Part shown: positions 1 through 64,000 of the stretch, piece by piece
How positions within the stretch are numbered: the stretch's first letter is position 1
Layout: each line of letters starts with the position of its first letter
From: Ceratodon purpureus
Lineage: Eukaryota > Streptophyta > Bryopsida > Pseudoditrichales > Ditrichaceae
DNA: 64,000 nucleotides
Direction: 5' to 3'
NCBI GenBank assembly: GCA_014871385.1
Contig: CM026426.1
Location: forward strand, 19,478,270 to 19,542,269
Translations under genes and position numbers: made by a program
The notes under the pieces: model-generated
Told to the model about the DNA's origin: nothing
What the model saw: the letters and a program-made list of their open reading frames with translations, nothing else
Database searches by the model: none

Positions 1-625
1 TGTACGGAATACCATGGATGTGAATCCGAACATTCCTTATCAACCCCACTGGCTCCACTACGGCCTGATCAGCCATACGCAATCGATAGGGTGCTGGTGA
101 CGGCTCCTTCAACCCCAACCGAATTCGCTCCTCCTCAGTAATTAGGTTGACACCAGACCCTCCATCCAGGAGTACGTTGTCCGATGTTAACTGCCCCACC
201 TGCACAGAAATAACCGGAAGGCCTCGATCAATATCTACTGCACCAACAACCAAGTTAGGGTGTACCGATGATCCCTGGGGATTCTGGATATCCACTGGTG
301 TTGTTGTCGGCTGTGTCTTTGGTGAAACCTGCTGGTGCTGAATCGGCCCAAATGGCAGTCTATGCTGTCGCTGAGTATTGGGAAATACTTTCGCTCTGAC
401 ATACTCAGTAAGGTTGGGGGCCACTTCGACTAGTTCGCCCAAAGACACAGTAATAGGTGTCTGTAAAATCTGTCTGCTCACAGTCTTAACGGCTGATGAA
501 GGCTGGGGAGTAGTCGGCTCTGTCGAATTCCCAGTCGGCACCAGCTTGGGTGTCTCCTGCAAGCAATCCGCATCAGGAAACCCTGCCCAGTCACTATCTA
601 GTACTGTTCCGTCGGATTCATCACT
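1..625 (-). pseudogene. Gypsy-A aspartic protease region, partial
   Basis: The minus-strand frame is open across this stretch and runs off the window edge. It encodes the end of gag followed by a retropepsin-like protease, which in this family cleaves the Gag-Pol polyprotein inside the virus-like particle. The active-site motif reads VLLDGGSGVNLI, and the same motif (VLLDGGSGVNLI) occurs in Gypsy-B at about 27,260. It is followed by the conserved stretch RLRMADQ and then IHGIPY at the window edge. The usual D-S/T-G is replaced by D-G-G-S-G in both elements, so this is the family form rather than damage. It lies directly after the nested LINE and is in frame with gag once the LINE is removed. 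Confidence 0.8.
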
Positions 626-3600
626 AAAACTAGATTAGTTTTTCGTAGAAAAGCAGAATGAGAAACGGCTAGGCGCTCCGTGAAACCTGGTGAGGGCAGT
701 AAGGGGTGTTAGCCGCTGAGTGGAAGAGGCACAGCCAAGGAGGAGCTGGCCCCTTGGAGTCCCGTGTCCCTCTTGACCTTAGTGTGTTGCAAGTTTGCAG
801 AGAGACAACTAGTGTTGGAGAGGGACCTTTCACTTCAGATCTGATACTGTAACGTATGAGCAACCTGAGGAACGAGTTTTTGTTGAGTTCAGAGCTGCTT
901 GTCTGATTGTGAGTTGGGAGCAGCGGTTGGAACTGACTCAATATTACTCCCCACAGGAGGCGTCACTCAGTTATAGATCTAGATCTAGATGTGTATGTAG
1001 GATTTTTTGTGACTCAATGAAGCTTACTTGCATAACTCCCTAGCTGTTCCAAACCAGGTGCATTCCATAGCATCACAATAGGCTCACTTTGCAAACAGGG
1101 GCTCTCCCCTCGCTTACCACCAATTAAGTCTTATAGATCTCTTAGAGCATACGATTTCTACCTCGTTTTCTTAGCACTCAACACTATTCTTTGTCTTACT
1201 ACCACTGCACACATAACTAGCCATACTCAGATCCCTGCCGACTGGAGAAACACACTGGCGCAAGCATCGAATTCCAGCATTCCAAGCACAACGCAGCAAG
1301 CACAGCGAGAGCAAGTGCCACGAAGATCCGGATTCTATGGATCTGATGCACACCACGAAGTTATCACTGACAAAGAGAGAGTGAAGATCTGTAACCTCAA
1401 GGGACTTCACGAAAGAGCCCATCACAGACCCAGACACTACCGTGGGAGACGACCAAGGTATGCGCTAAAGCCACACCGCCCCAAATGTGCAGCTGCATCA
1501 ACGACCTCACCGAAGCTAGAGATCCACCAAAGCAGCTACAAAGTTGCACCAGGTAAGTTTCTCAACTTAACACCCTGCTTTAATCACAATCTTTATAACA
1601 TCAGACACAAAATCCCGCACTCAGTTTCAATAGAGCATGTCCCTCACATACCTTGTTATTTACAAAACTTAAAAACTGAGCACCTCTGTGGTCCAAAAGC
1701 ACACCTTAGCTCTTTGATTCAGGTTTCAGAGCTAAAATTCTACTCAACTCTCAACCGTCAGAGGTGCTACGTCAAAACTCCTGCAATCAGATCCTTGACT
1801 TGCACTCAAACACCGAAGCTGTATAGCCACACCGTAGCAGCGAACGAGTGGGTGCAGCTTCGTGCACCTCGTCGAATCAGCTGCAAATCTATATCAGGAG
1901 GAAGATCATCTATCAAGTTACGAGTCCTGCACCGACGCCAACCAGATCACCTATGCGGAGTTTTGTGCACCTGGCCAAGCACAACCGCAGATCACCAACT
2001 CAAGCCTGCAAGTTGCGACACACAGGTAAAACTCCTCACCTTTCATCATACAAAAAATTTGTATGCATCATTAAACCCAAAACAATTTAACTCCATACAT
2101 AAACACTACGTCAATTCTGCCCATATCCCTTCCACTATTCTCCTAACTACTAACAAATTGCAAAAACCTAAAAACGGTGAGAACCAAACTTGCATTCTCC
2201 TTGTGCATCCTCCTTGTGTGTGGGGCTGGAGGGGTAGGACTTACCAGGAACGCAACAACACGCAGGAACGCAGGAGCATCGTGATCTCTGTCTGCGTGCA
2301 GTCCTCAGCGGGCACTCTTCAGCGGGCACTTCTCGAAGCTCTCGCAAGCAGCACCGGCGCAGGCCTTACAACTGCAAAAACACACACCTTCGGAGCAACT
2401 GGAGTCGTTTGCCGCACTGCCACATTACTCGCAGCGCCCTCATACACCGAGCGCCTGATTGCACATGGGTCTCTACTAGTAAGTCTTCTCCAAATTCCTT
2501 TTTCCTGCGTGCACCAAAGTATTTCGAAATTGCTCAATTCCACACATTATAATATCACACACTTGACTAAAATCAAAAAAGAAAATCACCACCTAACATC
2601 ACCAGATTCACCATACACTAGAGTGACAACAATACACCACATACAACACTGTTGTAGAAATCTTCTTAGCATAACACCTGACCTAACAAAACAAAAAACT
2701 AATAACGCCTTTGTGTCTGATCAACTCAAAACAAAAGAAAACGAAGTGTGTTGTTTGAGTGTCTGGGAGGTTGGACAGGACACACACCCCTCGTAGAGCC
2801 AAGCAGCGCTGCTCTGTTAAATCGAGGGAGGTTGCTTGATCGAGGGAGGTTGCTTGATCGAGGGAGGTCGCTCTACTCCGTTTGTTCTGAAAGAGATACC
2901 ACATCGACAGCGGAAGAGGTAAGTTTACCTAACCTTACCCTCAAACAAATTAACTCACAAATAAAAAGACAATTCAATTTGCTACGTAACTGTAGAACCC
3001 ATTATCTGCCTAGAGTTTGTCATTGCTTGAAGTCTGCAACGTACCCTCGGTCAGTTGTCACCGCCTGCCTTCCTACAAGGAAGAGCAATTGTTGGAAGCC
3101 CTTTCCTTGCAGATATTACAGCCGAGAGCCCAATTGCAAGCAAGGAGAAGAGAAAAACAAGACGAGGGAGCACAATTGCAAACAAGCAAAGAAAGAAAAC
3201 AAGATACGGGGAAGGAAGATCAGACACAAAGGCGCAGCGAAGCGTCATTACCACCTTGCCCAACGGAGCAGTGGCTTCGAAATCTTCAACAGACCCCCCA
3301 CAGCTATCTCGGGAAAGCTTCCCTCCAGTAACCCGATTCTTGCCGCTCCACAGCAACATCGGACCTGCAACTTTGGTTGCACTTCCTCACAGCTCGCATA
3401 TGCTGAAGCTTCTCACGGTGTTTGCACCTTGGGGTTCTCCGGCAAGTTGACTTGCGAAGACGCTGAGGTCTTCGAACACGCCCCACAAGCCAACCTCACC
3501 GTTGCATTTAATCATCTCGCAAGCCCGCCCCATTGCGCCAAGAGAGACCAAGAGTCTGATGGCGTAAGCGAACAAGCTATGAGTCATAGCTGTAGCGGCG

Positions 3601-3926
3601 TTCAAACCAACCTAAACAAGGAGACTTCACTCGGCGTTACCCCCCTGCCGCTACACAGCTTAGCGCCCCCTCAAAGCACTGCCACGGAGCTCCTCATGCA
3701 CAGACCCTCAAGGAAACGGCGAGCATCACACCCTGCGGCCCTCCCCGCTCGCACAAGCGGAAGACAGGCAGCGAGAGCAGCCCCTGCTCAGTGGCCAACT
3801 CCCACCTCAAACATTGCAGCAGGAATATCTTCGGCGACCCCCCTCACTCCCCTCAGCGAACCATCTTCGACGTCTCACACAACTGCAGAGAAGATGGCTT
3901 CTTCATCCCGTGACCGAAGAGTGTAG
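626..3926 (+). other. LINE 5' region with alternating exon-like and AT-rich blocks
   Basis: Two long plus-strand frames cross this region (1,315-2,796 and 2,748-3,926), but their translations show no recognisable domain and I do not accept them as proteins. What stands out is a repeated layout. GC-richer blocks of about 200-300 bases each end in a donor-like word (GTAAGT at about 1,554, GTAAAA at about 2,028, GTAAGT at about 2,480 and about 2,927). Each is followed by an AT-rich intron-like stretch of 200-250 bases. The region may be a promoter/5' UTR built from captured or duplicated pieces. Bases 626-1,170 contain nothing I recognise. Confidence 0.4.
2820..2873. repeat. Three tandem copies of an 18-bp unit
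   Basis: The unit ATCGAGGGAGGTTGCTTG is repeated almost exactly three times, the last copy ending in GGTCGCTC. It lies in the LINE 5' region, just before a GTAAGT word. No function can be assigned; it may be a short promoter repeat or simple slippage. Confidence 0.8.
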
Positions 3927-3941
3927 GTGACGGAAGAGGAA

Positions 3942-5699
3942 ATGGAGAAAGCCAGGGCGGAGCATACGAGAGCTGCGGCACACATGGCCTGCTTCGGCCT
4001 TGAGGAGGACACCGTGATGATGGACACATCAACTCAGAGCGTCAAGAGGCTTTCAGCCGACAAAGCCAAGGAGCAGAGTCCCGCAAACTCCAGCCAAGGC
4101 AAGAGATCGAGGGAAGCTCCAGAGACTGCACCAACAAATGTGCCGCACCAAGCCTCCCCCATGAGAGTTGTCGTACCAGATCAGGTAAGTCCCCTGAAAC
4201 TGTGGCTTGGTTTTGAAGCAATGGAAGAAATTGCACAAGACATGGGCCAGGAAGCTCTGTTCAGTGGAGAGACAACAGCTGATCGCATCCTCCGTGGGAT
4301 ACCACCGGCTGAAGCTGCAGAGCTAGAGAAAGCTGATGTTGCATTTCTCCGTGTGCCACAGCTCCTCTACCCAAGTAAGAGACCCGATGGTCTCCAAGGT
4401 CAGCATCTAAACCTTACCCAAATACCAAGTGATATTCAAATTGACCCTTTGACATGCCTCTCATTAGATTTTCATGTGGCTATACATTTTCAAATTCCTC
4501 TTGCTCCTCTTTTCCATAACCAAGTTAAAGAGCTAGTTAGAAAAAGATTGGAACATATGAATATCCCACTTGGTTCTCACATTATTGAGCCAATTTCCAT
4601 CTTGTGCATGAGTGTAAAAAGAGGTGGAGAAAAAGGAGTTTGGGCTGGAATTGCCAAACTCCATCTTCTCCACCCCGAAATTGATGGGGTGGCATTGTTG
4701 AAAGGTCTTAAGCCATTCATCTTGCAAATTGACCCCGAATCACCCCATGACACCCTTGGAAAGGTATGTAAGTCTTACCATTCGATTGCAAGAAATACTA
4801 ACCTCTCTATCAAGATTACTAGTGATAATCTTGTGGATGTCCCATCTCACTCTCTTTTCAAAGATATCTTAGAAAGTAGCTTTAGGAGAGGCCACAAATT
4901 CAAAATTGTGGAGGTGCAAAAGGGTACCTCCAACAACCATGCTTACATTGTAGCCCCTACACCTTCACAAGCCAAGAAATTCAAAGAGCTTCAAGTGTCA
5001 ACAAATCAAGAAATCTTGGAGGCTCATGTGAAGAAGGGGCCCTCCCTCTCATTTGAGCAAAAACTCAGGAAAGATGCTCTTACCTTAACTTTCTACAATC
5101 TTCCCATTTTGATGAGCATTGATGACACAATCCTTGCCATTCACAATGAGTTAGGCACCAAAAATGTTGTTTCAATATGGTTTCACAAGCACAATGGTCT
5201 TAGGCACAATGGAAGTGCTAATGTAGAATGCTTAAACCCCTTTGTTTACCGTAAGTTTGTGGGAAAAGAGATGAAAATTGGGGTGTACCATGTGGAAATT
5301 ACCGCACACCGTCGAAGTCTAGAAGGTAGTGAAAAACCTTCAAAGGAACTTTTGGTCAAGTTTGGATTTGAAGATACTAATACTTGTTTGGTTAATACTG
5401 TGGAAGCAATTCAAAACCAAACCCAAGGTAAAGTAAAAGATGATGTTCTTACCTTGATGAAGGAAGCCATTGAAGATGGCAACAAGAAGCTCAAGATGGA
5501 GTTGCACAAGGACATGAAGACTTTGAAGGATGATATTGTCAAGGAGGCTTACAACTATGCGGATGAAATCAATGAGAAATTGAAAAAGCAAATGCTCGAC
5601 ATCCAAAGTACCTTGGCTTTGGCACTCAATGGAATGCAACAAATTACCGGCTCGGTAAGTCCCAACCTTTTACTCAAGGACAAGCCAAATGGGGAGTGA
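3942..5699 (+). CDS. LINE ORF1 protein (RNA-binding type)
   Basis: The frame is open from 3,927 (GTG); the first ATG is at 3,942, giving about 585 residues. In LINEs, ORF1 proteins bind the element RNA and form ribonucleoprotein particles. Here the N-terminus is charged and disordered. The middle (roughly residues 370-460) looks like an RNA-recognition-motif fold: a strand reading TLTFYNLP, later an ANVECL strand. The C-terminal 100 residues are Lys/Glu/Leu-rich and probably form a coiled coil. It has no zinc knuckle. It sits upstream of ORF2 on the same strand, as expected for a two-ORF LINE. GTAAGT words at 4,183 and 5,650 lie inside the open frame. The ORF1 assignment rests mainly on position and architecture. 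Confidence 0.6.
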   Translation: MEKARAEHTRAAAHMACFGLEEDTVMMDTSTQSVKRLSADKAKEQSPANSSQGKRSREAPETAPTNVPHQASPMRVVVPDQVSPLKLWLGFEAMEEIAQDMGQEALFSGETTADRILRGIPPAEAAELEKADVAFLRVPQLLYPSKRPDGLQGQHLNLTQIPSDIQIDPLTCLSLDFHVAIHFQIPLAPLFHNQVKELVRKRLEHMNIPLGSHIIEPISILCMSVKRGGEKGVWAGIAKLHLLHPEIDGVALLKGLKPFILQIDPESPHDTLGKVCKSYHSIARNTNLSIKITSDNLVDVPSHSLFKDILESSFRRGHKFKIVEVQKGTSNNHAYIVAPTPSQAKKFKELQVSTNQEILEAHVKKGPSLSFEQKLRKDALTLTFYNLPILMSIDDTILAIHNELGTKNVVSIWFHKHNGLRHNGSANVECLNPFVYRKFVGKEMKIGVYHVEITAHRRSLEGSEKPSKELLVKFGFEDTNTCLVNTVEAIQNQTQGKVKDDVLTLMKEAIEDGNKKLKMELHKDMKTLKDDIVKEAYNYADEINEKLKKQMLDIQSTLALALNGMQQITGSVSPNLLLKDKPNGE

Positions 5700-5904
5700 C
5701 CACCAACCGACAAGGTAAAATGTATTTACTGCAATACTACTCCGTATATGTAGTTGTATATAGAAATAGTATTACATATTTAGAATATACTAGGAAAAAT
5801 ACAAAATATTATAGTATTTTTCAATGTTTTGAATACTTCTTGAAATACAAATACAATTACTATATTCCATACTTGTACAAGTACAATACTCTACCAAAAT
5901 ACTA

Positions 5905-6760
5905 CCTTCATCCAAAAATTTGCTTTCATCCAAGACATGGATTTCATCCAAAATTCCAATCTCATCCAAATCTTAAACTTCATCCAAAGTTTAGATTTCA
6001 TCCGAAGTCCACATTACATCTAAAATTCGGATTTCATCCAAATTTCAAATTTCATCCAAAACTTAGACGTCATCCAAAACTCAGAATTCATCCAAATTTT
6101 AGACTTCATCCAAAATTTAGATTTCATCCAAATCTCAAGGTTCATCCAAATCTCAGATTTCATCCAAATTTCAGATTTCATCCAAATCTCAGATTTCATC
6201 CAAAATTTAGATTTCATCCAAATTTCAGATTTCGTCCAAATTGCAGACTTCACCCAAAATTCAGATTTCATTCAAAATCTAAGATCCACTCAAAATCCAA
6301 ATCTCATCCAAAATTCAAACTTCATTCAAAAATCATTTTCAACCCAAAAATTATGCTAAGAATTCATACACAACAAGGATATAACCTTAGTACAAAACAT
6401 CATCTCCAACTACCACATTATATCAAACCCAACCATCAAATAGCCTCGGCCTACCAGCCTTGCCTAAATACAAAATACAAATACCAAATCATAAACAATA
6501 TAACACCCAATACCATAACAAATCATACCCCAATAAATACAAATACATATACATATTCTTCAACCATACAAGTAGAAAATACAATACCCGCCACCCATCT
6601 AAAACCAAAAATTCATCCAAAATTAAAAATTCATCCAAAATTAAAAACTCATCCTAAATTAAAAACTCTGCCAAAATCCTAAATTCATCCAGAATTCCAA
6701 ACTCCACAAAATTCCAAGTTCATCCAAAATCCAAAAAACACCAAAACTCTAGATTTCATC
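5905..6760 (+). repeat. TTCATCC minisatellite between LINE ORF1 and ORF2
   Basis: About 20 exact TTCATCC words plus many one-base variants recur here, mostly as an 18-bp unit of the form ATTTCATCCAAATTTCAG with drifting spacers. The densest part is 5,905-6,240, with a second cluster at 6,605-6,760. Because the unit length is a multiple of three, the array is open in several frames on both strands (repeated F-H-P-K/N on plus, W-M-K-S on minus). I treat those frames as artefacts of the repeat. The same seven-base word is clustered in both Gypsy elements. Confidence 0.85.
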
Positions 6761-7067
6761 CAAATCTTATATTTCATCTAAAACATAGTAGTCATCCAAA
6801 CTATAAAATCCACCAAAAAGCCAAACTCTATTTAAAAAATATAACTCATTCCAAACAAAGAATTATCTCACGATATCAATTTCACATAATACTTGATATC
6901 ATACAAAAACATAATCTTACTAACAAACACTCTACTACCATCGTCTACCAACCCCACGTGAAAAAAGACAAAACCTATCAACATCATGAGAGAATAAAAT
7001 ATGAAAAGAATACAAAACAACACATATACAATTGGTTTCCTAACTCAATTACAAACCATTCCTCTGA

Positions 7068-10000
7068 ACCCACTACAACCTCGCACTTCTACCTTTAAGT
7101 CTAGAACAAACAATACCTGCATTACCCAATCTATTCAACACAACAAAATTCATAACAACAAAATATTATAAAGTAATATATAAAAACCCTAAAACTAGTA
7201 TTTACCAAGAATACTACTTTGTAAACAAATTAGCTCTACTTCCATGCGGAGACATTGAATCAAACCCAGGGCCAATGCCCAACATACTTAGAACTCATCC
7301 AGCCGAACATAAGAAAAGAGCTAGAAGATACTTTATCCCTAGCACAATTAAATTCCGCCCGGAATACCAAGATATTGCAAAATCATTTGCTCCAATTTTA
7401 AAAACTAACCACCATCTACACCATCAAGCAATCATTGAATTTCCACACCTACATCGATACATACAAATACAAATACAATCTCCACTACCTCACATACTAT
7501 ATGCATTAGTCGTTACCATACACCCATTAATAAATATATGTAATGATATACTAGCTCATCCCCGCATTTACCACTTCAATGATATTTGGACTAATACAGT
7601 AATGATTAGACTAGCCAACCTAAATAACCCTCCGGAAAGACACATCCTCACTCAACACCCTTATACCAAATTCATTGAAATGAACCAAGACCTAATATCC
7701 CCAAAAAACTCAATCCATGATGAACTATACAAATTTATCCATAACCAAGATACACCACCAACACCTACCATACTCCAAAGAAAATTTCCTTTCTTACCAA
7801 ATAAATTAATCACTGAAGCTCTACGCTGTTTCGAAAGTCTAAATGAATACTCACATCCACCACCCCTTCCAAACATCCCAACCCCTCCCCCGAGAATAAA
7901 CATCAACACTAATGACGAAACTAATATAATAACTTGGAATGCATCTTCGCTTAATACAGCTTTACCAAACCTACAAAACCTCGTATATAATTCTTCAAGG
8001 ACTACGGCAATTATAAACATCCAAGAAACAAAACTCACAGCAACCAAATCCACTAAATGGATACAAAATCTATTTCCTGAATATAAACTCATTTTTAATA
8101 ACACACATGCCCTCATAAGATGCATGCAACAAAGAATGCCCTACACCCCCGGAAGACGAGGCTTACTCACACTTATACACAATAAATATGCTTTCCCCGG
8201 AAATATTACCAAAATCCCTACACCAGCAAACATTTCCCCATATTTGCAGATAATAAAAATAAACAACCATCCGTTACTACCATGGTTAATCATACACTTA
8301 TATATGCCCACACACCTAGAAGACATCCGCCTCATCCCCCACATTCAAACTACAATCACAAACCAAATAAATGCACACCCTAATCATACATACATCTTGT
8401 GTGGAGACTTCAATCGTGATATAGCACTAAACGGAAGACAAAACCACAACACCAACACCCCACCACAAGAAGAAGATATTCAATGGAAAAACTTTACAAA
8501 CTCACTAAATCTAGAATACATCCCAACAAACACAACATTCTTTAGACAAGGTGGCTACAACTACACATCAACTAGCTTCATAGACGGTTTCTACATAAAA
8601 TCCCTAAACAATACTAGACTCACCTCCACGACAAACAAAAATTTGAATCTAAACTCAGATCATTATCCAGTCACCTTACACATTCCACAAAACCTATTGA
8701 TATCCAGACCACCGGCTCCCATCACTACCCCAACAATTAGAATCTTAAATCCAATACCTCTAGAAAACTTAGAAAAATTTAATATTGAATTTTTTGAAAA
8801 AAACTCTGTACAAATAAATGAATTAACTAGTCTATTAGAAAATAATGACCATCTTACCCCCGCTTTATGGCAAGAAGCTTGCGCATCCCTAGACAAAATC
8901 GTAGAAAAAATCTCAGAAACCATTGAAAAAACATGTAACGCACCCCCACTACCACAACTCACTAATAGAACAAGGCAACAAGGCGGCTTTTTACCTCGAA
9001 AACTAGCCAAAGAATGGAAAAAACACCTTGCCACATACCATCTTATCAGAAAAACTATATATATTGCAAAAAACAACCCCCAATGGCAAACACACCCCAT
9101 ATTGAACGAATTACGTAGCCACCAATACGTACAAATCCCACATCCACCAGCAACAGAATCTATACCAAACGAATGGATCGATGACATAGCTAATATCGCA
9201 AAAACTGCTAACAAAGAAGCCAGGAAAATAACCACAAAATACACTAAAGATTGCATCCACAAAGCTGTATCAAAATATCGACAACTGTATGAAAAAAGCC
9301 CCAAAAAAGTAAACCGAAAAGTCTTCGAAAACTCTGAAACTTCACCTCTTGACTCTATAATGGATAGACAAAACCACATCTTAACTAGTCCGGAAGATAT
9401 TGCTCAAGAAATTTACATCCAACAGTCTATAAGTAACCGACCAACAGTCCCTACATGTCATTATCAAACTACACATCCTCCACAATGCACATGCAGTGTT
9501 AGACAATACCCATGGCATGACTTAGACGGATTCACAATTGATCAACGCGGAGAACCACAAATCCCCCTACACACATATTTTGATCAAGAAACTTATGATT
9601 TATGCCTCAAAAACCCAGGAAATAACAAAGCCCCAGGCCCTGACAAAATACCTAACTCTATTCTGAAAAACATGCCTCCACGATTCCACAAACTACTATT
9701 TTTATTTTTTAAACACTGCTACAAACAAAAACAAATACCTGCAACATGGAAAACCAGTCTAACTGTCTTATTATATAAAAAAGGTGAACCATCCCAACTT
9801 ACAAACCATGGGCCTATCGCTTTAGCAAACACCATATACAAACTCTTTACTAGCACATTAACCTTTATCCTTTCCACTTACGGTGAAAGACATCAAATTC
9901 TGCATGACAGCCAAGAAGGATTCCGAGCAGAAAGAGGAACATCCAGACAACTTCAACTACTTATGGCAGCCTTAGAAGATGCAAGATTTACAAATCAAGA

Positions 10001-13000
10001 TATATATATTCTCTACATTGACTTCAAAAATGCTTTTGGCTCCATTGACCATGCGAGACTCTTAGCCATAATGAAAGATCTCGGATATCCAACAGATGCC
10101 ATAAACCTGATAGGAAATATATACTCACAATCCTCTACAATATTTTCTGGAGAACACTTTGGTAAAACTCTACCTATTCCCATCCAAAGGGAAACAATAC
10201 AAGGAGATACTCTTAGTCCATATTTATTTATAATATTCTTAGAACCACTTCTTAGATGGCTACAACAAGGTGACAATGGATACACCTTTGGTACATCCAA
10301 AGTTACAATCTCATCTGCAGCATATGCTGATGATTTAGCAGCAATTGCTAACAAATTAGCTTCACTACAAATACAACTGAATAAATTAGACAAATTCTGC
10401 GAATGGGCTGGAATGGATCTTGGTATACCTAAATGCCCAGTGACCGGATGCCCAAATAAATCAAAAATGAACCCGATAGCATTCAAAGCACAGATCCAAG
10501 CCACCAATATAAACTACAGAAACCAACCAATACCAGTTTTGGACCAACATGATCCTTATACATACCTTGGAATAAACCTTGCACCATCACTTAAATGGAA
10601 AACACAAATAAACACCACCACGGCTAAAGTCATCAAACAATGCCAAGCCTTAGTGGCTTGCCCAGCCACTATGAAACAAAAAATCAATATGGCCGATACC
10701 GTCATACGTGCCGGGATCGCATACAGCTTCTACGCAGTACCATACTCTATGCCAGCCATTAGAAAACTTGACAAAAAGATCATAGCACTCCACAAAACAA
10801 TATGTGGACTACCAAAAAGTACATCTAATATTGCTACACAACTCCCACACGATCCGTTCGGAATGGAAGCCTTTTCGCTAAAAAATGCCTATCTACGATG
10901 TATTGGAGAACAACTACAAAATGCTCTCAATGACAAAGGCAGACTCGGTAAAATCTATTTTGGCTTAATACAATTCATACTTGCAAAATTTGGAGGCTCC
11001 GAAGAAATAGACCGCATCAAATATCAAGATTGTGTGAGATCCCCTATCACTAGAACATTGTTTTTACTTAAACATGACGCAGGAGTCCACCTTAAAAGCA
11101 CAATAGAAAATTTTCTATTAAACCCATCCCCACTCGAAACCGCATGGATGCAAGAAGCACAAAACCTACAAGGCTTAAACCCCAAAACTTCTCTCAAACT
11201 ACTACAAAAGTTACTATTACATAATATATTAAATTTAGAACAAATAACCATGCCTAACGGTACCACCCTAGTGAATCCAGACGACTTTAAAATATACCAC
11301 TCCAACCCCACAAAACTCATAAAAAGTGCGCTAAATATTGCAAGTCAATTATTCTGTCAACCCACTTGCCATCAAAGATGCCAAATACCATGCCGATTTC
11401 GATTTCACTTCCCTCCAAGAACTCTAAAAAATGATTACATATTATTAAACCACAACATCCTACCACAACAACTAAACCCCCCAATATACCCCCCCAACCC
11501 TCCTATTCTCGAACTTCCTCCACCTCCCAACAATATGCTTAAAAATCCAAGACAATTCCCCATACACACAATACTAAACCACAAACAACATAAAATCAAA
11601 GATCCAAATGGGATAAACTAAATAGACACAACATATTTATGCCAATGGACCACGCCAAATAATAACACATACAACAAATGGCGTAATCAAAGCGAACTTT
11701 TCCCTTGGAGTGACACTAACACTTGTCTCCACAATACTGAATTACTTACCCAATACTACACTAAACAACAACATAAACATTTTTTAAACATCATCGAAAA
11801 ACACTTCTCTATAGAACAACAAAAAGATACAAGATACGTTACTCCGGCCACAATTATTCCACTAGCACATGTCTCTATTAATGAATGTAATCCAGAAAAT
11901 GACATTGAAACGGACTCGAATATTATCCAAACACAACATGACGTCGCACATATATACGAAGATAATGGACGGCACCTCATCACCATCCCGAAAACTAGAC
12001 TACTATGGCTATGGAAACAATATCAACATGCAAAAAATACCCCACACGGCCTTGAGCCATCCACCCAATCATTTGAAACTGAAATTGTGTGGCTATATCA
12101 AAGATATAAATATCGTATTCCAAAAAATGATCCACTTAAATGTGCTCAATACACAATACCAACTGAAATACTAGACTTACTAATAGCAACATTCAACATC
12201 CACCAATCTTACTTTTCATCACCAGTTACATGCCCTACACAATTTACCCAATTTTACTTACCATTTTCACGAGATATAATATTTGGCTCCCTAGGGAAAG
12301 CATTTGATCATAAATGGAAAGGAATTGGCTACGCTCATCCCCACAATGAAACCGACTTACAACAAGCCATTCATTGGGCCCGCCTTGCGGCAAAAAATGT
12401 ATCACTATACTCATCTCTCCCGATACTGACTGGTACCAAAACTTCAACCCGTACACCGGCCCATCCCCAGACACACATATTATTGCCCATTTTACTGCAG
12501 ACACCATTATATATGAAGAGCCAACAATTCCCCCCGAACTTAAACTCGAAAGAAAAGAACTTTCTACGCTCCGAATATTCTGTATCCATCACCAAAACAA
12601 CAACATAGGTACTCACGAGCAAATAAATCAACTCGTTCACACAAATTGCATCTCCAACTCCCTTAAACACCCATGTCAATCCTAGTAAAAAATGGTCCAA
12701 ATTATATTATCCAAACACCCCCGCTAATAACTCAACACCTATCCCACAACTACCAAATTACCAAACAAATCTACCACTAAAATTCCACCCCCAATTCAGT
12801 TATTACACAGATGGATCATTTAAACCCCCAAAAGAAATTGGCGACGGTAAATGGCGGAGAGAAAGAGCCGGATACGGTATCTACAGCCCCAAAGGCCTCA
12901 ACATCCCCAAAAGACTCCACGGACACCAAAATATACTACGTGCAGAAATGATGGCAGTACACAAAACACTCAGAATTATTAACGCACAATTCCCCAACGA

Positions 13001-14260
13001 ACCAGCATACATATTTACCGACTGTCTAAATGTACTATATTTACTCAATACACAAATAAAACATCCCACACTACATAAGAGTCACCCCGATCAAACCACA
13101 CTTGCTTCCATAGTAGAACTACTCCAACAAAGAACACAACCAATTTCACTATACAAAGTTAGAGCACACATCAACATTGACGGCAACGAAGAAGCAGATT
13201 ACTTAGCAAAACAAGGCCTAAAACTAGGACATAGAAAAGCCCTACACTCATACGAACATGCCCATGCCACTTCGTTCTACATCCAAAAAGATAACTGGCC
13301 TTCGAGAAATGATGTTCCAGACAAAGGACCACTTAGAACTCTAGAGAAACAAATTAAAAAATACGACAGAGAAAACAATCTAGATATCATGGCCATACAA
13401 ACCCCCAACATTTGCAAATGGACGGGAAATGTAGACATAGACAATGAACTTTCCAACGAATTTTGGGAAAACCCAGCCATCACGGACAAACAAAAATCAT
13501 GCCTCATAAAATTCCGTACGGGAACTTACATGGGCCAAGCTAGAAAACAAATGTTTTTTGGAAGAGAGAGATTTCCATCTATCACATGTCCCATTTGCAA
13601 TTCACGTGAACCGGATACATGGCTACATGTACTACTCACATGCCAACAACAACATATACACTCCCTCCGAGTAAAAAGACACAACAAAGCAGTATGGGAA
13701 ATTAGAAAACTACTAGTCTCATCCGAAAAATCTCGTTGCTTTATTCAAATGAATGCGGGCACCTTCAATGATAAACCCTCAGAAAATACCGTTCCCAATT
13801 GGCTACTTCCATGCACATGTGGCACACAAAGATGTCATTGTAACTCTAGATTTAGACCAGACATCCTTTGCGTCAAAGGTTTACCATACCAAAGCGATCC
13901 CTCTACAGAAATAAACCCAAATCTTACCATACAATTCATTGAATTCACATACTGCAATGACAGATTCTCACCAGAAACATTTGAAGCAAAAACCAACAAA
14001 TACAATTCATTAATTGCCAGTATTACAGCTAGAGGATGGAAAGTTGACCCTTTATTGTCATCACAGCAGGCGCTAGAGCTACCACACACATTCCATCAAT
14101 GAAACTACTTGTAGACAATTTCAAAATACATGTGCCGACCATCAAAAACACCTTTAAAAACATAAACACTATTGCGATACAATATGCCATGTCTATACTT
14201 CTCCACAAAAGAAGGATAGAAAACCATCAACAATTACCCAAAACATTAGATCCTCCATAG
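7068..14260 (+). pseudogene. LINE ORF2: 2A peptide, AP endonuclease, RT, RNase H, CCHC, restriction-like endonuclease
   Basis: This frame is open from 7,068; the first ATG is at 7,275, directly after a 2A-like motif. Counting from that ATG, the AP-type endonuclease carries TWN (about residue 219), QETK (249), GDFN (376) and SDHYP (461). The reverse transcriptase carries APGPDK (785), IDFKNAF (914), QGDTLSP (975) and the catalytic YADD (1,016). RNase H has all four acidic residues: YTDGS (12,804), RAEM (12,942), FTDC (13,014) and EEAD (13,190). A C-x2-C...H-x4-C finger follows (13,587-13,643). An R2-like domain then reads RPDIL (13,855), IEFTY (13,939) and AKTNKY (13,987). Together these would nick target DNA and copy RNA by target-primed reverse transcription. 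It is broken by TAA at 11,619 and by frame changes near 12,400, 12,690 and 14,050. Confidence 0.85.
7236..7274 (+). other. 2A-like (StopGo) peptide at the N-terminus of LINE ORF2
   Basis: The codons immediately before the first ATG of ORF2 encode LLPCGDIESNPGP, which fits the 2A consensus D-x-E-x-N-P-G-P with the usual hydrophobic lead-in. In known 2A peptides the ribosome fails to link the last Gly and Pro, so the upstream product is released and translation continues. The same frame is open back to 7,068 but has no in-frame ATG there. An upstream initiator is therefore missing, non-AUG, or joined by splicing or frameshifting. 2A peptides at LINE ORF N-termini are known from trypanosomes and marine animals. 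Function here is inferred from sequence alone. Confidence 0.75.
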
Positions 14261-14712
14261 TCAAAACCCAAAATTATAATAAAATACAAATAAAATTTTT
14301 AGTAGCTAGAGCTACTTTATTTAAATTGTTAGCATACGGATGTCAAGTCTCTTGTCAACTTCTCGCAAAGGGGGCTGTTGGTTGGCACAACTCATCCACT
14401 GCCTGCGATCGCTCACTCAGCAGTACCAAGCCACTTCATCCCCCACATCCACTCAAACGAGTCCATCACGGTTCGAACTCGGACCAGATAAATGAGACAA
14501 ACGCTCACCTCCAACCAACAAATAAGCTCGTGGCTTGGTGTCCAGAATCGCAATCACATGAATCTTGAGAAGATAATCACTGCTATTACTTGTTACATGA
14601 AACTAGTTACTTTGTGACTAAAGTGTCTACTCTAGAAAGGGGGGAGTAGATCTTTACTTCCATACCTTTGTCCTGTGGGCATTGGCTTTGGGGTGGATCG
14701 AACAGACACTTA
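14261..14712 (+). other. LINE 3' region with hairpin and tRNA-like segment
   Basis: After the ORF2 stop (14,258-14,260) comes AT-rich sequence with a perfect 7-bp stem, AGTAGCT-AG-AGCTACT, at 14,301-14,316; a 3' stem is a common recognition signal for LINE reverse transcriptases. From about 14,425 the sequence changes character. A 10-bp inverted repeat (ACCAAGCCAC at 14,425-14,434 and its complement at 14,530-14,539) encloses, on the minus strand, a possible pol III A box (about 14,506-14,519) and B box GTTCGAACC (14,470-14,478). This resembles a tRNA-derived SINE head. The last 170 bases, up to the junction with Gypsy-A, show nothing recognisable. Confidence 0.4.
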
Positions 14713-14715
14713 ACT

Positions 14716-17294
14716 CACTTCGGTCTTCTCTGGAGACCGTAGTTTCTCTTCTACTGGTCCGTCGGTAACTGTGGATGTAGAGTTGTCCACGTTTGCTTTT
14801 TGGAGCTCCTCTTCCTTCTGCTGTGCCAACTCATTCTCCCGATTAATCTCCTCAGTGAAAGCAATGAATTCCTTCCGAAGCCGTTCCTCCTTCTCCCAAT
14901 CTGCCTGAGTCTTGGGCAGTCGTGGTTCTGGTTCTTTCAGTTCCTTATCTTCCAGTGGAAGTCCGGCTCGCACCCTAGCCGCTCTGGTTAGAATAGTGGC
15001 CACTTCAGGGTTATCCAACTCCTGCAACTCCACACTGTCGACACCAACAGAGTTAGTTCCTAGCTTTTCAGCAGCCATCATTTGCTGAAACTTAAGACGT
15101 AAATGACAATTACGCATCTGATGGTCAGTGCCCAAACACAAGAAGCACCCATCAATCCTGCTAGCTCCGCTATTTTGATATCCTACTGGTCGGCTGTTGA
15201 ACTATCTTCCGGAGCCACTAGTCGGCTGTGTAGCCGATACTTCGTGAACTCCTATAGTCGGCTTCCCAACTGCCCTGGGTAGCTTGTTGTTTGGATTATC
15301 TGGGTTCACGAAGCAGTATTTGTCTTCATGCCCAAATTTCTTGCATACCGTGCAGAGCCTGCGGTTGACTGTCTCCACCTGATTTGCGTGGGCGTTTGCA
15401 GTACTTGCCCGGCTATAAGTCGGCTCTGTCCTCTTGGCCTGAAAGTATAACTTCTTCTCCGAAGCATCAGTACAATTAGTCTCACAGCGCCTAGCCAACT
15501 CCTTTAGTTCGGTAAGGGTGTTTGCTGTAGATCCACTAGTAGTCACCTTCAAGTAATCAAGCAGACCTTCCCTGAAATATGTAAGCTTGAACCCTTCTCC
15601 CACTTCTGTCTGCAGGCACTTGATCAACTTCATAAAACGTTCGTAGTAGTCTTGTACCTTCTCTCCCTCACCCTGTTTGAAGGTTCTGAGAGTCATGTAG
15701 ACCTGCTCATCTGAATCCTGCTCTCGATATCGCAGTTTGAAAGCTTCCTTAGCCTCTTCTCATGTGCAGTAAAGATGGTGATCCAGCCAATCATCAAACC
15801 ATCTCTGGGCTTTATCCACAAGGGTCGTCCCGAACAGTGTGATAATCACTTGTTCATCAGTTTCCCCATTGAACCAGGCACATTTATCAAAGTAGCGTAG
15901 ATGGACATCTGGATCACTACCTTCCTTGTAGGCTCTGTACGGCAACTGCTTCCGTTGAGTACTGACAGAGGGTCGCGGAGGCGCAGAGGTGAAGTCAGTG
16001 GTGCGGGCTGTGGGTACAGCAGGAGGTCGCACTACTGATGTCACTGTGGGATGCCTCGGGGGGTGTGGAGCAGGTGCAGCACTGTGAGGGCCTCCGGGAA
16101 CAGCAGCTGGGCTGTAGCCTACTGGGGCAGAGGATGAGGTGTGAACTGTAGGCCTCCCCCCATAAATCACTTCAGGGACGAATCCCCAAAGGTGGGCTCT
16201 GCTATTCTGACAGGAATTTCTGTGGGCTGAGTCGGTTGGGCAGAGTGATAGGTGTCACCTGTAAGGTGATCCACATAAGCAAGCGGTCGATGGACTGCCG
16301 AGGGAACTGCAGGTGGAAGAGGTCCAGGTATCTTTCTATCCCCTAGCACCTCCGGAGTTGGGTCGGTTAAGTAAGGAGTCCTGACTGGAATCTCCTCAGT
16401 GTGTTCTTGTTCGCGTTCCCGTCTCTATTCCTCCCATAGATCGTGCAGCTGCGCTAGCTCCTGCCTTTCCCTTTCCACCCTTTGTTGCTCTCTTTGCTGT
16501 GCCGCTAACTGCTGGGTTGCTAACCTCTGAGCTGTCTCCTGGACCCGTCGGTTGAACTCAAGCTCCCATGCAGTCTGAGACGGTTCTGGCGGCCACTGTG
16601 GCTTAGTATGCCAGTGATGTAACGACGCCTCGCCCGAGGGTGCCGCTTGCTGTAAAGCTTCCAATTGCTGGAGGTATCTACCTGGATCAGGCCTGTTGTG
16701 AGTGTGGGTCGTAGAATACTGTTTGGCCCTCTCTCTTCTAGCTTGTAAGTCTGCTCTGAATGCTTCCACAGCCCGCCTGTCCTCCTCTTCTTGTTCCCAC
16801 TCAGCTCGGAGTCTGAATTCGTCCAAAAAATGAACATTCCTGCTGGGTCCACCTTCTGTGGGATTTGCAAGTCCCTGTTCCTGGACTGATCGACTCTTGG
16901 TCTCTTCCAGCTTCTGCTTCAAACTCTGAAAAGCAGCAGGTAAGGTTTCTGGGGTTTGTGGCAGGTGTACAGGAGAGACTGGTCGGCTGCGCCCCCGAGT
17001 TGGCTCTGTGCCCGCGTCGGCTCTGCTAGTGACTGTACTGGGCCACTGGGTTGGTTCTGCGAAGATCTCCTGCGTCTGTCTGCGTTCTTCTCTGAAGGTG
17101 TTGTAATCATCTGCAGCAGTGGAAAAATCCCTCCTGGATGATGATGTCCTCTTCATATCTTGATACTTCCAGGGTGCACTAGTTGGGTCAGGCTGGCGGC
17201 TCAGCCTATCCCCTTTCTCGAACTGCGTTTCCCCTCCAAATCTGCTCTCTCTGGTTCTCCCATCTGATGATGACAGGTCGTTTTCCACCTCCAT
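14716..17294 (-). pseudogene. Gypsy-A gag polyprotein, broken
   Basis: Minus-strand frame starting at 17,294 with an ATG. The product forms the capsid shell of the retrotransposon particle. The N-terminal 300 residues are Gln/Glu/Arg-rich and predicted coiled coil, followed by a YVDHLTGD motif near 16,280 that Gypsy-B also has. The capsid core lies around 15,600-15,900. Two CCHC zinc knuckles follow, CTVCKKFGHEDKYC near 15,330 and CFLCLGTDHQMRNC near 15,130, which bind element RNA. It is broken by a TAG at 16,425, a frame change near 16,170, a TGA at 15,760 (Gypsy-B has Trp there) and a TAG at 15,202. The C-terminal end is cut by the LINE junction; protease resumes at 625. Confidence 0.85.
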
Positions 17295-18491
17295 GTCAAT
17301 GAGTTCTCCTACCTACTTAGCCGCACAGCCCTGCAAGCTAAGTCGTCCATGTCCTTCTGCTGGAGTTGGCTCTGTCGCCCGTTCATCCCGTTGCATGTAG
17401 TGTCTCAATCGTTCCCTGGCCTGCCTTTCTGCTCGCAGGTCATTTTGGTCCCCCTCCTCCATGGATGTTGGTTGTTGACTGTTGAGTTGTTCTGCTGCTT
17501 GTATGGTGCTACTTGCCTCTGCTGTTGGCTGATTTCACTTCTCTCTTCACAGTCAGTGGACTGTTCACTGTCCTGAGTCTTCCTGTCAATACAACACTCA
17601 CAGACCACAGCCCCCTAGCTGCGTGGCCCGGTTAGTAGTACCATCTTTTTCCTTAATGAAATTTTTTACTGAACATGTCTGGGATATACCTCCCAGCTGT
17701 TTGCTATCCCCTTTTTCGGAGTGTACTAACACCTACAGATTTTTAATCCTGTGGTTAACTGTCCCTTACAGTTTCACCTAAAACACAATTCAATTGCAGA
17801 CTCAAGTACTCCACACTATCCTACAGTCTATCCAGGTCCCAACTTTGAGATCCGCAAGGCTGACTGAGGTACCAATCGATATACCCAAATTCAAAATTCA
17901 AATTCCTTAACAGCAGTTTTTCTGGATCTGGAACTTTGAATCTGAAATGCTAGGGTTACAAGAGACTTACCTTCACCTCTTCTCCCGTGATGAGGTTGCA
18001 GATCAGCCTTTTTTCCCTTTTTTGATCTGTGAACTGCCCTCAGTTCGCTGTGGTGGGTGATGAAAAATCTGCCTCAAAAAAAAAAAACGTCACAGCACCT
18101 ACGCCCTCCTCTCTGCAACAGATCCGCTGTGTTGTCATTGTTTCTCGGGACGTGTGCTGGTCTGCTCCTGTAACTGCACCAGTGCCTCCTCCTTGGAAAC
18201 ACCTCAATACCGTTGTCCTCTGTCTGCTGCCCCAGTGATGTCGAGTAGAACCCCAAAGAGTCTGCCAGTGTTGAGGATGCAGCCTGCCCCCAATGCAGAC
18301 ACTTGCAGTGACTCCCCAACACCCAATCAAAACTGTGCAGTCTGTGAACTGAGATTTGACAACAATCAGCACCTATAGAAGGTCGTAACAGATCCTGCTG
18401 CACCCCTGCAGCCCTAAGAAGTGTAGTTCTTGACCCTTCTAGTGTGTGGACAGCCCCCAAACAGCAGGAGATTCACATGGAACGAACTAGA
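17295..18491 (-). other. Gypsy-A leader between primer site and gag
   Basis: About 1.2 kb between primer site and gag start, comparable with the 1.1-kb leader of Gypsy-B. No convincing coding frame, repeat or structure was seen apart from short homopolymer runs such as the A tract at 18,078. Packaging and dimerisation signals normally lie in such leaders, but none can be pinned down from sequence. Confidence 0.5.
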
Positions 18492-18503
18492 GCATGGTCG
18501 CCA
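18492..18503 (-). promoter_or_regulatory. Gypsy-A minus-strand primer binding site
   Basis: On the minus strand TGGCGACCATGC follows the LTR after one base, the position where a host tRNA primes first-strand synthesis. The same 12 bases follow the 5' LTR of Gypsy-B with the same one-base spacer. The TGG start fits the complement of a tRNA CCA end. I did not assign the tRNA. Confidence 0.8.
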
Positions 18504-18504
18504 A

Positions 18505-18928
18505 TGGTAAAGGGAGGATTTCCCATAAAACCCTAACCTTTACAACCCATCAAAACCCTACAAAAACCCAACTCACTTAGGGTCTGAAACACTCATACAA
18601 TGCTGGAAACACTCAAAGGAAGTGGAAAAGTGAGTCAAAACTGTATAAAGAGGGTCAAATCTGCCCCAAAATCATGGTACAGTAGCTCATAAAGTCTCCT
18701 CAATCTCTTCTAACTCTGAGTGCACTAGTGAAGAATGATCTCAAAAACCCTAAAATCTGCCTTAAGAGTCTAGCAAAATTCATCCAGTCGGCTCCGACAG
18801 AGTTCATCCAGTCGGCTCTGACAGAGTTCATCCAGCCGACTGGATGACTATCGGGAACAGGGATGAAAAACTGTAAAAACTGCTACTGGAAACTGGGAAA
18901 GGGGAGATGGATAAATCTCCGGTTAACA
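18505..18928 (-). repeat. Gypsy-A 5' LTR
   Basis: On the minus strand it begins TGTTAACCGGAGATT and ends in CA-type fashion (TTACCA) next to the primer site. The start resembles the Gypsy-B LTR (TGTTAACTGGGGATT), showing shared ancestry. It should hold the promoter and polyadenylation signals. At 18,779-18,850 it contains three tandem copies of a 24-bp unit beginning TTCATCCAGTCGGCT (GGATGAA in the element's sense direction). The flanking base pairs at 18,929-18,933 (CCGCT) would be the target duplication; its partner is outside the window. Confidence 0.8.
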
Positions 18929-21552
18929 CCGCTACTTTAGGATTCCAAATAGGACTGTCCGTATTGGGCACCCAGCCAACATCGTTTTCTTCTCTTTTCC
19001 ACAACACAAGCGTCCAAGCCAGAGCGACCTCTGCCCATAGTTGATGATCAACAGTACACCAAACCTTGTTAAAATCCATAGCATGACATACTCCCAGATC
19101 CTACACAGCCCTAACCTTACTCTACGGACCCAACTCAATACTTCCTTCATAATTTATTCTCCCACACCGTTATTGATTTTTTCCGTGTCCTGTAGAACCT
19201 GTGCACGAATTGACTCCCCCAAAACGGTCCCGATCCTGGCGTAGTGGTAGTTCCCCTCTCCTATAAATGTAGTGACTGCCCGGATGATATTTATCCCCTT
19301 CCTACACTCGTCGTATATGAACTCTTTCGTCAATCCATAAATCGGGCAAGACAAGAGTCTGAATTCTCCGTATAGACTCTTGAATAGCGCTCGAAAGGTA
19401 TACAGTAAAGGTGGGATCTGCAAAGCGTGTAGTCGCCTAGCGCACAGTAATTTCCGGACCTCCCTTGCTTCTTGAACTGTTCAAAAACAATAATTCAGAT
19501 TAGTGAATGATAAACCGCTCAGAAAACGTCGACTTCCGGAAAATTTATAATATTGAAATAATTTTATATGCGGTGGTACAGGATGTCACCATCGTGACGC
19601 CACGGTAGATCTAGTAGTTCAGCCAAAATGTCGTCCTCCGTTATGAGAAGCCGCCATATAGGGGACCATACCCATCTGACCTCCTTGTGTAGCCTCCCAT
19701 TTGTAGCCCTGAATTCCGCGAGCGCACTGGCTTCTCTGTTGGCTTCAGCGTTCCTCAAGTCTTCCTGATGTTTTGCTAACACTTTTTCATACTCGATGTA
19801 GTCAAATGTCCACTGAATGTAATTCTTCAAGGGCATGAGGTCCTCGTATGGAGCACCGTCTTCCACGCTCTCGACCAGCGCGTCGATGGCTCTGCTGACT
19901 TCGTCCACAACCCCCGGCTGTAGAGGGGCTTTCTTATCATACTACCCCATTTCGCACGAGTCAGGAAGCTAGTATTCAGTACTCAATGGAGAACACCCTA
20001 AACTATGTAAAATAATTTTATGAAATCGACCCGAGCAGTGTCACTGACCTTCTTCCGAGTCCACCACTAGACACAATGAGGGAGTCTGTCCTTGAAATTT
20101 GTACCACCGGCAGCCTCCGTCCAGTTTTCAACAAAGTGGTCACCACTCTGAGACTCCCAAGTCCAAGGCAGAGTGACGTCTCCTCCTATATCCTTTAGAT
20201 GATGCAGGCCTCGTCTTCGTGGTTCCAATGGGCACTCTGGTGGAGGTGGATACCGCTTCGCCGAGTCCGCTTGCAGACACTCTCTGCTTACGGTGGTGGC
20301 CTCTAAGGTCCTCAATATGTTAAGTCGAGTTGTAAATCTTTCCAACGCCTCAGGAAAAAATGCAAACGGATCCGTAGATCCCTTCCCATCCGTTTAGTAT
20401 CGCTAAAGTGCAGATATGGTCACTAAGTCCTCGACACAGACACGGTATGGGGCTATAAACTCTAGAGTAGGTTCAGTACAGTCGCCGTGATTTGTTTCGA
20501 AAGGGGTATCTAGCAATAGAGGCTCCTCCTCGAGCAGAGCGTCACTGTGACACTGCATCACATCGACTCCTAAAAAACGCTGATCCTGACCGTTACCACT
20601 ATCTCTAGCACCATCCCTAGTGTCACAAGGGGGGTGATGCAAACCATAACCATTACACTGCCTATTACCGTCTACATCTGAACATCCCGTAGAGTAAAAA
20701 CCAGTATACGGCCCTCGAATGACATTCTGCACTTTAAGAATGAACCTATCACGTAAAACAACTATAGTCCGTTGCGTATCACTTACCTCAACCGCGGCGT
20801 CGTCCGATCTGTGCTTCTTTTTTCTGCGCTTTGTGAATTTGACTCACAGTATGCCACGTGAAAGCTTTGATCATCCTTGGTGGACTCTGTATTCCGCGCC
20901 AGCAGCTCCGGATCAGTGGCTGGAGGCATCCTGTCGTCCTCACCTGGCGAGAGTTGACGCTGCGCATTAGTGTCACATGGGCCAAGGGACAATTCCTTGA
21001 CACCACCAACCTGACGCGTCCCCATCACCTCGCCTGATTCCCTTGTCTCTTGCATCGGCGTATGCTGCTTAGATATTAGGCGTTCTACAGCATCTACCTG
21101 AAAGGATACTGATCGCTGCCTCTTTCCTTCTTGTACCGCATCTCGTCCTCCCCATTCCCCAGGATCTTCCTCATCTTCTCCGTTCTCGTGACACTCCTCG
21201 ATGACATCCTCCAATCCTGTGACACTGTGGTCCTTGTCCTTCTCAGTTGTTCGGTTTCTACAAGCGCGGAACGGAGGAGCCACTCCCGTAGAGGAAGGCT
21301 TCCGTTTCTTCGTTAATGTCTTCTTCCCATCCGTTTGTGCAGCGAGTCGGGAAACCTTGCTACAGAAAAGGTCGGAAGACGGGGCAACAGTTGATCCGCT
21401 CTCACTTTTCCCCAGCACTCGCTTATCCACGTCCCCGCCTCCATTTCCCTTCGCCTCCCCTGTATCCAAATGCGTCTCCTTTGTAATCTTCGCTCCAACC
21501 AGAACTCCTTCACTCGACTTCGTACTCCCCTGTGAACTCTTCTTCATCGCCT
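18929..21552 (-). pseudogene. Decayed downstream exons of an unrecognised minus-strand gene
   Basis: Several minus-strand coding-like blocks with plausible splice sites lie here. They are 21,552-20,787 (Ser/Lys/Glu-rich, disordered, ending at GAG|GTAAGT), 20,726 to about 20,055 (after a GTGCAG acceptor, ending at a GTCAGT donor), about 19,918-19,560 (after CTCTACAG) and about 19,480-19,154 (after TTTGAACAG). No domain is recognised. Blocks contain stops at 20,403 (TAG), 20,394 (TAA) and about 20,067 (TAG), the first two being CAG/CAA-to-T changes. Exon phases do not all agree, so the gene is probably dead or misread. Gypsy-A cuts it at 18,928. It continues the gene of exons 1-3 (36,209 to 21,590). 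Confidence 0.45.
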
Positions 21553-21589
21553 CTGAAAACGGTCTTCCATAAAACCTCAACCTTCTTAC

Positions 21590-21934
21590 CGTCTCCACGT
21601 TTAAAATCTGGATAGGGTAAGAGTGATGCAGTCAATCCATCAGTATGCCTTGCACCGTCACAGCCCTCCACGTACCTGTGGCGGTTAAGCATCATCTTGT
21701 TACTGAAACTATCCCGACCACAATGTATACACACGAAGTATTTCCTATTTTTCCCTAGTTTTAGCGATCCCTTGGCTAATGTCGCGAACTCGGCTTGTAA
21801 ATCGTGTACACGCCTCATACTTTGATACTGGACGTTGTACGAAATCCCGTACATCACCACCTCCAGTGTCACCAGCTCTTCCGCCATGTCTTTTGCCATA
21901 TACACCAGCGTAGGTGCTCCGCAATTGGAACAAC
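21590..21934 (-). CDS. Exon 3 of an unrecognised zinc-finger gene
   Basis: The exon starts right at the Gypsy-B target duplication and joins exon 2 (36,033-36,087) in phase. It encodes a CSNCG knuckle, a stretch of about 50 helical residues, then a finger with Cys-x2-Cys, a His 12 residues on, and a Cys after HRYVEG, i.e. C2HC type. Such fingers bind nucleic acid or protein; the family is not recognised and no function is proposed. The likely donor is GACG|GTAAGA at 21,590/21,589. The way the frame continues into 21,552 and below is unclear: either a very short 37-bp intron or a frameshift. Confidence 0.55.
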
Positions 21935-21939
21935 CTTTC

Positions 21940-22771
21940 TGTTAACTGGGGATTTAAGGTAGTAGAATAGAGGAGCAGTAAAACTGTAGGGGAGCAGTAA
22001 AACTGCAGTTACTGGGGGGGACAGTAAACTGTTAAGTTACTATCCTGTCCTGCAGCAACTCTGTTTTGGATGAATTGTCAGTTTTGGATGAAAACTGCCA
22101 GATGGATGAAAATTGCCAGATGGATGAAAACTGTCAGATGGATGAAATCTGGTGGTTGGATGAAGTCTGGTGGTCGGATGAAAACTGTTAGGGTTTAGGG
22201 TGGCGGCTAGGGTTTTTGAGGTGACGGCTAGGGTTTTGGGTGGAGTTGTGAGGGAGGAGGCTGCGAAGCTCATTCTCTCTCTCTCCCCTTGGGAGTTTTC
22301 TTTGGAGCTCTCAGATTTTAGTGTGTAGGATGTGTTGTAGGATTGTAGGAGAGTTGCTGCTAGGACAGTTTTGAGGATCCTGGAGGGTCCAGGGATTGCT
22401 AGCAGTAGGGAGCAGTATGATGTACTGATTTACAGTGAGTAAAGAACAGGAATTGATTACATTTGTGTGTACATGCTTAGATTTGCAGTAATGAGTGGTT
22501 GAAGGACCAGATTGGTTAATTCACCTGGTGGGTATAGTAGATCTGGTGTTTAAATGAGTGGGTATTGTAGATTAGACCAAGGAGAGTAGGAATATGTATC
22601 AGATCTGAGGATATACCTCCAGAATTTTCGTAGATCTAGGTGGACAGTTTCAGATCTAGGGCAGGATTTGGGGCAGTTTCAGGGGGACAGTACAGTAATT
22701 TTCACAGGATTTCAGAGAATTTTAGGACAGTAATTATTTTTGAAGGAGTGAGTAAAAATACTCCTTTCACA
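21940..22771 (+). repeat. Gypsy-B 5' LTR
   Basis: It starts TGTTAACTGGGG and ends CTTTCACA. It contains seven GGATGAA words in an 18-bp periodic array (about 22,077-22,190) and three to four GGGTTT/TAGGGTTT (telo-box-like) words at 22,190-22,245, both plausible promoter elements. A CT run lies at about 22,274. The minus-strand frame across the array (repeated F-H-P) is a repeat artefact. Confidence 0.92.
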
Positions 22772-22772
22772 T

Positions 22773-22784
22773 TGGCGACCATGC
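22773..22784 (+). promoter_or_regulatory. Gypsy-B minus-strand primer binding site
   Basis: TGGCGACCATGC begins one base after the LTR, the same sequence and spacing as in Gypsy-A. It should pair with the 3' end of a host tRNA; the tRNA was not identified. Confidence 0.8.
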
Positions 22785-23862
22785 AATAGTTCAAACCATG
22801 TGGCTCTAGCTGCACACGCCAGGACAGTACCTGATCCGTACAGTTCCAGGAGTGGTAGATACAGTGGCGATCTAGAAGGGCAGGAGTAGATCTGACAGGA
22901 GTAGATCTGACAGTGGTAGTGTCAGATCTGTGACAGTGACTGTCATAGTCACCAGATCTGTGACAGTGGAAGTTACAGTGACGAGATCTGCAACAGTAGT
23001 TGTTTGAGTAATGATGGGGAGCAAATCAATAGTGATGGCAGGACCTATGCAGTCAAGAACCGGTGGGAGCAGTCATCTACAAGCTGGAGGGGAGGCGCAT
23101 CTCAGGAGCTGAGGACAGCTCTACACCAAAAGGGGGATAGTCAACCAGATCCTAGTAAGTTGCTGTTTACCACTGCTTTGAGGTTGCACTGCAATGAACA
23201 GTAGGAGGAATTTTTGACCAGGAGTGAAAAAAAAAATGAACAGCCAGTAAAACAGTCGTAGATCTACTGTTTGGGTAAATGTGAAGACAGTTAAAATGAC
23301 GCAGTAAAAATGGGAGGTAAAAACGAAGCAGTAAAAAATTGAGGTAAAAAATGGAGCAGTAAAAAGTCAAGGTAAAAAGGTGGCAATAAAAAACGAGAAC
23401 CAGTAGTAAATGAGGAAAGGAATCTAGAGACTAGTGATAGGAGTCTGGAAAGAAAACTGGACCTAAAAATCACTAGATCTAGTTAAAAAACAGTCAAACT
23501 GGACTAGGAGTGTGAAAAATTGGACCAGTTTCTCTAAAAACTAAAGGAGCAAGACTAGAAAACCAGGACAGTCCTTTCGAAACAAACTGTAAGACTGAGT
23601 TGCTTTGAAATCTGGTAGAAATCTAGACTTGGGACGAATTTTTCAACCTAAAGGCAGTTAGGACCAACCTAAGTAGGAGCAGTAGCTACTGACAGATCCA
23701 CAAAGGACCAGACTGGGGTGGCAGAGGGATGTACTGACAGGGACCAGGAGTACGAAGGACTAGCACACAGGGACCAGAGGAGGACTGGGTCAGAGATCCA
23801 CAATACCTACCCAAGATCACCAGGAGAACGGACCAGGAAGGAGAAGCAGTGACTGCCCTAAC
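22785..23862 (+). other. Gypsy-B leader
   Basis: About 1.1 kb between primer site and gag. It is A/G-rich, with many AGATCT, GACAGT and CAGTAAAAA words and a semi-repetitive stretch at 23,290-23,400 (GTAAAAA every 12-20 bases). No protein-coding frame is supported. It presumably carries packaging signals. Confidence 0.5.
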
Positions 23863-26800
23863 ATGGAAGGCGGCTACCAAGGGTGGGACAAGGAAGAGTT
23901 GGCTAGAAGACAGGCAGCAGAGAGGCTGGCCAGATACGAGCTCAGGGAGCAGCAGAGAGCAGCAGTTGAACCAGGAAGGAACATGGGTGGGCAGCCCAGC
24001 TCGGAGGAGAGCATTGCTAAAGGAAAGACTAGGGACTTGATTGACATGGATCTGGTGGGCGAAAATTCAAGCCAGGAGACACTACTTGGAATAAGCAGGA
24101 GGACAGGATCAGCTAAGGGCGAACCTGGTCCCAGTTTCAAGAATTGGCAGGAGGATGATGAGATCAGGAAGTATGATGGCTCAATGCCATCACCAAGGAC
24201 CAGCAGAAGGGAGTTTCCAAGATCAGGAGGTGGAGACATCCATCACAGTTGGAATCCTCAACTGGAGACAGCAATAGCATACGACCAGTTTCAAGAGGAG
24301 GAGAGGAGAAGCACGAGCCGACCTAATACACCAAGACGAGGAATACAGACACCAGGGGACTTGGTGGAGACGCAAGAGTCACTGAAGAAGAAGCTGGACC
24401 AGGTCAGGAGTGAAGACAGGATTACAGGAGAAGCAGTACCCACTTCAGATCCGACCAGGACCAGCAGACAAGGACATCAGACCACAAGGAAGCAGACAGT
24501 TTAGTTTCAGGGACCAGAGCTGGATGAAGAAGAAGAAGACATGAAGCAGCTGGAGCAGTTCAAGGCCCAACAGCAAGCTAGGAGGCAGGCTGAGAGGGAC
24601 AGAAGGAACCAGCAGACCATGGAAGAGGTGTACAGGCGCCAGATGGAGGAATTAGGACAGGCCACCACGTTCAAGGAAACCATGCAGGCTTCGGAGCAGA
24701 AAAACAGGGAGGAAATTCAAATGAAGGAAGCCATGAGGTTATGGCAAGAGTCCAAGAAGATAGAAGAGCAGGACCAAGAGAGACAGAGGCAGGAAGCCCT
24801 TAGAACCTGGCAGGAGGCTCAAAGGAGGGAAGAGATCAAGCAAGCAGCAGAGAAGCAGGAGGCCATGCAGCAGGATCTGTTATGCGAGGAGGCTATGCGC
24901 GTGTGGCAGGAGGCCCAGAGGCTGGAGGACCAGAAGAAGAAGGAGGAAGAGAAACAAGAAGCAAACCGCCAGGCAACCTTGTATAGGTGGCAGGAGGTTT
25001 TAAGAGAAGAAAGCCAGAAGCTACAGGCTCAGCAGAAGGGGAACCTGTGGCCAGGATTTGAACAGTCTGAGGTACAGGGTGGAAGAGTTGGTCCTTTAGG
25101 AGCAGCAGAGGTAATGGGAGTACCAGTTCAAGCAACTGCTGCATTCCAGGGACCGGCAGAGAGCCACTTCCAACCCCAGACCCGACCAGCAAGACCATTG
25201 CCAGGAAGGGGAGCATCAACGTCTTATGTGGATCACCTGACTGGTGATCTATACCAGCCAGAGGCATCCCAGTTGGTGTACTGGCCAGGGGGAGGAACAG
25301 ACATAGGAACAGGAGCCCCCAGTATAGGTACAGGGTTTCGAAGACCAGCGGAAACAGTTGGAGGAACATCAACTGGGACCAGACCATCAGTGGGAATTGG
25401 AGTACGAGTGGCCCCTGCGGCCAACAGTTATCCAGAGGAGCCGGTACCACCACTGTATCCACTAGTCGGAAGACCAAGCATTCCACCAGTGTATCCACCG
25501 GATGGATGACCAGGGGTGTTACCAGTCTACCCACCAGTGGGCAGACCACGCGTACCACCCGTCTATCCACCAGCTGGAGGACCAGTCGGAGTGCCAGCAT
25601 CAGGACCAGGCAATATGGCACATAGGAGGCCACTGCCATACTCCAAGTACAAAGAAGGTACAAATCGTGATGCTCATATTTGTCAGTTTGAGCGCACTTT
25701 GTAGCACAATGGGGAAACTGATGAGCAGGTTATCATCAACCTGATGGGAACCACCTTACTGGATAAGGTTGGGGCCTGGTATGAGAATTTTCTGGAGAGT
25801 CATCTTTATTGTTCATGGGAGGAGGTCAAAGCAGCCTTCAGGAGGAGGTACAGGGATCAGACAACTGATGAAGCAGTTTACAGGGAGTTGGAGTCCTTCA
25901 AGCAGGCTGATAGGCAGAAGGTGCACGATTACTATGACAGGTTTATGACCTTGATCAAGTGTCTGCAGTCAGATCCTGGAGAGGGATTTCAGAATAACTA
26001 ATTTTAAGGCAGGTTTACTAGAGTACATCAAGATTACGACCAGTATTGCACCAGTGAAGACCCTGACAGAGTTGGTGGATGCTGCTCTGAGGTGTGAAGC
26101 AAACTGCACCAATTCCAGTGGTAAGCCAACCAAGATTGAAGTTAAGAAGGTGGAGCCGACCAGTAAGCCAGCAACTGTGACCAGGAAGGAACCAGGTCAG
26201 GATGCCCCTAGGCGAATCTGTGGCACCTGCAAGAAGCTGGGCCATGAAGATCGTGGCTGCTGGTACAACCCAGCAAATCAGAGGGGACCAGATGTGAAGA
26301 AAGAAGGAGAGGAACCTGTAGGAGTGAATGAAGTCTCTGCTCCAAAGCCAACATCCACCTACAACAGTAACTACAACCAAGGGTATGAGAGGTCATCCAA
26401 TCCCAAACGAGGTAATGGCCAGCAGGGAAGTTATGGTGACAAGCGTGAATGTTGTTATTTGTGTGGGGGAACAGGGCACAAGAGTTGGAACTGCCCTCTG
26501 AAGGCCCTGTGGGACCAGTATCGAGCACAAGGAGACCAGGGAACCAAGAAACCAGACCATCAGGTCAATAATGTGGAGATAGAACTACAGGAGGATCCTG
26601 AGGACCAAGTGAACGTGGCTAGCATGACTAGAGCAAGGAGGAGGAAGGCAGGACTACCTCCAATTGAAGACCAGTCCAAGGTACCGGAACCAAGGAAGGC
26701 CAGGACCAGAGAAGACTGGCAGGAAGAGGAACGACTCAGGAACTCTATGTTGGAGGCCCTGAAGGAGATCCAGCTTAAGGAAGAGGAGGAGGCCAGAGCA

Positions 26801-26872
26801 GCAGAGCAGGCAAAAACAGACCAGTCACCAGCAGCTAAGGAGACAGCTGAGGGTGATTTATTGGACAGTTAG
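23863..26872 (+). pseudogene. Gypsy-B gag polyprotein, broken
   Basis: The ATG at 23,863 opens a Gag of about 1,000 codons. The first 500 residues are Gln/Glu/Arg-rich coiled coil. The motif YVDHLTGD lies at about 25,227. The capsid core (NGETDEQVI, then DYYDRFM) lies at 25,700-26,000. Two CCHC knuckles, CGTCKKLGHEDRGC near 26,220 and CYLCGGTGHKSWNC near 26,455, bind RNA. It is interrupted by TAG at 24,502, TGA at 25,507, TAG at 25,702, a one-base insertion near 26,000 and TAG at 26,870. Gypsy-A has no stop at the last position, so this is damage rather than programmed readthrough. Confidence 0.88.
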
Positions 26873-28060
26873 TGGGCAGGGTTTCCAGATTCTGATGCCC
26901 TTGATTATAACCTGAAGACTGAGCAATCGCGATTAGGAAGTCCGACAGCAACCAGTTCAGAGGGCAGCCAGGACCAGCACTACGTGGACCTGGTGGGCAG
27001 GAAGATACTGGACAGCCCAATCACAGTGTCATTGGGGCAGTTACTTAAGGTTGCCCCAAACATCACTGATGATGTGAAGGCACATCTGTTCCCGGAGTTA
27101 GGACCGGAGAAAGATTTTGGACCAGACCCGATACCAGCAGTGAAGCCGAAGACCACTGAGGTAAGTAAGCCAGATTTGATCAGCAGTTTGGCTATAGATG
27201 TTGATAAGGAACTCCCAGTGTTGACTGTGCAGATTGGCAGTGGAACCCTGGACAATGTACTGTTGGATGGTGGATCTGGTGTCAACCTGATCACTGAGGA
27301 AGAGCGTAAGCGTTTGGGACTGAAGAACCCCCAGCCTGCACCCTTCAGACTAAGGATGGCGGACCAGACAGTGGTAGATCCGGTGGGGATGATACGAAAG
27401 GTGAAGATTCACATTCATGGTATCCCTTACCTTATGACTTTGACAGTAATTAAAAACAAGGAGGTCAATGAAGCATATAGTATGTTGCTAGGTCGTCCTT
27501 GGTTAATTGATGCTAAGGTGAATCATGACTGGGGTAATAATCTGGTCACTATTAGAGGTAATGGGACAGTTAAAACTGTCTCAATCAGTCAGAGGAAGGG
27601 GCCCAGGCCAAAACTGCCTGAGGTCCTGGTCTATTACAATTTCACTGAAGGACTAACAGATGAGGAGGAAGCAAGGTGGTTGGCTACAGAGCAGGATCTG
27701 ATGGCGATCGGTACAGTCACTATACCACCATTGGATCAGGACCAGGACCAATGCAAGACCAAGAACGAGAACCAGAGCAAGGGCAAGGACAGGGACGAGT
27801 TCAAGTCGCAAGACCAGGACCAGCACCAGTCAGAGACTAGGGACAGGTTGAAGGACGAGCCCAAGGACCAGGATGCAGACCAGGAAGGGGGACCAGGTCG
27901 AGCCTATCCAGATCACTTCTATACCTTTGAGGAGGGTGATATCGAAGTAGATGAGACACCAGCCAGGGAGAATGTATTGAAGTTGAAGATTGCTGCTTGG
28001 ACCCTACTAGAGTCTGAGCAGTTAAGGAAGATGAATCTGGGAACAGAGGAGGAACCCAGT
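26873..28060 (+). pseudogene. Gypsy-B protease domain and linker
   Basis: This continues the gag frame past the TAG at 26,870. The active-site motif VLLDGGSGVNLI lies near 27,260, followed by RLRMADQ and LLGRPWL, as in retropepsins of Gypsy elements; it would cleave the polyprotein during particle maturation. After the protease comes a Gln/Asp/Lys-rich linker (27,735-27,880) with repeated DQDQ. The frame is lost near 28,060, just before RT, and runs to a stop at 28,162. Confidence 0.85.
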
Positions 28061-28062
28061 AT

Positions 28063-29560
28063 GTGCGAATCAATGCACATATCAGTCCAGAGCAGGCCAG
28101 GGAAGCAGAGGCCCTGTTCAGGGAGTACAAGGATGTGTTTGCCTGGACATACAAGGATCTGAAGGGCATTCCGCCCTCAATTGCACAGCACAAGATAGAG
28201 CTGGAGAAGGACATACCACCAGCCCACCAGGCCAGATATCGGATGAATCCGAACTACGCCAGTATTGTGAAGCAGGATCTGGACAAAGTGCTTCAGGCCG
28301 GGTTTATAACACCAGTGGAGGATGCCACCTGGTTATCACCCATTGTTATTGTGCCTAAGAAAAATGGAAAATTGAGAATTTGCATTGATTTCAGAAAGTT
28401 GAATGCTGCTACTAAAAAGGATCCTTACCCACTGCCATTTACTGAGGAGGTGTTGGATTCTGTGGCAGGACATGAGCAGTACTCATTTCTGGATGGGTAC
28501 TCCGAGTACCACCAGATTCAGATAGCACCAGAGGACCGGTACAAGACTGCCATTTGTGACAGACTACGGGGCCTTTGTATGGGTGGTGATGCCATTCGGA
28601 CTGAAGAATGCTCCACCAACCTACCAGAGGGCAGTAAACCGTGCTTTTTGTGATTTTATTGGTGAATTCATGAAACTGTTCTTGGATGATTTCAGTGTTT
28701 ACAGTGACATAGTGAGTCATTTGGTCAAGTTGAGAAAATGTTTTCAGAAATGTTGGGAGTATGGCATAAGCCTGAACCCTGAAAAATGTGCTTTACTGGT
28801 GTTTTCTGGTATCATCCTGGGCCATATTGTGTCTAAGGAAGGTAAGTTTCCGGACCCCAAGAAAATTGAGGCCATTGAGAAAATGCCTAGACCCCAGAAA
28901 CCAGTAACTGATATCCAGGTTTTTAACGGTTTTGCCCAGTTCAACAGGTGTTACATCAAGGCCTATACTCATATCATGGAGCCCATCACCAGACTGATGA
29001 GGAAGACTGAGGACTTTATCTGGTCCATCTAGTGTGAGCAGGCATGGCTAAAGATTAAGGAGCAGTACCTGAATGCACCGATCCTGATTGCTCCAAGGTG
29101 GGACCTGGAGTTTCATGTGCATACTGATGCTTCGAATATCGCAGTGGGAGTGATGCCGGCCCAGAATCCAACAAGGAAGTGTGACCAGCCAATTTCATAT
29201 GCCAGTAGACTTTTGAATTCTGCTGAGAAGAATTACAGTACTACTGAGAGGGAAGCCTTAGCCATGGTTTATGCTTTGAACAAGTATAGACATTATTTGC
29301 TAGGCAATAAGTTTGTTTTTTATGTTGACCATATGGCACTGGTGTACCTGGTCAATAAACCACAGGTGTCGGGCAGGATTGCGAGGTGGCTGCTGCTGTT
29401 TCAGGAGTATGATTTCACTGTGGTGTACAAGCCAGGGAAGAACCATGGAGTAGCAGATGCACTATCGAGACTACCCAATGGAGAACCAGCAACAGGGATT
29501 GAGGACCAGACTACGGATGCCAGTCTGTTTCATATGAAGCCAGAGTGGTTAGAAGATGTC
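28063..29560 (+). pseudogene. Gypsy-B reverse transcriptase and RNase H
   Basis: The RT carries YKDLKGI, WLSPIVIVPKKNGKLRICID, then YSFLDGYSEYHQI, and after a frame change near 28,555 MPFGLKNAP and the catalytic FLDDFSV near 28,680. The RNase H has HTDAS (29,120), TEREALAMVYAL (29,245), FYVDH (29,320) and VADALSRL (29,450), so all four acidic positions are present. Together they copy the RNA and remove the template strand. A TAG at 29,030 separates RT from RNase H. The thumb/connection region is otherwise intact. Confidence 0.9.
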
Positions 29561-30733
29561 AGTTCTTACCTTCGAACTGGAGTTGTACGGCAAGATCTAA
29601 CCAAGGAGGAGCAGCGGAAACTGGCCCTGAAGGCACTGCCATATGCCCTGATCAAGGGGGTACTGTACAAGAAGGGCCAAGATCAGGTTCTCAGGAGGGT
29701 ACTGGACCCGCTCCAGGCACAGACGGTGATGAAGGAGATGCACTATGGAGCAGCTGGTGGTCACTTTTCTCAGGAGATAACCACCAGGAAGATACTGGAT
29801 GCAGGGTACTAATGGCCAGCAGTACACAGGGATGTGTCTGAATACTGTAAGGCTTGTGACAGGTGCCAGAGAGTGGGAGGAATGGCGAATACTGGACTTG
29901 CCACACTGGTGACCAGTATGCCAGCAGAGCCGTTCATGAAATGGGGGCTGGATTTTATAGGACCAGTCAAGCCTATGGCAACCAGGACAGGAAACAGGTA
30001 TATACTGGTGGCTACAGATTATGCTACCAAGTGGGTGGAGGCCAGGGCATTAAGGACAAATTCAGCAGCAGTGACTGCTAAGTTTTTATATGAGCAGATA
30101 CTCACCAGGTACGAGTGTCCATTGACACTAGTTAGTGACCAGGGCTCTCATTTCATCAATGACGACATTGAGCACCTGGTGGAGCATTTTCTGCTCCAGC
30201 ACCGGACTTCTACGACCTATTACCCCCAGGGTAATGGCCAGGCAGAGTCGACCAACAAGGTGATTGGCCAACTGCTCAGCAAACTAGTCAATGAGAAGAG
30301 GACAGATTGGGATGAACACTTGCATACAGTGTTGTTTTCATACAGGACTGCTTTCAAGGTGACAACAGGGTATACACCATTTCAACTGGTGTATGGACTG
30401 CATCCATTAATGCCCACGGAATACTTAGTTCCAACCAAGAGGACCAATCTGGACATCGAATACACACCAGCTCGAGTGTTGCAGGCCATGGTAGCAGACT
30501 TGGAGCAGATGGACACCATCAGGCAGGATGCACAAGAGGTTGCACGAGCCAGACAGTGGAACAGGTCGCTTTGGAGCCAACAGCATTACAAGCGGAAGGA
30601 TTTTCAGATTGGGGACTATGTACTGTGGTTCCCCAAGGGACACAAGGAGCATGTGGGTAAATTCAAGAGCAGGTGGTTTGGGCCTTACAGGATCCAGTAC
30701 AGGCTGCCTAACATTTCTATGAAACAGGAATAG
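29561..30733 (+). pseudogene. Gypsy-B integrase
   Basis: The N-terminal HHCC zinc domain spans HYGAAGGH to CKACDRC (29,742-29,865) and is cut by a TAA at 29,810. The catalytic triad reads LDFIGPV (about 29,950), VSDQGSHF (about 30,135) and GQAESTNK (about 30,240). A C-terminal basic domain follows ([13 protein letters not shown], then GPYRIQYRL). The enzyme inserts element DNA into the host and makes the 5-bp duplication seen outside the LTRs. No chromodomain follows. The frame ends at a TAG at 30,731. Confidence 0.88.
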
Positions 30734-30794
30734 GAAATGGAGCAGCCAAGGGAGCAGTTCCACTGTGGCGGGTCAGAACAGAGTCTCTCCAATA

Positions 30795-31005
30795 GGCGGA
30801 TTTCATCCCCTGTGGATGGAAACGGGCAAACAGGAGGCTTATTCACTAGAGAAGGAAGACTAGAACTTTCATCCCTTAGGGATGAAAGTCGAAGACTAGG
30901 GTTTTCATCCAGTCCTGATGAAATTCATCCAACAGGAAGATCATCCACTGCGGATGAAAATCCGCCAGCGGGACGTTCATCCAATGCGGATGAAGAAGTT
31001 TGGCC
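30795..31005 (+). repeat. Cluster of TTCATCC/GGATGAA hairpins
   Basis: Five TTCATCC and three GGATGAA words lie within 200 bases, paired as short inverted repeats. The best is at 30,866-30,888: 11-base arms beginning CTTTCATCCCT around a single T. Others read TTCATCC-AATGC-GGATGAA (30,981-30,999) and ATCATCC-ACTGC-GGATGAA (about 30,940). They would fold in RNA or single-stranded DNA. The cluster lies between integrase and the extra 3' ORF. Confidence 0.8.
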
Positions 31006-31872
31006 AGAGAGAAGGGCAGAGGTATATTACCTCTACAAGACGAAGGACCCAGCCTTTTTTCGCTGGAGCAGCACAGCTAGGGGAGGGCAGAAGGGAGCTC
31101 CTAAGACACATAGTAGGGGCTGGAGGCGAGAAGGAGAGCAGCTTGGGAGGGCGGCAGCTATCCCCTTAGGAGATAGGCTGCGCCGTTGGGCAGCTCAGAA
31201 TCACAGCAGAAACAGAGGGGAGCAGCTAGGGTTTGAAGGAGAGGAGACCGGGACCCGAAGGTTGCAAGACGAGGAGGCGCAGCTAGACAGCGAGGGAGCA
31301 CAACAAGAGGGCGCCATCATACAAGGAAGTAGGGGCGGAGGGTTACAGATCGAGAGCGACGATGGAGTACACCAACAGCAGCCAAGGGAGCGGATTGGCT
31401 GCATCAAAGTGGGGGCAGTAGACAACAACGGAGGTGCACACCAGATCCGGGCGACTCAGCCCGCGGACAGCAAGAGAGGGAGCTGCACAGCACCAAGGAG
31501 CGGACAGAAGAGGGCGGCAGAGGCGACGCTACAACCCACCGACAGCAGGAGGAGAGGTGGAGCTCTGCCCGGAGAAGGGAAGAAAGTGGCGGCGGAACAC
31601 AACCAGGCAACACAGCAACCCATCGCCATCAGCCAAGGGAGCGGAGCCACACTGAGAGAAGAGGAGAGGACGGCGGCAGTAGAGCGGAGAGGAACAAGGG
31701 GGCGGCAGCAGCAGCTCAGCACAGCCCAAGAACCCAACAGCAAGAAGGCACTGCACCCAGACGACAGCAGCAATCAGCAGTAGGGTTTCGACTGTCGGAG
31801 GAGCCTCGGCAGAGCGATAGAGGGATTAGTAGTCAGGAACAACGAGAAGGTCATCATTGCCAAGGGGTTAGG
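31006..31872 (+). other. Low-complexity Gypsy-B spacer
   Basis: Purine-rich sequence in the integrase frame (open to 31,783) with many GGAG and AGCAG words, encoding only Arg/Gln/Gly/Ser-rich text. Opposite-strand frames of 60-105 residues are shadows. I see no domain. It could be the worn end of pol or a spacer before the 3' ORF. Confidence 0.5.
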
Positions 31873-34719
31873 GTGGTGAGACGAGGCAGCAGGAGGAGAA
31901 CAGAAGCATTTCAGGGGCAGCGAGCAGGGGCCAAAGCTCGAGGGACTGAAGACAACCAGAGGAGGAGCTGGAGGTCAAACGAAGAGCAGTTTGCAGCAAA
32001 CAAAACCAGAGGAGGGCGCACCATCGAACGGGAGTGTCAGGTAAATTACAGTGACCCTATATCCAGGAGAGCTTATCAGCTCGGGATTGAAGGGGGGCGC
32101 ATAGTAAGGGGGCAGTCTAGGGAAAGAGTAGACAGGGGACACCATTCAGGGAACAGTTGGAGAGGGATTCAGCCAGATAGTTCAGTCCTAACTTTTGGGG
32201 ATTGGGGTAAGGGTAGTGAGTCAGAACAGAGGGGGCAAACAGTAGAGGTAAACCAGCTAGGGGATAGAGAAAAAATCGAAAAAATTAAAACAAAAGAAAA
32301 ATTAAGAATGGATATATTGATCAGAGCAGTAGAAAACTGGGGGGGTCAGGATACTAGGAGGGTAACAAGGGCTGAAGACACCAGGACAGCGACACCTACC
32401 AGGAGGCCAAGGCAGAAGGGCGACCTTAGGCCTTACCTACAGGGACGAGGTGTTAGACAACACCAAGAGGAGATGGAGCAGAGGGAGGGCGAAGAGCCCC
32501 CACAGCCGACTCAGGAGGGACCAGGAGAGGGACCAAGGGGGGTACAGAGTCCAGTGGCAGGGAACACCACTAGGAGGAAGTTCACTGATCCCATGGCCAG
32601 AGCTCCCAGAAGGACCAAGGTTGAGAGGAAGGTAGGCAGAGCTATTCAGCTCACCTTCCTTCCCTTAGAGTACTGGCAGGGTTGGAGGGACCTCAAGGAT
32701 GATGTATGGGCAGAGTAGGTGAGTCTGGAGTCGTTTTATGAGTACACCTGGCCAGCACCACGTACAGAGCTGGTAGCAGACCTGGTGGAGGGATTCCTGT
32801 ACACCAAGGGGGAGAAGATTGAGTATAGCATGCCTATTTGAGCCACAGTGAGGGGTATTCCAGTGGAGATCACAGCATGGACCATACAGCAGGCTTTGGG
32901 GATTGAGGGGACCAGGGCAACACAGGTTCTTAAGGCCACTACTTCCCTAGATAAGAAGTACATGACCATGTTTGGGTTGACTAGGGCAGATCACACATCT
33001 GATGGGACTAGGATCACGGGGTTTGATGAGCCATACCAGGACATGGTCAAGGCTCTGGTAGAGATCATGTGTGTGAAGAAGAAGTCTCTGTACGCCAGTA
33101 CCGAGCTGCTGGAGAACCTGTACTAGGCTGTGAAGAAGGGAGACCACAACTGGGCCCCTCTGATTTTATCCAGCTTGACGAGGATGCTCATTCGGATTCA
33201 CACCAGTCCGACCAGGGAAATCAAGGAGGCAGAGTTGATGGATGCCTTGCTTAGGAACTGGTTCCCGGATGATGAGGAGTATGTGGATCCGGCTCCTCAG
33301 GTGATCTCCAGTAAGAGTCAGGATGATAGTGCAGGACCACCAGATGTGACCCCAGTCCGCCCAACAGGTGTACTGCCACCGGATGTAGCTAGTGGAGAGG
33401 GTTTTCAGACTCAGCTGACTAGGCAGGAGGACCAGGCGACTTCTGTAGAGCGGCAGTCTCCCTCATCACCAAGACTATCACAACAGCAGAGGAAGGGCAA
33501 GAGGAAGGCCGAGGCATCTCCATCAGTACCAGTGGAGCAGTCAGGTGGGCTCAAAAGATTGAGGAGGCTGGGGAATACCCCCAGAGACCGGGAGACCAGT
33601 TCGGGTTCCCTGGAGGCAGAGGTGACAGGTGCTATCACCCCAGGAGCAGGAGGATATGAGCTGAGGAGGATGCGTGGGCAGGTAAGTAGCCCAGTACAAA
33701 TCTCTAGCAGCCCAGAGTTGGTTTTAGTTTCTGCCCCAGTGGCCAGCAGAGAGTGGCCAGTTTCAGAGGAACAGTACGAGGGCCAACACCACGAGCAGCT
33801 AGAAGAGCAGCCACCTGAACAGCACCACGACGAGGTTATAGGGGACCAAGTAGAGGAGCAGGTTCCCATGGACCACCAGGATGAGCCAGTGGTGGAGGTG
33901 CCCATAGGATTAGTGGGGACTAGATTCGCACCAGCCCCAGCAGTCAAGGAGGATCAGGTGGATGTCACCAAGGAGGTGGGCCAATCGGTTCAGCATTTAC
34001 AGGTAGCATTGGCACAGGCTTCTCGAGTACAGGTGTTACAGGAGCAGGAGGACCGGTCTGGCCCAAGTTACCAGGTGTTGATGAACACCAGACTTGGCCA
34101 GGAGGAGCAGATTTGGGTCTTGACTGCCCAGCTGCAGCAAGCCAAGCAGCAGTTGGTGGCAATCCAGCAGGACCAGGAGAGGGAGAGACAGGCTTGGGTT
34201 GATCAGGGGGTCCAAGCAGAGGGAGTCAGGACCAGGAGGATGGAGTTGGAGGCTAGGACTAGTGCGAGGTTTAGGGACTTTGACAGGCTGGTCGTGGAGA
34301 ACCAGCAGCTTAGGCAGAGGGTTGAGGTGGCTGAGGCCATTTCTTCTCAGGCTTCTAGGGGTTTGACCAGACATCTGCTGTCTACCTCCAAGAAGCAAGT
34401 ACTGGACCAGATCCAGGCCTACACGGAGGACCAGGCCAGATACTCCAGATACTTCATGAGGTTTGCTGAGGCTTACCCATCTTTTGTTTACTCGTCTCGG
34501 GATGACCAGGATGAGGGGGCAGATCATGAGGTGCCTGATGGAGGGCAGTTTGGGGACATGGGGAGAGCTTCGAGCAGTGGCTTGGGCACTACTTCAGGTG
34601 TTGATGGGCCAGTAGGTCTTAATTCCACTACCCCATCAGTGCCACCAGCTTCAGGACCAGGGGTAGCACTAGGGGGACCAGCATCAGCAGTAGGAGGGGC
34701 GGCACCAGTTAGTGGCTAG
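31873..34719 (+). pseudogene. Extra ORF downstream of integrase in Gypsy-B
   Basis: One frame of about 950 codons is interrupted only by TAG (32,716), TGA (about 32,839) and TAG (33,124), each explainable by one transition. Part one is Arg/Gln-rich. The middle (32,720-33,270) is the only globular-looking section: a short helix-rich segment with RGIPVEITAWTIQQALGI, whose wording recalls the putative plant transposon domain in Ogre-type elements (tentative). Part three is a Gln/Glu-rich disordered region and a long coiled coil (33,980-34,450), ending in a Gly/Pro/Ser tail. Its position, where envelope-like genes sit in some Gypsy elements, and its size suggest an accessory structural protein. 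No signal peptide or membrane segment is visible, which argues against an envelope. Confidence 0.6.
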
Positions 34720-34859
34720 ACAGTAGTGCTAAACCCGCATAGTGGTAGGACCACTAGGACTTTCATTTTTAATTTTTTTTACCTTTATTTTTTTTCGGTT
34801 AACAACATAAAACCCGAACATGAGCATCTGAAGGCAGATGCAGGCTAAAAGGGGGATAA
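34720..34859 (+). promoter_or_regulatory. Gypsy-B 3' untranslated stretch and polypurine tract
   Basis: AAAAGGGGGA at 34,847-34,856 lies three bases before the 3' LTR, the position of the plus-strand primer. The preceding 100 bases are T-rich (34,765-34,795). Confidence 0.85.
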
Positions 34860-35673
34860 TGATAACTGGGGATTTAAGGTTGTAGAATAGAGGAGCAGTA
34901 AAACTGTAGGGGAGCAGTAAAACTGCAGTTACTGGGGGGGACAGTAAACTGTTAAGTTACTATCCTGTCCTGCAGCAACTCTGTTTTGGATGAATTGTCA
35001 GTTTTGGATGAAAACTGCCAGATGGATGAAAATTGCCAGATGGATGAAATCTGGTGGTTGGATGAAGTCTGGTGGTCGGATGAAAACTGTTAGGGTTTAG
35101 GGTGGCGGCTAGGGTTTTTGAGGTGACGGCTAGGGTTTTGGGTGGAGTTGTGAGGGAGGAGGCTGCGAAGCTCATTCTCTCTCTCTCCCCTTGGGAGTTT
35201 TCTTTGGAGCTCTCAGATTTTAGTGTGTAGGATGTGTTGTAGGATTGTAGGAGAGTTGCTGCTAGGACAGTTTTGAGGATCCTGGAGGGTCCAGGGATTG
35301 CTAGCAGTAGGGAGCAGTATGATGTACTGATTTACAGTGAGTAAAGAACAGGAATTGATTACATTTGTGTGTACATGCTTAGATTTGCAGTAATGAGTGG
35401 TTGAAGGACCAGATTGGTTAATTCACCTGGTGGGTATAGTAGATCTGGTGTTTAAATGAGTGGGTATTGTAGATTAGACCAAGGAGAGTAGGAATATGTA
35501 TCAGATCTGAGGATATACCTCCAGAATTTTCGTAGATCTAGGTGGACAGTTTCAGATCTAGGGCAGGATTTGGGGCAGTTTCAGGGGGACAGTACAGTAA
35601 TTTTCACAGGATTTCAGAGAATTTTAGGACAGTATTTATTTTTGAAGGAGTGAGTAAAAATACTCCTTTCACA
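34860..35673 (+). repeat. Gypsy-B 3' LTR
   Basis: Begins TGATAACTGGGG and ends CTTTCACA. Against the 5' LTR I count three substitutions (near the third base, at the AAGGT/AAGGA position, and TATTTA versus TAATTA near the 3' end) and loss of one 18-bp GGATGAA unit, leaving six. Identity is about 99.6 percent over 814 aligned bases. Confidence 0.92.
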
Positions 35674-36032
35674 CTTTCTCAAAAAAAAAAAAAAAAATGG
35701 TACCTGTTCACAACCCCAATTTGGACGCCGCAGTCACGTTGGCATAGGACGGGACTAGTCCTCGTCGCTGCTTTCGACGTTGTCCCTGTCAAGGTGATGG
35801 TTAGAAGGGTCGATTACAGACTCAAGAGACACGGTGACAAGAATGAAAAACGGACTTCTGAACCCAATCAGGAGAATGGAAAACGAATTTTGCTGCTTCT
35901 AAATGTAAACCCTAAGCTGGTGGTAAGCGCCTCGGGACTTCTTCTATTCAATGACCGTAAACCAACAACTGTAAACCCTAGTCCGAAAACATGAAGCAGT
36001 AAAAAGAATTGCGAATTTCAGAGGATCGTTAC

Positions 36033-36209
36033 CTTGGAATGCTCTACAAAAAAAAAGCGCGACTCGACGGGTGTTTCTACGGAGCTCCTGCAAACAATCC
36101 AAATGCCAATAAGGTTGGCGATGAAGGAATCCATACCGCGACCAAATAAAACGACCGAAACAGCAAAAAACGACAAAACAAGAGAGAAACAGGCGCCGCT
36201 TACCTCCAT
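36033..36209 (-). CDS. Exons 1 and 2 of the zinc-finger gene
   Basis: On the minus strand ATGGAG (36,209-36,204) is followed by a GTAAGC donor. A 116-bp intron ends TTTGCAG, and exon 2 (36,087-36,033) ends CAAG|GTAACG. The first 20 codons are basic (Arg-rich). Exon 2 ends in phase 1 and exon 3 (from 21,934) supplies the two missing bases, so the three exons form one frame when Gypsy-B is removed. The A of the ATG is the first base of the 10-bp duplication made by the Mutator-like element, which therefore sits directly upstream in the 5' UTR. Confidence 0.55.
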
Positions 36210-36230
36210 GCCACCAAAGGGAAAACCACA

Positions 36231-36266
36231 GGTGTGAGCGTAGAGCGTAGAGCGTAGAGCGTAGAA
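36231..36266 (+). repeat. Left terminal inverted repeat with tandem GAGCGTA
   Basis: Starts GGTGTGAGCGTA and consists largely of four tandem GAGCGTA heptamers, ending AGAA. It is identical over 36 bases to the complement of 54,830-54,865. Tandem heptamers in a terminus would present several transposase binding sites. Confidence 0.92.
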
Positions 36267-36739
36267 ATTCTGCCGGCCTACGCTCTGACCAAAAATATTT
36301 AATGGAACATTAAGACCCTATTACCACGGATTTAGGCATTATTGAATTCTGTGGATTTCTTTTCTAGGTTGAAGGATACCCTACATCCGCGGTAATAGGG
36401 TCCTAAAAACTAGTTATAATATTTTCTATCGTGGTAAATTAGGGCTGACGTCATCATAAAAAAATGATTACCGGGGACCATTATTAAAAGGGTGGATTGT
36501 CAATGCTTTAAATGTCTGAGCTTTATTCGATTTATAGAATAATTTATGTTAGTTTAGGGTTAGTGCAATATTATGGCTAACGTCATAATTTATAAGTGGT
36601 CATATATAAAAGGAATGGGAAGATACAATACCAGCATCTACTTCTACTAATAGTTTAGGGCATGGATGAGTGGCAATCGCTATTGATGAAACCCTAGCAG
36701 TCAACAGGAGGCAGTTAACAATCTAGTATAAGTTACATT

Positions 36740-36752
36740 GGGTTTAGGGTTT
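36740..36752 (-). promoter_or_regulatory. Telo-box upstream of the viroplasmin-domain gene
   Basis: GGGTTTAGGGTTT (complement AAACCCTAAACCC) lies about 80 bases before the ATG at 36,834. Telo-boxes are frequent in plant promoters. Similar words occur at about 36,650 and in the Gypsy-B LTR. Promoter function is inferred. Confidence 0.45.
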
Positions 36753-36833
36753 GGACGCCATTCTGAGGACCTTTGTTTCTTGTATTCGCTGCGTGCGTTA
36801 GTTTCTTGGTTGTGATAGTGTGACGTTGCAAAA

Positions 36834-37286
36834 ATGGTGGACAGTTGTAGTAGTCATAGAGGTTTGTCCGATAAAAGAGGATTGAGAGAAATCGCTGCTA
36901 TGATGGTTTGGGCAGTGGCGGCGTTGATGTTGCGTATCTGCGAAGTCCTGTTTGAACGGGTTGATCGATGGTTTAGGGAAGGTCAGAGACGGGATTCTAG
37001 AGTTCAGATTGTGCAGGCGGAAGAAGAGAATACGGAGTTCCTTCAACAGGGTGATGTTGTGGATTGGATGAGACGGGAGGTGCGAATGGGAAGGGAGATG
37101 TCAAACCTGAGATCTAGGGTTTTGACAAAGAAGGAAGGGAGATACTATGCTGTACGACGAGGAAGGATAGCGGGTGTGGTTCGAGAGTGGGAGGAGTGCA
37201 AGAGAAGGGTGCATAGGTACAGTGGCGCCCAATACAAATCATTCAGTACCCTAGATGAAGCAGTTCAGTATTTGCAAGAGGGCTAG
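36834..37286 (+). CDS. Membrane-anchored viroplasmin/RNase H1-N-domain protein (copy 1)
   Basis: A complete 150-residue frame with ATG at 36,834. Residues about 20-42 are hydrophobic (a membrane helix or buried helix), followed by a charged linker. Residues 103-148 match the Caulimovirus viroplasmin / RNase H1 N-terminal domain: YYAVRRGR, then W-E-x-C, VHRY-x-GAQYKSF and T-L-x-EA-x2-YL. In RNase H1 this fold binds RNA:DNA hybrids or double-stranded RNA. There is no RNase H catalytic domain here. It lies 0.6 kb inside the left end of the transposon, transcribed inward, and has no intron. A second copy sits antisense in the Copia element (58,463-59,024). Confidence 0.75.
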   Translation: MVDSCSSHRGLSDKRGLREIAAMMVWAVAALMLRICEVLFERVDRWFREGQRRDSRVQIVQAEEENTEFLQQGDVVDWMRREVRMGREMSNLRSRVLTKKEGRYYAVRRGRIAGVVREWEECKRRVHRYSGAQYKSFSTLDEAVQYLQEG

Positions 37287-37787
37287 TTTATCAAACAAAG
37301 GTTGTATCGTGTTATAGAGAAAAATAATGTCTATCATGAAGAATGACATGTAGTGTATACATGAAGATAAAGAGCCATAGACTAAGTAGAAGAAGAATCA
37401 TCACTAACAATGCCATATATTGTGGACATGAAAATAAGAAGCCATAGAATAAGTAATAAGAAGCCATAGACTATGTAGGAGGATAATCATTACTCAAAGG
37501 TTGGTCACACTGATCAGCTTCAATGTCTAGAAAACGGAATACTCTATTGCAATAGCGGTAACGACTAGAGTCATCGATCGCAGGTGAAGTTGCACGTGTG
37601 AATTGTTGTGCAATGCCCTCGGCATAGGAAGGCAGGGAAAACGTGGACGGGGGACTCTTGTAAAGCTCAGAGTTAACGCTTAGTCGCCGTTTGAGACCTG
37701 CATGCCTAGAAATGCAAACATAGTCAAGTTGATTTCCATTGGTATTGAAGATGAAAATTGCTAGGAGATGGTTTAGGGAAGAAATTG
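37287..37787. repeat. Spacer with short direct repeats
   Basis: Between two convergent genes. The phrase AAGCCATAGACTA(A)GTA recurs three times at about 37,370-37,475 (agccatagactaagtag, gccatagaataagtaa, gccatagactatgtag). Nothing else is recognised. The stretch should hold the poly(A) sites of both neighbours. Confidence 0.5.
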
Positions 37788-40700
37788 TTACGCACCCATA
37801 TAAATGCGCCCCTTTTTGGGTGGAGGAGAATCACTGTTAGAGTCAAATTGAGACTCTCCGCTGTACTCTTTGACAACAGGTTTATTCTTGTAGGCAGCAA
37901 GCACTCCCTCAAAAATCTCGTGATCACGCTCCAATGCTATCAAATGACGTTTCGAACGCGCACATGCAATGACAGAAGCTCCTAAACAATTACAAGTACA
38001 AATTAGTGATCATAATGTTACACAATATTACTCACAGAGAAAAGGTATGGCCTAGAACTGTTAGGAGATTGTGACCAAACAGAGCAGCAATCAGTCAGAA
38101 AAAGTGTAAATCACAGAAGATAGATCAGTGAGAAAGGAGATAGATCTATCGTAGAAACGGAGGAATTACATCGCCTGGATAATACTGGCCTTGAAGCCTG
38201 AAGAAATTCAATACAAAAATTAAAGGATCTCCTCTAAAAAGGATGGGTCATGTGATGGAAACGAAGGCATCCATGACATTGGTCCTCTGTATGAATGCTG
38301 TCAGAGTAAGCAATCGCAAACAGTGTAAACTGAAGGAAATTAAGAAAAAAAATAAAAAATGGAAGTAGTTTAAAGGATAAACCAATGTGAATGTGAGGTA
38401 CTGAATCATGAAATGAAACTAGTTTCAGGAAGAAAAATGGACAGTCAAGAGTAAGAGAGACATCAAAAAAAATTAAAATTGATTGAGTTAAGAGTCAGTG
38501 ACAAATTTCAAAAAGAGTGTTCTAACATTCACAAATTGAATCAGAATGAACATAAACAATATGGCAAAGGTCGACCACAGTCAAGGACAGAATTTGAATA
38601 GTTAATTTTATTTGGACTGTATATGAAAGGGCAGGCTAAATTTGACGCAGTATGTCCAAGACTTTTAATGAAAACCGAAACAATTAAGACCGAACCCATG
38701 ACTGATGGGGCTACGAAATCTTAGCACAAAGCATATAGAAGCTGAACCAAATAAGGATTACAGCTCATCAAATCAGGACGATCAAGGCTTGACATGTACC
38801 ATAGAAAAAAAAAAAATGTGATATGAACATACCTGTGCTGGCACTCCAGTCAAAAACGATGTCTCCCTCGTCAGTGAGTAAGTCCACAAAACTCTGGATG
38901 AACGAAGGGTCCTTCTCACGGGAGCCACGCCATGGGGTCCCGTCACGACGGAGGAGCTGAGAAATTTTGTCGGTGAAGTTACACAAATCATCTTGTTCGT
39001 CTGGGACGATGTTAACCCCGGCGTACTCTTTGTTTAATTGTCGAGTTCTAAATTTCACGCCCACGCTCTTGCGAGCATACACCTTGATGTTGAAATTGTG
39101 CGTCTAGAGAGAAAACCAGAGTTAGTATATAAGAGATTAAGGATCCAAAGAAGAAAATGATTGCTAAAAAGAGGAAGGACTTACGAATTTCTTATGAGGT
39201 AGAGTAGAGGCCATAGGGAGGGGATTGTATCCCCACCAGTCGCGAACAACACGAAAATCATAAGCACGGGAACGGTCATCTAAGACGCGTTCAATTTTGC
39301 GATCCTTGGCATGCATAAGAAGGATACATCCTACATCTGTTAAGTGGTAGGATGCAAAGTAGAAGAGGTTCTCAACATAGTCCTTTTCTCGTACGTTCCA
39401 TGAAGGAACCTCTTGCTCTGATATCACTAGAACTGGCAATCCCTCCGGAGCATCCGCAATGATCAAATCAATGCCAGGATGTTTTGGATTGAATTCTATG
39501 GCCGTGACAGGGTACCTTCGACCTTGTCCAATCTGGAAAAACGAAAGTTCAGAAGTGAGACAAACACGGTTTCAAAAGAATGAAAACTGTATTAACTAAG
39601 AGATGGTTCAGAAACTCTGGTTTTACACTGATGCTCACATGGTCAAATAGCTACAAGTTCAAGTAACTGCGATTTCTGCCTATTAGCACACATAACAATA
39701 AACTTACAATAACGTGAACCTACAATCCATTCAAAGTATACTTAACTGTGTGCCTGCAGGGATTGTTAGTCATAATAATCAGGCCAAAGCATTCGGAAAA
39801 TAACAAGGATATGGCATTATTTAGAGTGCCTCGCAGCATTCTAAATAATCAGAGGGTAGGGTTCGATCCAGCATATTAACCGTGCGGAAGAGCCTCTTTT
39901 ACACACAAATTGCACCAAAATGTACCGCATTAAGATTATTAATTTATGGCAAAAAGGAGCCAGACTCTACTAAATTACAACCATGTCGGAACTGGCTGAA
40001 TTCTGAATGGATACAGAGAAACAAACAGTCGTGACATTGACTTCGCTTAGATGTTGAGAACCAGGACTACGACGTATACACAAGATTAAAAGCATGAGCA
40101 ATGAATAAACTCGCTTTAGACTTGAGCAAGACTAATACAGGTCATTCATTGTATTGAGCAGTCCACAACCCGCAAAAGCAAGGTAGATCTGTGTACCTGG
40201 TGAATATGCTGAACGATATCCATAATTTGAGGCACCCATGTACTTTTGTGGTTGGACTCGCAAACCATCTCAACCGGGTTTCCTCTTTCCAGGTACATGG
40301 GCAATGTTGGTATCTCTGGACCAGAGGATGATGACGGAATTGTCTTTGGCATCAGAATGGGACGCGTTACGATCCTGGCCTGGCCTCACTGATGAGGAGA
40401 CTGAGCGGAGTCTCCATCTAATTTAAAGGAAGGACGCGAGCAGGCATTGAAAACCCCTCCCTCAGATGCTTGGGAGGAATTAGCCCCGACTTTCCCTGCA
40501 CTCAGCCCCTGAGACACCTGAGACAAGATCTCGGCAGTTACCCCTTGAGTCTTAGTGGCCGTCAGCACAGATGCATTCCCACCTGTCTGCCCAAGGTCTT
40601 GAGGAACATCAATGTTGTCATTGTTTCCATCTTCAAGGGGTGGTGCGGGTGGATGGTTTTTTTTGTTCCTACGCTTGGTGCCACGAACTCCACGACCTCT

Positions 40701-41919
40701 GGTCTGTGCAACGGGAGAGACTGATGCAGGCGGTTCGTCTTCGAGTTCAAGCCCTTCTACTTCTAAATGCAGTTGTGTGCCTCCTATCGCAGAAGGACTA
40801 GGGGGAGGGACCAAGTACGCCTCATCCTGGTGGACAATATTCCGTTCGCACTCAAGGAACCAGGCCCCTGTCAATAGCAAATGATTATCAAACCGGTCTT
40901 GGTGATCTGCAGTAAAGATGGTAGGTTGTGATTCAAGTAAAGCCACGTCTTCGAATTGCTTTGGCATGGCCCAGACACCAAGCGCGCCTTTATGAACAAG
41001 TTCGTTTTGAAAGTATCTGCAATCACAATGGTTAATAATATATAGATGGATTTGGTAGAAACACAATTCAGTACAAGAAATAGAATCGAAGAAATTACCT
41101 GTAGACTAGGCGATTCCCGGCCATCTTGCCTCCCTCAATCTTGAGGAGATCCGATCCCTTATGAAACCTGGGGCTTGCATTAGCTCCGAGTAAATATCCA
41201 TAAGCTTTTTTCCATAAGGGAACTCTCCACTTCTCAACGTACTGAATTGGTTTCAGAACTTCGTCTTTCCAGTCGATGTGAAGATTGTGAGTAGCGACCA
41301 GCCTCTCCACCTCATCAACGAGGTACCTCTCCAACTGAAGATGCTCGGAATTGTTAGAATAGATTAATGAAGTTAGAAGAAACATGTATGGAATGTAAAA
41401 GAAACAGGGTAGAGGATGTGAGGAATACCTGAGCCCAGAGGGATGTGACATGAAGCCATGTGTCTAGAGTCTTGTCCTTCATTGGCCGATCTTCTGGAAA
41501 CTGTACACTCTTGCGAACAGCGAGTGTCGCATTCCACCATTGAAGCCATTTGGTCTTGTGATCAGAGGGAACGTTGGTCGTTGCGATTTTGTGTAGGCGG
41601 TCAAGTGTCATATCCGCCAAAGGGAAATAAGAGTAATGATAATTGATCTGGAAAAAAGAAAAGAGTAAATGAGAGAATTATATGAAGAACTGGAAATAAA
41701 CAAGTGGAGGTAAAGAATCGAGAGTACCTCTTTTTCAAAAGACTCTCCTAGAGCTGGGTTCGCAACCGCTACCAACTTGTCAAAGTTTTTATTTCGGATT
41801 GCCTTGATGCATTTTTGGACAACAGTGTCCATTGCTTTCCAAACACCATGTCCAGTTGGTTTAGGATTGTTCTCGTAATAACTGGAACACGCAATGTCTG
41901 AAGCTTTTGAGACTTCACC

Positions 41920-44164
41920 CTGAACATAAAGTAATTCAGTTAGATAAAGGTCAGTCGGTAGCTTGCACTAAAAACATTGACTCGGCTAAAGTTATTATTG
42001 ACAGTGAGCTAGAATACGATATGTGAATCTGAGCACATTAACAGAAATGAAAAATTCTCGAAGTACTCATGAATCCATATTAATCTATAACTTTCCAAGC
42101 AGTTGGTGACAATGAACTTAATTATTTGCAGTAAACGAACTGTAGTTCTTAATAAACAAGACTACCGTCTGCGACAAAACAATAAACGAAGTTAGTCTTG
42201 GTGATATCAGAGGAGATGTTCGAATGGTTACAACTTGGATAATGTCCAGTTTCAAAAAAGTCATCAACAGTCTTTGCTGATACTATCGAGTAAACATAAA
42301 TAGCTTGTAAATAAAACAACATAGTCGTTCTGAAATAGACTGAGCAAAAAGCGTAGAAATGCTAGTCTGGCGAAATCTAATACGGTACTAGCTGAAGAAT
42401 TGGATTACTTCTCTGTTAAGGAAGTGGGCACCTGCGAGGAGATCATGGGCCTACCTAGGGAGCAAGTTTAGCGAACTCCAGTTATTGAAGGGCAATCTAA
42501 CACCTTGTGAAAGAGTTGGTTTGAGCATTGTATCGATGTAACTCTATGAGATATCTCCTCAATGGACGTGTAGGTTTTGAATATCTACGACCAAAGTTTT
42601 TAGAACAACGCCCAGAGAAATTGACTCCGGAATAGCGTAAGGGACTAGAAATGAAACAAACACACTTGGACAAAAAATTACATCGAAAACCTATACAGGA
42701 ACAATCCTTGACCGCAATCCGGCATCAACTGGAAAGATTGAGCATAAACCAAACGACTCGCAACCTCTGTGACAGAGGTGTAGGCTAACTTCCCGCAACC
42801 AAAGACTTAAATGCTTGACAACCGCCAGCGATCGTAGAAGGAACCAATCCCCGCCATCAAAGACAAAAGCAAGCCCCAACGACCCAAACGAAACAACCAT
42901 GTACAGACTAAACCGTCATGAACATGAAGGATGCTGAATGAAGCCCCAGAAATGCAGAATCAGGAGATGCTATGGGCAGGCTGCGTTACCGTAGGCCTGA
43001 ATAATATTATGAAGCACCCGGGCCCCCAATCTAAGATAAAAAATCGGAGCAGAACTTGAAGAAAACCAAAGCGGGAACATGTGCTAGACTCTAGAAACTC
43101 AAGCTAGACATGTGCTAGACTCTAGGAAATAAGAACTCGATCTTGTCCAGGATCCAGCGAATTCAATAAACAAAAAGAATCCACAGAACCGAAAGAGGAG
43201 ACACAATCGTATTAGAAACTTTCAAGACCAATTTGAAAAATTGAAACAGTATATAGAAGCTTTGATACCTGGGGGCTGCCTTCCATTGTAAAATTTATAA
43301 AATTTTAATTTCCCCTTAAACAAATACCTAGGAGAAGAATGCTCAATGAACTCATGCGAAACCTAAGAGAAGAAATTTATGATGGCAGACTACGTTACCG
43401 CAAGCTTACTTTCGGTAGGCCGGATTTCCAAACCAGAAATGAATAAAATTAACCAAGCCCCTTAATCAAAGATGGACCAAGAACATAATCAAAGATAGAA
43501 CATTAATTTAACCAAGCCCCTTACTCGAAGCAAAATCTGAAGGAGACTAGAAACCAAAGCATCGATGGGGGATATCAAACCAGTCTTTACTGATGCTATC
43601 TACATGAAATATGTGTGAAATGTATTAACTTACTCGTACATAAATTCACACATGAAAGAGCAGATTTAACTAATCAAAATTGGGAATGAAAATAATTAGT
43701 TCAGAAACCAAAAAACATCGGCAGAAGAGACACAGCAATTTAGGAAACTTTCAAAACTTAGGATTAAGAATGCAAGAACGAGATAGAAATAAAACAGTGT
43801 ATAATGTAGACCTGATACGTGGGGGCAGTCTACGCAGTCAAGAAGATAAATTTTCAAATTTCAATGCCCACTTTAAAACTTGTCACGACCATGAAGGATG
43901 CTGAATGAAGCCTTAGAGATGTGGAGAAGAAATATCTGAGAGCAGACTACGTTAACGCAGGCTTACATTCGAAACTTAAAAGAATAAAGTCACAAAGGCC
44001 AACTGTCCAGGCATAGTACATGGACACAGAACCTGAAGGAGACCATACCGAAAACCTAGGTGCATGTGACGATGTGAGATACTGGAAACCAAGCAGAGTT
44101 TATTAAAACAGTAGTATAATCAAGGAAAGATGAAAATACCATAAGACGCTGTAGAAAGACATAC
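41920..44164 (-). repeat. 2.2-kb intron with scattered palindromes
   Basis: This intron of the methyltransferase-like gene contains no supported gene. Degenerate members of the GCGTTAACGC palindrome family occur near 42,983 (GCTGCGTTACCGTAGGC), 43,391 and 43,948. It also repeats phrases such as ACATGTGCTAGACTCTAG (43,078 and 43,105) and AACCAAGCCCCTTA (43,451 and 43,511). Confidence 0.5.
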
Positions 44165-45242
44165 CGAAAACAAGAATTTGACGAAGACGTCCATCGTCAA
44201 AGAGTACCACGTCGGCTGCTTTGCTTTGTTTTTTTGGCAAACCTCCATGTCCTCGTCAGATATCAATTCTTTGAAGGATTGAAGATCAAGCTTCCCGAAA
44301 GTTCTAACCCGCTGAAGTTTAGCTGGAAGACCTTGTTTCACATGGTCATTCTCAGTTGACATGTTTCATGAGTACAAAAAGCGTAATTAGACCCAAATAA
44401 ATTAAGATGCATGAAGAAAATAAATTAAGAGTGTAATGGGATTACCAATTGATGTCATTCATGGCGTTAAGGAGTAACCCATGTTGTCGGCGTCCATCCA
44501 AAACGATACAATCAGGGGAAATGTACCAAATAGGATCATCTGCATGGAGGATTTTAATGTGACGAGTCCAGGCAGTGACCCTATGATTCCCCTCGTACAC
44601 ATGGAAGAACTTCTTGCTGAATTGCATAAGATCAGGATCCGCTTGGAGACGTTCCTCAAATCGTTCATTCTCGAGCTTCCAAATGGGGTTGAGCCAAACC
44701 TCTTCCGAACCAGTCACAGGGGTCTCCATATCTTGAGCATCGTATAAGGAGACGTATATCACCCGATCGCCTATGCGATAACCTCGAACGAAGTCATTCT
44801 CTAACTTTCAAACATCCTGTTCAATGATTGGGCGAACGAGAGGGCATGTAATCAATCGACAGAGGGGGATACACAGTCTAGATTTCCCCTGTGGAAAATT
44901 TCGAAGTCGATTGATAATTCCCACACAATCGTTCTTGTGCATTAGTCTAATCTCGTTGGCGGTGAACACTTGGTCTTGATCTAAGAGATGGGCAGGCATC
45001 TGACTAACATCTGCCTGGGCAGCCAAGGGTGAATCGACACCCAAGCCGTTAATGGGTGCCATGGAAGGTGTGGGAGTCAAAACCTCGACTGGCGCCTCGA
45101 TAGCATTGAGTTCGAGAATAACCTGAGAAGCAACAGCCGCAACAGCACACTCCTGACTTGCGATTGGATTGGTAGCTTCCAAGGGTTGAGAAGATGTCAT
45201 CGCAGGTCTCAAGGGGAGTGACTCGGAATCTGATAGAGCCAT

Positions 45243-47387
45243 CTGTTAAGAAGAAAAATCCAGTAGTTAGAGTTTAGCAAATATTACAATTAAAAACAGA
45301 GACTAATGTGTAAGGGAGATACAAATTAATTAAAAACATTGTAATGACATTGTAAGTTCAGATGAGACTCAAACAAGAGCATTGTAATGACATTGTAAGC
45401 ATCCTCGTCAACGAGGGTTACTTGAGCCCCAATCAGAATTCCCTTAGCCTCTAGAATCCGTGAGATCTCCAAGCCAGTTTTGCACCCAATATAAAAGAAA
45501 TTTGCAAACCAGATCATCCTCGTAAGCTCTATCTATGCTCCCAGCATAGCATAAAATGCACCCTACCACACGAGCACCGAGGCACAGCTATGCACCCCAG
45601 AACCGAGGCCAGTAATGCACCCTAGCACCGAAGCCAGAAATGCACCCTAGCATGAGCAAAAAACAAAATTAAACCATGAGCTAGAGCATCCTCGTCAACG
45701 AGGGTTACTTCTGAGCCTGTGAGAAATCTTGGTAAGCTTCCCCTTTGAGCCGAAATTGTAATAAAAATAATTTTTAACGAGAGCATCCTCGTCAACGAGG
45801 GTTACAGAAAATCCAACCAATATTCACTGTAAGCTCTCTCTGTATGCTCTCAGATCTCTCGAAGCTAGCAATGCACCCTACAACACGATCAAAGCATCAC
45901 CCCCTGTAATGACATTGTCAGCATCTCGATGCTCAAGGAAGGGGACTTGAGGGCAGTCTGCGTTAACGTAGGCTGCTCTCACAAGTTAAAAAAGAACTTA
46001 AATCTCAACACACATAATCCAAAGCGATCAGTACCGAACCGAAGCATCATCTCGATCCTGAAGAAGAAGGACCCGGGGGCAGTTTGCGTTAACGCAGGCT
46101 GCCTTCACAATGACAAGTTTATTTTCTACGAACCCATCCTAACATTAACTCAAACGTATCAGCAACCATAAACATCATCAAGTAAGAAAATATTAACTCA
46201 ACCATAACGTGAACTTAACCATCGATAAGTTAATCAACTAGTCCCCGTAAATGAATCTGCCTGGGGCAGCCTGCGTTAACGCAGGCTCTCTTCACAGGTA
46301 CAAAAATGATGTAATTGTAACATAATCTAGAGCGAACAGCAATGGACCGAACCACAATATGAGCATCTCATCGCTCAAGCAAGGGGACTTGAGGGCAGTC
46401 TGCGTTAACGTAGGCTGCTCTCACAAGTAAAAACAAATTAAATCTCAACATACATAATCCAAAGCCATTATAACCAAACCGAAGCATCATCTCAATCCTC
46501 AAGCACGAGGACCCGGAGATAGTCTGCGTTATCGCAGGCTGCCTTCACAATGACAAATTAATTGCTAAGGAACCTACCCTAACATTAACTCAAACGTATC
46601 AGCAACCATTGACTCAAATATAACTCAAACATATAACTCAAACATAACCATCAATAACTCAAACAAAACATGGTCAGCGTAGGACCGAACCACAAAGCGA
46701 GCATCTCGATGCTCAAGGAAGGGGACTTCAGGTCAGGCTACGTTAACGTAGGCTGCTCTCTCTAGTACCAAACAAAAGGAAATTCTAACATACATATCCC
46801 AGAGCCATCAGCACAAATCATAGCATCATCTCAATCACGAGGACCCAGGGTCAGTTTGCGTTAACGCAGGCTGCCTTCACAAGATTCTGACCAACACTAA
46901 CATAAACGAAAACCTGTACTTGAAGCCAATATTGAACTTCGAGAAGCCTACACTACGAGAAGCCATACTTGAACTACAGTAACCAGTACTCATGAATGCA
47001 TTATATAAGGGCGGTCTGAGCTTGTAAACTCTCCCCGTCACAAGTGAAATAATAAACATTCAATAAGCATACCACCGGAACAACAATACTTTCACCTCCG
47101 AATTCATACTTCACCAAACTATCACTAGTTCCAAATGGTAATACCACCAACATCCGAGAAAACCTAATTTACAAAGTCAAGCACCTTCACGGAATCAACA
47201 ATGTTTGCATATTCGAATTTCAAATTATTGTTGTAGATAACCTAAGTCCACAATCGCAGCGATCCAAGTCCAAATGTTGTGTTCAGAATTTCTTGATCGC
47301 TGAGGTTTAGGCTACAATTAGCAAGCGACTTGCTGTCCATTATCCTGAGGGTTTAGACCAAAAGTTTGAGTTGGAATTCTAACTCAC
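45243..47387. repeat. Intron packed with two families of palindromic hairpins
   Basis: Family 1: TGCGTTAACGCA or a one-to-two-base variant at 45,959, 46,085, 46,272, 46,401, 46,525, 46,739 and 46,856. It is usually extended by GGCAG...CTGCC to a 30-base stem; the 46,272 copy has a 20-base perfect palindrome. Units alternate (one ending in TGCTCTCAC, the next in TGCCTTCACAA) and form three larger tandem blocks (about 45,930-46,120, 46,375-46,560, 46,715-46,890). Family 2: CCTCGTCAACGAGG at 45,403, 45,690 and 45,787, each inside a longer GCATCCTCGTCAACGAGGGT copy. Positions 47,000-47,380 show nothing more. Confidence 0.8.
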
Positions 47388-47540
47388 ATGATCTGCTTGC
47401 GCGTTCACCATCTCCGATACTTCGCCAAGTATCACATCCTCTTTTCCAACATCCATCGCAATTGCCTGAGGTGATGCAGCATCTCTTCCAACCACCATCT
47501 CGACTGCCTGGGAGATTTTGGAAACCAACTCAATATCCAT

Positions 47541-48773
47541 ACTCGTACACTCAAGAAAGAAAGAGAATTCTGATTCCGAGCACCTTCTCCTAAGTACCCT
47601 TCGCAGACCAAATCGAATCCAAGCAATCGCCATTTGGAATTCCAGCAGTTCATTATTCCCCAACAACAAACCCAATCTTGTACACACTAAAAACAGATAT
47701 TTCATTCTTGCTGCCGTCGGTTGCTACTTGGATTCCTGCAAAGTAAAATCTAAATCCAAGCGTGAGCCAACCATCTTGACGACCACTCCAATCTTGGTAC
47801 TCTTTTACAGTCTGTTCTGACTAGCTTCACATTAATTAGACCACCCTAATCTCGATTCTCTTTCATACTCTGTAATATGTATAAAAATCTGACAACGCCA
47901 AGCTGCAATTCCGAAATTAGCATCGCGACTTTACTGTCCACGAACCAAAAGCCTAACCCTGATGACCACATGACCGCCCACTAAGTTTGATCCAAATGAA
48001 AACCATTCTCAATTCGCAATATCGAAGTTGGCCATATGCACGCGTACCAACTTCCACTATACCCGCTCGCCATATACCCGGGATCCGAATACAAGCTGGC
48101 CATATACCCGGTTCTGCAATTCGCATGTAAGAACCGGTAATTTACCCGAGTTTCGTATACCCTGTCCACCAGCTTATACCCGGATATCATGATATTTCCT
48201 TGTAAGTATACATTGTCTCATCTTTAAGCGTATGTGTAAAGACTCTACATTTGTTGAAAGATAAAAAGAAGGAGTTGCTATTTATCAAAATTAAGGAATA
48301 AAAAAAGTCGAACAAAACCTATTTCCAGTTGTTTTATTCTTATGCACACACATATTCATGTAAAAGATTAAAAACTAAAATACTATAAGCTATCACCTTC
48401 ATTATGTACGCCTAATTTACATGTTAAGGAAGTTATATCTTAATAATTGTTCGTTCCAAATTCCACGATCTTAGCGTAGGACGATCTTACTATGGTCAAT
48501 ATACCATGATATAATAACTTGAAGAGTCTACAAATCAAAAGATACGGAATATATAAAAGTTTTTAAAACAATCGCATATTATCCCTTAGGAATCTTCATT
48601 TGCAATAATTCACCATGTCACATATTAGAAAAAGAATTGTATACTTTTAAGATATTCTAATAGAAGTAATTACCTCCTCCTCAATGGATGGACCATGTGA
48701 GATATTTCTCTCGTCGATTGCATCCAAAACATTTCCCTTCACATTGTTTTCATCGCGTGACAACTTACCACCT
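47541..48773. other. Unassigned stretch in the Mutator-like element
   Basis: AT-rich in its second half (48,200-48,680). A small repeat of CATATACCCG/GTATACCCGG words occurs at 48,030-48,185 (CGCCATATACCCGGGAT, GGCCATATACCCGGTTC). No supported gene. It probably includes the promoter of the methyltransferase-like gene and the 3' end of the gene at 49,313. Confidence 0.4.
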
Positions 48774-49313
48774 TCAAAAGGCATGTCTTCTGTAGTCTGC
48801 CACTTCACAAGTCACCATGTAGTCTCTAAGTACACTATCCGTAATCTACAAACAAAAAAACTTTAAAAAAATAAACAGTAATAAACAATATATAGTGAAT
48901 TCAGAAAATAGTACCTCATTCTGTATTTTGTCACACTGATCAATTACAATAGTATCAAACCCAAGAGAGTCGCAATGCGAGGGAGACTGGTGCATGTAGT
49001 CCTCTTCTGCTTGAATGTCTTGTCCATCATTCCTTTCATCGACGTCCACCTTCTCCACAATCTCTACCACTGACTCTAAGTTAATTGAACGCATCTTAGT
49101 ATGTCTCCTAAATGAAACTGATCCTTCATCATCAGATCTTTCCACTTCGTCACCATATTGATCCTCTCCTATAGACACTGACGCCTCCTTCCTACGTTGA
49201 GCATTGCGCTTCATCGCCTTCGTATTACTAAACTTCATGCCACCCCTCCTCTTTTTTTTCTTCTGCGTTGTATCTACCTTCACTCTCTTTCCTACATTGT
49301 CAACTAGGTCCAT
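48774..49313 (-). CDS. Small basic/acidic protein of unknown function
   Basis: Exon 1 (49,313-48,915, ATG at 49,313) and exon 2 (48,845-48,774, TGA) join in phase across a 69-bp GT-AG intron (GAG|GTACTA ... TTTGTAG), giving about 156 residues. The N-terminus has a KKKKRRGG stretch that could be a nuclear localisation signal; the middle is acidic. No domain is recognised. It is divergent from the transposase, sharing a 0.5-kb promoter region, which suggests joint expression and perhaps an accessory role. Alternatively these are 5' exons of a longer transcript. Confidence 0.4.
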
Positions 49314-49840
49314 ACTACACGCAATCTTCAAGACCGGATTTCTAACTACAACATTGCACCTCAAGTCCACTATATCTCACTCAAGAACAAAGAGACATAA
49401 CTCTTGCATTCCACCTCTAGATATACGAATTCTAGATCTCAATCCTCTCCCTAATTATATGCACGCGCATTCTACTTGTCCATGAGCCACCAATGCCTAA
49501 CAATATGGCATTCCGCGTCTGACATGTAATTCTAATCTCATTTCAATGGCAGGTTACAAAGACGGCCGCCGGCGCGTTTCTAATCTAACAAGTGAACTAA
49601 ATACTAACAACTCTTACTTTCAAGGCTTAATATAATTTGATGCATTATCATTATATATATCATGCACTCACCATAATCCATTACAACATTAATATATAAT
49701 ACACCAACATCAATAATTCACTGTCATCTTTATTTATCAACAATCGTACGTTAACCTTTATGCATTATAAAGAGGTTCACAAAGTCTGAACAATCCCTTC
49801 TCATGTGAATTGTCCATGCACACTATCACCTGCTCTCCCC
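49314..49840. promoter_or_regulatory. Putative bidirectional promoter
   Basis: Intergenic region between divergent coding frames (minus gene at 49,313, transposase at 49,841). It is AT-rich at 49,620-49,760, with TATATATA at about 49,653 and TTATAAAGAGG at 49,765-49,775 upstream of the transposase start. Promoter function is inferred from layout. Confidence 0.4.
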
Positions 49841-52800
49841 ATGGCTTCCTCTTCTACTCTGCCTCCAATCCTTACTGCTATTGAGATTTCTTCTGTTGGT
49901 TCCAGTGCTCCCATCTGCATCCCCCCTGGTCTCGGTGGGTTGGCAGATATTACTTCTCAATGGCTAGGAATTCGTTTTGGATATGATGCTTCTACTCTCT
50001 GGTTAGAGACAGAAGTTATGGATCCTATAACTAAGCAAGTTCAGTACTCCAAGGTCGTAGAGCCTTCATCTTCTGTTAACAACGTTAAGATGTGGAAGCT
50101 CTGTCCTAGGAAGTACCGTCTGTATGGTTTGACCGAGTCTGTCATGAATGCCTCCACAGTTCTCCTAACTCCTCGTAGTTCCTCTACTCTCTCCACTGTG
50201 GTTCCGATGACTGCTCGTGTCAAGGTTGAGCCAGGAACTCGCGTCAGTATAGATATTTCAGATTCGTCCGATGATGAGAATAAGTCTTCTGTTGAGGCTC
50301 GTCCCGCCTCTTCAAAACTTCCTTCTCCTTCGTTTTCATCTCAACACTCGCATAGGTCAACCCAATCTCACTTACCCTCTCCTCAATCTACAAAACAGAA
50401 AACCATTCTTCCATCTCTTTTAGCTCTCTCTAGTATGAGTGGTAGTAAAAACATCCTAAAAAAAATAAACTTCAGATCCATCCGTACTGTAACTACATCT
50501 TTCCTACCCCCGTCATTCAATGGCGACGTACTCTTCATTCTCCCTCCTGCCCCTTCATCAGCATCCCAGAGGACTGCGAAGTCCTTGGACGGCATGGACA
50601 AACGATACGATGGTCACGTTTGGACCAGAACTATGACCACCAACATTAGCAACACACTAGGGTTGACATTCAGATACTCCCACTGTGTAGGGCATCTGCA
50701 ATGCCACAACCCTCAGTGCAGTTTCTTGCAACGTCCTGACCGTGCGCATGGAGTGAACGAGTTGGAATTCGAAGGCGTCACCAAAGACCTATTCCCTGTG
50801 GGGGAGGCGCCTCCATCTGCGTCAACTCTGCTCTGTAAGATCTGCAAAGAACCCCCTGTCTGTGTGAGTCTCTGTAGTGCCAAAATCTTCTACATTTTCG
50901 GTGAGGACAGTCAAGAGCGTGCCTGTGTGCATATTGGTACTCACGAACATCCGGTGAAAGTAGGAGACTACAGATGCTTCCGAGGGAAGGTAGATGAGTT
51001 GATAGAGGAACATGTTGGACTAACCCCCGATGCTACCATCTCAAAGATAGTTCTAGAAACCAGTAAGGACCTTCTTGGTAATTTCCTTCTTCGTGACGAA
51101 GCTGACCCACAGACTTCTCCCCTCTCTGTTCATGATCTAGAACCTGTCTTTGAACAATGTAGAGAATTGAACTCCCCTGCATTACGAAACCGTATCTACA
51201 GTTTCAAAATGTTACGAAGATATGGCGTCATAGATGGGATCACGAAACTCAGAGGTCTCAGTAATTGGGCCTACGTCCAGAAGAATATCTTTCCTGGCCA
51301 AGGCGACGACGCTGATAAAGTCTTCATATTCAAGATGTCAGAGGTCGGTCCTGGAAGCGGTGTTGATCTAGTCCGCTGTATGCAGCCCGGTGGGTCCCTC
51401 TCTCAAGCCTGGATGATGTTTGACCATGTCAAACGGGTGAAACCTTGGGCCACGATGGGGTGCCACGTCTACGACTCCACTTATCAACGCATACTAACTA
51501 TTGCATGCTGTGAATTCCAATCTGAGGACACAGAAGCACAGGTGTTGTTCTGGACGAATCTCAATGACGTTATGGCAAGGCACGGAATACCAATGCCTCA
51601 ATTCCAAGGATTCATGGCTGATAGTGCGCAGGCCAATTGGAACGCCGTGCGCATTGTTTATGGCTCCGGTGACCCTAGTGTCCCGATGGAGGGCCAAGAA
51701 AGGACATGCAACTTTCATTGGACGCAGTCACTAGAGACTCACACCAAGAAGTATATTATTCACGACTTGCAAGACCAACACAAGGTTTTGTGCAAGCAAT
51801 ATAAAGATGCACTTACCATGGATGAAGCAGAGACACGTTACTTGGCGATCAGGGCTTGGTGGTCATCCTCAAATGCTACATCAGAAACAGGGCTCTATAA
51901 TCTTGGCCACTGGCTATCATATTGGCATCATCGTTACAGACAGTGGGGTGGATTCATGGAATTGGTCAGTTCTATCTTACTGTAATATACTTCATGTTTA
52001 TCTTTTTTTCTTCTTTTATCCTTTCTTATATTTTAAATAAATTATAAGAAATTATAATATCTATGTTTAGGAGAGGGTTGCGATAACGCAAGCCTCTCCC
52101 ATGAGGTCAAAATATAATTTCATTGATTTATTGCTCATCAATTAATTTGCAGGAAAACAAATATTCTGCCGAAGAGCTGGCTGAGATGCCGTCCTGTAAC
52201 CTTGCGGAGTCTATTCACAATAAATGGTTACAAGCTTCTGGAAACAAGGGTGGAGACTTGTATGTGGCAGCTGTCGATGATTATGTACGTGCATTTCTCC
52301 AAGTTGTTGCGTACGATCAGTACACAAAAGGTGGAACGGGTGGATTTGGTCCATTCAGAGAAGAACTTAGGCTACGTAGTGCTCAACGTCGTGCTCAACG
52401 GAGCGGTGATCCTTCGGCACTCAGTAACATGGTGACAGAGTTCCCAGGAGCAGAAGAATTTTGTACTCGTGATGCGCACTTAGAGGGAGCAGAAGTATTT
52501 GGTACACGGAAACGTAAAGCCAATGTTCCAATCGGAGCTGAAGAGGAAACTCATAGACCAGACACCGTGAATTTCTCACGTCCTCGAATTGGAAGAAGGG
52601 TTACCCGTGCCCGTGGTGGAAGCTTGACTACCATCCAAGAAGACGATGATGTTGAGATAAACCCTCTTCAGCCTTCGACCTCTATTCCGTCCGAAATTCA
52701 GCGCGTGACAGCTGTGCAGGAGACTTCTGTGGATGTAAAGCAATGGCACATTGCTCGGCTTAATTACAACTCAGCGAAGTCCTGTTGGGCTCAGATGGCA

Positions 52801-53601
52801 GTGACAAAGAAGAAGTGTGAATCGCGCATAGTCCAGAACGGGAAGTCCACCCCTGCTCCAACGTACACCGGCATATGGATGCCTCCTCAAAATGGTCAAC
52901 GCAAGAAGGTGGAAGAATTTTATTTCTACCCCGACGATATTGAGAGGTGTGTGAAGGGTACTCGTCGGAAGTGGGTTGAGCCATTCTCACGAACTCAATC
53001 TAGACCCCCCCTCCCAACAATCTGGCCCGTGAAGATAGGCACCAATCTGACTCGTTCAGAAATGGAGGCCTTGGAGAATGCTAGTTTTCAACTACCTCAG
53101 AAGGAACGACTTCATCCTAACCGTTCATTCAATAATACATTAGTACCTCGGGACTTGTCCAATGTTCCGGTGCCGGACAATGCCGATGTCTTCCCAAAAT
53201 CAAGGAAGTCAAAGACACTCCGTCGCATCACAGACGTTACTTCCAAGCATACGAGGACCATTGATTCAGCCCGGGCGATATAAGCAAAAATCTTGAAGGT
53301 CACCTTACTACCACATCCTGGTATTGGATGCATTATTTCGATGGAGTCGGACTCACAGGCAGTATATCAGCTGTCAATTGGTACATTCCCTTATTGCACC
53401 TGTCCGGTCTTTAAATCAACGATTGCTAAGTTAGGGCGTAGAGGAGAACCTTACAGACCTTGCAAGCACCTGTACTACGTTTTTGTGTTAGTGTGTCATT
53501 TTGAAGCAAATGTAGACCTCTTCATCCACGCACCTACCTTCAGTTTCAACGAGGTCAAGATGATCATGGAGAGGGGAATCCTAGACCTCCTCTCAGAATA
53601 G
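49841..53601 (+). pseudogene. Mutator-like DDE transposase with SWIM finger
   Basis: Exon 1 is 49,841-51,964 and exon 2 is 52,153-53,601; the 188-bp intron (TTG|GTCAGT ... TTTGCAG) joins in phase. About 1,190 residues. The N-terminus is Ser-rich and disordered. A WRKY/GCM1-like zinc region reads CVGHLQCHNPQC (about 50,680) and HIGTHEHP (50,930). The DDE core has HVYDSTY (about 51,467), FMADSAQANW (about 51,612), CNFHW (51,708) and, after the intron, NLAESIHNKW (about 52,197) as the likely third acid. A SWIM finger, CTCP...CKH, lies at 53,395-53,470. It would bind and cut the GAGCGTA termini. An in-frame TAA at 53,281 separates the SWIM finger; CAA-to-TAA is the simplest origin. The start was set at the first ATG; the frame is open from 49,805 (GTG). 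Confidence 0.8.
52070..52099. repeat. Hairpin in the transposase intron
   Basis: GGAGAGG and CCTCTCC flank TTGCGATAACGCAA, giving a near-perfect 14-base stem. The core resembles the TGCGTTAACGCA palindromes in the introns of the methyltransferase-like gene. It lies mid-intron and may affect splicing or be a remnant of the same hairpin family. Confidence 0.7.
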
Positions 53602-53864
53602 ATGTGACTTTACATAAATATAGATAATTTATAGAGTAGATGAGATAGTACATTACATATAGATTACTCATATAATCTCGTGGTTCATACAATATGTAAT
53701 ATTGTTACACAACACTGTGTAAATCAATATAATAGACACTACTATCATAACGATGCATACGCCATAGCAAACATCTCATTCCCTCCGACACTCAGACTTA
53801 GGCCTTCAGAACTTGAAAAGTCCTTACAGCAAACTCTGCACTATGAGATCCAGTTTCCTGTTTC

Positions 53865-54227
53865 TTACTGTAAAGGACAACCCGTCCAACTCTTGTCGAT
53901 ATGCAAATTTGCGCCATCCGATATGATCACAGACGGCAACTGAACAACTGGATTCACGTCAGAGGTGGAGGTCAAGGGATACGGAATGAGAGACTCTGTC
54001 ATGATCTTCACCATCTTGATGGTACAAGCCACTGTCCACCGCCATTCCCCATCACCAACACGGAGGCGTCTGATGTGCCTGAACGGCGGAATGACCACGC
54101 CTCGTTTCCTAGCGCGCTCCACCTCCACCAGCCATGGCCGCAGCTCCTCATAACTCGCAGGTGCCTCTAGGGCTAAACCCACAGCCGCCCTTGTCCTCCT
54201 TGACATCCGTTTACGCACCTTCGGCAT
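53865..54227 (-). CDS. Small protein of unknown function near the right end of the transposon
   Basis: Complete 120-residue minus-strand frame, ATG at 54,227. The N-terminus is basic (MPKVRKRMSRRTR). A middle section with SYEELRPWLVEVERA looks helical, and WRWTVACTIKMVKIM could be an amphipathic or buried strand/helix. No family is recognised. It converges with the transposase and lies about 0.6 kb from the right terminus, mirroring the small gene at the left terminus. Coding status rests on an uninterrupted, composition-plausible frame only. Confidence 0.4.
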   Translation of the reverse strand: MPKVRKRMSRRTRAAVGLALEAPASYEELRPWLVEVERARKRGVVIPPFRHIRRLRVGDGEWRWTVACTIKMVKIMTESLIPYPLTSTSDVNPVVQLPSVIISDGANLHIDKSWTGCPLQ

Positions 54228-54829
54228 CTCTCCCGACGCTCTCTCGTTGCTTCTAAACCGATTCAAGCTACCCCGGAATGAACTTTGCCTATCATTCTAT
54301 TGCAAGTCTTGACACATAGTGGATTGACACAGCCCGCGTCAGTATGCTAAGTCCTCACTCCAAAGCCCACAGAAAATCCAAAAACTGGATGTAGATAGGA
54401 ATCATAAACCTCCTCTCATAAAATCCAAAATCGGGCTGTAGATAGGAATCTTAGACCTCGTCTCACAATAGATGAACTTTACATTATGTATAGATTATTC
54501 GCATACTCATGTAGTTCACACGTTTAGAGAATCAGAAATCTGAAACCTTTGTAATTAAATACAATACTAAAATCTATGACTATGTCATTTCTCTCCATGT
54601 CGCACTAATTCATGTAAAGAGTTTCTATGTAGACTTCACCGAAGTCCACATTTTCACCCTTAAAACCACGGGTTTGGGTAAGAAATTCCACGGTAATAGG
54701 TACCAGTTAATTCGAATATTCTGTCTAATTTCATCATATTTGCGAGAATATTCTAGAAATCCTTTTTTTTAATTTATTTTTAGTAAAAGACTGACTAAAA
54801 ATGTACCCTCACCGCTCTCAGATCTGACA
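54228..54829. other. Right subterminal region of the transposon
   Basis: Contains a partial direct repeat (TAGATAGGAATC...GACCTC at 54,390 and 54,430) and CCACGGTAATAGG near 54,695, which matches the left subterminal motif. No gene is supported. Confidence 0.5.
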
Positions 54830-54865
54830 TTCTACGCTCTACGCTCTACGCTCTACGCTCACACC
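54830..54865 (-). repeat. Right terminal inverted repeat
   Basis: Exact 36-base complement of the left terminus (36,231-36,266), reading TTCTACGCTCTACGCTC and ending CTCACACC. Four GAGCGTA heptamers on the minus strand. Confidence 0.92.
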
Positions 54866-54887
54866 CGAGTAACGTCCTGCCACCAAA

Positions 54888-55160
54888 TGCCAGTAAATGA
54901 AACCACAAACACCTTAAACCCTCTGCGCCAACGCGTTTACAAAAGAGTCAAATCCACTCCGATAGCTTCTTAATTGCGCAATGATGAAGACGACTCCACT
55001 GCGGCGTGACGTGACTCCTTGCGACATTGGGTGTACTATGCATTTCAATACCAATCCCTAAACCTTACTCCCTAACATAATCAGAACACAGAACCCACCG
55101 ATCCCAACCCCCTAAACCTAATCCTCAAAACACACGCACTCTCCGTCTACGCTCCGCTCA
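54888..55160 (-). promoter_or_regulatory. Probable promoter/5' UTR of the zinc-finger gene
   Basis: Before the Mutator-like insertion this sequence lay directly upstream of the ATG at 36,209. It contains several AAACC(C)T words (54,910-55,125) like those near plant gene promoters and no clear TATA box. ACGTGAC/GTGACGT motifs occur at about 55,003. Assignment is by position. Confidence 0.4.
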
Positions 55161-57702
55161 GAGCTCATGCGAGACACTGGAAACCCTAGCCGGGTCGAGG
55201 AAGGCGATGAGGGAGGTGATGTCATGGTGACGTCACATTTTTTAGGGGTTTGCGGTCAGTTTTTGCATCCAGTGTCTCGGGGGTCAGCCAGTATTCTGTA
55301 TCACAGGAACACCTGGGGCGGAGTGTCTCCCCAATCCACTGTTACGTGACACCGCGATTTAGTGGACCCGCGACTTACCGGAACCGCGGGATCCTGGGGA
55401 AATCCGGGCGTCCAGCGTGGCGTGCCGCGACGGGACCCACCAATCCTACATACGAAATAGCGTTCTCCAGGAAATACTACACCCCATCATCGTTACATGA
55501 AATGACACTCCGTAAAGAGGACTAGATGACAGATTAGGATAAGTCAATGTTCCTAGAGAAAATAAGGAAACCACGACTAACCTCAACTACAAAATACCTC
55601 GCCGTCTGCGCTTCTTTGTGCGTTACCAAACACTCTAAACCACTAGTACAAAACTAATCATTCTCCATGACCGTTATTAGCATATAGCAATGAACCAGCG
55701 CCATTTTCCTTCGCAAAGAGAGGTAGCCGATTATGTTTCGACTTAGTGGAGTTTGTCACATGGGACAAACAGTGGGGCCGGTGTTGAGAGCGAGGTTCGT
55801 GGTCACATGATTAGATGAGATGTGCGTCAGTGCGCCTCTCCCAGAGTCCGACTTGGATCTGTTCCCTGGTTCTTACTAAGGTGATGCCCCCTTCCCACCA
55901 GTAGTTTGCAATCTACGGTGGTAAAGGGCCTGCCACTGTTGCTTGCGAAAAATCTCGAACGTATTCACATTAACACGGAGGGTTGGTGGTTTTGCTGGAG
56001 TCGAAGTTGGCTGGTGATGGAAGGTATAGAACTACATGTTCACATCAGGAGTGGCATGGGCCACTCCGTTGCCACTCAGGACTGGGGATCGACGAGACAG
56101 ACTCGGAAGATATCCCGTCGCACTTGAGTTTCTGCCCAGGTAGTGCAATCGGGCAAGACGGGCAGCTTTTGGAGGGCACGGGCAGCTTTTGGTGGGCTCG
56201 GTCAGCTTCAGCGGGGGAGTCCACCTCTCTCGCTTCCTCCTTCACTCTCCAGTTCAGACGCTGGTTTGTGTGTGCCATTGTCGATGCACCTGAAAGGTAG
56301 AGAGCAGGAAATGAAACTATTATGGGTTTCCCAGCACCGATTGCTTCTTTCGTTGCTGCACAGTGTCTTTAGCAGTGATTTGTCTCTAAAGGTGGGTATG
56401 CAAGGACGCGAAAGGTGTTGAGGACATGAAATGCCATAAGGCAACAGTTCGCTGCATTCTTCGTCATGATCTGGAAGAGAGGATCTTTTCAGTTCTAGTT
56501 CTTCAGAAATATTTCAAGTTTTCTGCCTACTGGGCTCCACTTGGAAAGATCTACGTACCTCTAGAACCCAAAGGCATAGCATAATTGCAAGCTGCCCTGT
56601 GTATCTGTGCGGAAACGCTTACGCTTGTGCACACCCGACATTTTGAAAAGCGAATGTTTAAATGATCCGATCGCTGGGTGTTTGAGTTACGTGTCGTTTT
56701 GGCTCGTGGGGGGTCTGTCAAGGGGGATATAAGCATTGATACAGCAATTGTTGTCGACTGCCATTCAGAAGACGGGAATTGGTCTTCGTGTTTTTGTGAG
56801 CACTGTTCTGTACTCTTATGCTAGTATTAAATACCAAACAAAATATTATCACATTCTGCAAGTGGCCGATGATTAGTACGTAGAATTCTAACATCTTTGT
56901 TACTTACTGATGATGCAGTCACTGGCCGTGTTACAACGAAGGCAGACGTTTTCACCTTTGGACATGCATTTGGTGACCTGGTTCCAATGAAGAGTCCGTA
57001 GAGCTTTGAGAACATGCATTTGGTTGCAGCTCCAGTGAAGACGTAGAGCTTTCTCTTCCTCAAGCCTTGAAGCCTTGAAGCAGTGGCAGGAGTTTGAGTA
57101 TGAAGGTGACACCACCATGACCCAACGCTTTCACGACTCCAAATCTAGTATCCCTATTCGCCCATTTGGGTTTGATGACTCCTTCACTTTGACCGATGGC
57201 CGGTAAGCATGTGCGCTCTTCTGCCTCTCGGTGCATTTGTCCACGAGTTGAACAAAGCTGTTGTCTTTTGTGATGGCTCATGGAATCAGCAGACCTCTTG
57301 GCAATTGCGGATCTTTAAGATCTGGCAAGAATAACAGGTCCATGGCTGATCTGATGACAATTCCGGAGTCGTGTATAAGCTCTATGCAAATGGTGTGGAG
57401 AGTACGACAAGGTTGTGGAGAGTACGACAAGGCTGTGGGCACCGAGAGAAGGGCCACGAAATGTTGATGTGCCGCGGATTAATCTGAATTTAGCGTTGAT
57501 AGTTAAGTGCTGTGTCAATGGCCATGTCCATACCTTCATGGTTTGCAAGATTTTTTTACTATAAAAGGAATATTTTCACGATTCCTGCCACTCCTGTGCC
57601 ACACTCAAAACACTCCTCTAGCACCATAGATAATTCCAACCACTGCAAGAAATTCCGATGCTGATCTCCAGGTTCGGGTGCTAACTACCCAAGGCCGTGT
57701 GA
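55161..57702. other. Unassigned 2.5 kb
   Basis: Short frames only (70-105 residues), none with a recognisable domain or a convincing splice pattern. Minor features are a 20-base direct repeat at 56,152-56,190 (GGGCAGCTTTTGG...), a tandem 21-bp duplication TGTGGAGAGTACGACAAGG at 57,392-57,433 and a palindromic GTGACGTCAC at 55,227. It could be intergenic host DNA or decayed repeats. Confidence 0.5.
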
Positions 57703-58218
57703 ATGCAAAAGTCTATACCTCCCTCTAAACTAAGCACTTACCTCCTTCCTACCTCTGGGTGGGAAGGGGGCATGAGAAGGTTAATCACTGAGGTCCCTGG
57801 GCTTGACGTCGAGGTCCGTAGATTTCTCCGACCGAGCGATGCCGTAGACTCACGAGGTCGGCATTGGATACTCATGTGTGGTTTAGAGTATGGGACGAAG
57901 TGGGCCCTTCAGCGTCGCTTTCCATCACCAAGTACGCAATTGGTAGGTGGCTTTCAAAGCGCGGAACCAGGAGCAAGAAGCGGTGACATGGATTTTTTTC
58001 ATAATTCATTGATTAATATAAAAAACGTGGACGATTACAGTTTCATTCGCGATTCTGTGGTTCATATTCCATGGACAGAAACTGCGACGGTTTTAGGTGT
58101 GCGATTTCGAGTGGTTCATTATCAATTTTTGTCCATAAGTGTTTCTGTGACTGGTTCCTTCGCTTGCAAACGGCGTCGATTCCAGTATGCTGTTCGCGAT
58201 TGCGGGGCGTTGAGCTAA
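57703..58218 (+). CDS. Hypothetical protein, weak
   Basis: A 171-residue frame with ATG at 57,703 ending 41 bases before the Copia element. It has no recognised motif, and its composition is not strongly protein-like in the second half. Listed because it is the longest frame in this stretch; it may be chance. Confidence 0.2.
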   Translation: MQKSIPPSKLSTYLLPTSGWEGGMRRLITEVPGLDVEVRRFLRPSDAVDSRGRHWILMCGLEYGTKWALQRRFPSPSTQLVGGFQSAEPGARSGDMDFFHNSLINIKNVDDYSFIRDSVVHIPWTETATVLGVRFRVVHYQFLSISVSVTGSFACKRRRFQYAVRDCGALS

Positions 58219-58259
58219 GGCATATTCCGGCACATGGCATTTGGACAAGACAATGTTTC

Positions 58260-58400
58260 TATTGATATCAAGAAATGTAGCTCAAGAAGAGAGCGATGAA
58301 TTAGAAGCAGGAGTGTTTATACAAGTGAGCCAGAGACGGCGACTGCTTTAGGGTTCTAAAGATAGTAAACCTAATCTACTTCTATTTCTGTCTGTGAACA
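58260..58400 (-). repeat. Copia 3' LTR
   Basis: On the minus strand it begins TGTTCACAGACAG and ends GATATCAATA. It is very short for a plant Copia LTR. It differs from the 5' LTR at three transition sites. Confidence 0.88.
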
Positions 58401-58408
58401 CCCCCCCT
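58401..58408 (-). promoter_or_regulatory. Copia polypurine tract
   Basis: On the minus strand AGGGGGGG directly precedes the 3' LTR, the expected plus-strand primer position. Confidence 0.8.
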
Positions 58409-58462
58409 CAGACCGAACACGCAGTGTCGGGGTGAAGATTGTCTCTCTTCGTGGGTATCTTG

Positions 58463-59024
58463 ATGTCGAGTATAAAGGTGGAGAAGATGCCTGGTCGGAA
58501 GGCCGCGCGCACCTGGATCGATTATGTCGTGGTGTTGATGTGGTCCATAGCCGGCTTAATGTGCTGCTTGTTTGGAGGGATCTTCGCGTGGATTGATGCG
58601 CGGTTGCCGAGGAGACTGGGTGAGAGGACATCACACGGTGATGTCGGGGAAGAACCAGTCGGTGGCGCCGAAGTTGGGCGATTCGAGGGAGTCTTCGGAA
58701 CAGGTACGAGTTGATTTTGTAGTTGTTGCATTTTGTTGATCGGGTTTTTGTTGGACTGGGTTTTCTAACCTGTGGGTTGTCAATGCAGAATGTTCTACTG
58801 TTGCGAAGGGAGCTAGAGCGACAAAGGAGCTTGATGATCATAGAGTGCCGTTAGGTTCAGATATTTCTAGGGTTTCTAGTAAATTGTATGTTGTACGCAA
58901 GGGGAGATTGACCGGGGTTTTCACAAGCTGGGAGAGCTGTAGGGCGCAGGTTCACAGGTACCGAGGAGCGGAATTCCGTTCTTTTGGGACACTGGGAGAG
59001 GCGCAGGAGTATTTAGCAGGTTAG
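58463..59024 (+). CDS. Membrane-anchored viroplasmin/RNase H1-N-domain protein (copy 2), antisense in Copia
   Basis: Exon 1 58,463-58,703 and exon 2 58,789-59,024 (TAG) join in phase across an 85-bp GT-AG intron (ACAG|GTACGA ... AATGCAG), giving 158 residues. A hydrophobic helix lies at residues about 20-45 (VVVLMWSIAGLMCCLF within it). The C-terminal 45 residues form the viroplasmin domain: LYVVRKGR, GVFTSWESC, VHRYRGAEFRSF, then T-L-x-EA-x2-YL. It shares this layout with the gene at 36,834 in the Mutator-like element. It lies between the end of pol and the 3' LTR, on the opposite strand, converging with pol about 50 bases away. The frame is intact although pol is ruined. An alternative start is ATG 58,487. 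Confidence 0.75.
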
Positions 59025-59069
59025 GGTTTTGATAGTCCTGCTTTCAGGAGAGATAGAGAGAAGAGGGAG

Positions 59070-62000
59070 AGATTATGTCTATGCTGTTCAAATTTAATCC
59101 GTCCCAAAGGCTTGGTAAGAATATCAGCCGGCTGGAGTGCGGTGCTAATAAATTGTAGTTCTATTTCCCCCCCTATCACTCGCTCACGTATGAAATGATG
59201 ATGTATTTCTATATGTTTCGATCTGGCATGGAAGACAGGATTTTTTTGCTAACTTGATGGCGCTCTGGTTGTCGCAATGGATACTAAGTGAGGGTTCTAA
59301 CTCTTTACTGATTGGGCTTGTTTTATGCTGGACTTGGATTGTGCAGTTTGGGAGTACCTGGAGTTCGCTGAGGAGTCTGGAGATCCAAACTCCTTCTTGG
59401 ACGCCGTCGCTGAGGGCACGGTATTCAGACTCCGTGGAAGACCTTGAAATTGTCAGCTGCCGCTTGCTGCTCCAGCTAATGGGCGATCCGGAGAGGTTGA
59501 AAAGGTACGCTTCCACGCTCCTTCTCGTTTCTATGCAAGAGCCCCAATCGGCATCTGTAAACCCGGTTAGAGATAGGGGTTGTTGCTTACGGTAAAAGAG
59601 GCCATAGTCGGGGGTTTGTTTAAGGTACCGTAGGACATGTATGGCCAAGTCAAGATGCTGTTGCTGGGGTCGGGCCATGAACGAAGCCACTCTGTTCACG
59701 GCATATGAGATGTCGGGGCGAGTAATAGTGAGAAAAATGAGTTTGCCCACTAACTGGGAGTAGTGAGTGGAATCAACAGGCGGAGTTCCTTTTTCAGAGA
59801 CGAGTATCTGCCCTGCAGGAAGAGGAACCTTCGAAGGTTGAAGCTGCGGAGGAAGAAAATCTCGAAGGATGGACAAAGTGTATTGGTGCTGATGGAGTAG
59901 GATGCCGGTTGGAAGGTATTCGAAAACCACGCCCAAGTATTTCTGGATCCTTCCCAAGTCGGTCATGTCGAACGTTTTTGTCAGATAGGTCTTGATCCAT
60001 TAAATGAGATTTTTGCAGCTGCCTGTGATGAAAAGATCATCAACGTAGAGCATGACTAGGAGTATGTGGTTTTTGTTGGGCAGGTAGTAAAGATTTGGAT
60101 CATAGGAGCTTCGTTGCAGTCCTACTTGGCGTAGGGATGAATCAATGTGCTCATACCAGGCCCGGGGGGACTGCTTGAGCCCGTACAGGGAACGCAGCAG
60201 GTGACAAACCTTATGTTCCTGGCCGGGAGTGACAAACCCAGGAGGCTGGGACATGTAAACGTCTTCCTTTAAGACGCCGTGCAGGAATGCAGTGCGGACG
60301 TCCATGTGATGGACGTCCCACTCATTTGCTGCAGCCAGGGCAACAGTTGCGCGGATAGTCACCCATTTAATAACCGGCGCGAAGGTTTCTTGGTAATCGA
60401 GTCCTGGTTTCTGTTGAAACCCCCGTGCAACCAACCTGGCTTTTCTAATAGGAGGATATCTAGGGGGCCCGGGTTTGGTCTTATAGATCCATTTACAACT
60501 AATCGGCTTAATGCCCTTGGGTAATGTTTCTAACTCCCATGTTTTGTTTTTATAGATACTAGTCATTTCCTTTGTCATGGCTTCAGTCCAATGCGGGTCT
60601 CGTATTGCTTCCTGAAACGTGGGTTCTAACACATCTACAACCGGTGGGACCTGCGCAGGCAAGCTTTCTGAGCTATCAACGAGCGCAGTGTAGCAGTCGG
60701 GGGAATCCTGAGATAGATACACATAGTAGTCTCCCAGCTTGATGCTGGGAGCTCGTGATCTGGAGCCTCTACGGGGTTCTACAGGAAGAGATGCAGGTTG
60801 AGAATTTTCTAATGGTTCAGGTTGTTGTGCAGGTACGGGGGACCGTGGAGGAGAAGAAGGCTGAATATCAGGGAAAAGGACTGGAGGTAAGCAGGGGTCC
60901 TAGATTTCTGTGGAAGAAAGAAGCGCTGAATGAATAGGTTGGTCATGTGAGAGATCAATTGTTTCTAACAGAGGTGGTTGGCCTTGTGCAGGAGGAGGAT
61001 CCAAGGTAAACAGGGATTCCTCGAAGGTAACGTCGCGGCTGAGAAGGATTTTTTGGGTGATAGGATTATAGCAACGGTAAGCTTTTGAAGACTCATCGTA
61101 TCCTAACAATAAGGTAGCAATAGCTTTAGGATCAAGTTTAGATCGTTTTTCCTTTGGGATATGGCAGAATGCAAGACAGCCTATGACTCGTAAGTGTGAA
61201 ATGTTTGGTTTCTGACCTGTATATGTTTCCTCCGGTGTCTTCGGGTTGAATGCTCTGCAAGGCAATCTGTTCTGGATGTAATTGACTGTGCGAGCCACCT
61301 CATCCCATAAGAACCTAGGAATGCGAGTCCCAGAGGCAACGCTTCGAATCCCTTCTAGCAGGTAACGATTCCTACGCTCGGCTACTCCGTTTTGTTGTGG
61401 AGAATACCCTGCTGTTAACTGGTGATGGATGCCGCTGGTTTTGCAAAAGTGCTCAAACTTGGATGAGAGATATTCTCCCCCCCGTCAGATCGAAGAGACT
61501 GTATCTTTTGAATAGGTGTCTCTACCAGCGCTTTAAATTGTGTAAAGTAGCTAAAGGTCTGAGATTTAGTTTGAAGAAAATAGATCCATGATTTTCGTGA
61601 AAAAGCATCTATGAAGGTTAAAATGTACTTACAGTTTGTCAGTGTGGGTGTAGACAACGGGCCACAGAGATCGCTGTGCACAAGCTGGAGCGGGGCAGTT
61701 GAAAAAGTTGATCTTGTTTTCGGGAAAGGCTGCCGATGAGACTTGCCGAGGACACAACTAATGCAGTGTCGCTTGAGGTTTGGGATTCTAGGGATTCCAT
61801 TTACAAGCCCCCTGTTTGATAGATGATAGAGACTTTGCCGGTTAACATGGGCCAATCTTTTGTGCCAGAGATCTACAGTTTCAATAGAAACTTTTGGCGG
61901 TGTAGTAACTGAGAGTACTGTGGAGTGTTGTGTGACAGGTTTCCTAGTCAATCGGTATAACTTGGTGCGAGGGTCGCGGTGTGCTTCAAGAAACACGGCC

Positions 62001-62450
62001 TTGGGATTGTGAGTATCATAGATAAGACATTAATCTGAGTTGAATAGAATCGTATGGCCCAAGTCTGCAAAGCGACCCACAGAGAGAAGGTTGGTTTTCA
62101 CACTTGGAACGTACAGAATATCTTGCACACTTTTTACTTCATGATCGGAGAAGCTAATGTTTCCCTTGTGTACTACAGGAAGAACCTGCCCTGCTGCGGT
62201 TCTAATACTGGTGATGGGAGAATGAGACTTGTCAGAGAAGAAATGAGGGTTCCCGGTGACGTGAGAACTGGCTCCAGAGTCAAGGAACCATGGTTCCTCG
62301 TCCGCCGTGAACGCAGACATACAAGCATTCAAGGCAGCTTGTGTCTCATCTCCTTCAGAATCCTCACTTGGTAAGTTGTCAATTGTGGAGTAAGATGTGG
62401 AGTGAGAAGTCTTGAGCTTGGATAGTTGTATCTGGAGATCGCGTATCTGT
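59070..62450 (-). pseudogene. Copia pol: protease, integrase, RT, RNase H, broken
   Basis: Reading leftward: protease WFLDSGAS (about 62,280); integrase HHCC (H-x3-H in WHKRLAH, CISC; 61,870-61,770) and HSDLCGPL / RSDGGE (61,665 and about 61,485); a GAG-pre-integrase region before them. RT has LVARGFQQ, MDVRTAFLHG and the catalytic YVDD (about 60,045). RNase H has TDADWG, ESEYRAL and HCDNQSAI (59,480-59,250). Damage: TAA near 62,030, an extra G in a G run near 61,482, further frame loss around 60,900 and 60,720, TAA near 60,000 and a frame change in an A run near 59,245. The end of pol overlaps no other gene but stops about 50 bases from the antisense gene. Confidence 0.88.
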
Positions 62451-63329
62451 TGCTCAATCTTCGTGGTTTGGCAGTCTGCTTCTGTGTGCGTTGTTGAACC
62501 GCAGCCCTTGCAGGTGCGTGGTGCCTTGAAAAGACCTGCCTCGGCCTCTACCGCGTCTGCCGAAGCGCCCGCCCCGGGAGGAAGTCTGGCGGTGCTGTCC
62601 ATCGGATTGCTGAGCGTACAAGACTTCATCCGAGTCGCGCCTGTCTGTGATGCGTGAGCTTTCCTCATGCAGCATCGACCCTTGTAATTCTGAAAAGGTA
62701 GGGCTCCGTTCCCTACCTTGCTCTATAGCTTTGAATGTGCTCCAGCTTTTGGGCAAGCTGGACAACATCTGATCCACTAAATCTTTGTCTTGTATCATCG
62801 CTCCTAAGCTAGCTAGTTGGGTGACTATAGAATTCACGTCCTGTAAATGCAAATCTAGGGTCTTGCCTTCAGGCATGCGGAGTGAATACAGTCTCTCCTT
62901 CAGAGCTAAGCGGCGTGAGGGAGACTGAACGTCATACATTGTCTTTAGTTTGTTCCAGATTACTAAGGGGTCAGTTAAATGCAAGATATGAAGGATAACG
63001 TGATCCTTAACTGTTGAAATGATGACTCGACAGGCTTTGATCTTGCGTTCAGCCTCGTCGGTCGGTGCGGAAGCTGGTGTGGGAGCAGGTGCTGGCGCGG
63101 TGGCAGCTGTGGCGGCGGCGGTCACTTCGGAGCTGGTTTGTGCTGAAGTTGCCGAGTTGGTGCTGGAGCTTGTGCCCGAACTGGTGCTGGTGCTGCTCGC
63201 AGGTACATCAATATATTGCCACAAATTTTCCTGCATGAGAATCATTTTAGTCCTATAACTCCACAAGAGATAGTTGCTCTGGCCCTCTAGCTTCGTAGAG
63301 TCAGATGTGTCTTTAAGAGTGGAGTCCAT
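62451..63329 (-). pseudogene. Copia gag
   Basis: ATG at 63,329 (frame open further upstream into the LTR). UBN2-type Gag with YLLWSYRTKM near the start, KLKTMYDV and later LSSLPKSW and an RGRGR stretch. The CCHC knuckle CKGCGSTTHTEADC (about 62,510-62,470) is in the next frame, so a frameshift lies near 62,560. It forms the particle and binds RNA. Confidence 0.85.
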
Positions 63330-63383
63330 CTTTGAGAAATAAGAAGAGAGACTAACTTCCAATCTGTTGTAAATTAACAGATG

Positions 63384-63396
63384 GGCTCTGATACCA
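63384..63396 (-). promoter_or_regulatory. Copia primer binding site for initiator tRNA-Met
   Basis: On the minus strand TGGTATCAGAGCC directly abuts the 5' LTR. It is the complement of the 3' end of plant initiator tRNA-Met (known from plant Copia elements) and the best clue to the host lineage. Confidence 0.92.
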
Positions 63397-63537
63397 TATT
63401 GATATCGAGAAATGTAGCTCAAGAAGAGAGCAATGAATTAGAAGCAGGAGTGTTTATATAAGTGAGCCAGAGACGGCGACTGCTTTAGGGTTCTAAAGAT
63501 AGTAAACCTAATCTACTTCTATTTCTGTCTGTGAACA
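63397..63537 (-). repeat. Copia 5' LTR
   Basis: 141 bp, matching 58,260-58,400 except for three transitions. It contains the promoter; no TATA box is obvious in so short a sequence. Confidence 0.88.
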
Positions 63538-63542
63538 GTTTC

Positions 63543-64000
63543 CGAATAAATGAGACTTCACACAGACCGATGTGGGAACATTGAATTATAAAAAAGAATC
63601 AGAAATGAGTACTAGTTTTTGATTCAATGCACATGAGGGGTACAAGAATTTTTGGAACATAGTTGTGCTACACCTACACAAGGAAATGCACTTACATACT
63701 CCCTAGATTACGGTACTCGCTTCATTGAAATGGTCAAAATCACCGCAGCCTGAGAAGCTTGACATGGTGTCTCCAAAACTATCAGTGGATGCACCTGCGG
63801 CACGATACTCATTAGCATGTACATACGTGCAAGTGGTTCAGTAATAAACATTGCGGTGGTTTAGGTGTTCGTCTTGCGTGAAATTTGTATTTGATAGTTT
63901 TTACTTCACCTTTGCGACCTGGACATACTTTAGATTATTTGTTCGCCATAAAACTGTGGAGTCTTCATCGAAGGCCCCTTCTTGTGTGTCTCCCATGGCT
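63543..64000. other. Unassigned right flank
   Basis: No coding frame, repeat or structure that I can support. It is probably the continuation of the sequence left of the Copia element at 58,254. Confidence 0.5.

Follow-up and report, generated by a model that had tools for sequence, protein, structure and literature searches.

Several plant LTR retrotransposons are known to carry extra open reading frames in antisense orientation between pol and the 3′ LTR. Examples are Grande, RIRE2, Retand and PvRetro13, and some of the products carry putative nucleic-acid-binding domains (PMC7264820, PMC11963269). The role of these frames is described as unknown (PMC7264820). Genes related to nucleic acids have also been found in other mobile elements. 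The viroplasmin-domain gene capE is reported from one long helpo1.3 copy of a Pleurotus ostreatus Helitron (PMC4289320), and the uptake of DNMT genes by retroelements is reported from the alga Klebsormidium and the dinoflagellate Symbiodinium (PMC5890265). The viroplasmin domain has in addition been noted in bacterial RNase LS defence proteins (PMC3710099). Binding of RNA:DNA by the human HBD is reportedly impaired by the exchanges W43A and KK59/60AA (PMC10639055). No HBD gene inside a retrotransposon was named in the titles and abstract openings that were surveyed. Here we describe such a gene from Ceratodon purpureus, in a stretch of 64,000 nucleotides that is referred to as the window.

Results

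The gene is carried by a Copia LTR retrotransposon of 5,278 bp (58260-63537), whose sense strand is the minus strand of the window. The 3′ LTR (58260..58400, 141 bp) and the 5′ LTR (63397..63537) are identical in 138 of 141 positions, leaving three mismatches, and the element is flanked by the 5-bp TSD GTTTC (58255..58259 on the left and 63538..63542 on the right). A tRNA-type PBS, TGGTATCAGAGC, which we take to be of the initiator-Met kind, lies immediately inside the 5′ LTR, and a G-rich PPT, GAGGGGGGG, adjoins the 3′ LTR. Pfam matches on the minus strand follow one another as Retrotran_gag_2, Pol_BBD, gag_pre-integrs, rve, SH3_retrovirus and RVT_2, which is the Copia order of gag, protease region, INT and RT. 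The earlier note had placed a viroplasmin-domain gene antisense in a Copia element, between pol and the 3′ LTR, and the LTRs, TSD, PBS, PPT and Pfam matches bear this out.

The gag-pol region occupies 59021..63329 on the minus strand, as delimited by the listing of open reading frames and by Pfam, with the first gag Met placed by eye. Three frame changes and three in-frame stops divide it into seven open, stop-to-stop stretches; one of these frame changes, where gag gives way to the remainder, might be natural. Judged by its LTRs the copy looks fairly recent, and its gag-pol is no longer a single open reading. No further copies or remnants of the element were found in the 64-kb window, and a scan of a viral contig collection by a few peptide patterns gave no match for its RT. 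A protein search with the RT, in a set that included plant proteins, returned 1053 matches at E 1e-20 or better, the two best among the 120 matches listed being 64% and 73% identical. In an RT tree built from the window and 25 of the 120 listed matches (26 rows in all), the element groups apart from the rows bearing plant names.

Other stretches of the window also resemble retroelements. A LINE-like open reading frame recognized by eye at 7068-11621 has near its start the 2A-like peptide GDIESNPGP, a putative self-separating translation signal. A pair of repeats 12.9 kb apart (21940-35304) encloses gag-pol-like frames, of Gypsy type by eye, and long sense frames follow these at 30734-34719, before the second repeat of the pair. 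At 5853-6389 an 18-bp tandem repeat with uniform 18-bp spacing lies within the open frame 5576-6682.

The antisense gene is located on the plus strand, has 158 codons and closely fills the interval from the pol end to the PPT. Its stop codon (59022-59024) overlaps the last gag-pol stop (59021-59023). In position and orientation the gene agrees with the antisense frames known between pol and the 3′ LTR. A start at 58439 had been proposed; the frame is open from 58436, but its first in-frame ATG is at 58463. Exon 1 (58463..58703) encodes a basic N-terminus and the hydrophobic segment, and exon 2 (58789..59024) a linker and the C-terminal HBD. The predicted GT-AG intron between them (58704..58788, phase 1) has the 85 bp and the in-phase character that the earlier note had given it, since its removal preserves the reading frame and leaves both exons open in one spliced frame. 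The donor reads CAG/GTACGA and the acceptor TGCAG/A, with a branch-like CTAAC 20 nt upstream of the acceptor; four alternative in-frame GT-AG pairs exist besides this one (donors 58691-58730, acceptors 58771-58815). Splicing is a prediction from the splice-site reading. Exon 2 has no in-frame ATG, so the HBD would be reached from an AUG start only via splicing.

No TATA[AT]A motif was found upstream of the gene on the plus strand (58101-58470). From its position, and from the spacing of 62 nt between the ATG and the edge of the 3′ LTR, this LTR would hold or adjoin the promoter. An AATAAA at 59147..59152 on the plus strand, inside the pol region, may serve as the poly(A) signal. Direct repeats of 6-12 bp bounding the insert were absent when 58395-58475 was compared with 59010-59120, and Rfam gave no matches at the gathering score.

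Residues 22-40 of the encoded protein are strongly hydrophobic (highest 19-residue Kyte-Doolittle mean 2.29) and probably form a transmembrane segment. The only Pfam match of exon 1 was sub-threshold (T4SS_pilin, 14.4 bits against 26.6). A reading of exon 1 as an organelle-targeting sequence was set aside by judgement, given its acidic residues and strong hydrophobic core. In exon 2, residues 112-155 match the Pfam domain Cauli_VI (PF01693) with 65.1 bits against a cut-off of 21 (E 6.7e-18), which is far beyond chance. The exon also matches the HBD of human RNase H1 (PDB 3bsu) in sequence, at E 1.1e-9. Its AlphaFold model (mean pLDDT 66, pTM 0.43) is confident only over the HBD, where pLDDT is about 86, and the predicted HBD fold superimposes on 3bsu_F with a TM score of 0.92 by target length and an rmsd of 1.0 Å. 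The profile match above the curated cut-off, together with the match to 3bsu in sequence and fold, identifies the domain as an HBD of the RNase H1 type. Among four human HBD positions that were checked, Y29 and W43 are kept in the Copia copy, K59 is replaced by R and K60 by S; the last replacement is also found in the related sequences P0001 and P0004. Pfam detected no nuclease domain in the protein, Cauli_VI being the only domain in exon 2, and the reading frame closes three residues past the HBD.

Among 73 candidates, a search with the full-length protein found no match that reached E 0.001. Of 363 candidates compared with a profile of both HBD proteins of the window, 7 matched at E 1 or better; each match covered 28-32% of the query, and none extended beyond the HBD. 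According to precomputed Pfam assignments, five of them carry an RNase H domain, while P0004 and P0005 have Cauli_VI alone; P0005 resembles a truncated version of the P0006 type. Three scans of viral contigs with a few peptide patterns each, among them the scan noted above for the RT, yielded nothing, and a further pattern scan of such contigs yielded seven loci with HBD matches. The 56 pattern matches in prokaryote genome contigs included no relatives. Foldseek matches place the HBD fold also in Caulimovirus P6 and in giant-virus and phage proteins.

The second HBD gene (36834..37286, plus strand) is intronless, has 150 codons and matches PF01693 at 1.3e-17. It lies inside a Mutator-like element of 18,659 bp (36219..54877), which is delimited by inverted repeats and a direct repeat. 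The inverted repeats are perfect over 36 bp (36231-36266 and 54830-54865), and the 10-bp direct repeat TGCCACCAAA is found 12 bp outside this perfect core, at 36209-36218 and 54878-54887. Among 20000 pairs of 51-bp windows drawn at random, 39 had a 10-mer in common. Mutator-like elements have a TSD of 9-11 bp, and the element has both the TIRs and the TSD of this class. Pfam did not match the candidate transposase frames at 49790-51982 and 52105-53280, a SWIM finger was matched at 53284-53598 only at E 0.37, and DDE-like residues were seen by eye only.

Several further features were noted in the Mutator-like element. Its inverted repeats contain four tandem AGCGTAG heptamers. Minus-strand frames at 38768-39571 include words that by eye resemble degenerate amino-methyltransferase motifs (DLIIADAPEG, VFDWSASTG) and have no Pfam match. 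A seven-copy repeat family at 45920-46888 has a palindrome-like core near GCGTTAACGC.

The two HBD proteins share the order of their parts, as the earlier note had said of their two-part layout, and the hydrophobic maximum begins at residue 22 in each, with a mean of 1.99 in the Mutator-borne protein. In the model of the latter, the HBD is preceded by a long N-terminal helix that is predicted with less certainty beyond about residue 60; the residue at human HBD position 59 is K. The note had further called them the same gene, which does not hold: the HBDs are 47% (tblastn) or 52% (short alignment) identical, the N-terminal halves align so weakly that 38 of 2000 shuffles score as high, and the intron predicted in the Copia copy is absent from the Mutator copy. 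The two are divergent relatives in layout. The charge counts of the two proteins point in opposite ways, which leaves the topology unsettled. A TATA motif is present at 36603-36605 for the Mutator-borne gene, in contrast to its Copia-borne relative.

Between the two HBDs pN/pS is 0.35 (bootstrap 0.21-0.53, over 44 codons with saturated synonymous sites). This indicates past purifying selection on the HBD since the split of the two copies, acting either in transposons or in host genes. The intact frame of the antisense gene was dropped as a sign of selection. In a neutral simulation at the rate derived from the LTRs (K 0.0216), the gene stayed intact in 1392 of 3000 runs (46%) with half of K per copy, in 654 of 3000 with K and in 184 of 3000 with twice K, and the density of damage in gag-pol gives a neutral expectation of 51%.

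Discussion

The best reading of the locus, to which we give a probability of roughly 0.45, is that of an accessory gene of the Copia element, antisense to gag-pol, which makes a membrane-anchored protein binding RNA:DNA hybrids or dsRNA. Transcription would start at a promoter within or beside the 3′ LTR and run counter to gag-pol, and the transcript would be spliced once and end inside the pol region. The genomic RNA would carry the gene as its complement, from which sense splicing could not remove the intron; the intron would thus travel with the element without being spliced out during retrotransposition, and the earlier note's explanation of its survival by the antisense orientation is sound on this reasoning. 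The product would be anchored in a membrane by a single pass, and its C-terminal HBD would bind RNA:DNA hybrids, and dsRNA more weakly, without cutting them. The most likely benefit would be to hold or shield the hybrid or double-stranded intermediates of the element at a membrane-bound assembly site.

The analysis established computationally how the gene is built, which domain and predicted fold it has and what its key residues are, and that the HBD of the two copies was under purifying selection in the past. An accessory gene is supported by an open gene that fits the interval between pol and the PPT and has no bounding repeat, by the retention of Y29, W43 and a basic residue at position 59 and the HBD fold with the low pN/pS, and by the same order of parts in the Mutator copy, together with the precedent of antisense frames at this site in plant LTR elements. 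The reading is weakened by the single Copia copy seen, with its broken gag-pol and a degree of intactness compatible with neutrality. Further points that weaken it are the missing upstream TATA[AT]A, the unsettled topology, the saturation of synonymous sites and the possibility that selection acted in host genes, as well as the limitation of the seven profile matches to the HBD and of confidence in the exon 2 model to the same domain.

We favour an accessory gene over a one-off capture, which is nevertheless quite possible: a gene of the host or of another transposon, with its intron, would have entered a single Copia lineage by recombination or template switching and be a passenger with no role in the element. 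The one known copy and the neutral account of its intactness fit such an event, as does the viroplasmin gene reported in one Helitron copy (PMC4289320), and the intron would suggest a genomic rather than an mRNA-sense source. However, the gene abuts pol and the PPT tightly with no excess flank, and in a second transposon there is a gene whose parts follow in the same order. The low pN/pS between the HBDs also speaks against a mere passenger, although this selection may have taken place in host genes. The same Helitron precedent, with one gene each in two TSD-flanked transposons of different class within one 64-kb window, could be taken to reflect a mobile family of membrane-anchored HBD genes that moves among Copia, Mutator-like and possibly Helitron elements, for its own sake or as an anti-silencing module of wide use. 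This is improbable, as there are just two cases and one distant precedent, the N-terminal likeness is weak (38 of 2000 shuffles), and the genes may instead have arisen separately from host paralogues.

It is very unlikely that the gene entered after the Copia element had integrated and never moved with it. The age of the insert does not follow from the LTRs and TSD by themselves, but a nested insertion would be at odds with the absence of bounding direct repeats and with how closely the gene fits the gap between pol and the PPT. Least probable is that no working gene is present, with open frames left over and an intron that is a chance reading. The broken gag-pol and the presence of five in-frame GT-AG pairs in all are in keeping with a non-functional sequence; against this stand the Cauli_VI match at 65 bits and the agreement of donor, acceptor and branch-like site with two exons that are open in one spliced frame.

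The earlier note's suggestion of repeated recruitment stands in part. HBD genes do reside in two different TSD-flanked transposons, and a fungal Helitron offers a precedent (PMC4289320), but the two are not the same gene. For the role in silencing or replication that the note proposed, the domain itself is the basis. It is doubtful, though conceivable, that different transposon classes in this genome each keep a membrane-anchored, nuclease-free binder of RNA:DNA hybrids, of which the Copia version would be stably inherited as an intron-bearing antisense gene whose intron its own RNA intermediate could not strip. Should the HBD gene prove common to several classes, the binding of hybrids might be something that transposons repeatedly require or use as a weapon. 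With a domain of known chemistry, the antisense cargo points to a definite and testable function, the binding of RNA:DNA hybrids or dsRNA at a membrane, and an intron in antisense would offer a natural marker of how a gene passes unspliced through an RNA intermediate.

Comparison with known systems sets the gene apart from the proteins that share its domain. It resembles RNase H1 (human 3bsu and 6vrd, yeast 1qhk) in the sequence and fold of the HBD and in the binding residues Y29 and W43, but the catalytic domain that follows the HBD in the enzyme is absent, for which reason identity with RNase H1 was rejected, and an N-terminal hydrophobic segment stands in place of it. With the Caulimovirus transactivator/viroplasmin P6 it has an HBD-like fold in common. 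Most of the listed P6 matches have 420-540 residues (a few have 132-177, one of them marked as a fragment), whereas the present protein has 158 and ends just past the HBD; this leaves no room for a transactivator body, and identity with P6 was likewise rejected. Like capE, it is an HBD/viroplasmin gene carried by a transposon, although of another class and in another kingdom, and the two are likened by description alone. The uptake of a nucleic-acid-related gene is shared with the DNMT-bearing retroelements. In Klebsormidium the DNMT is in contrast part of a Gypsy Pol frame, is intronless and was tested for selection across copies (PMC5890265).

The nearest parallel is with the antisense frames of plant LTR retrotransposons, which share the orientation of the gene and its place between pol and the 3′ LTR. 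The gene differs from them in its Copia-type host element and its predicted intron, and its cargo combines an HBD and a probable transmembrane segment instead of TRP28 or SMC; the TRP28 domain of the Retand-type frame (PF04195) matched neither exon at values up to E 1. The corresponding region of Retand spans 2,933-6,566 bp (PMC11963269), as compared to one compact gene in about 620 bp here. Position and orientation thus match those of known antisense extra frames, while the HBD cargo and the intron are, to our knowledge, new.
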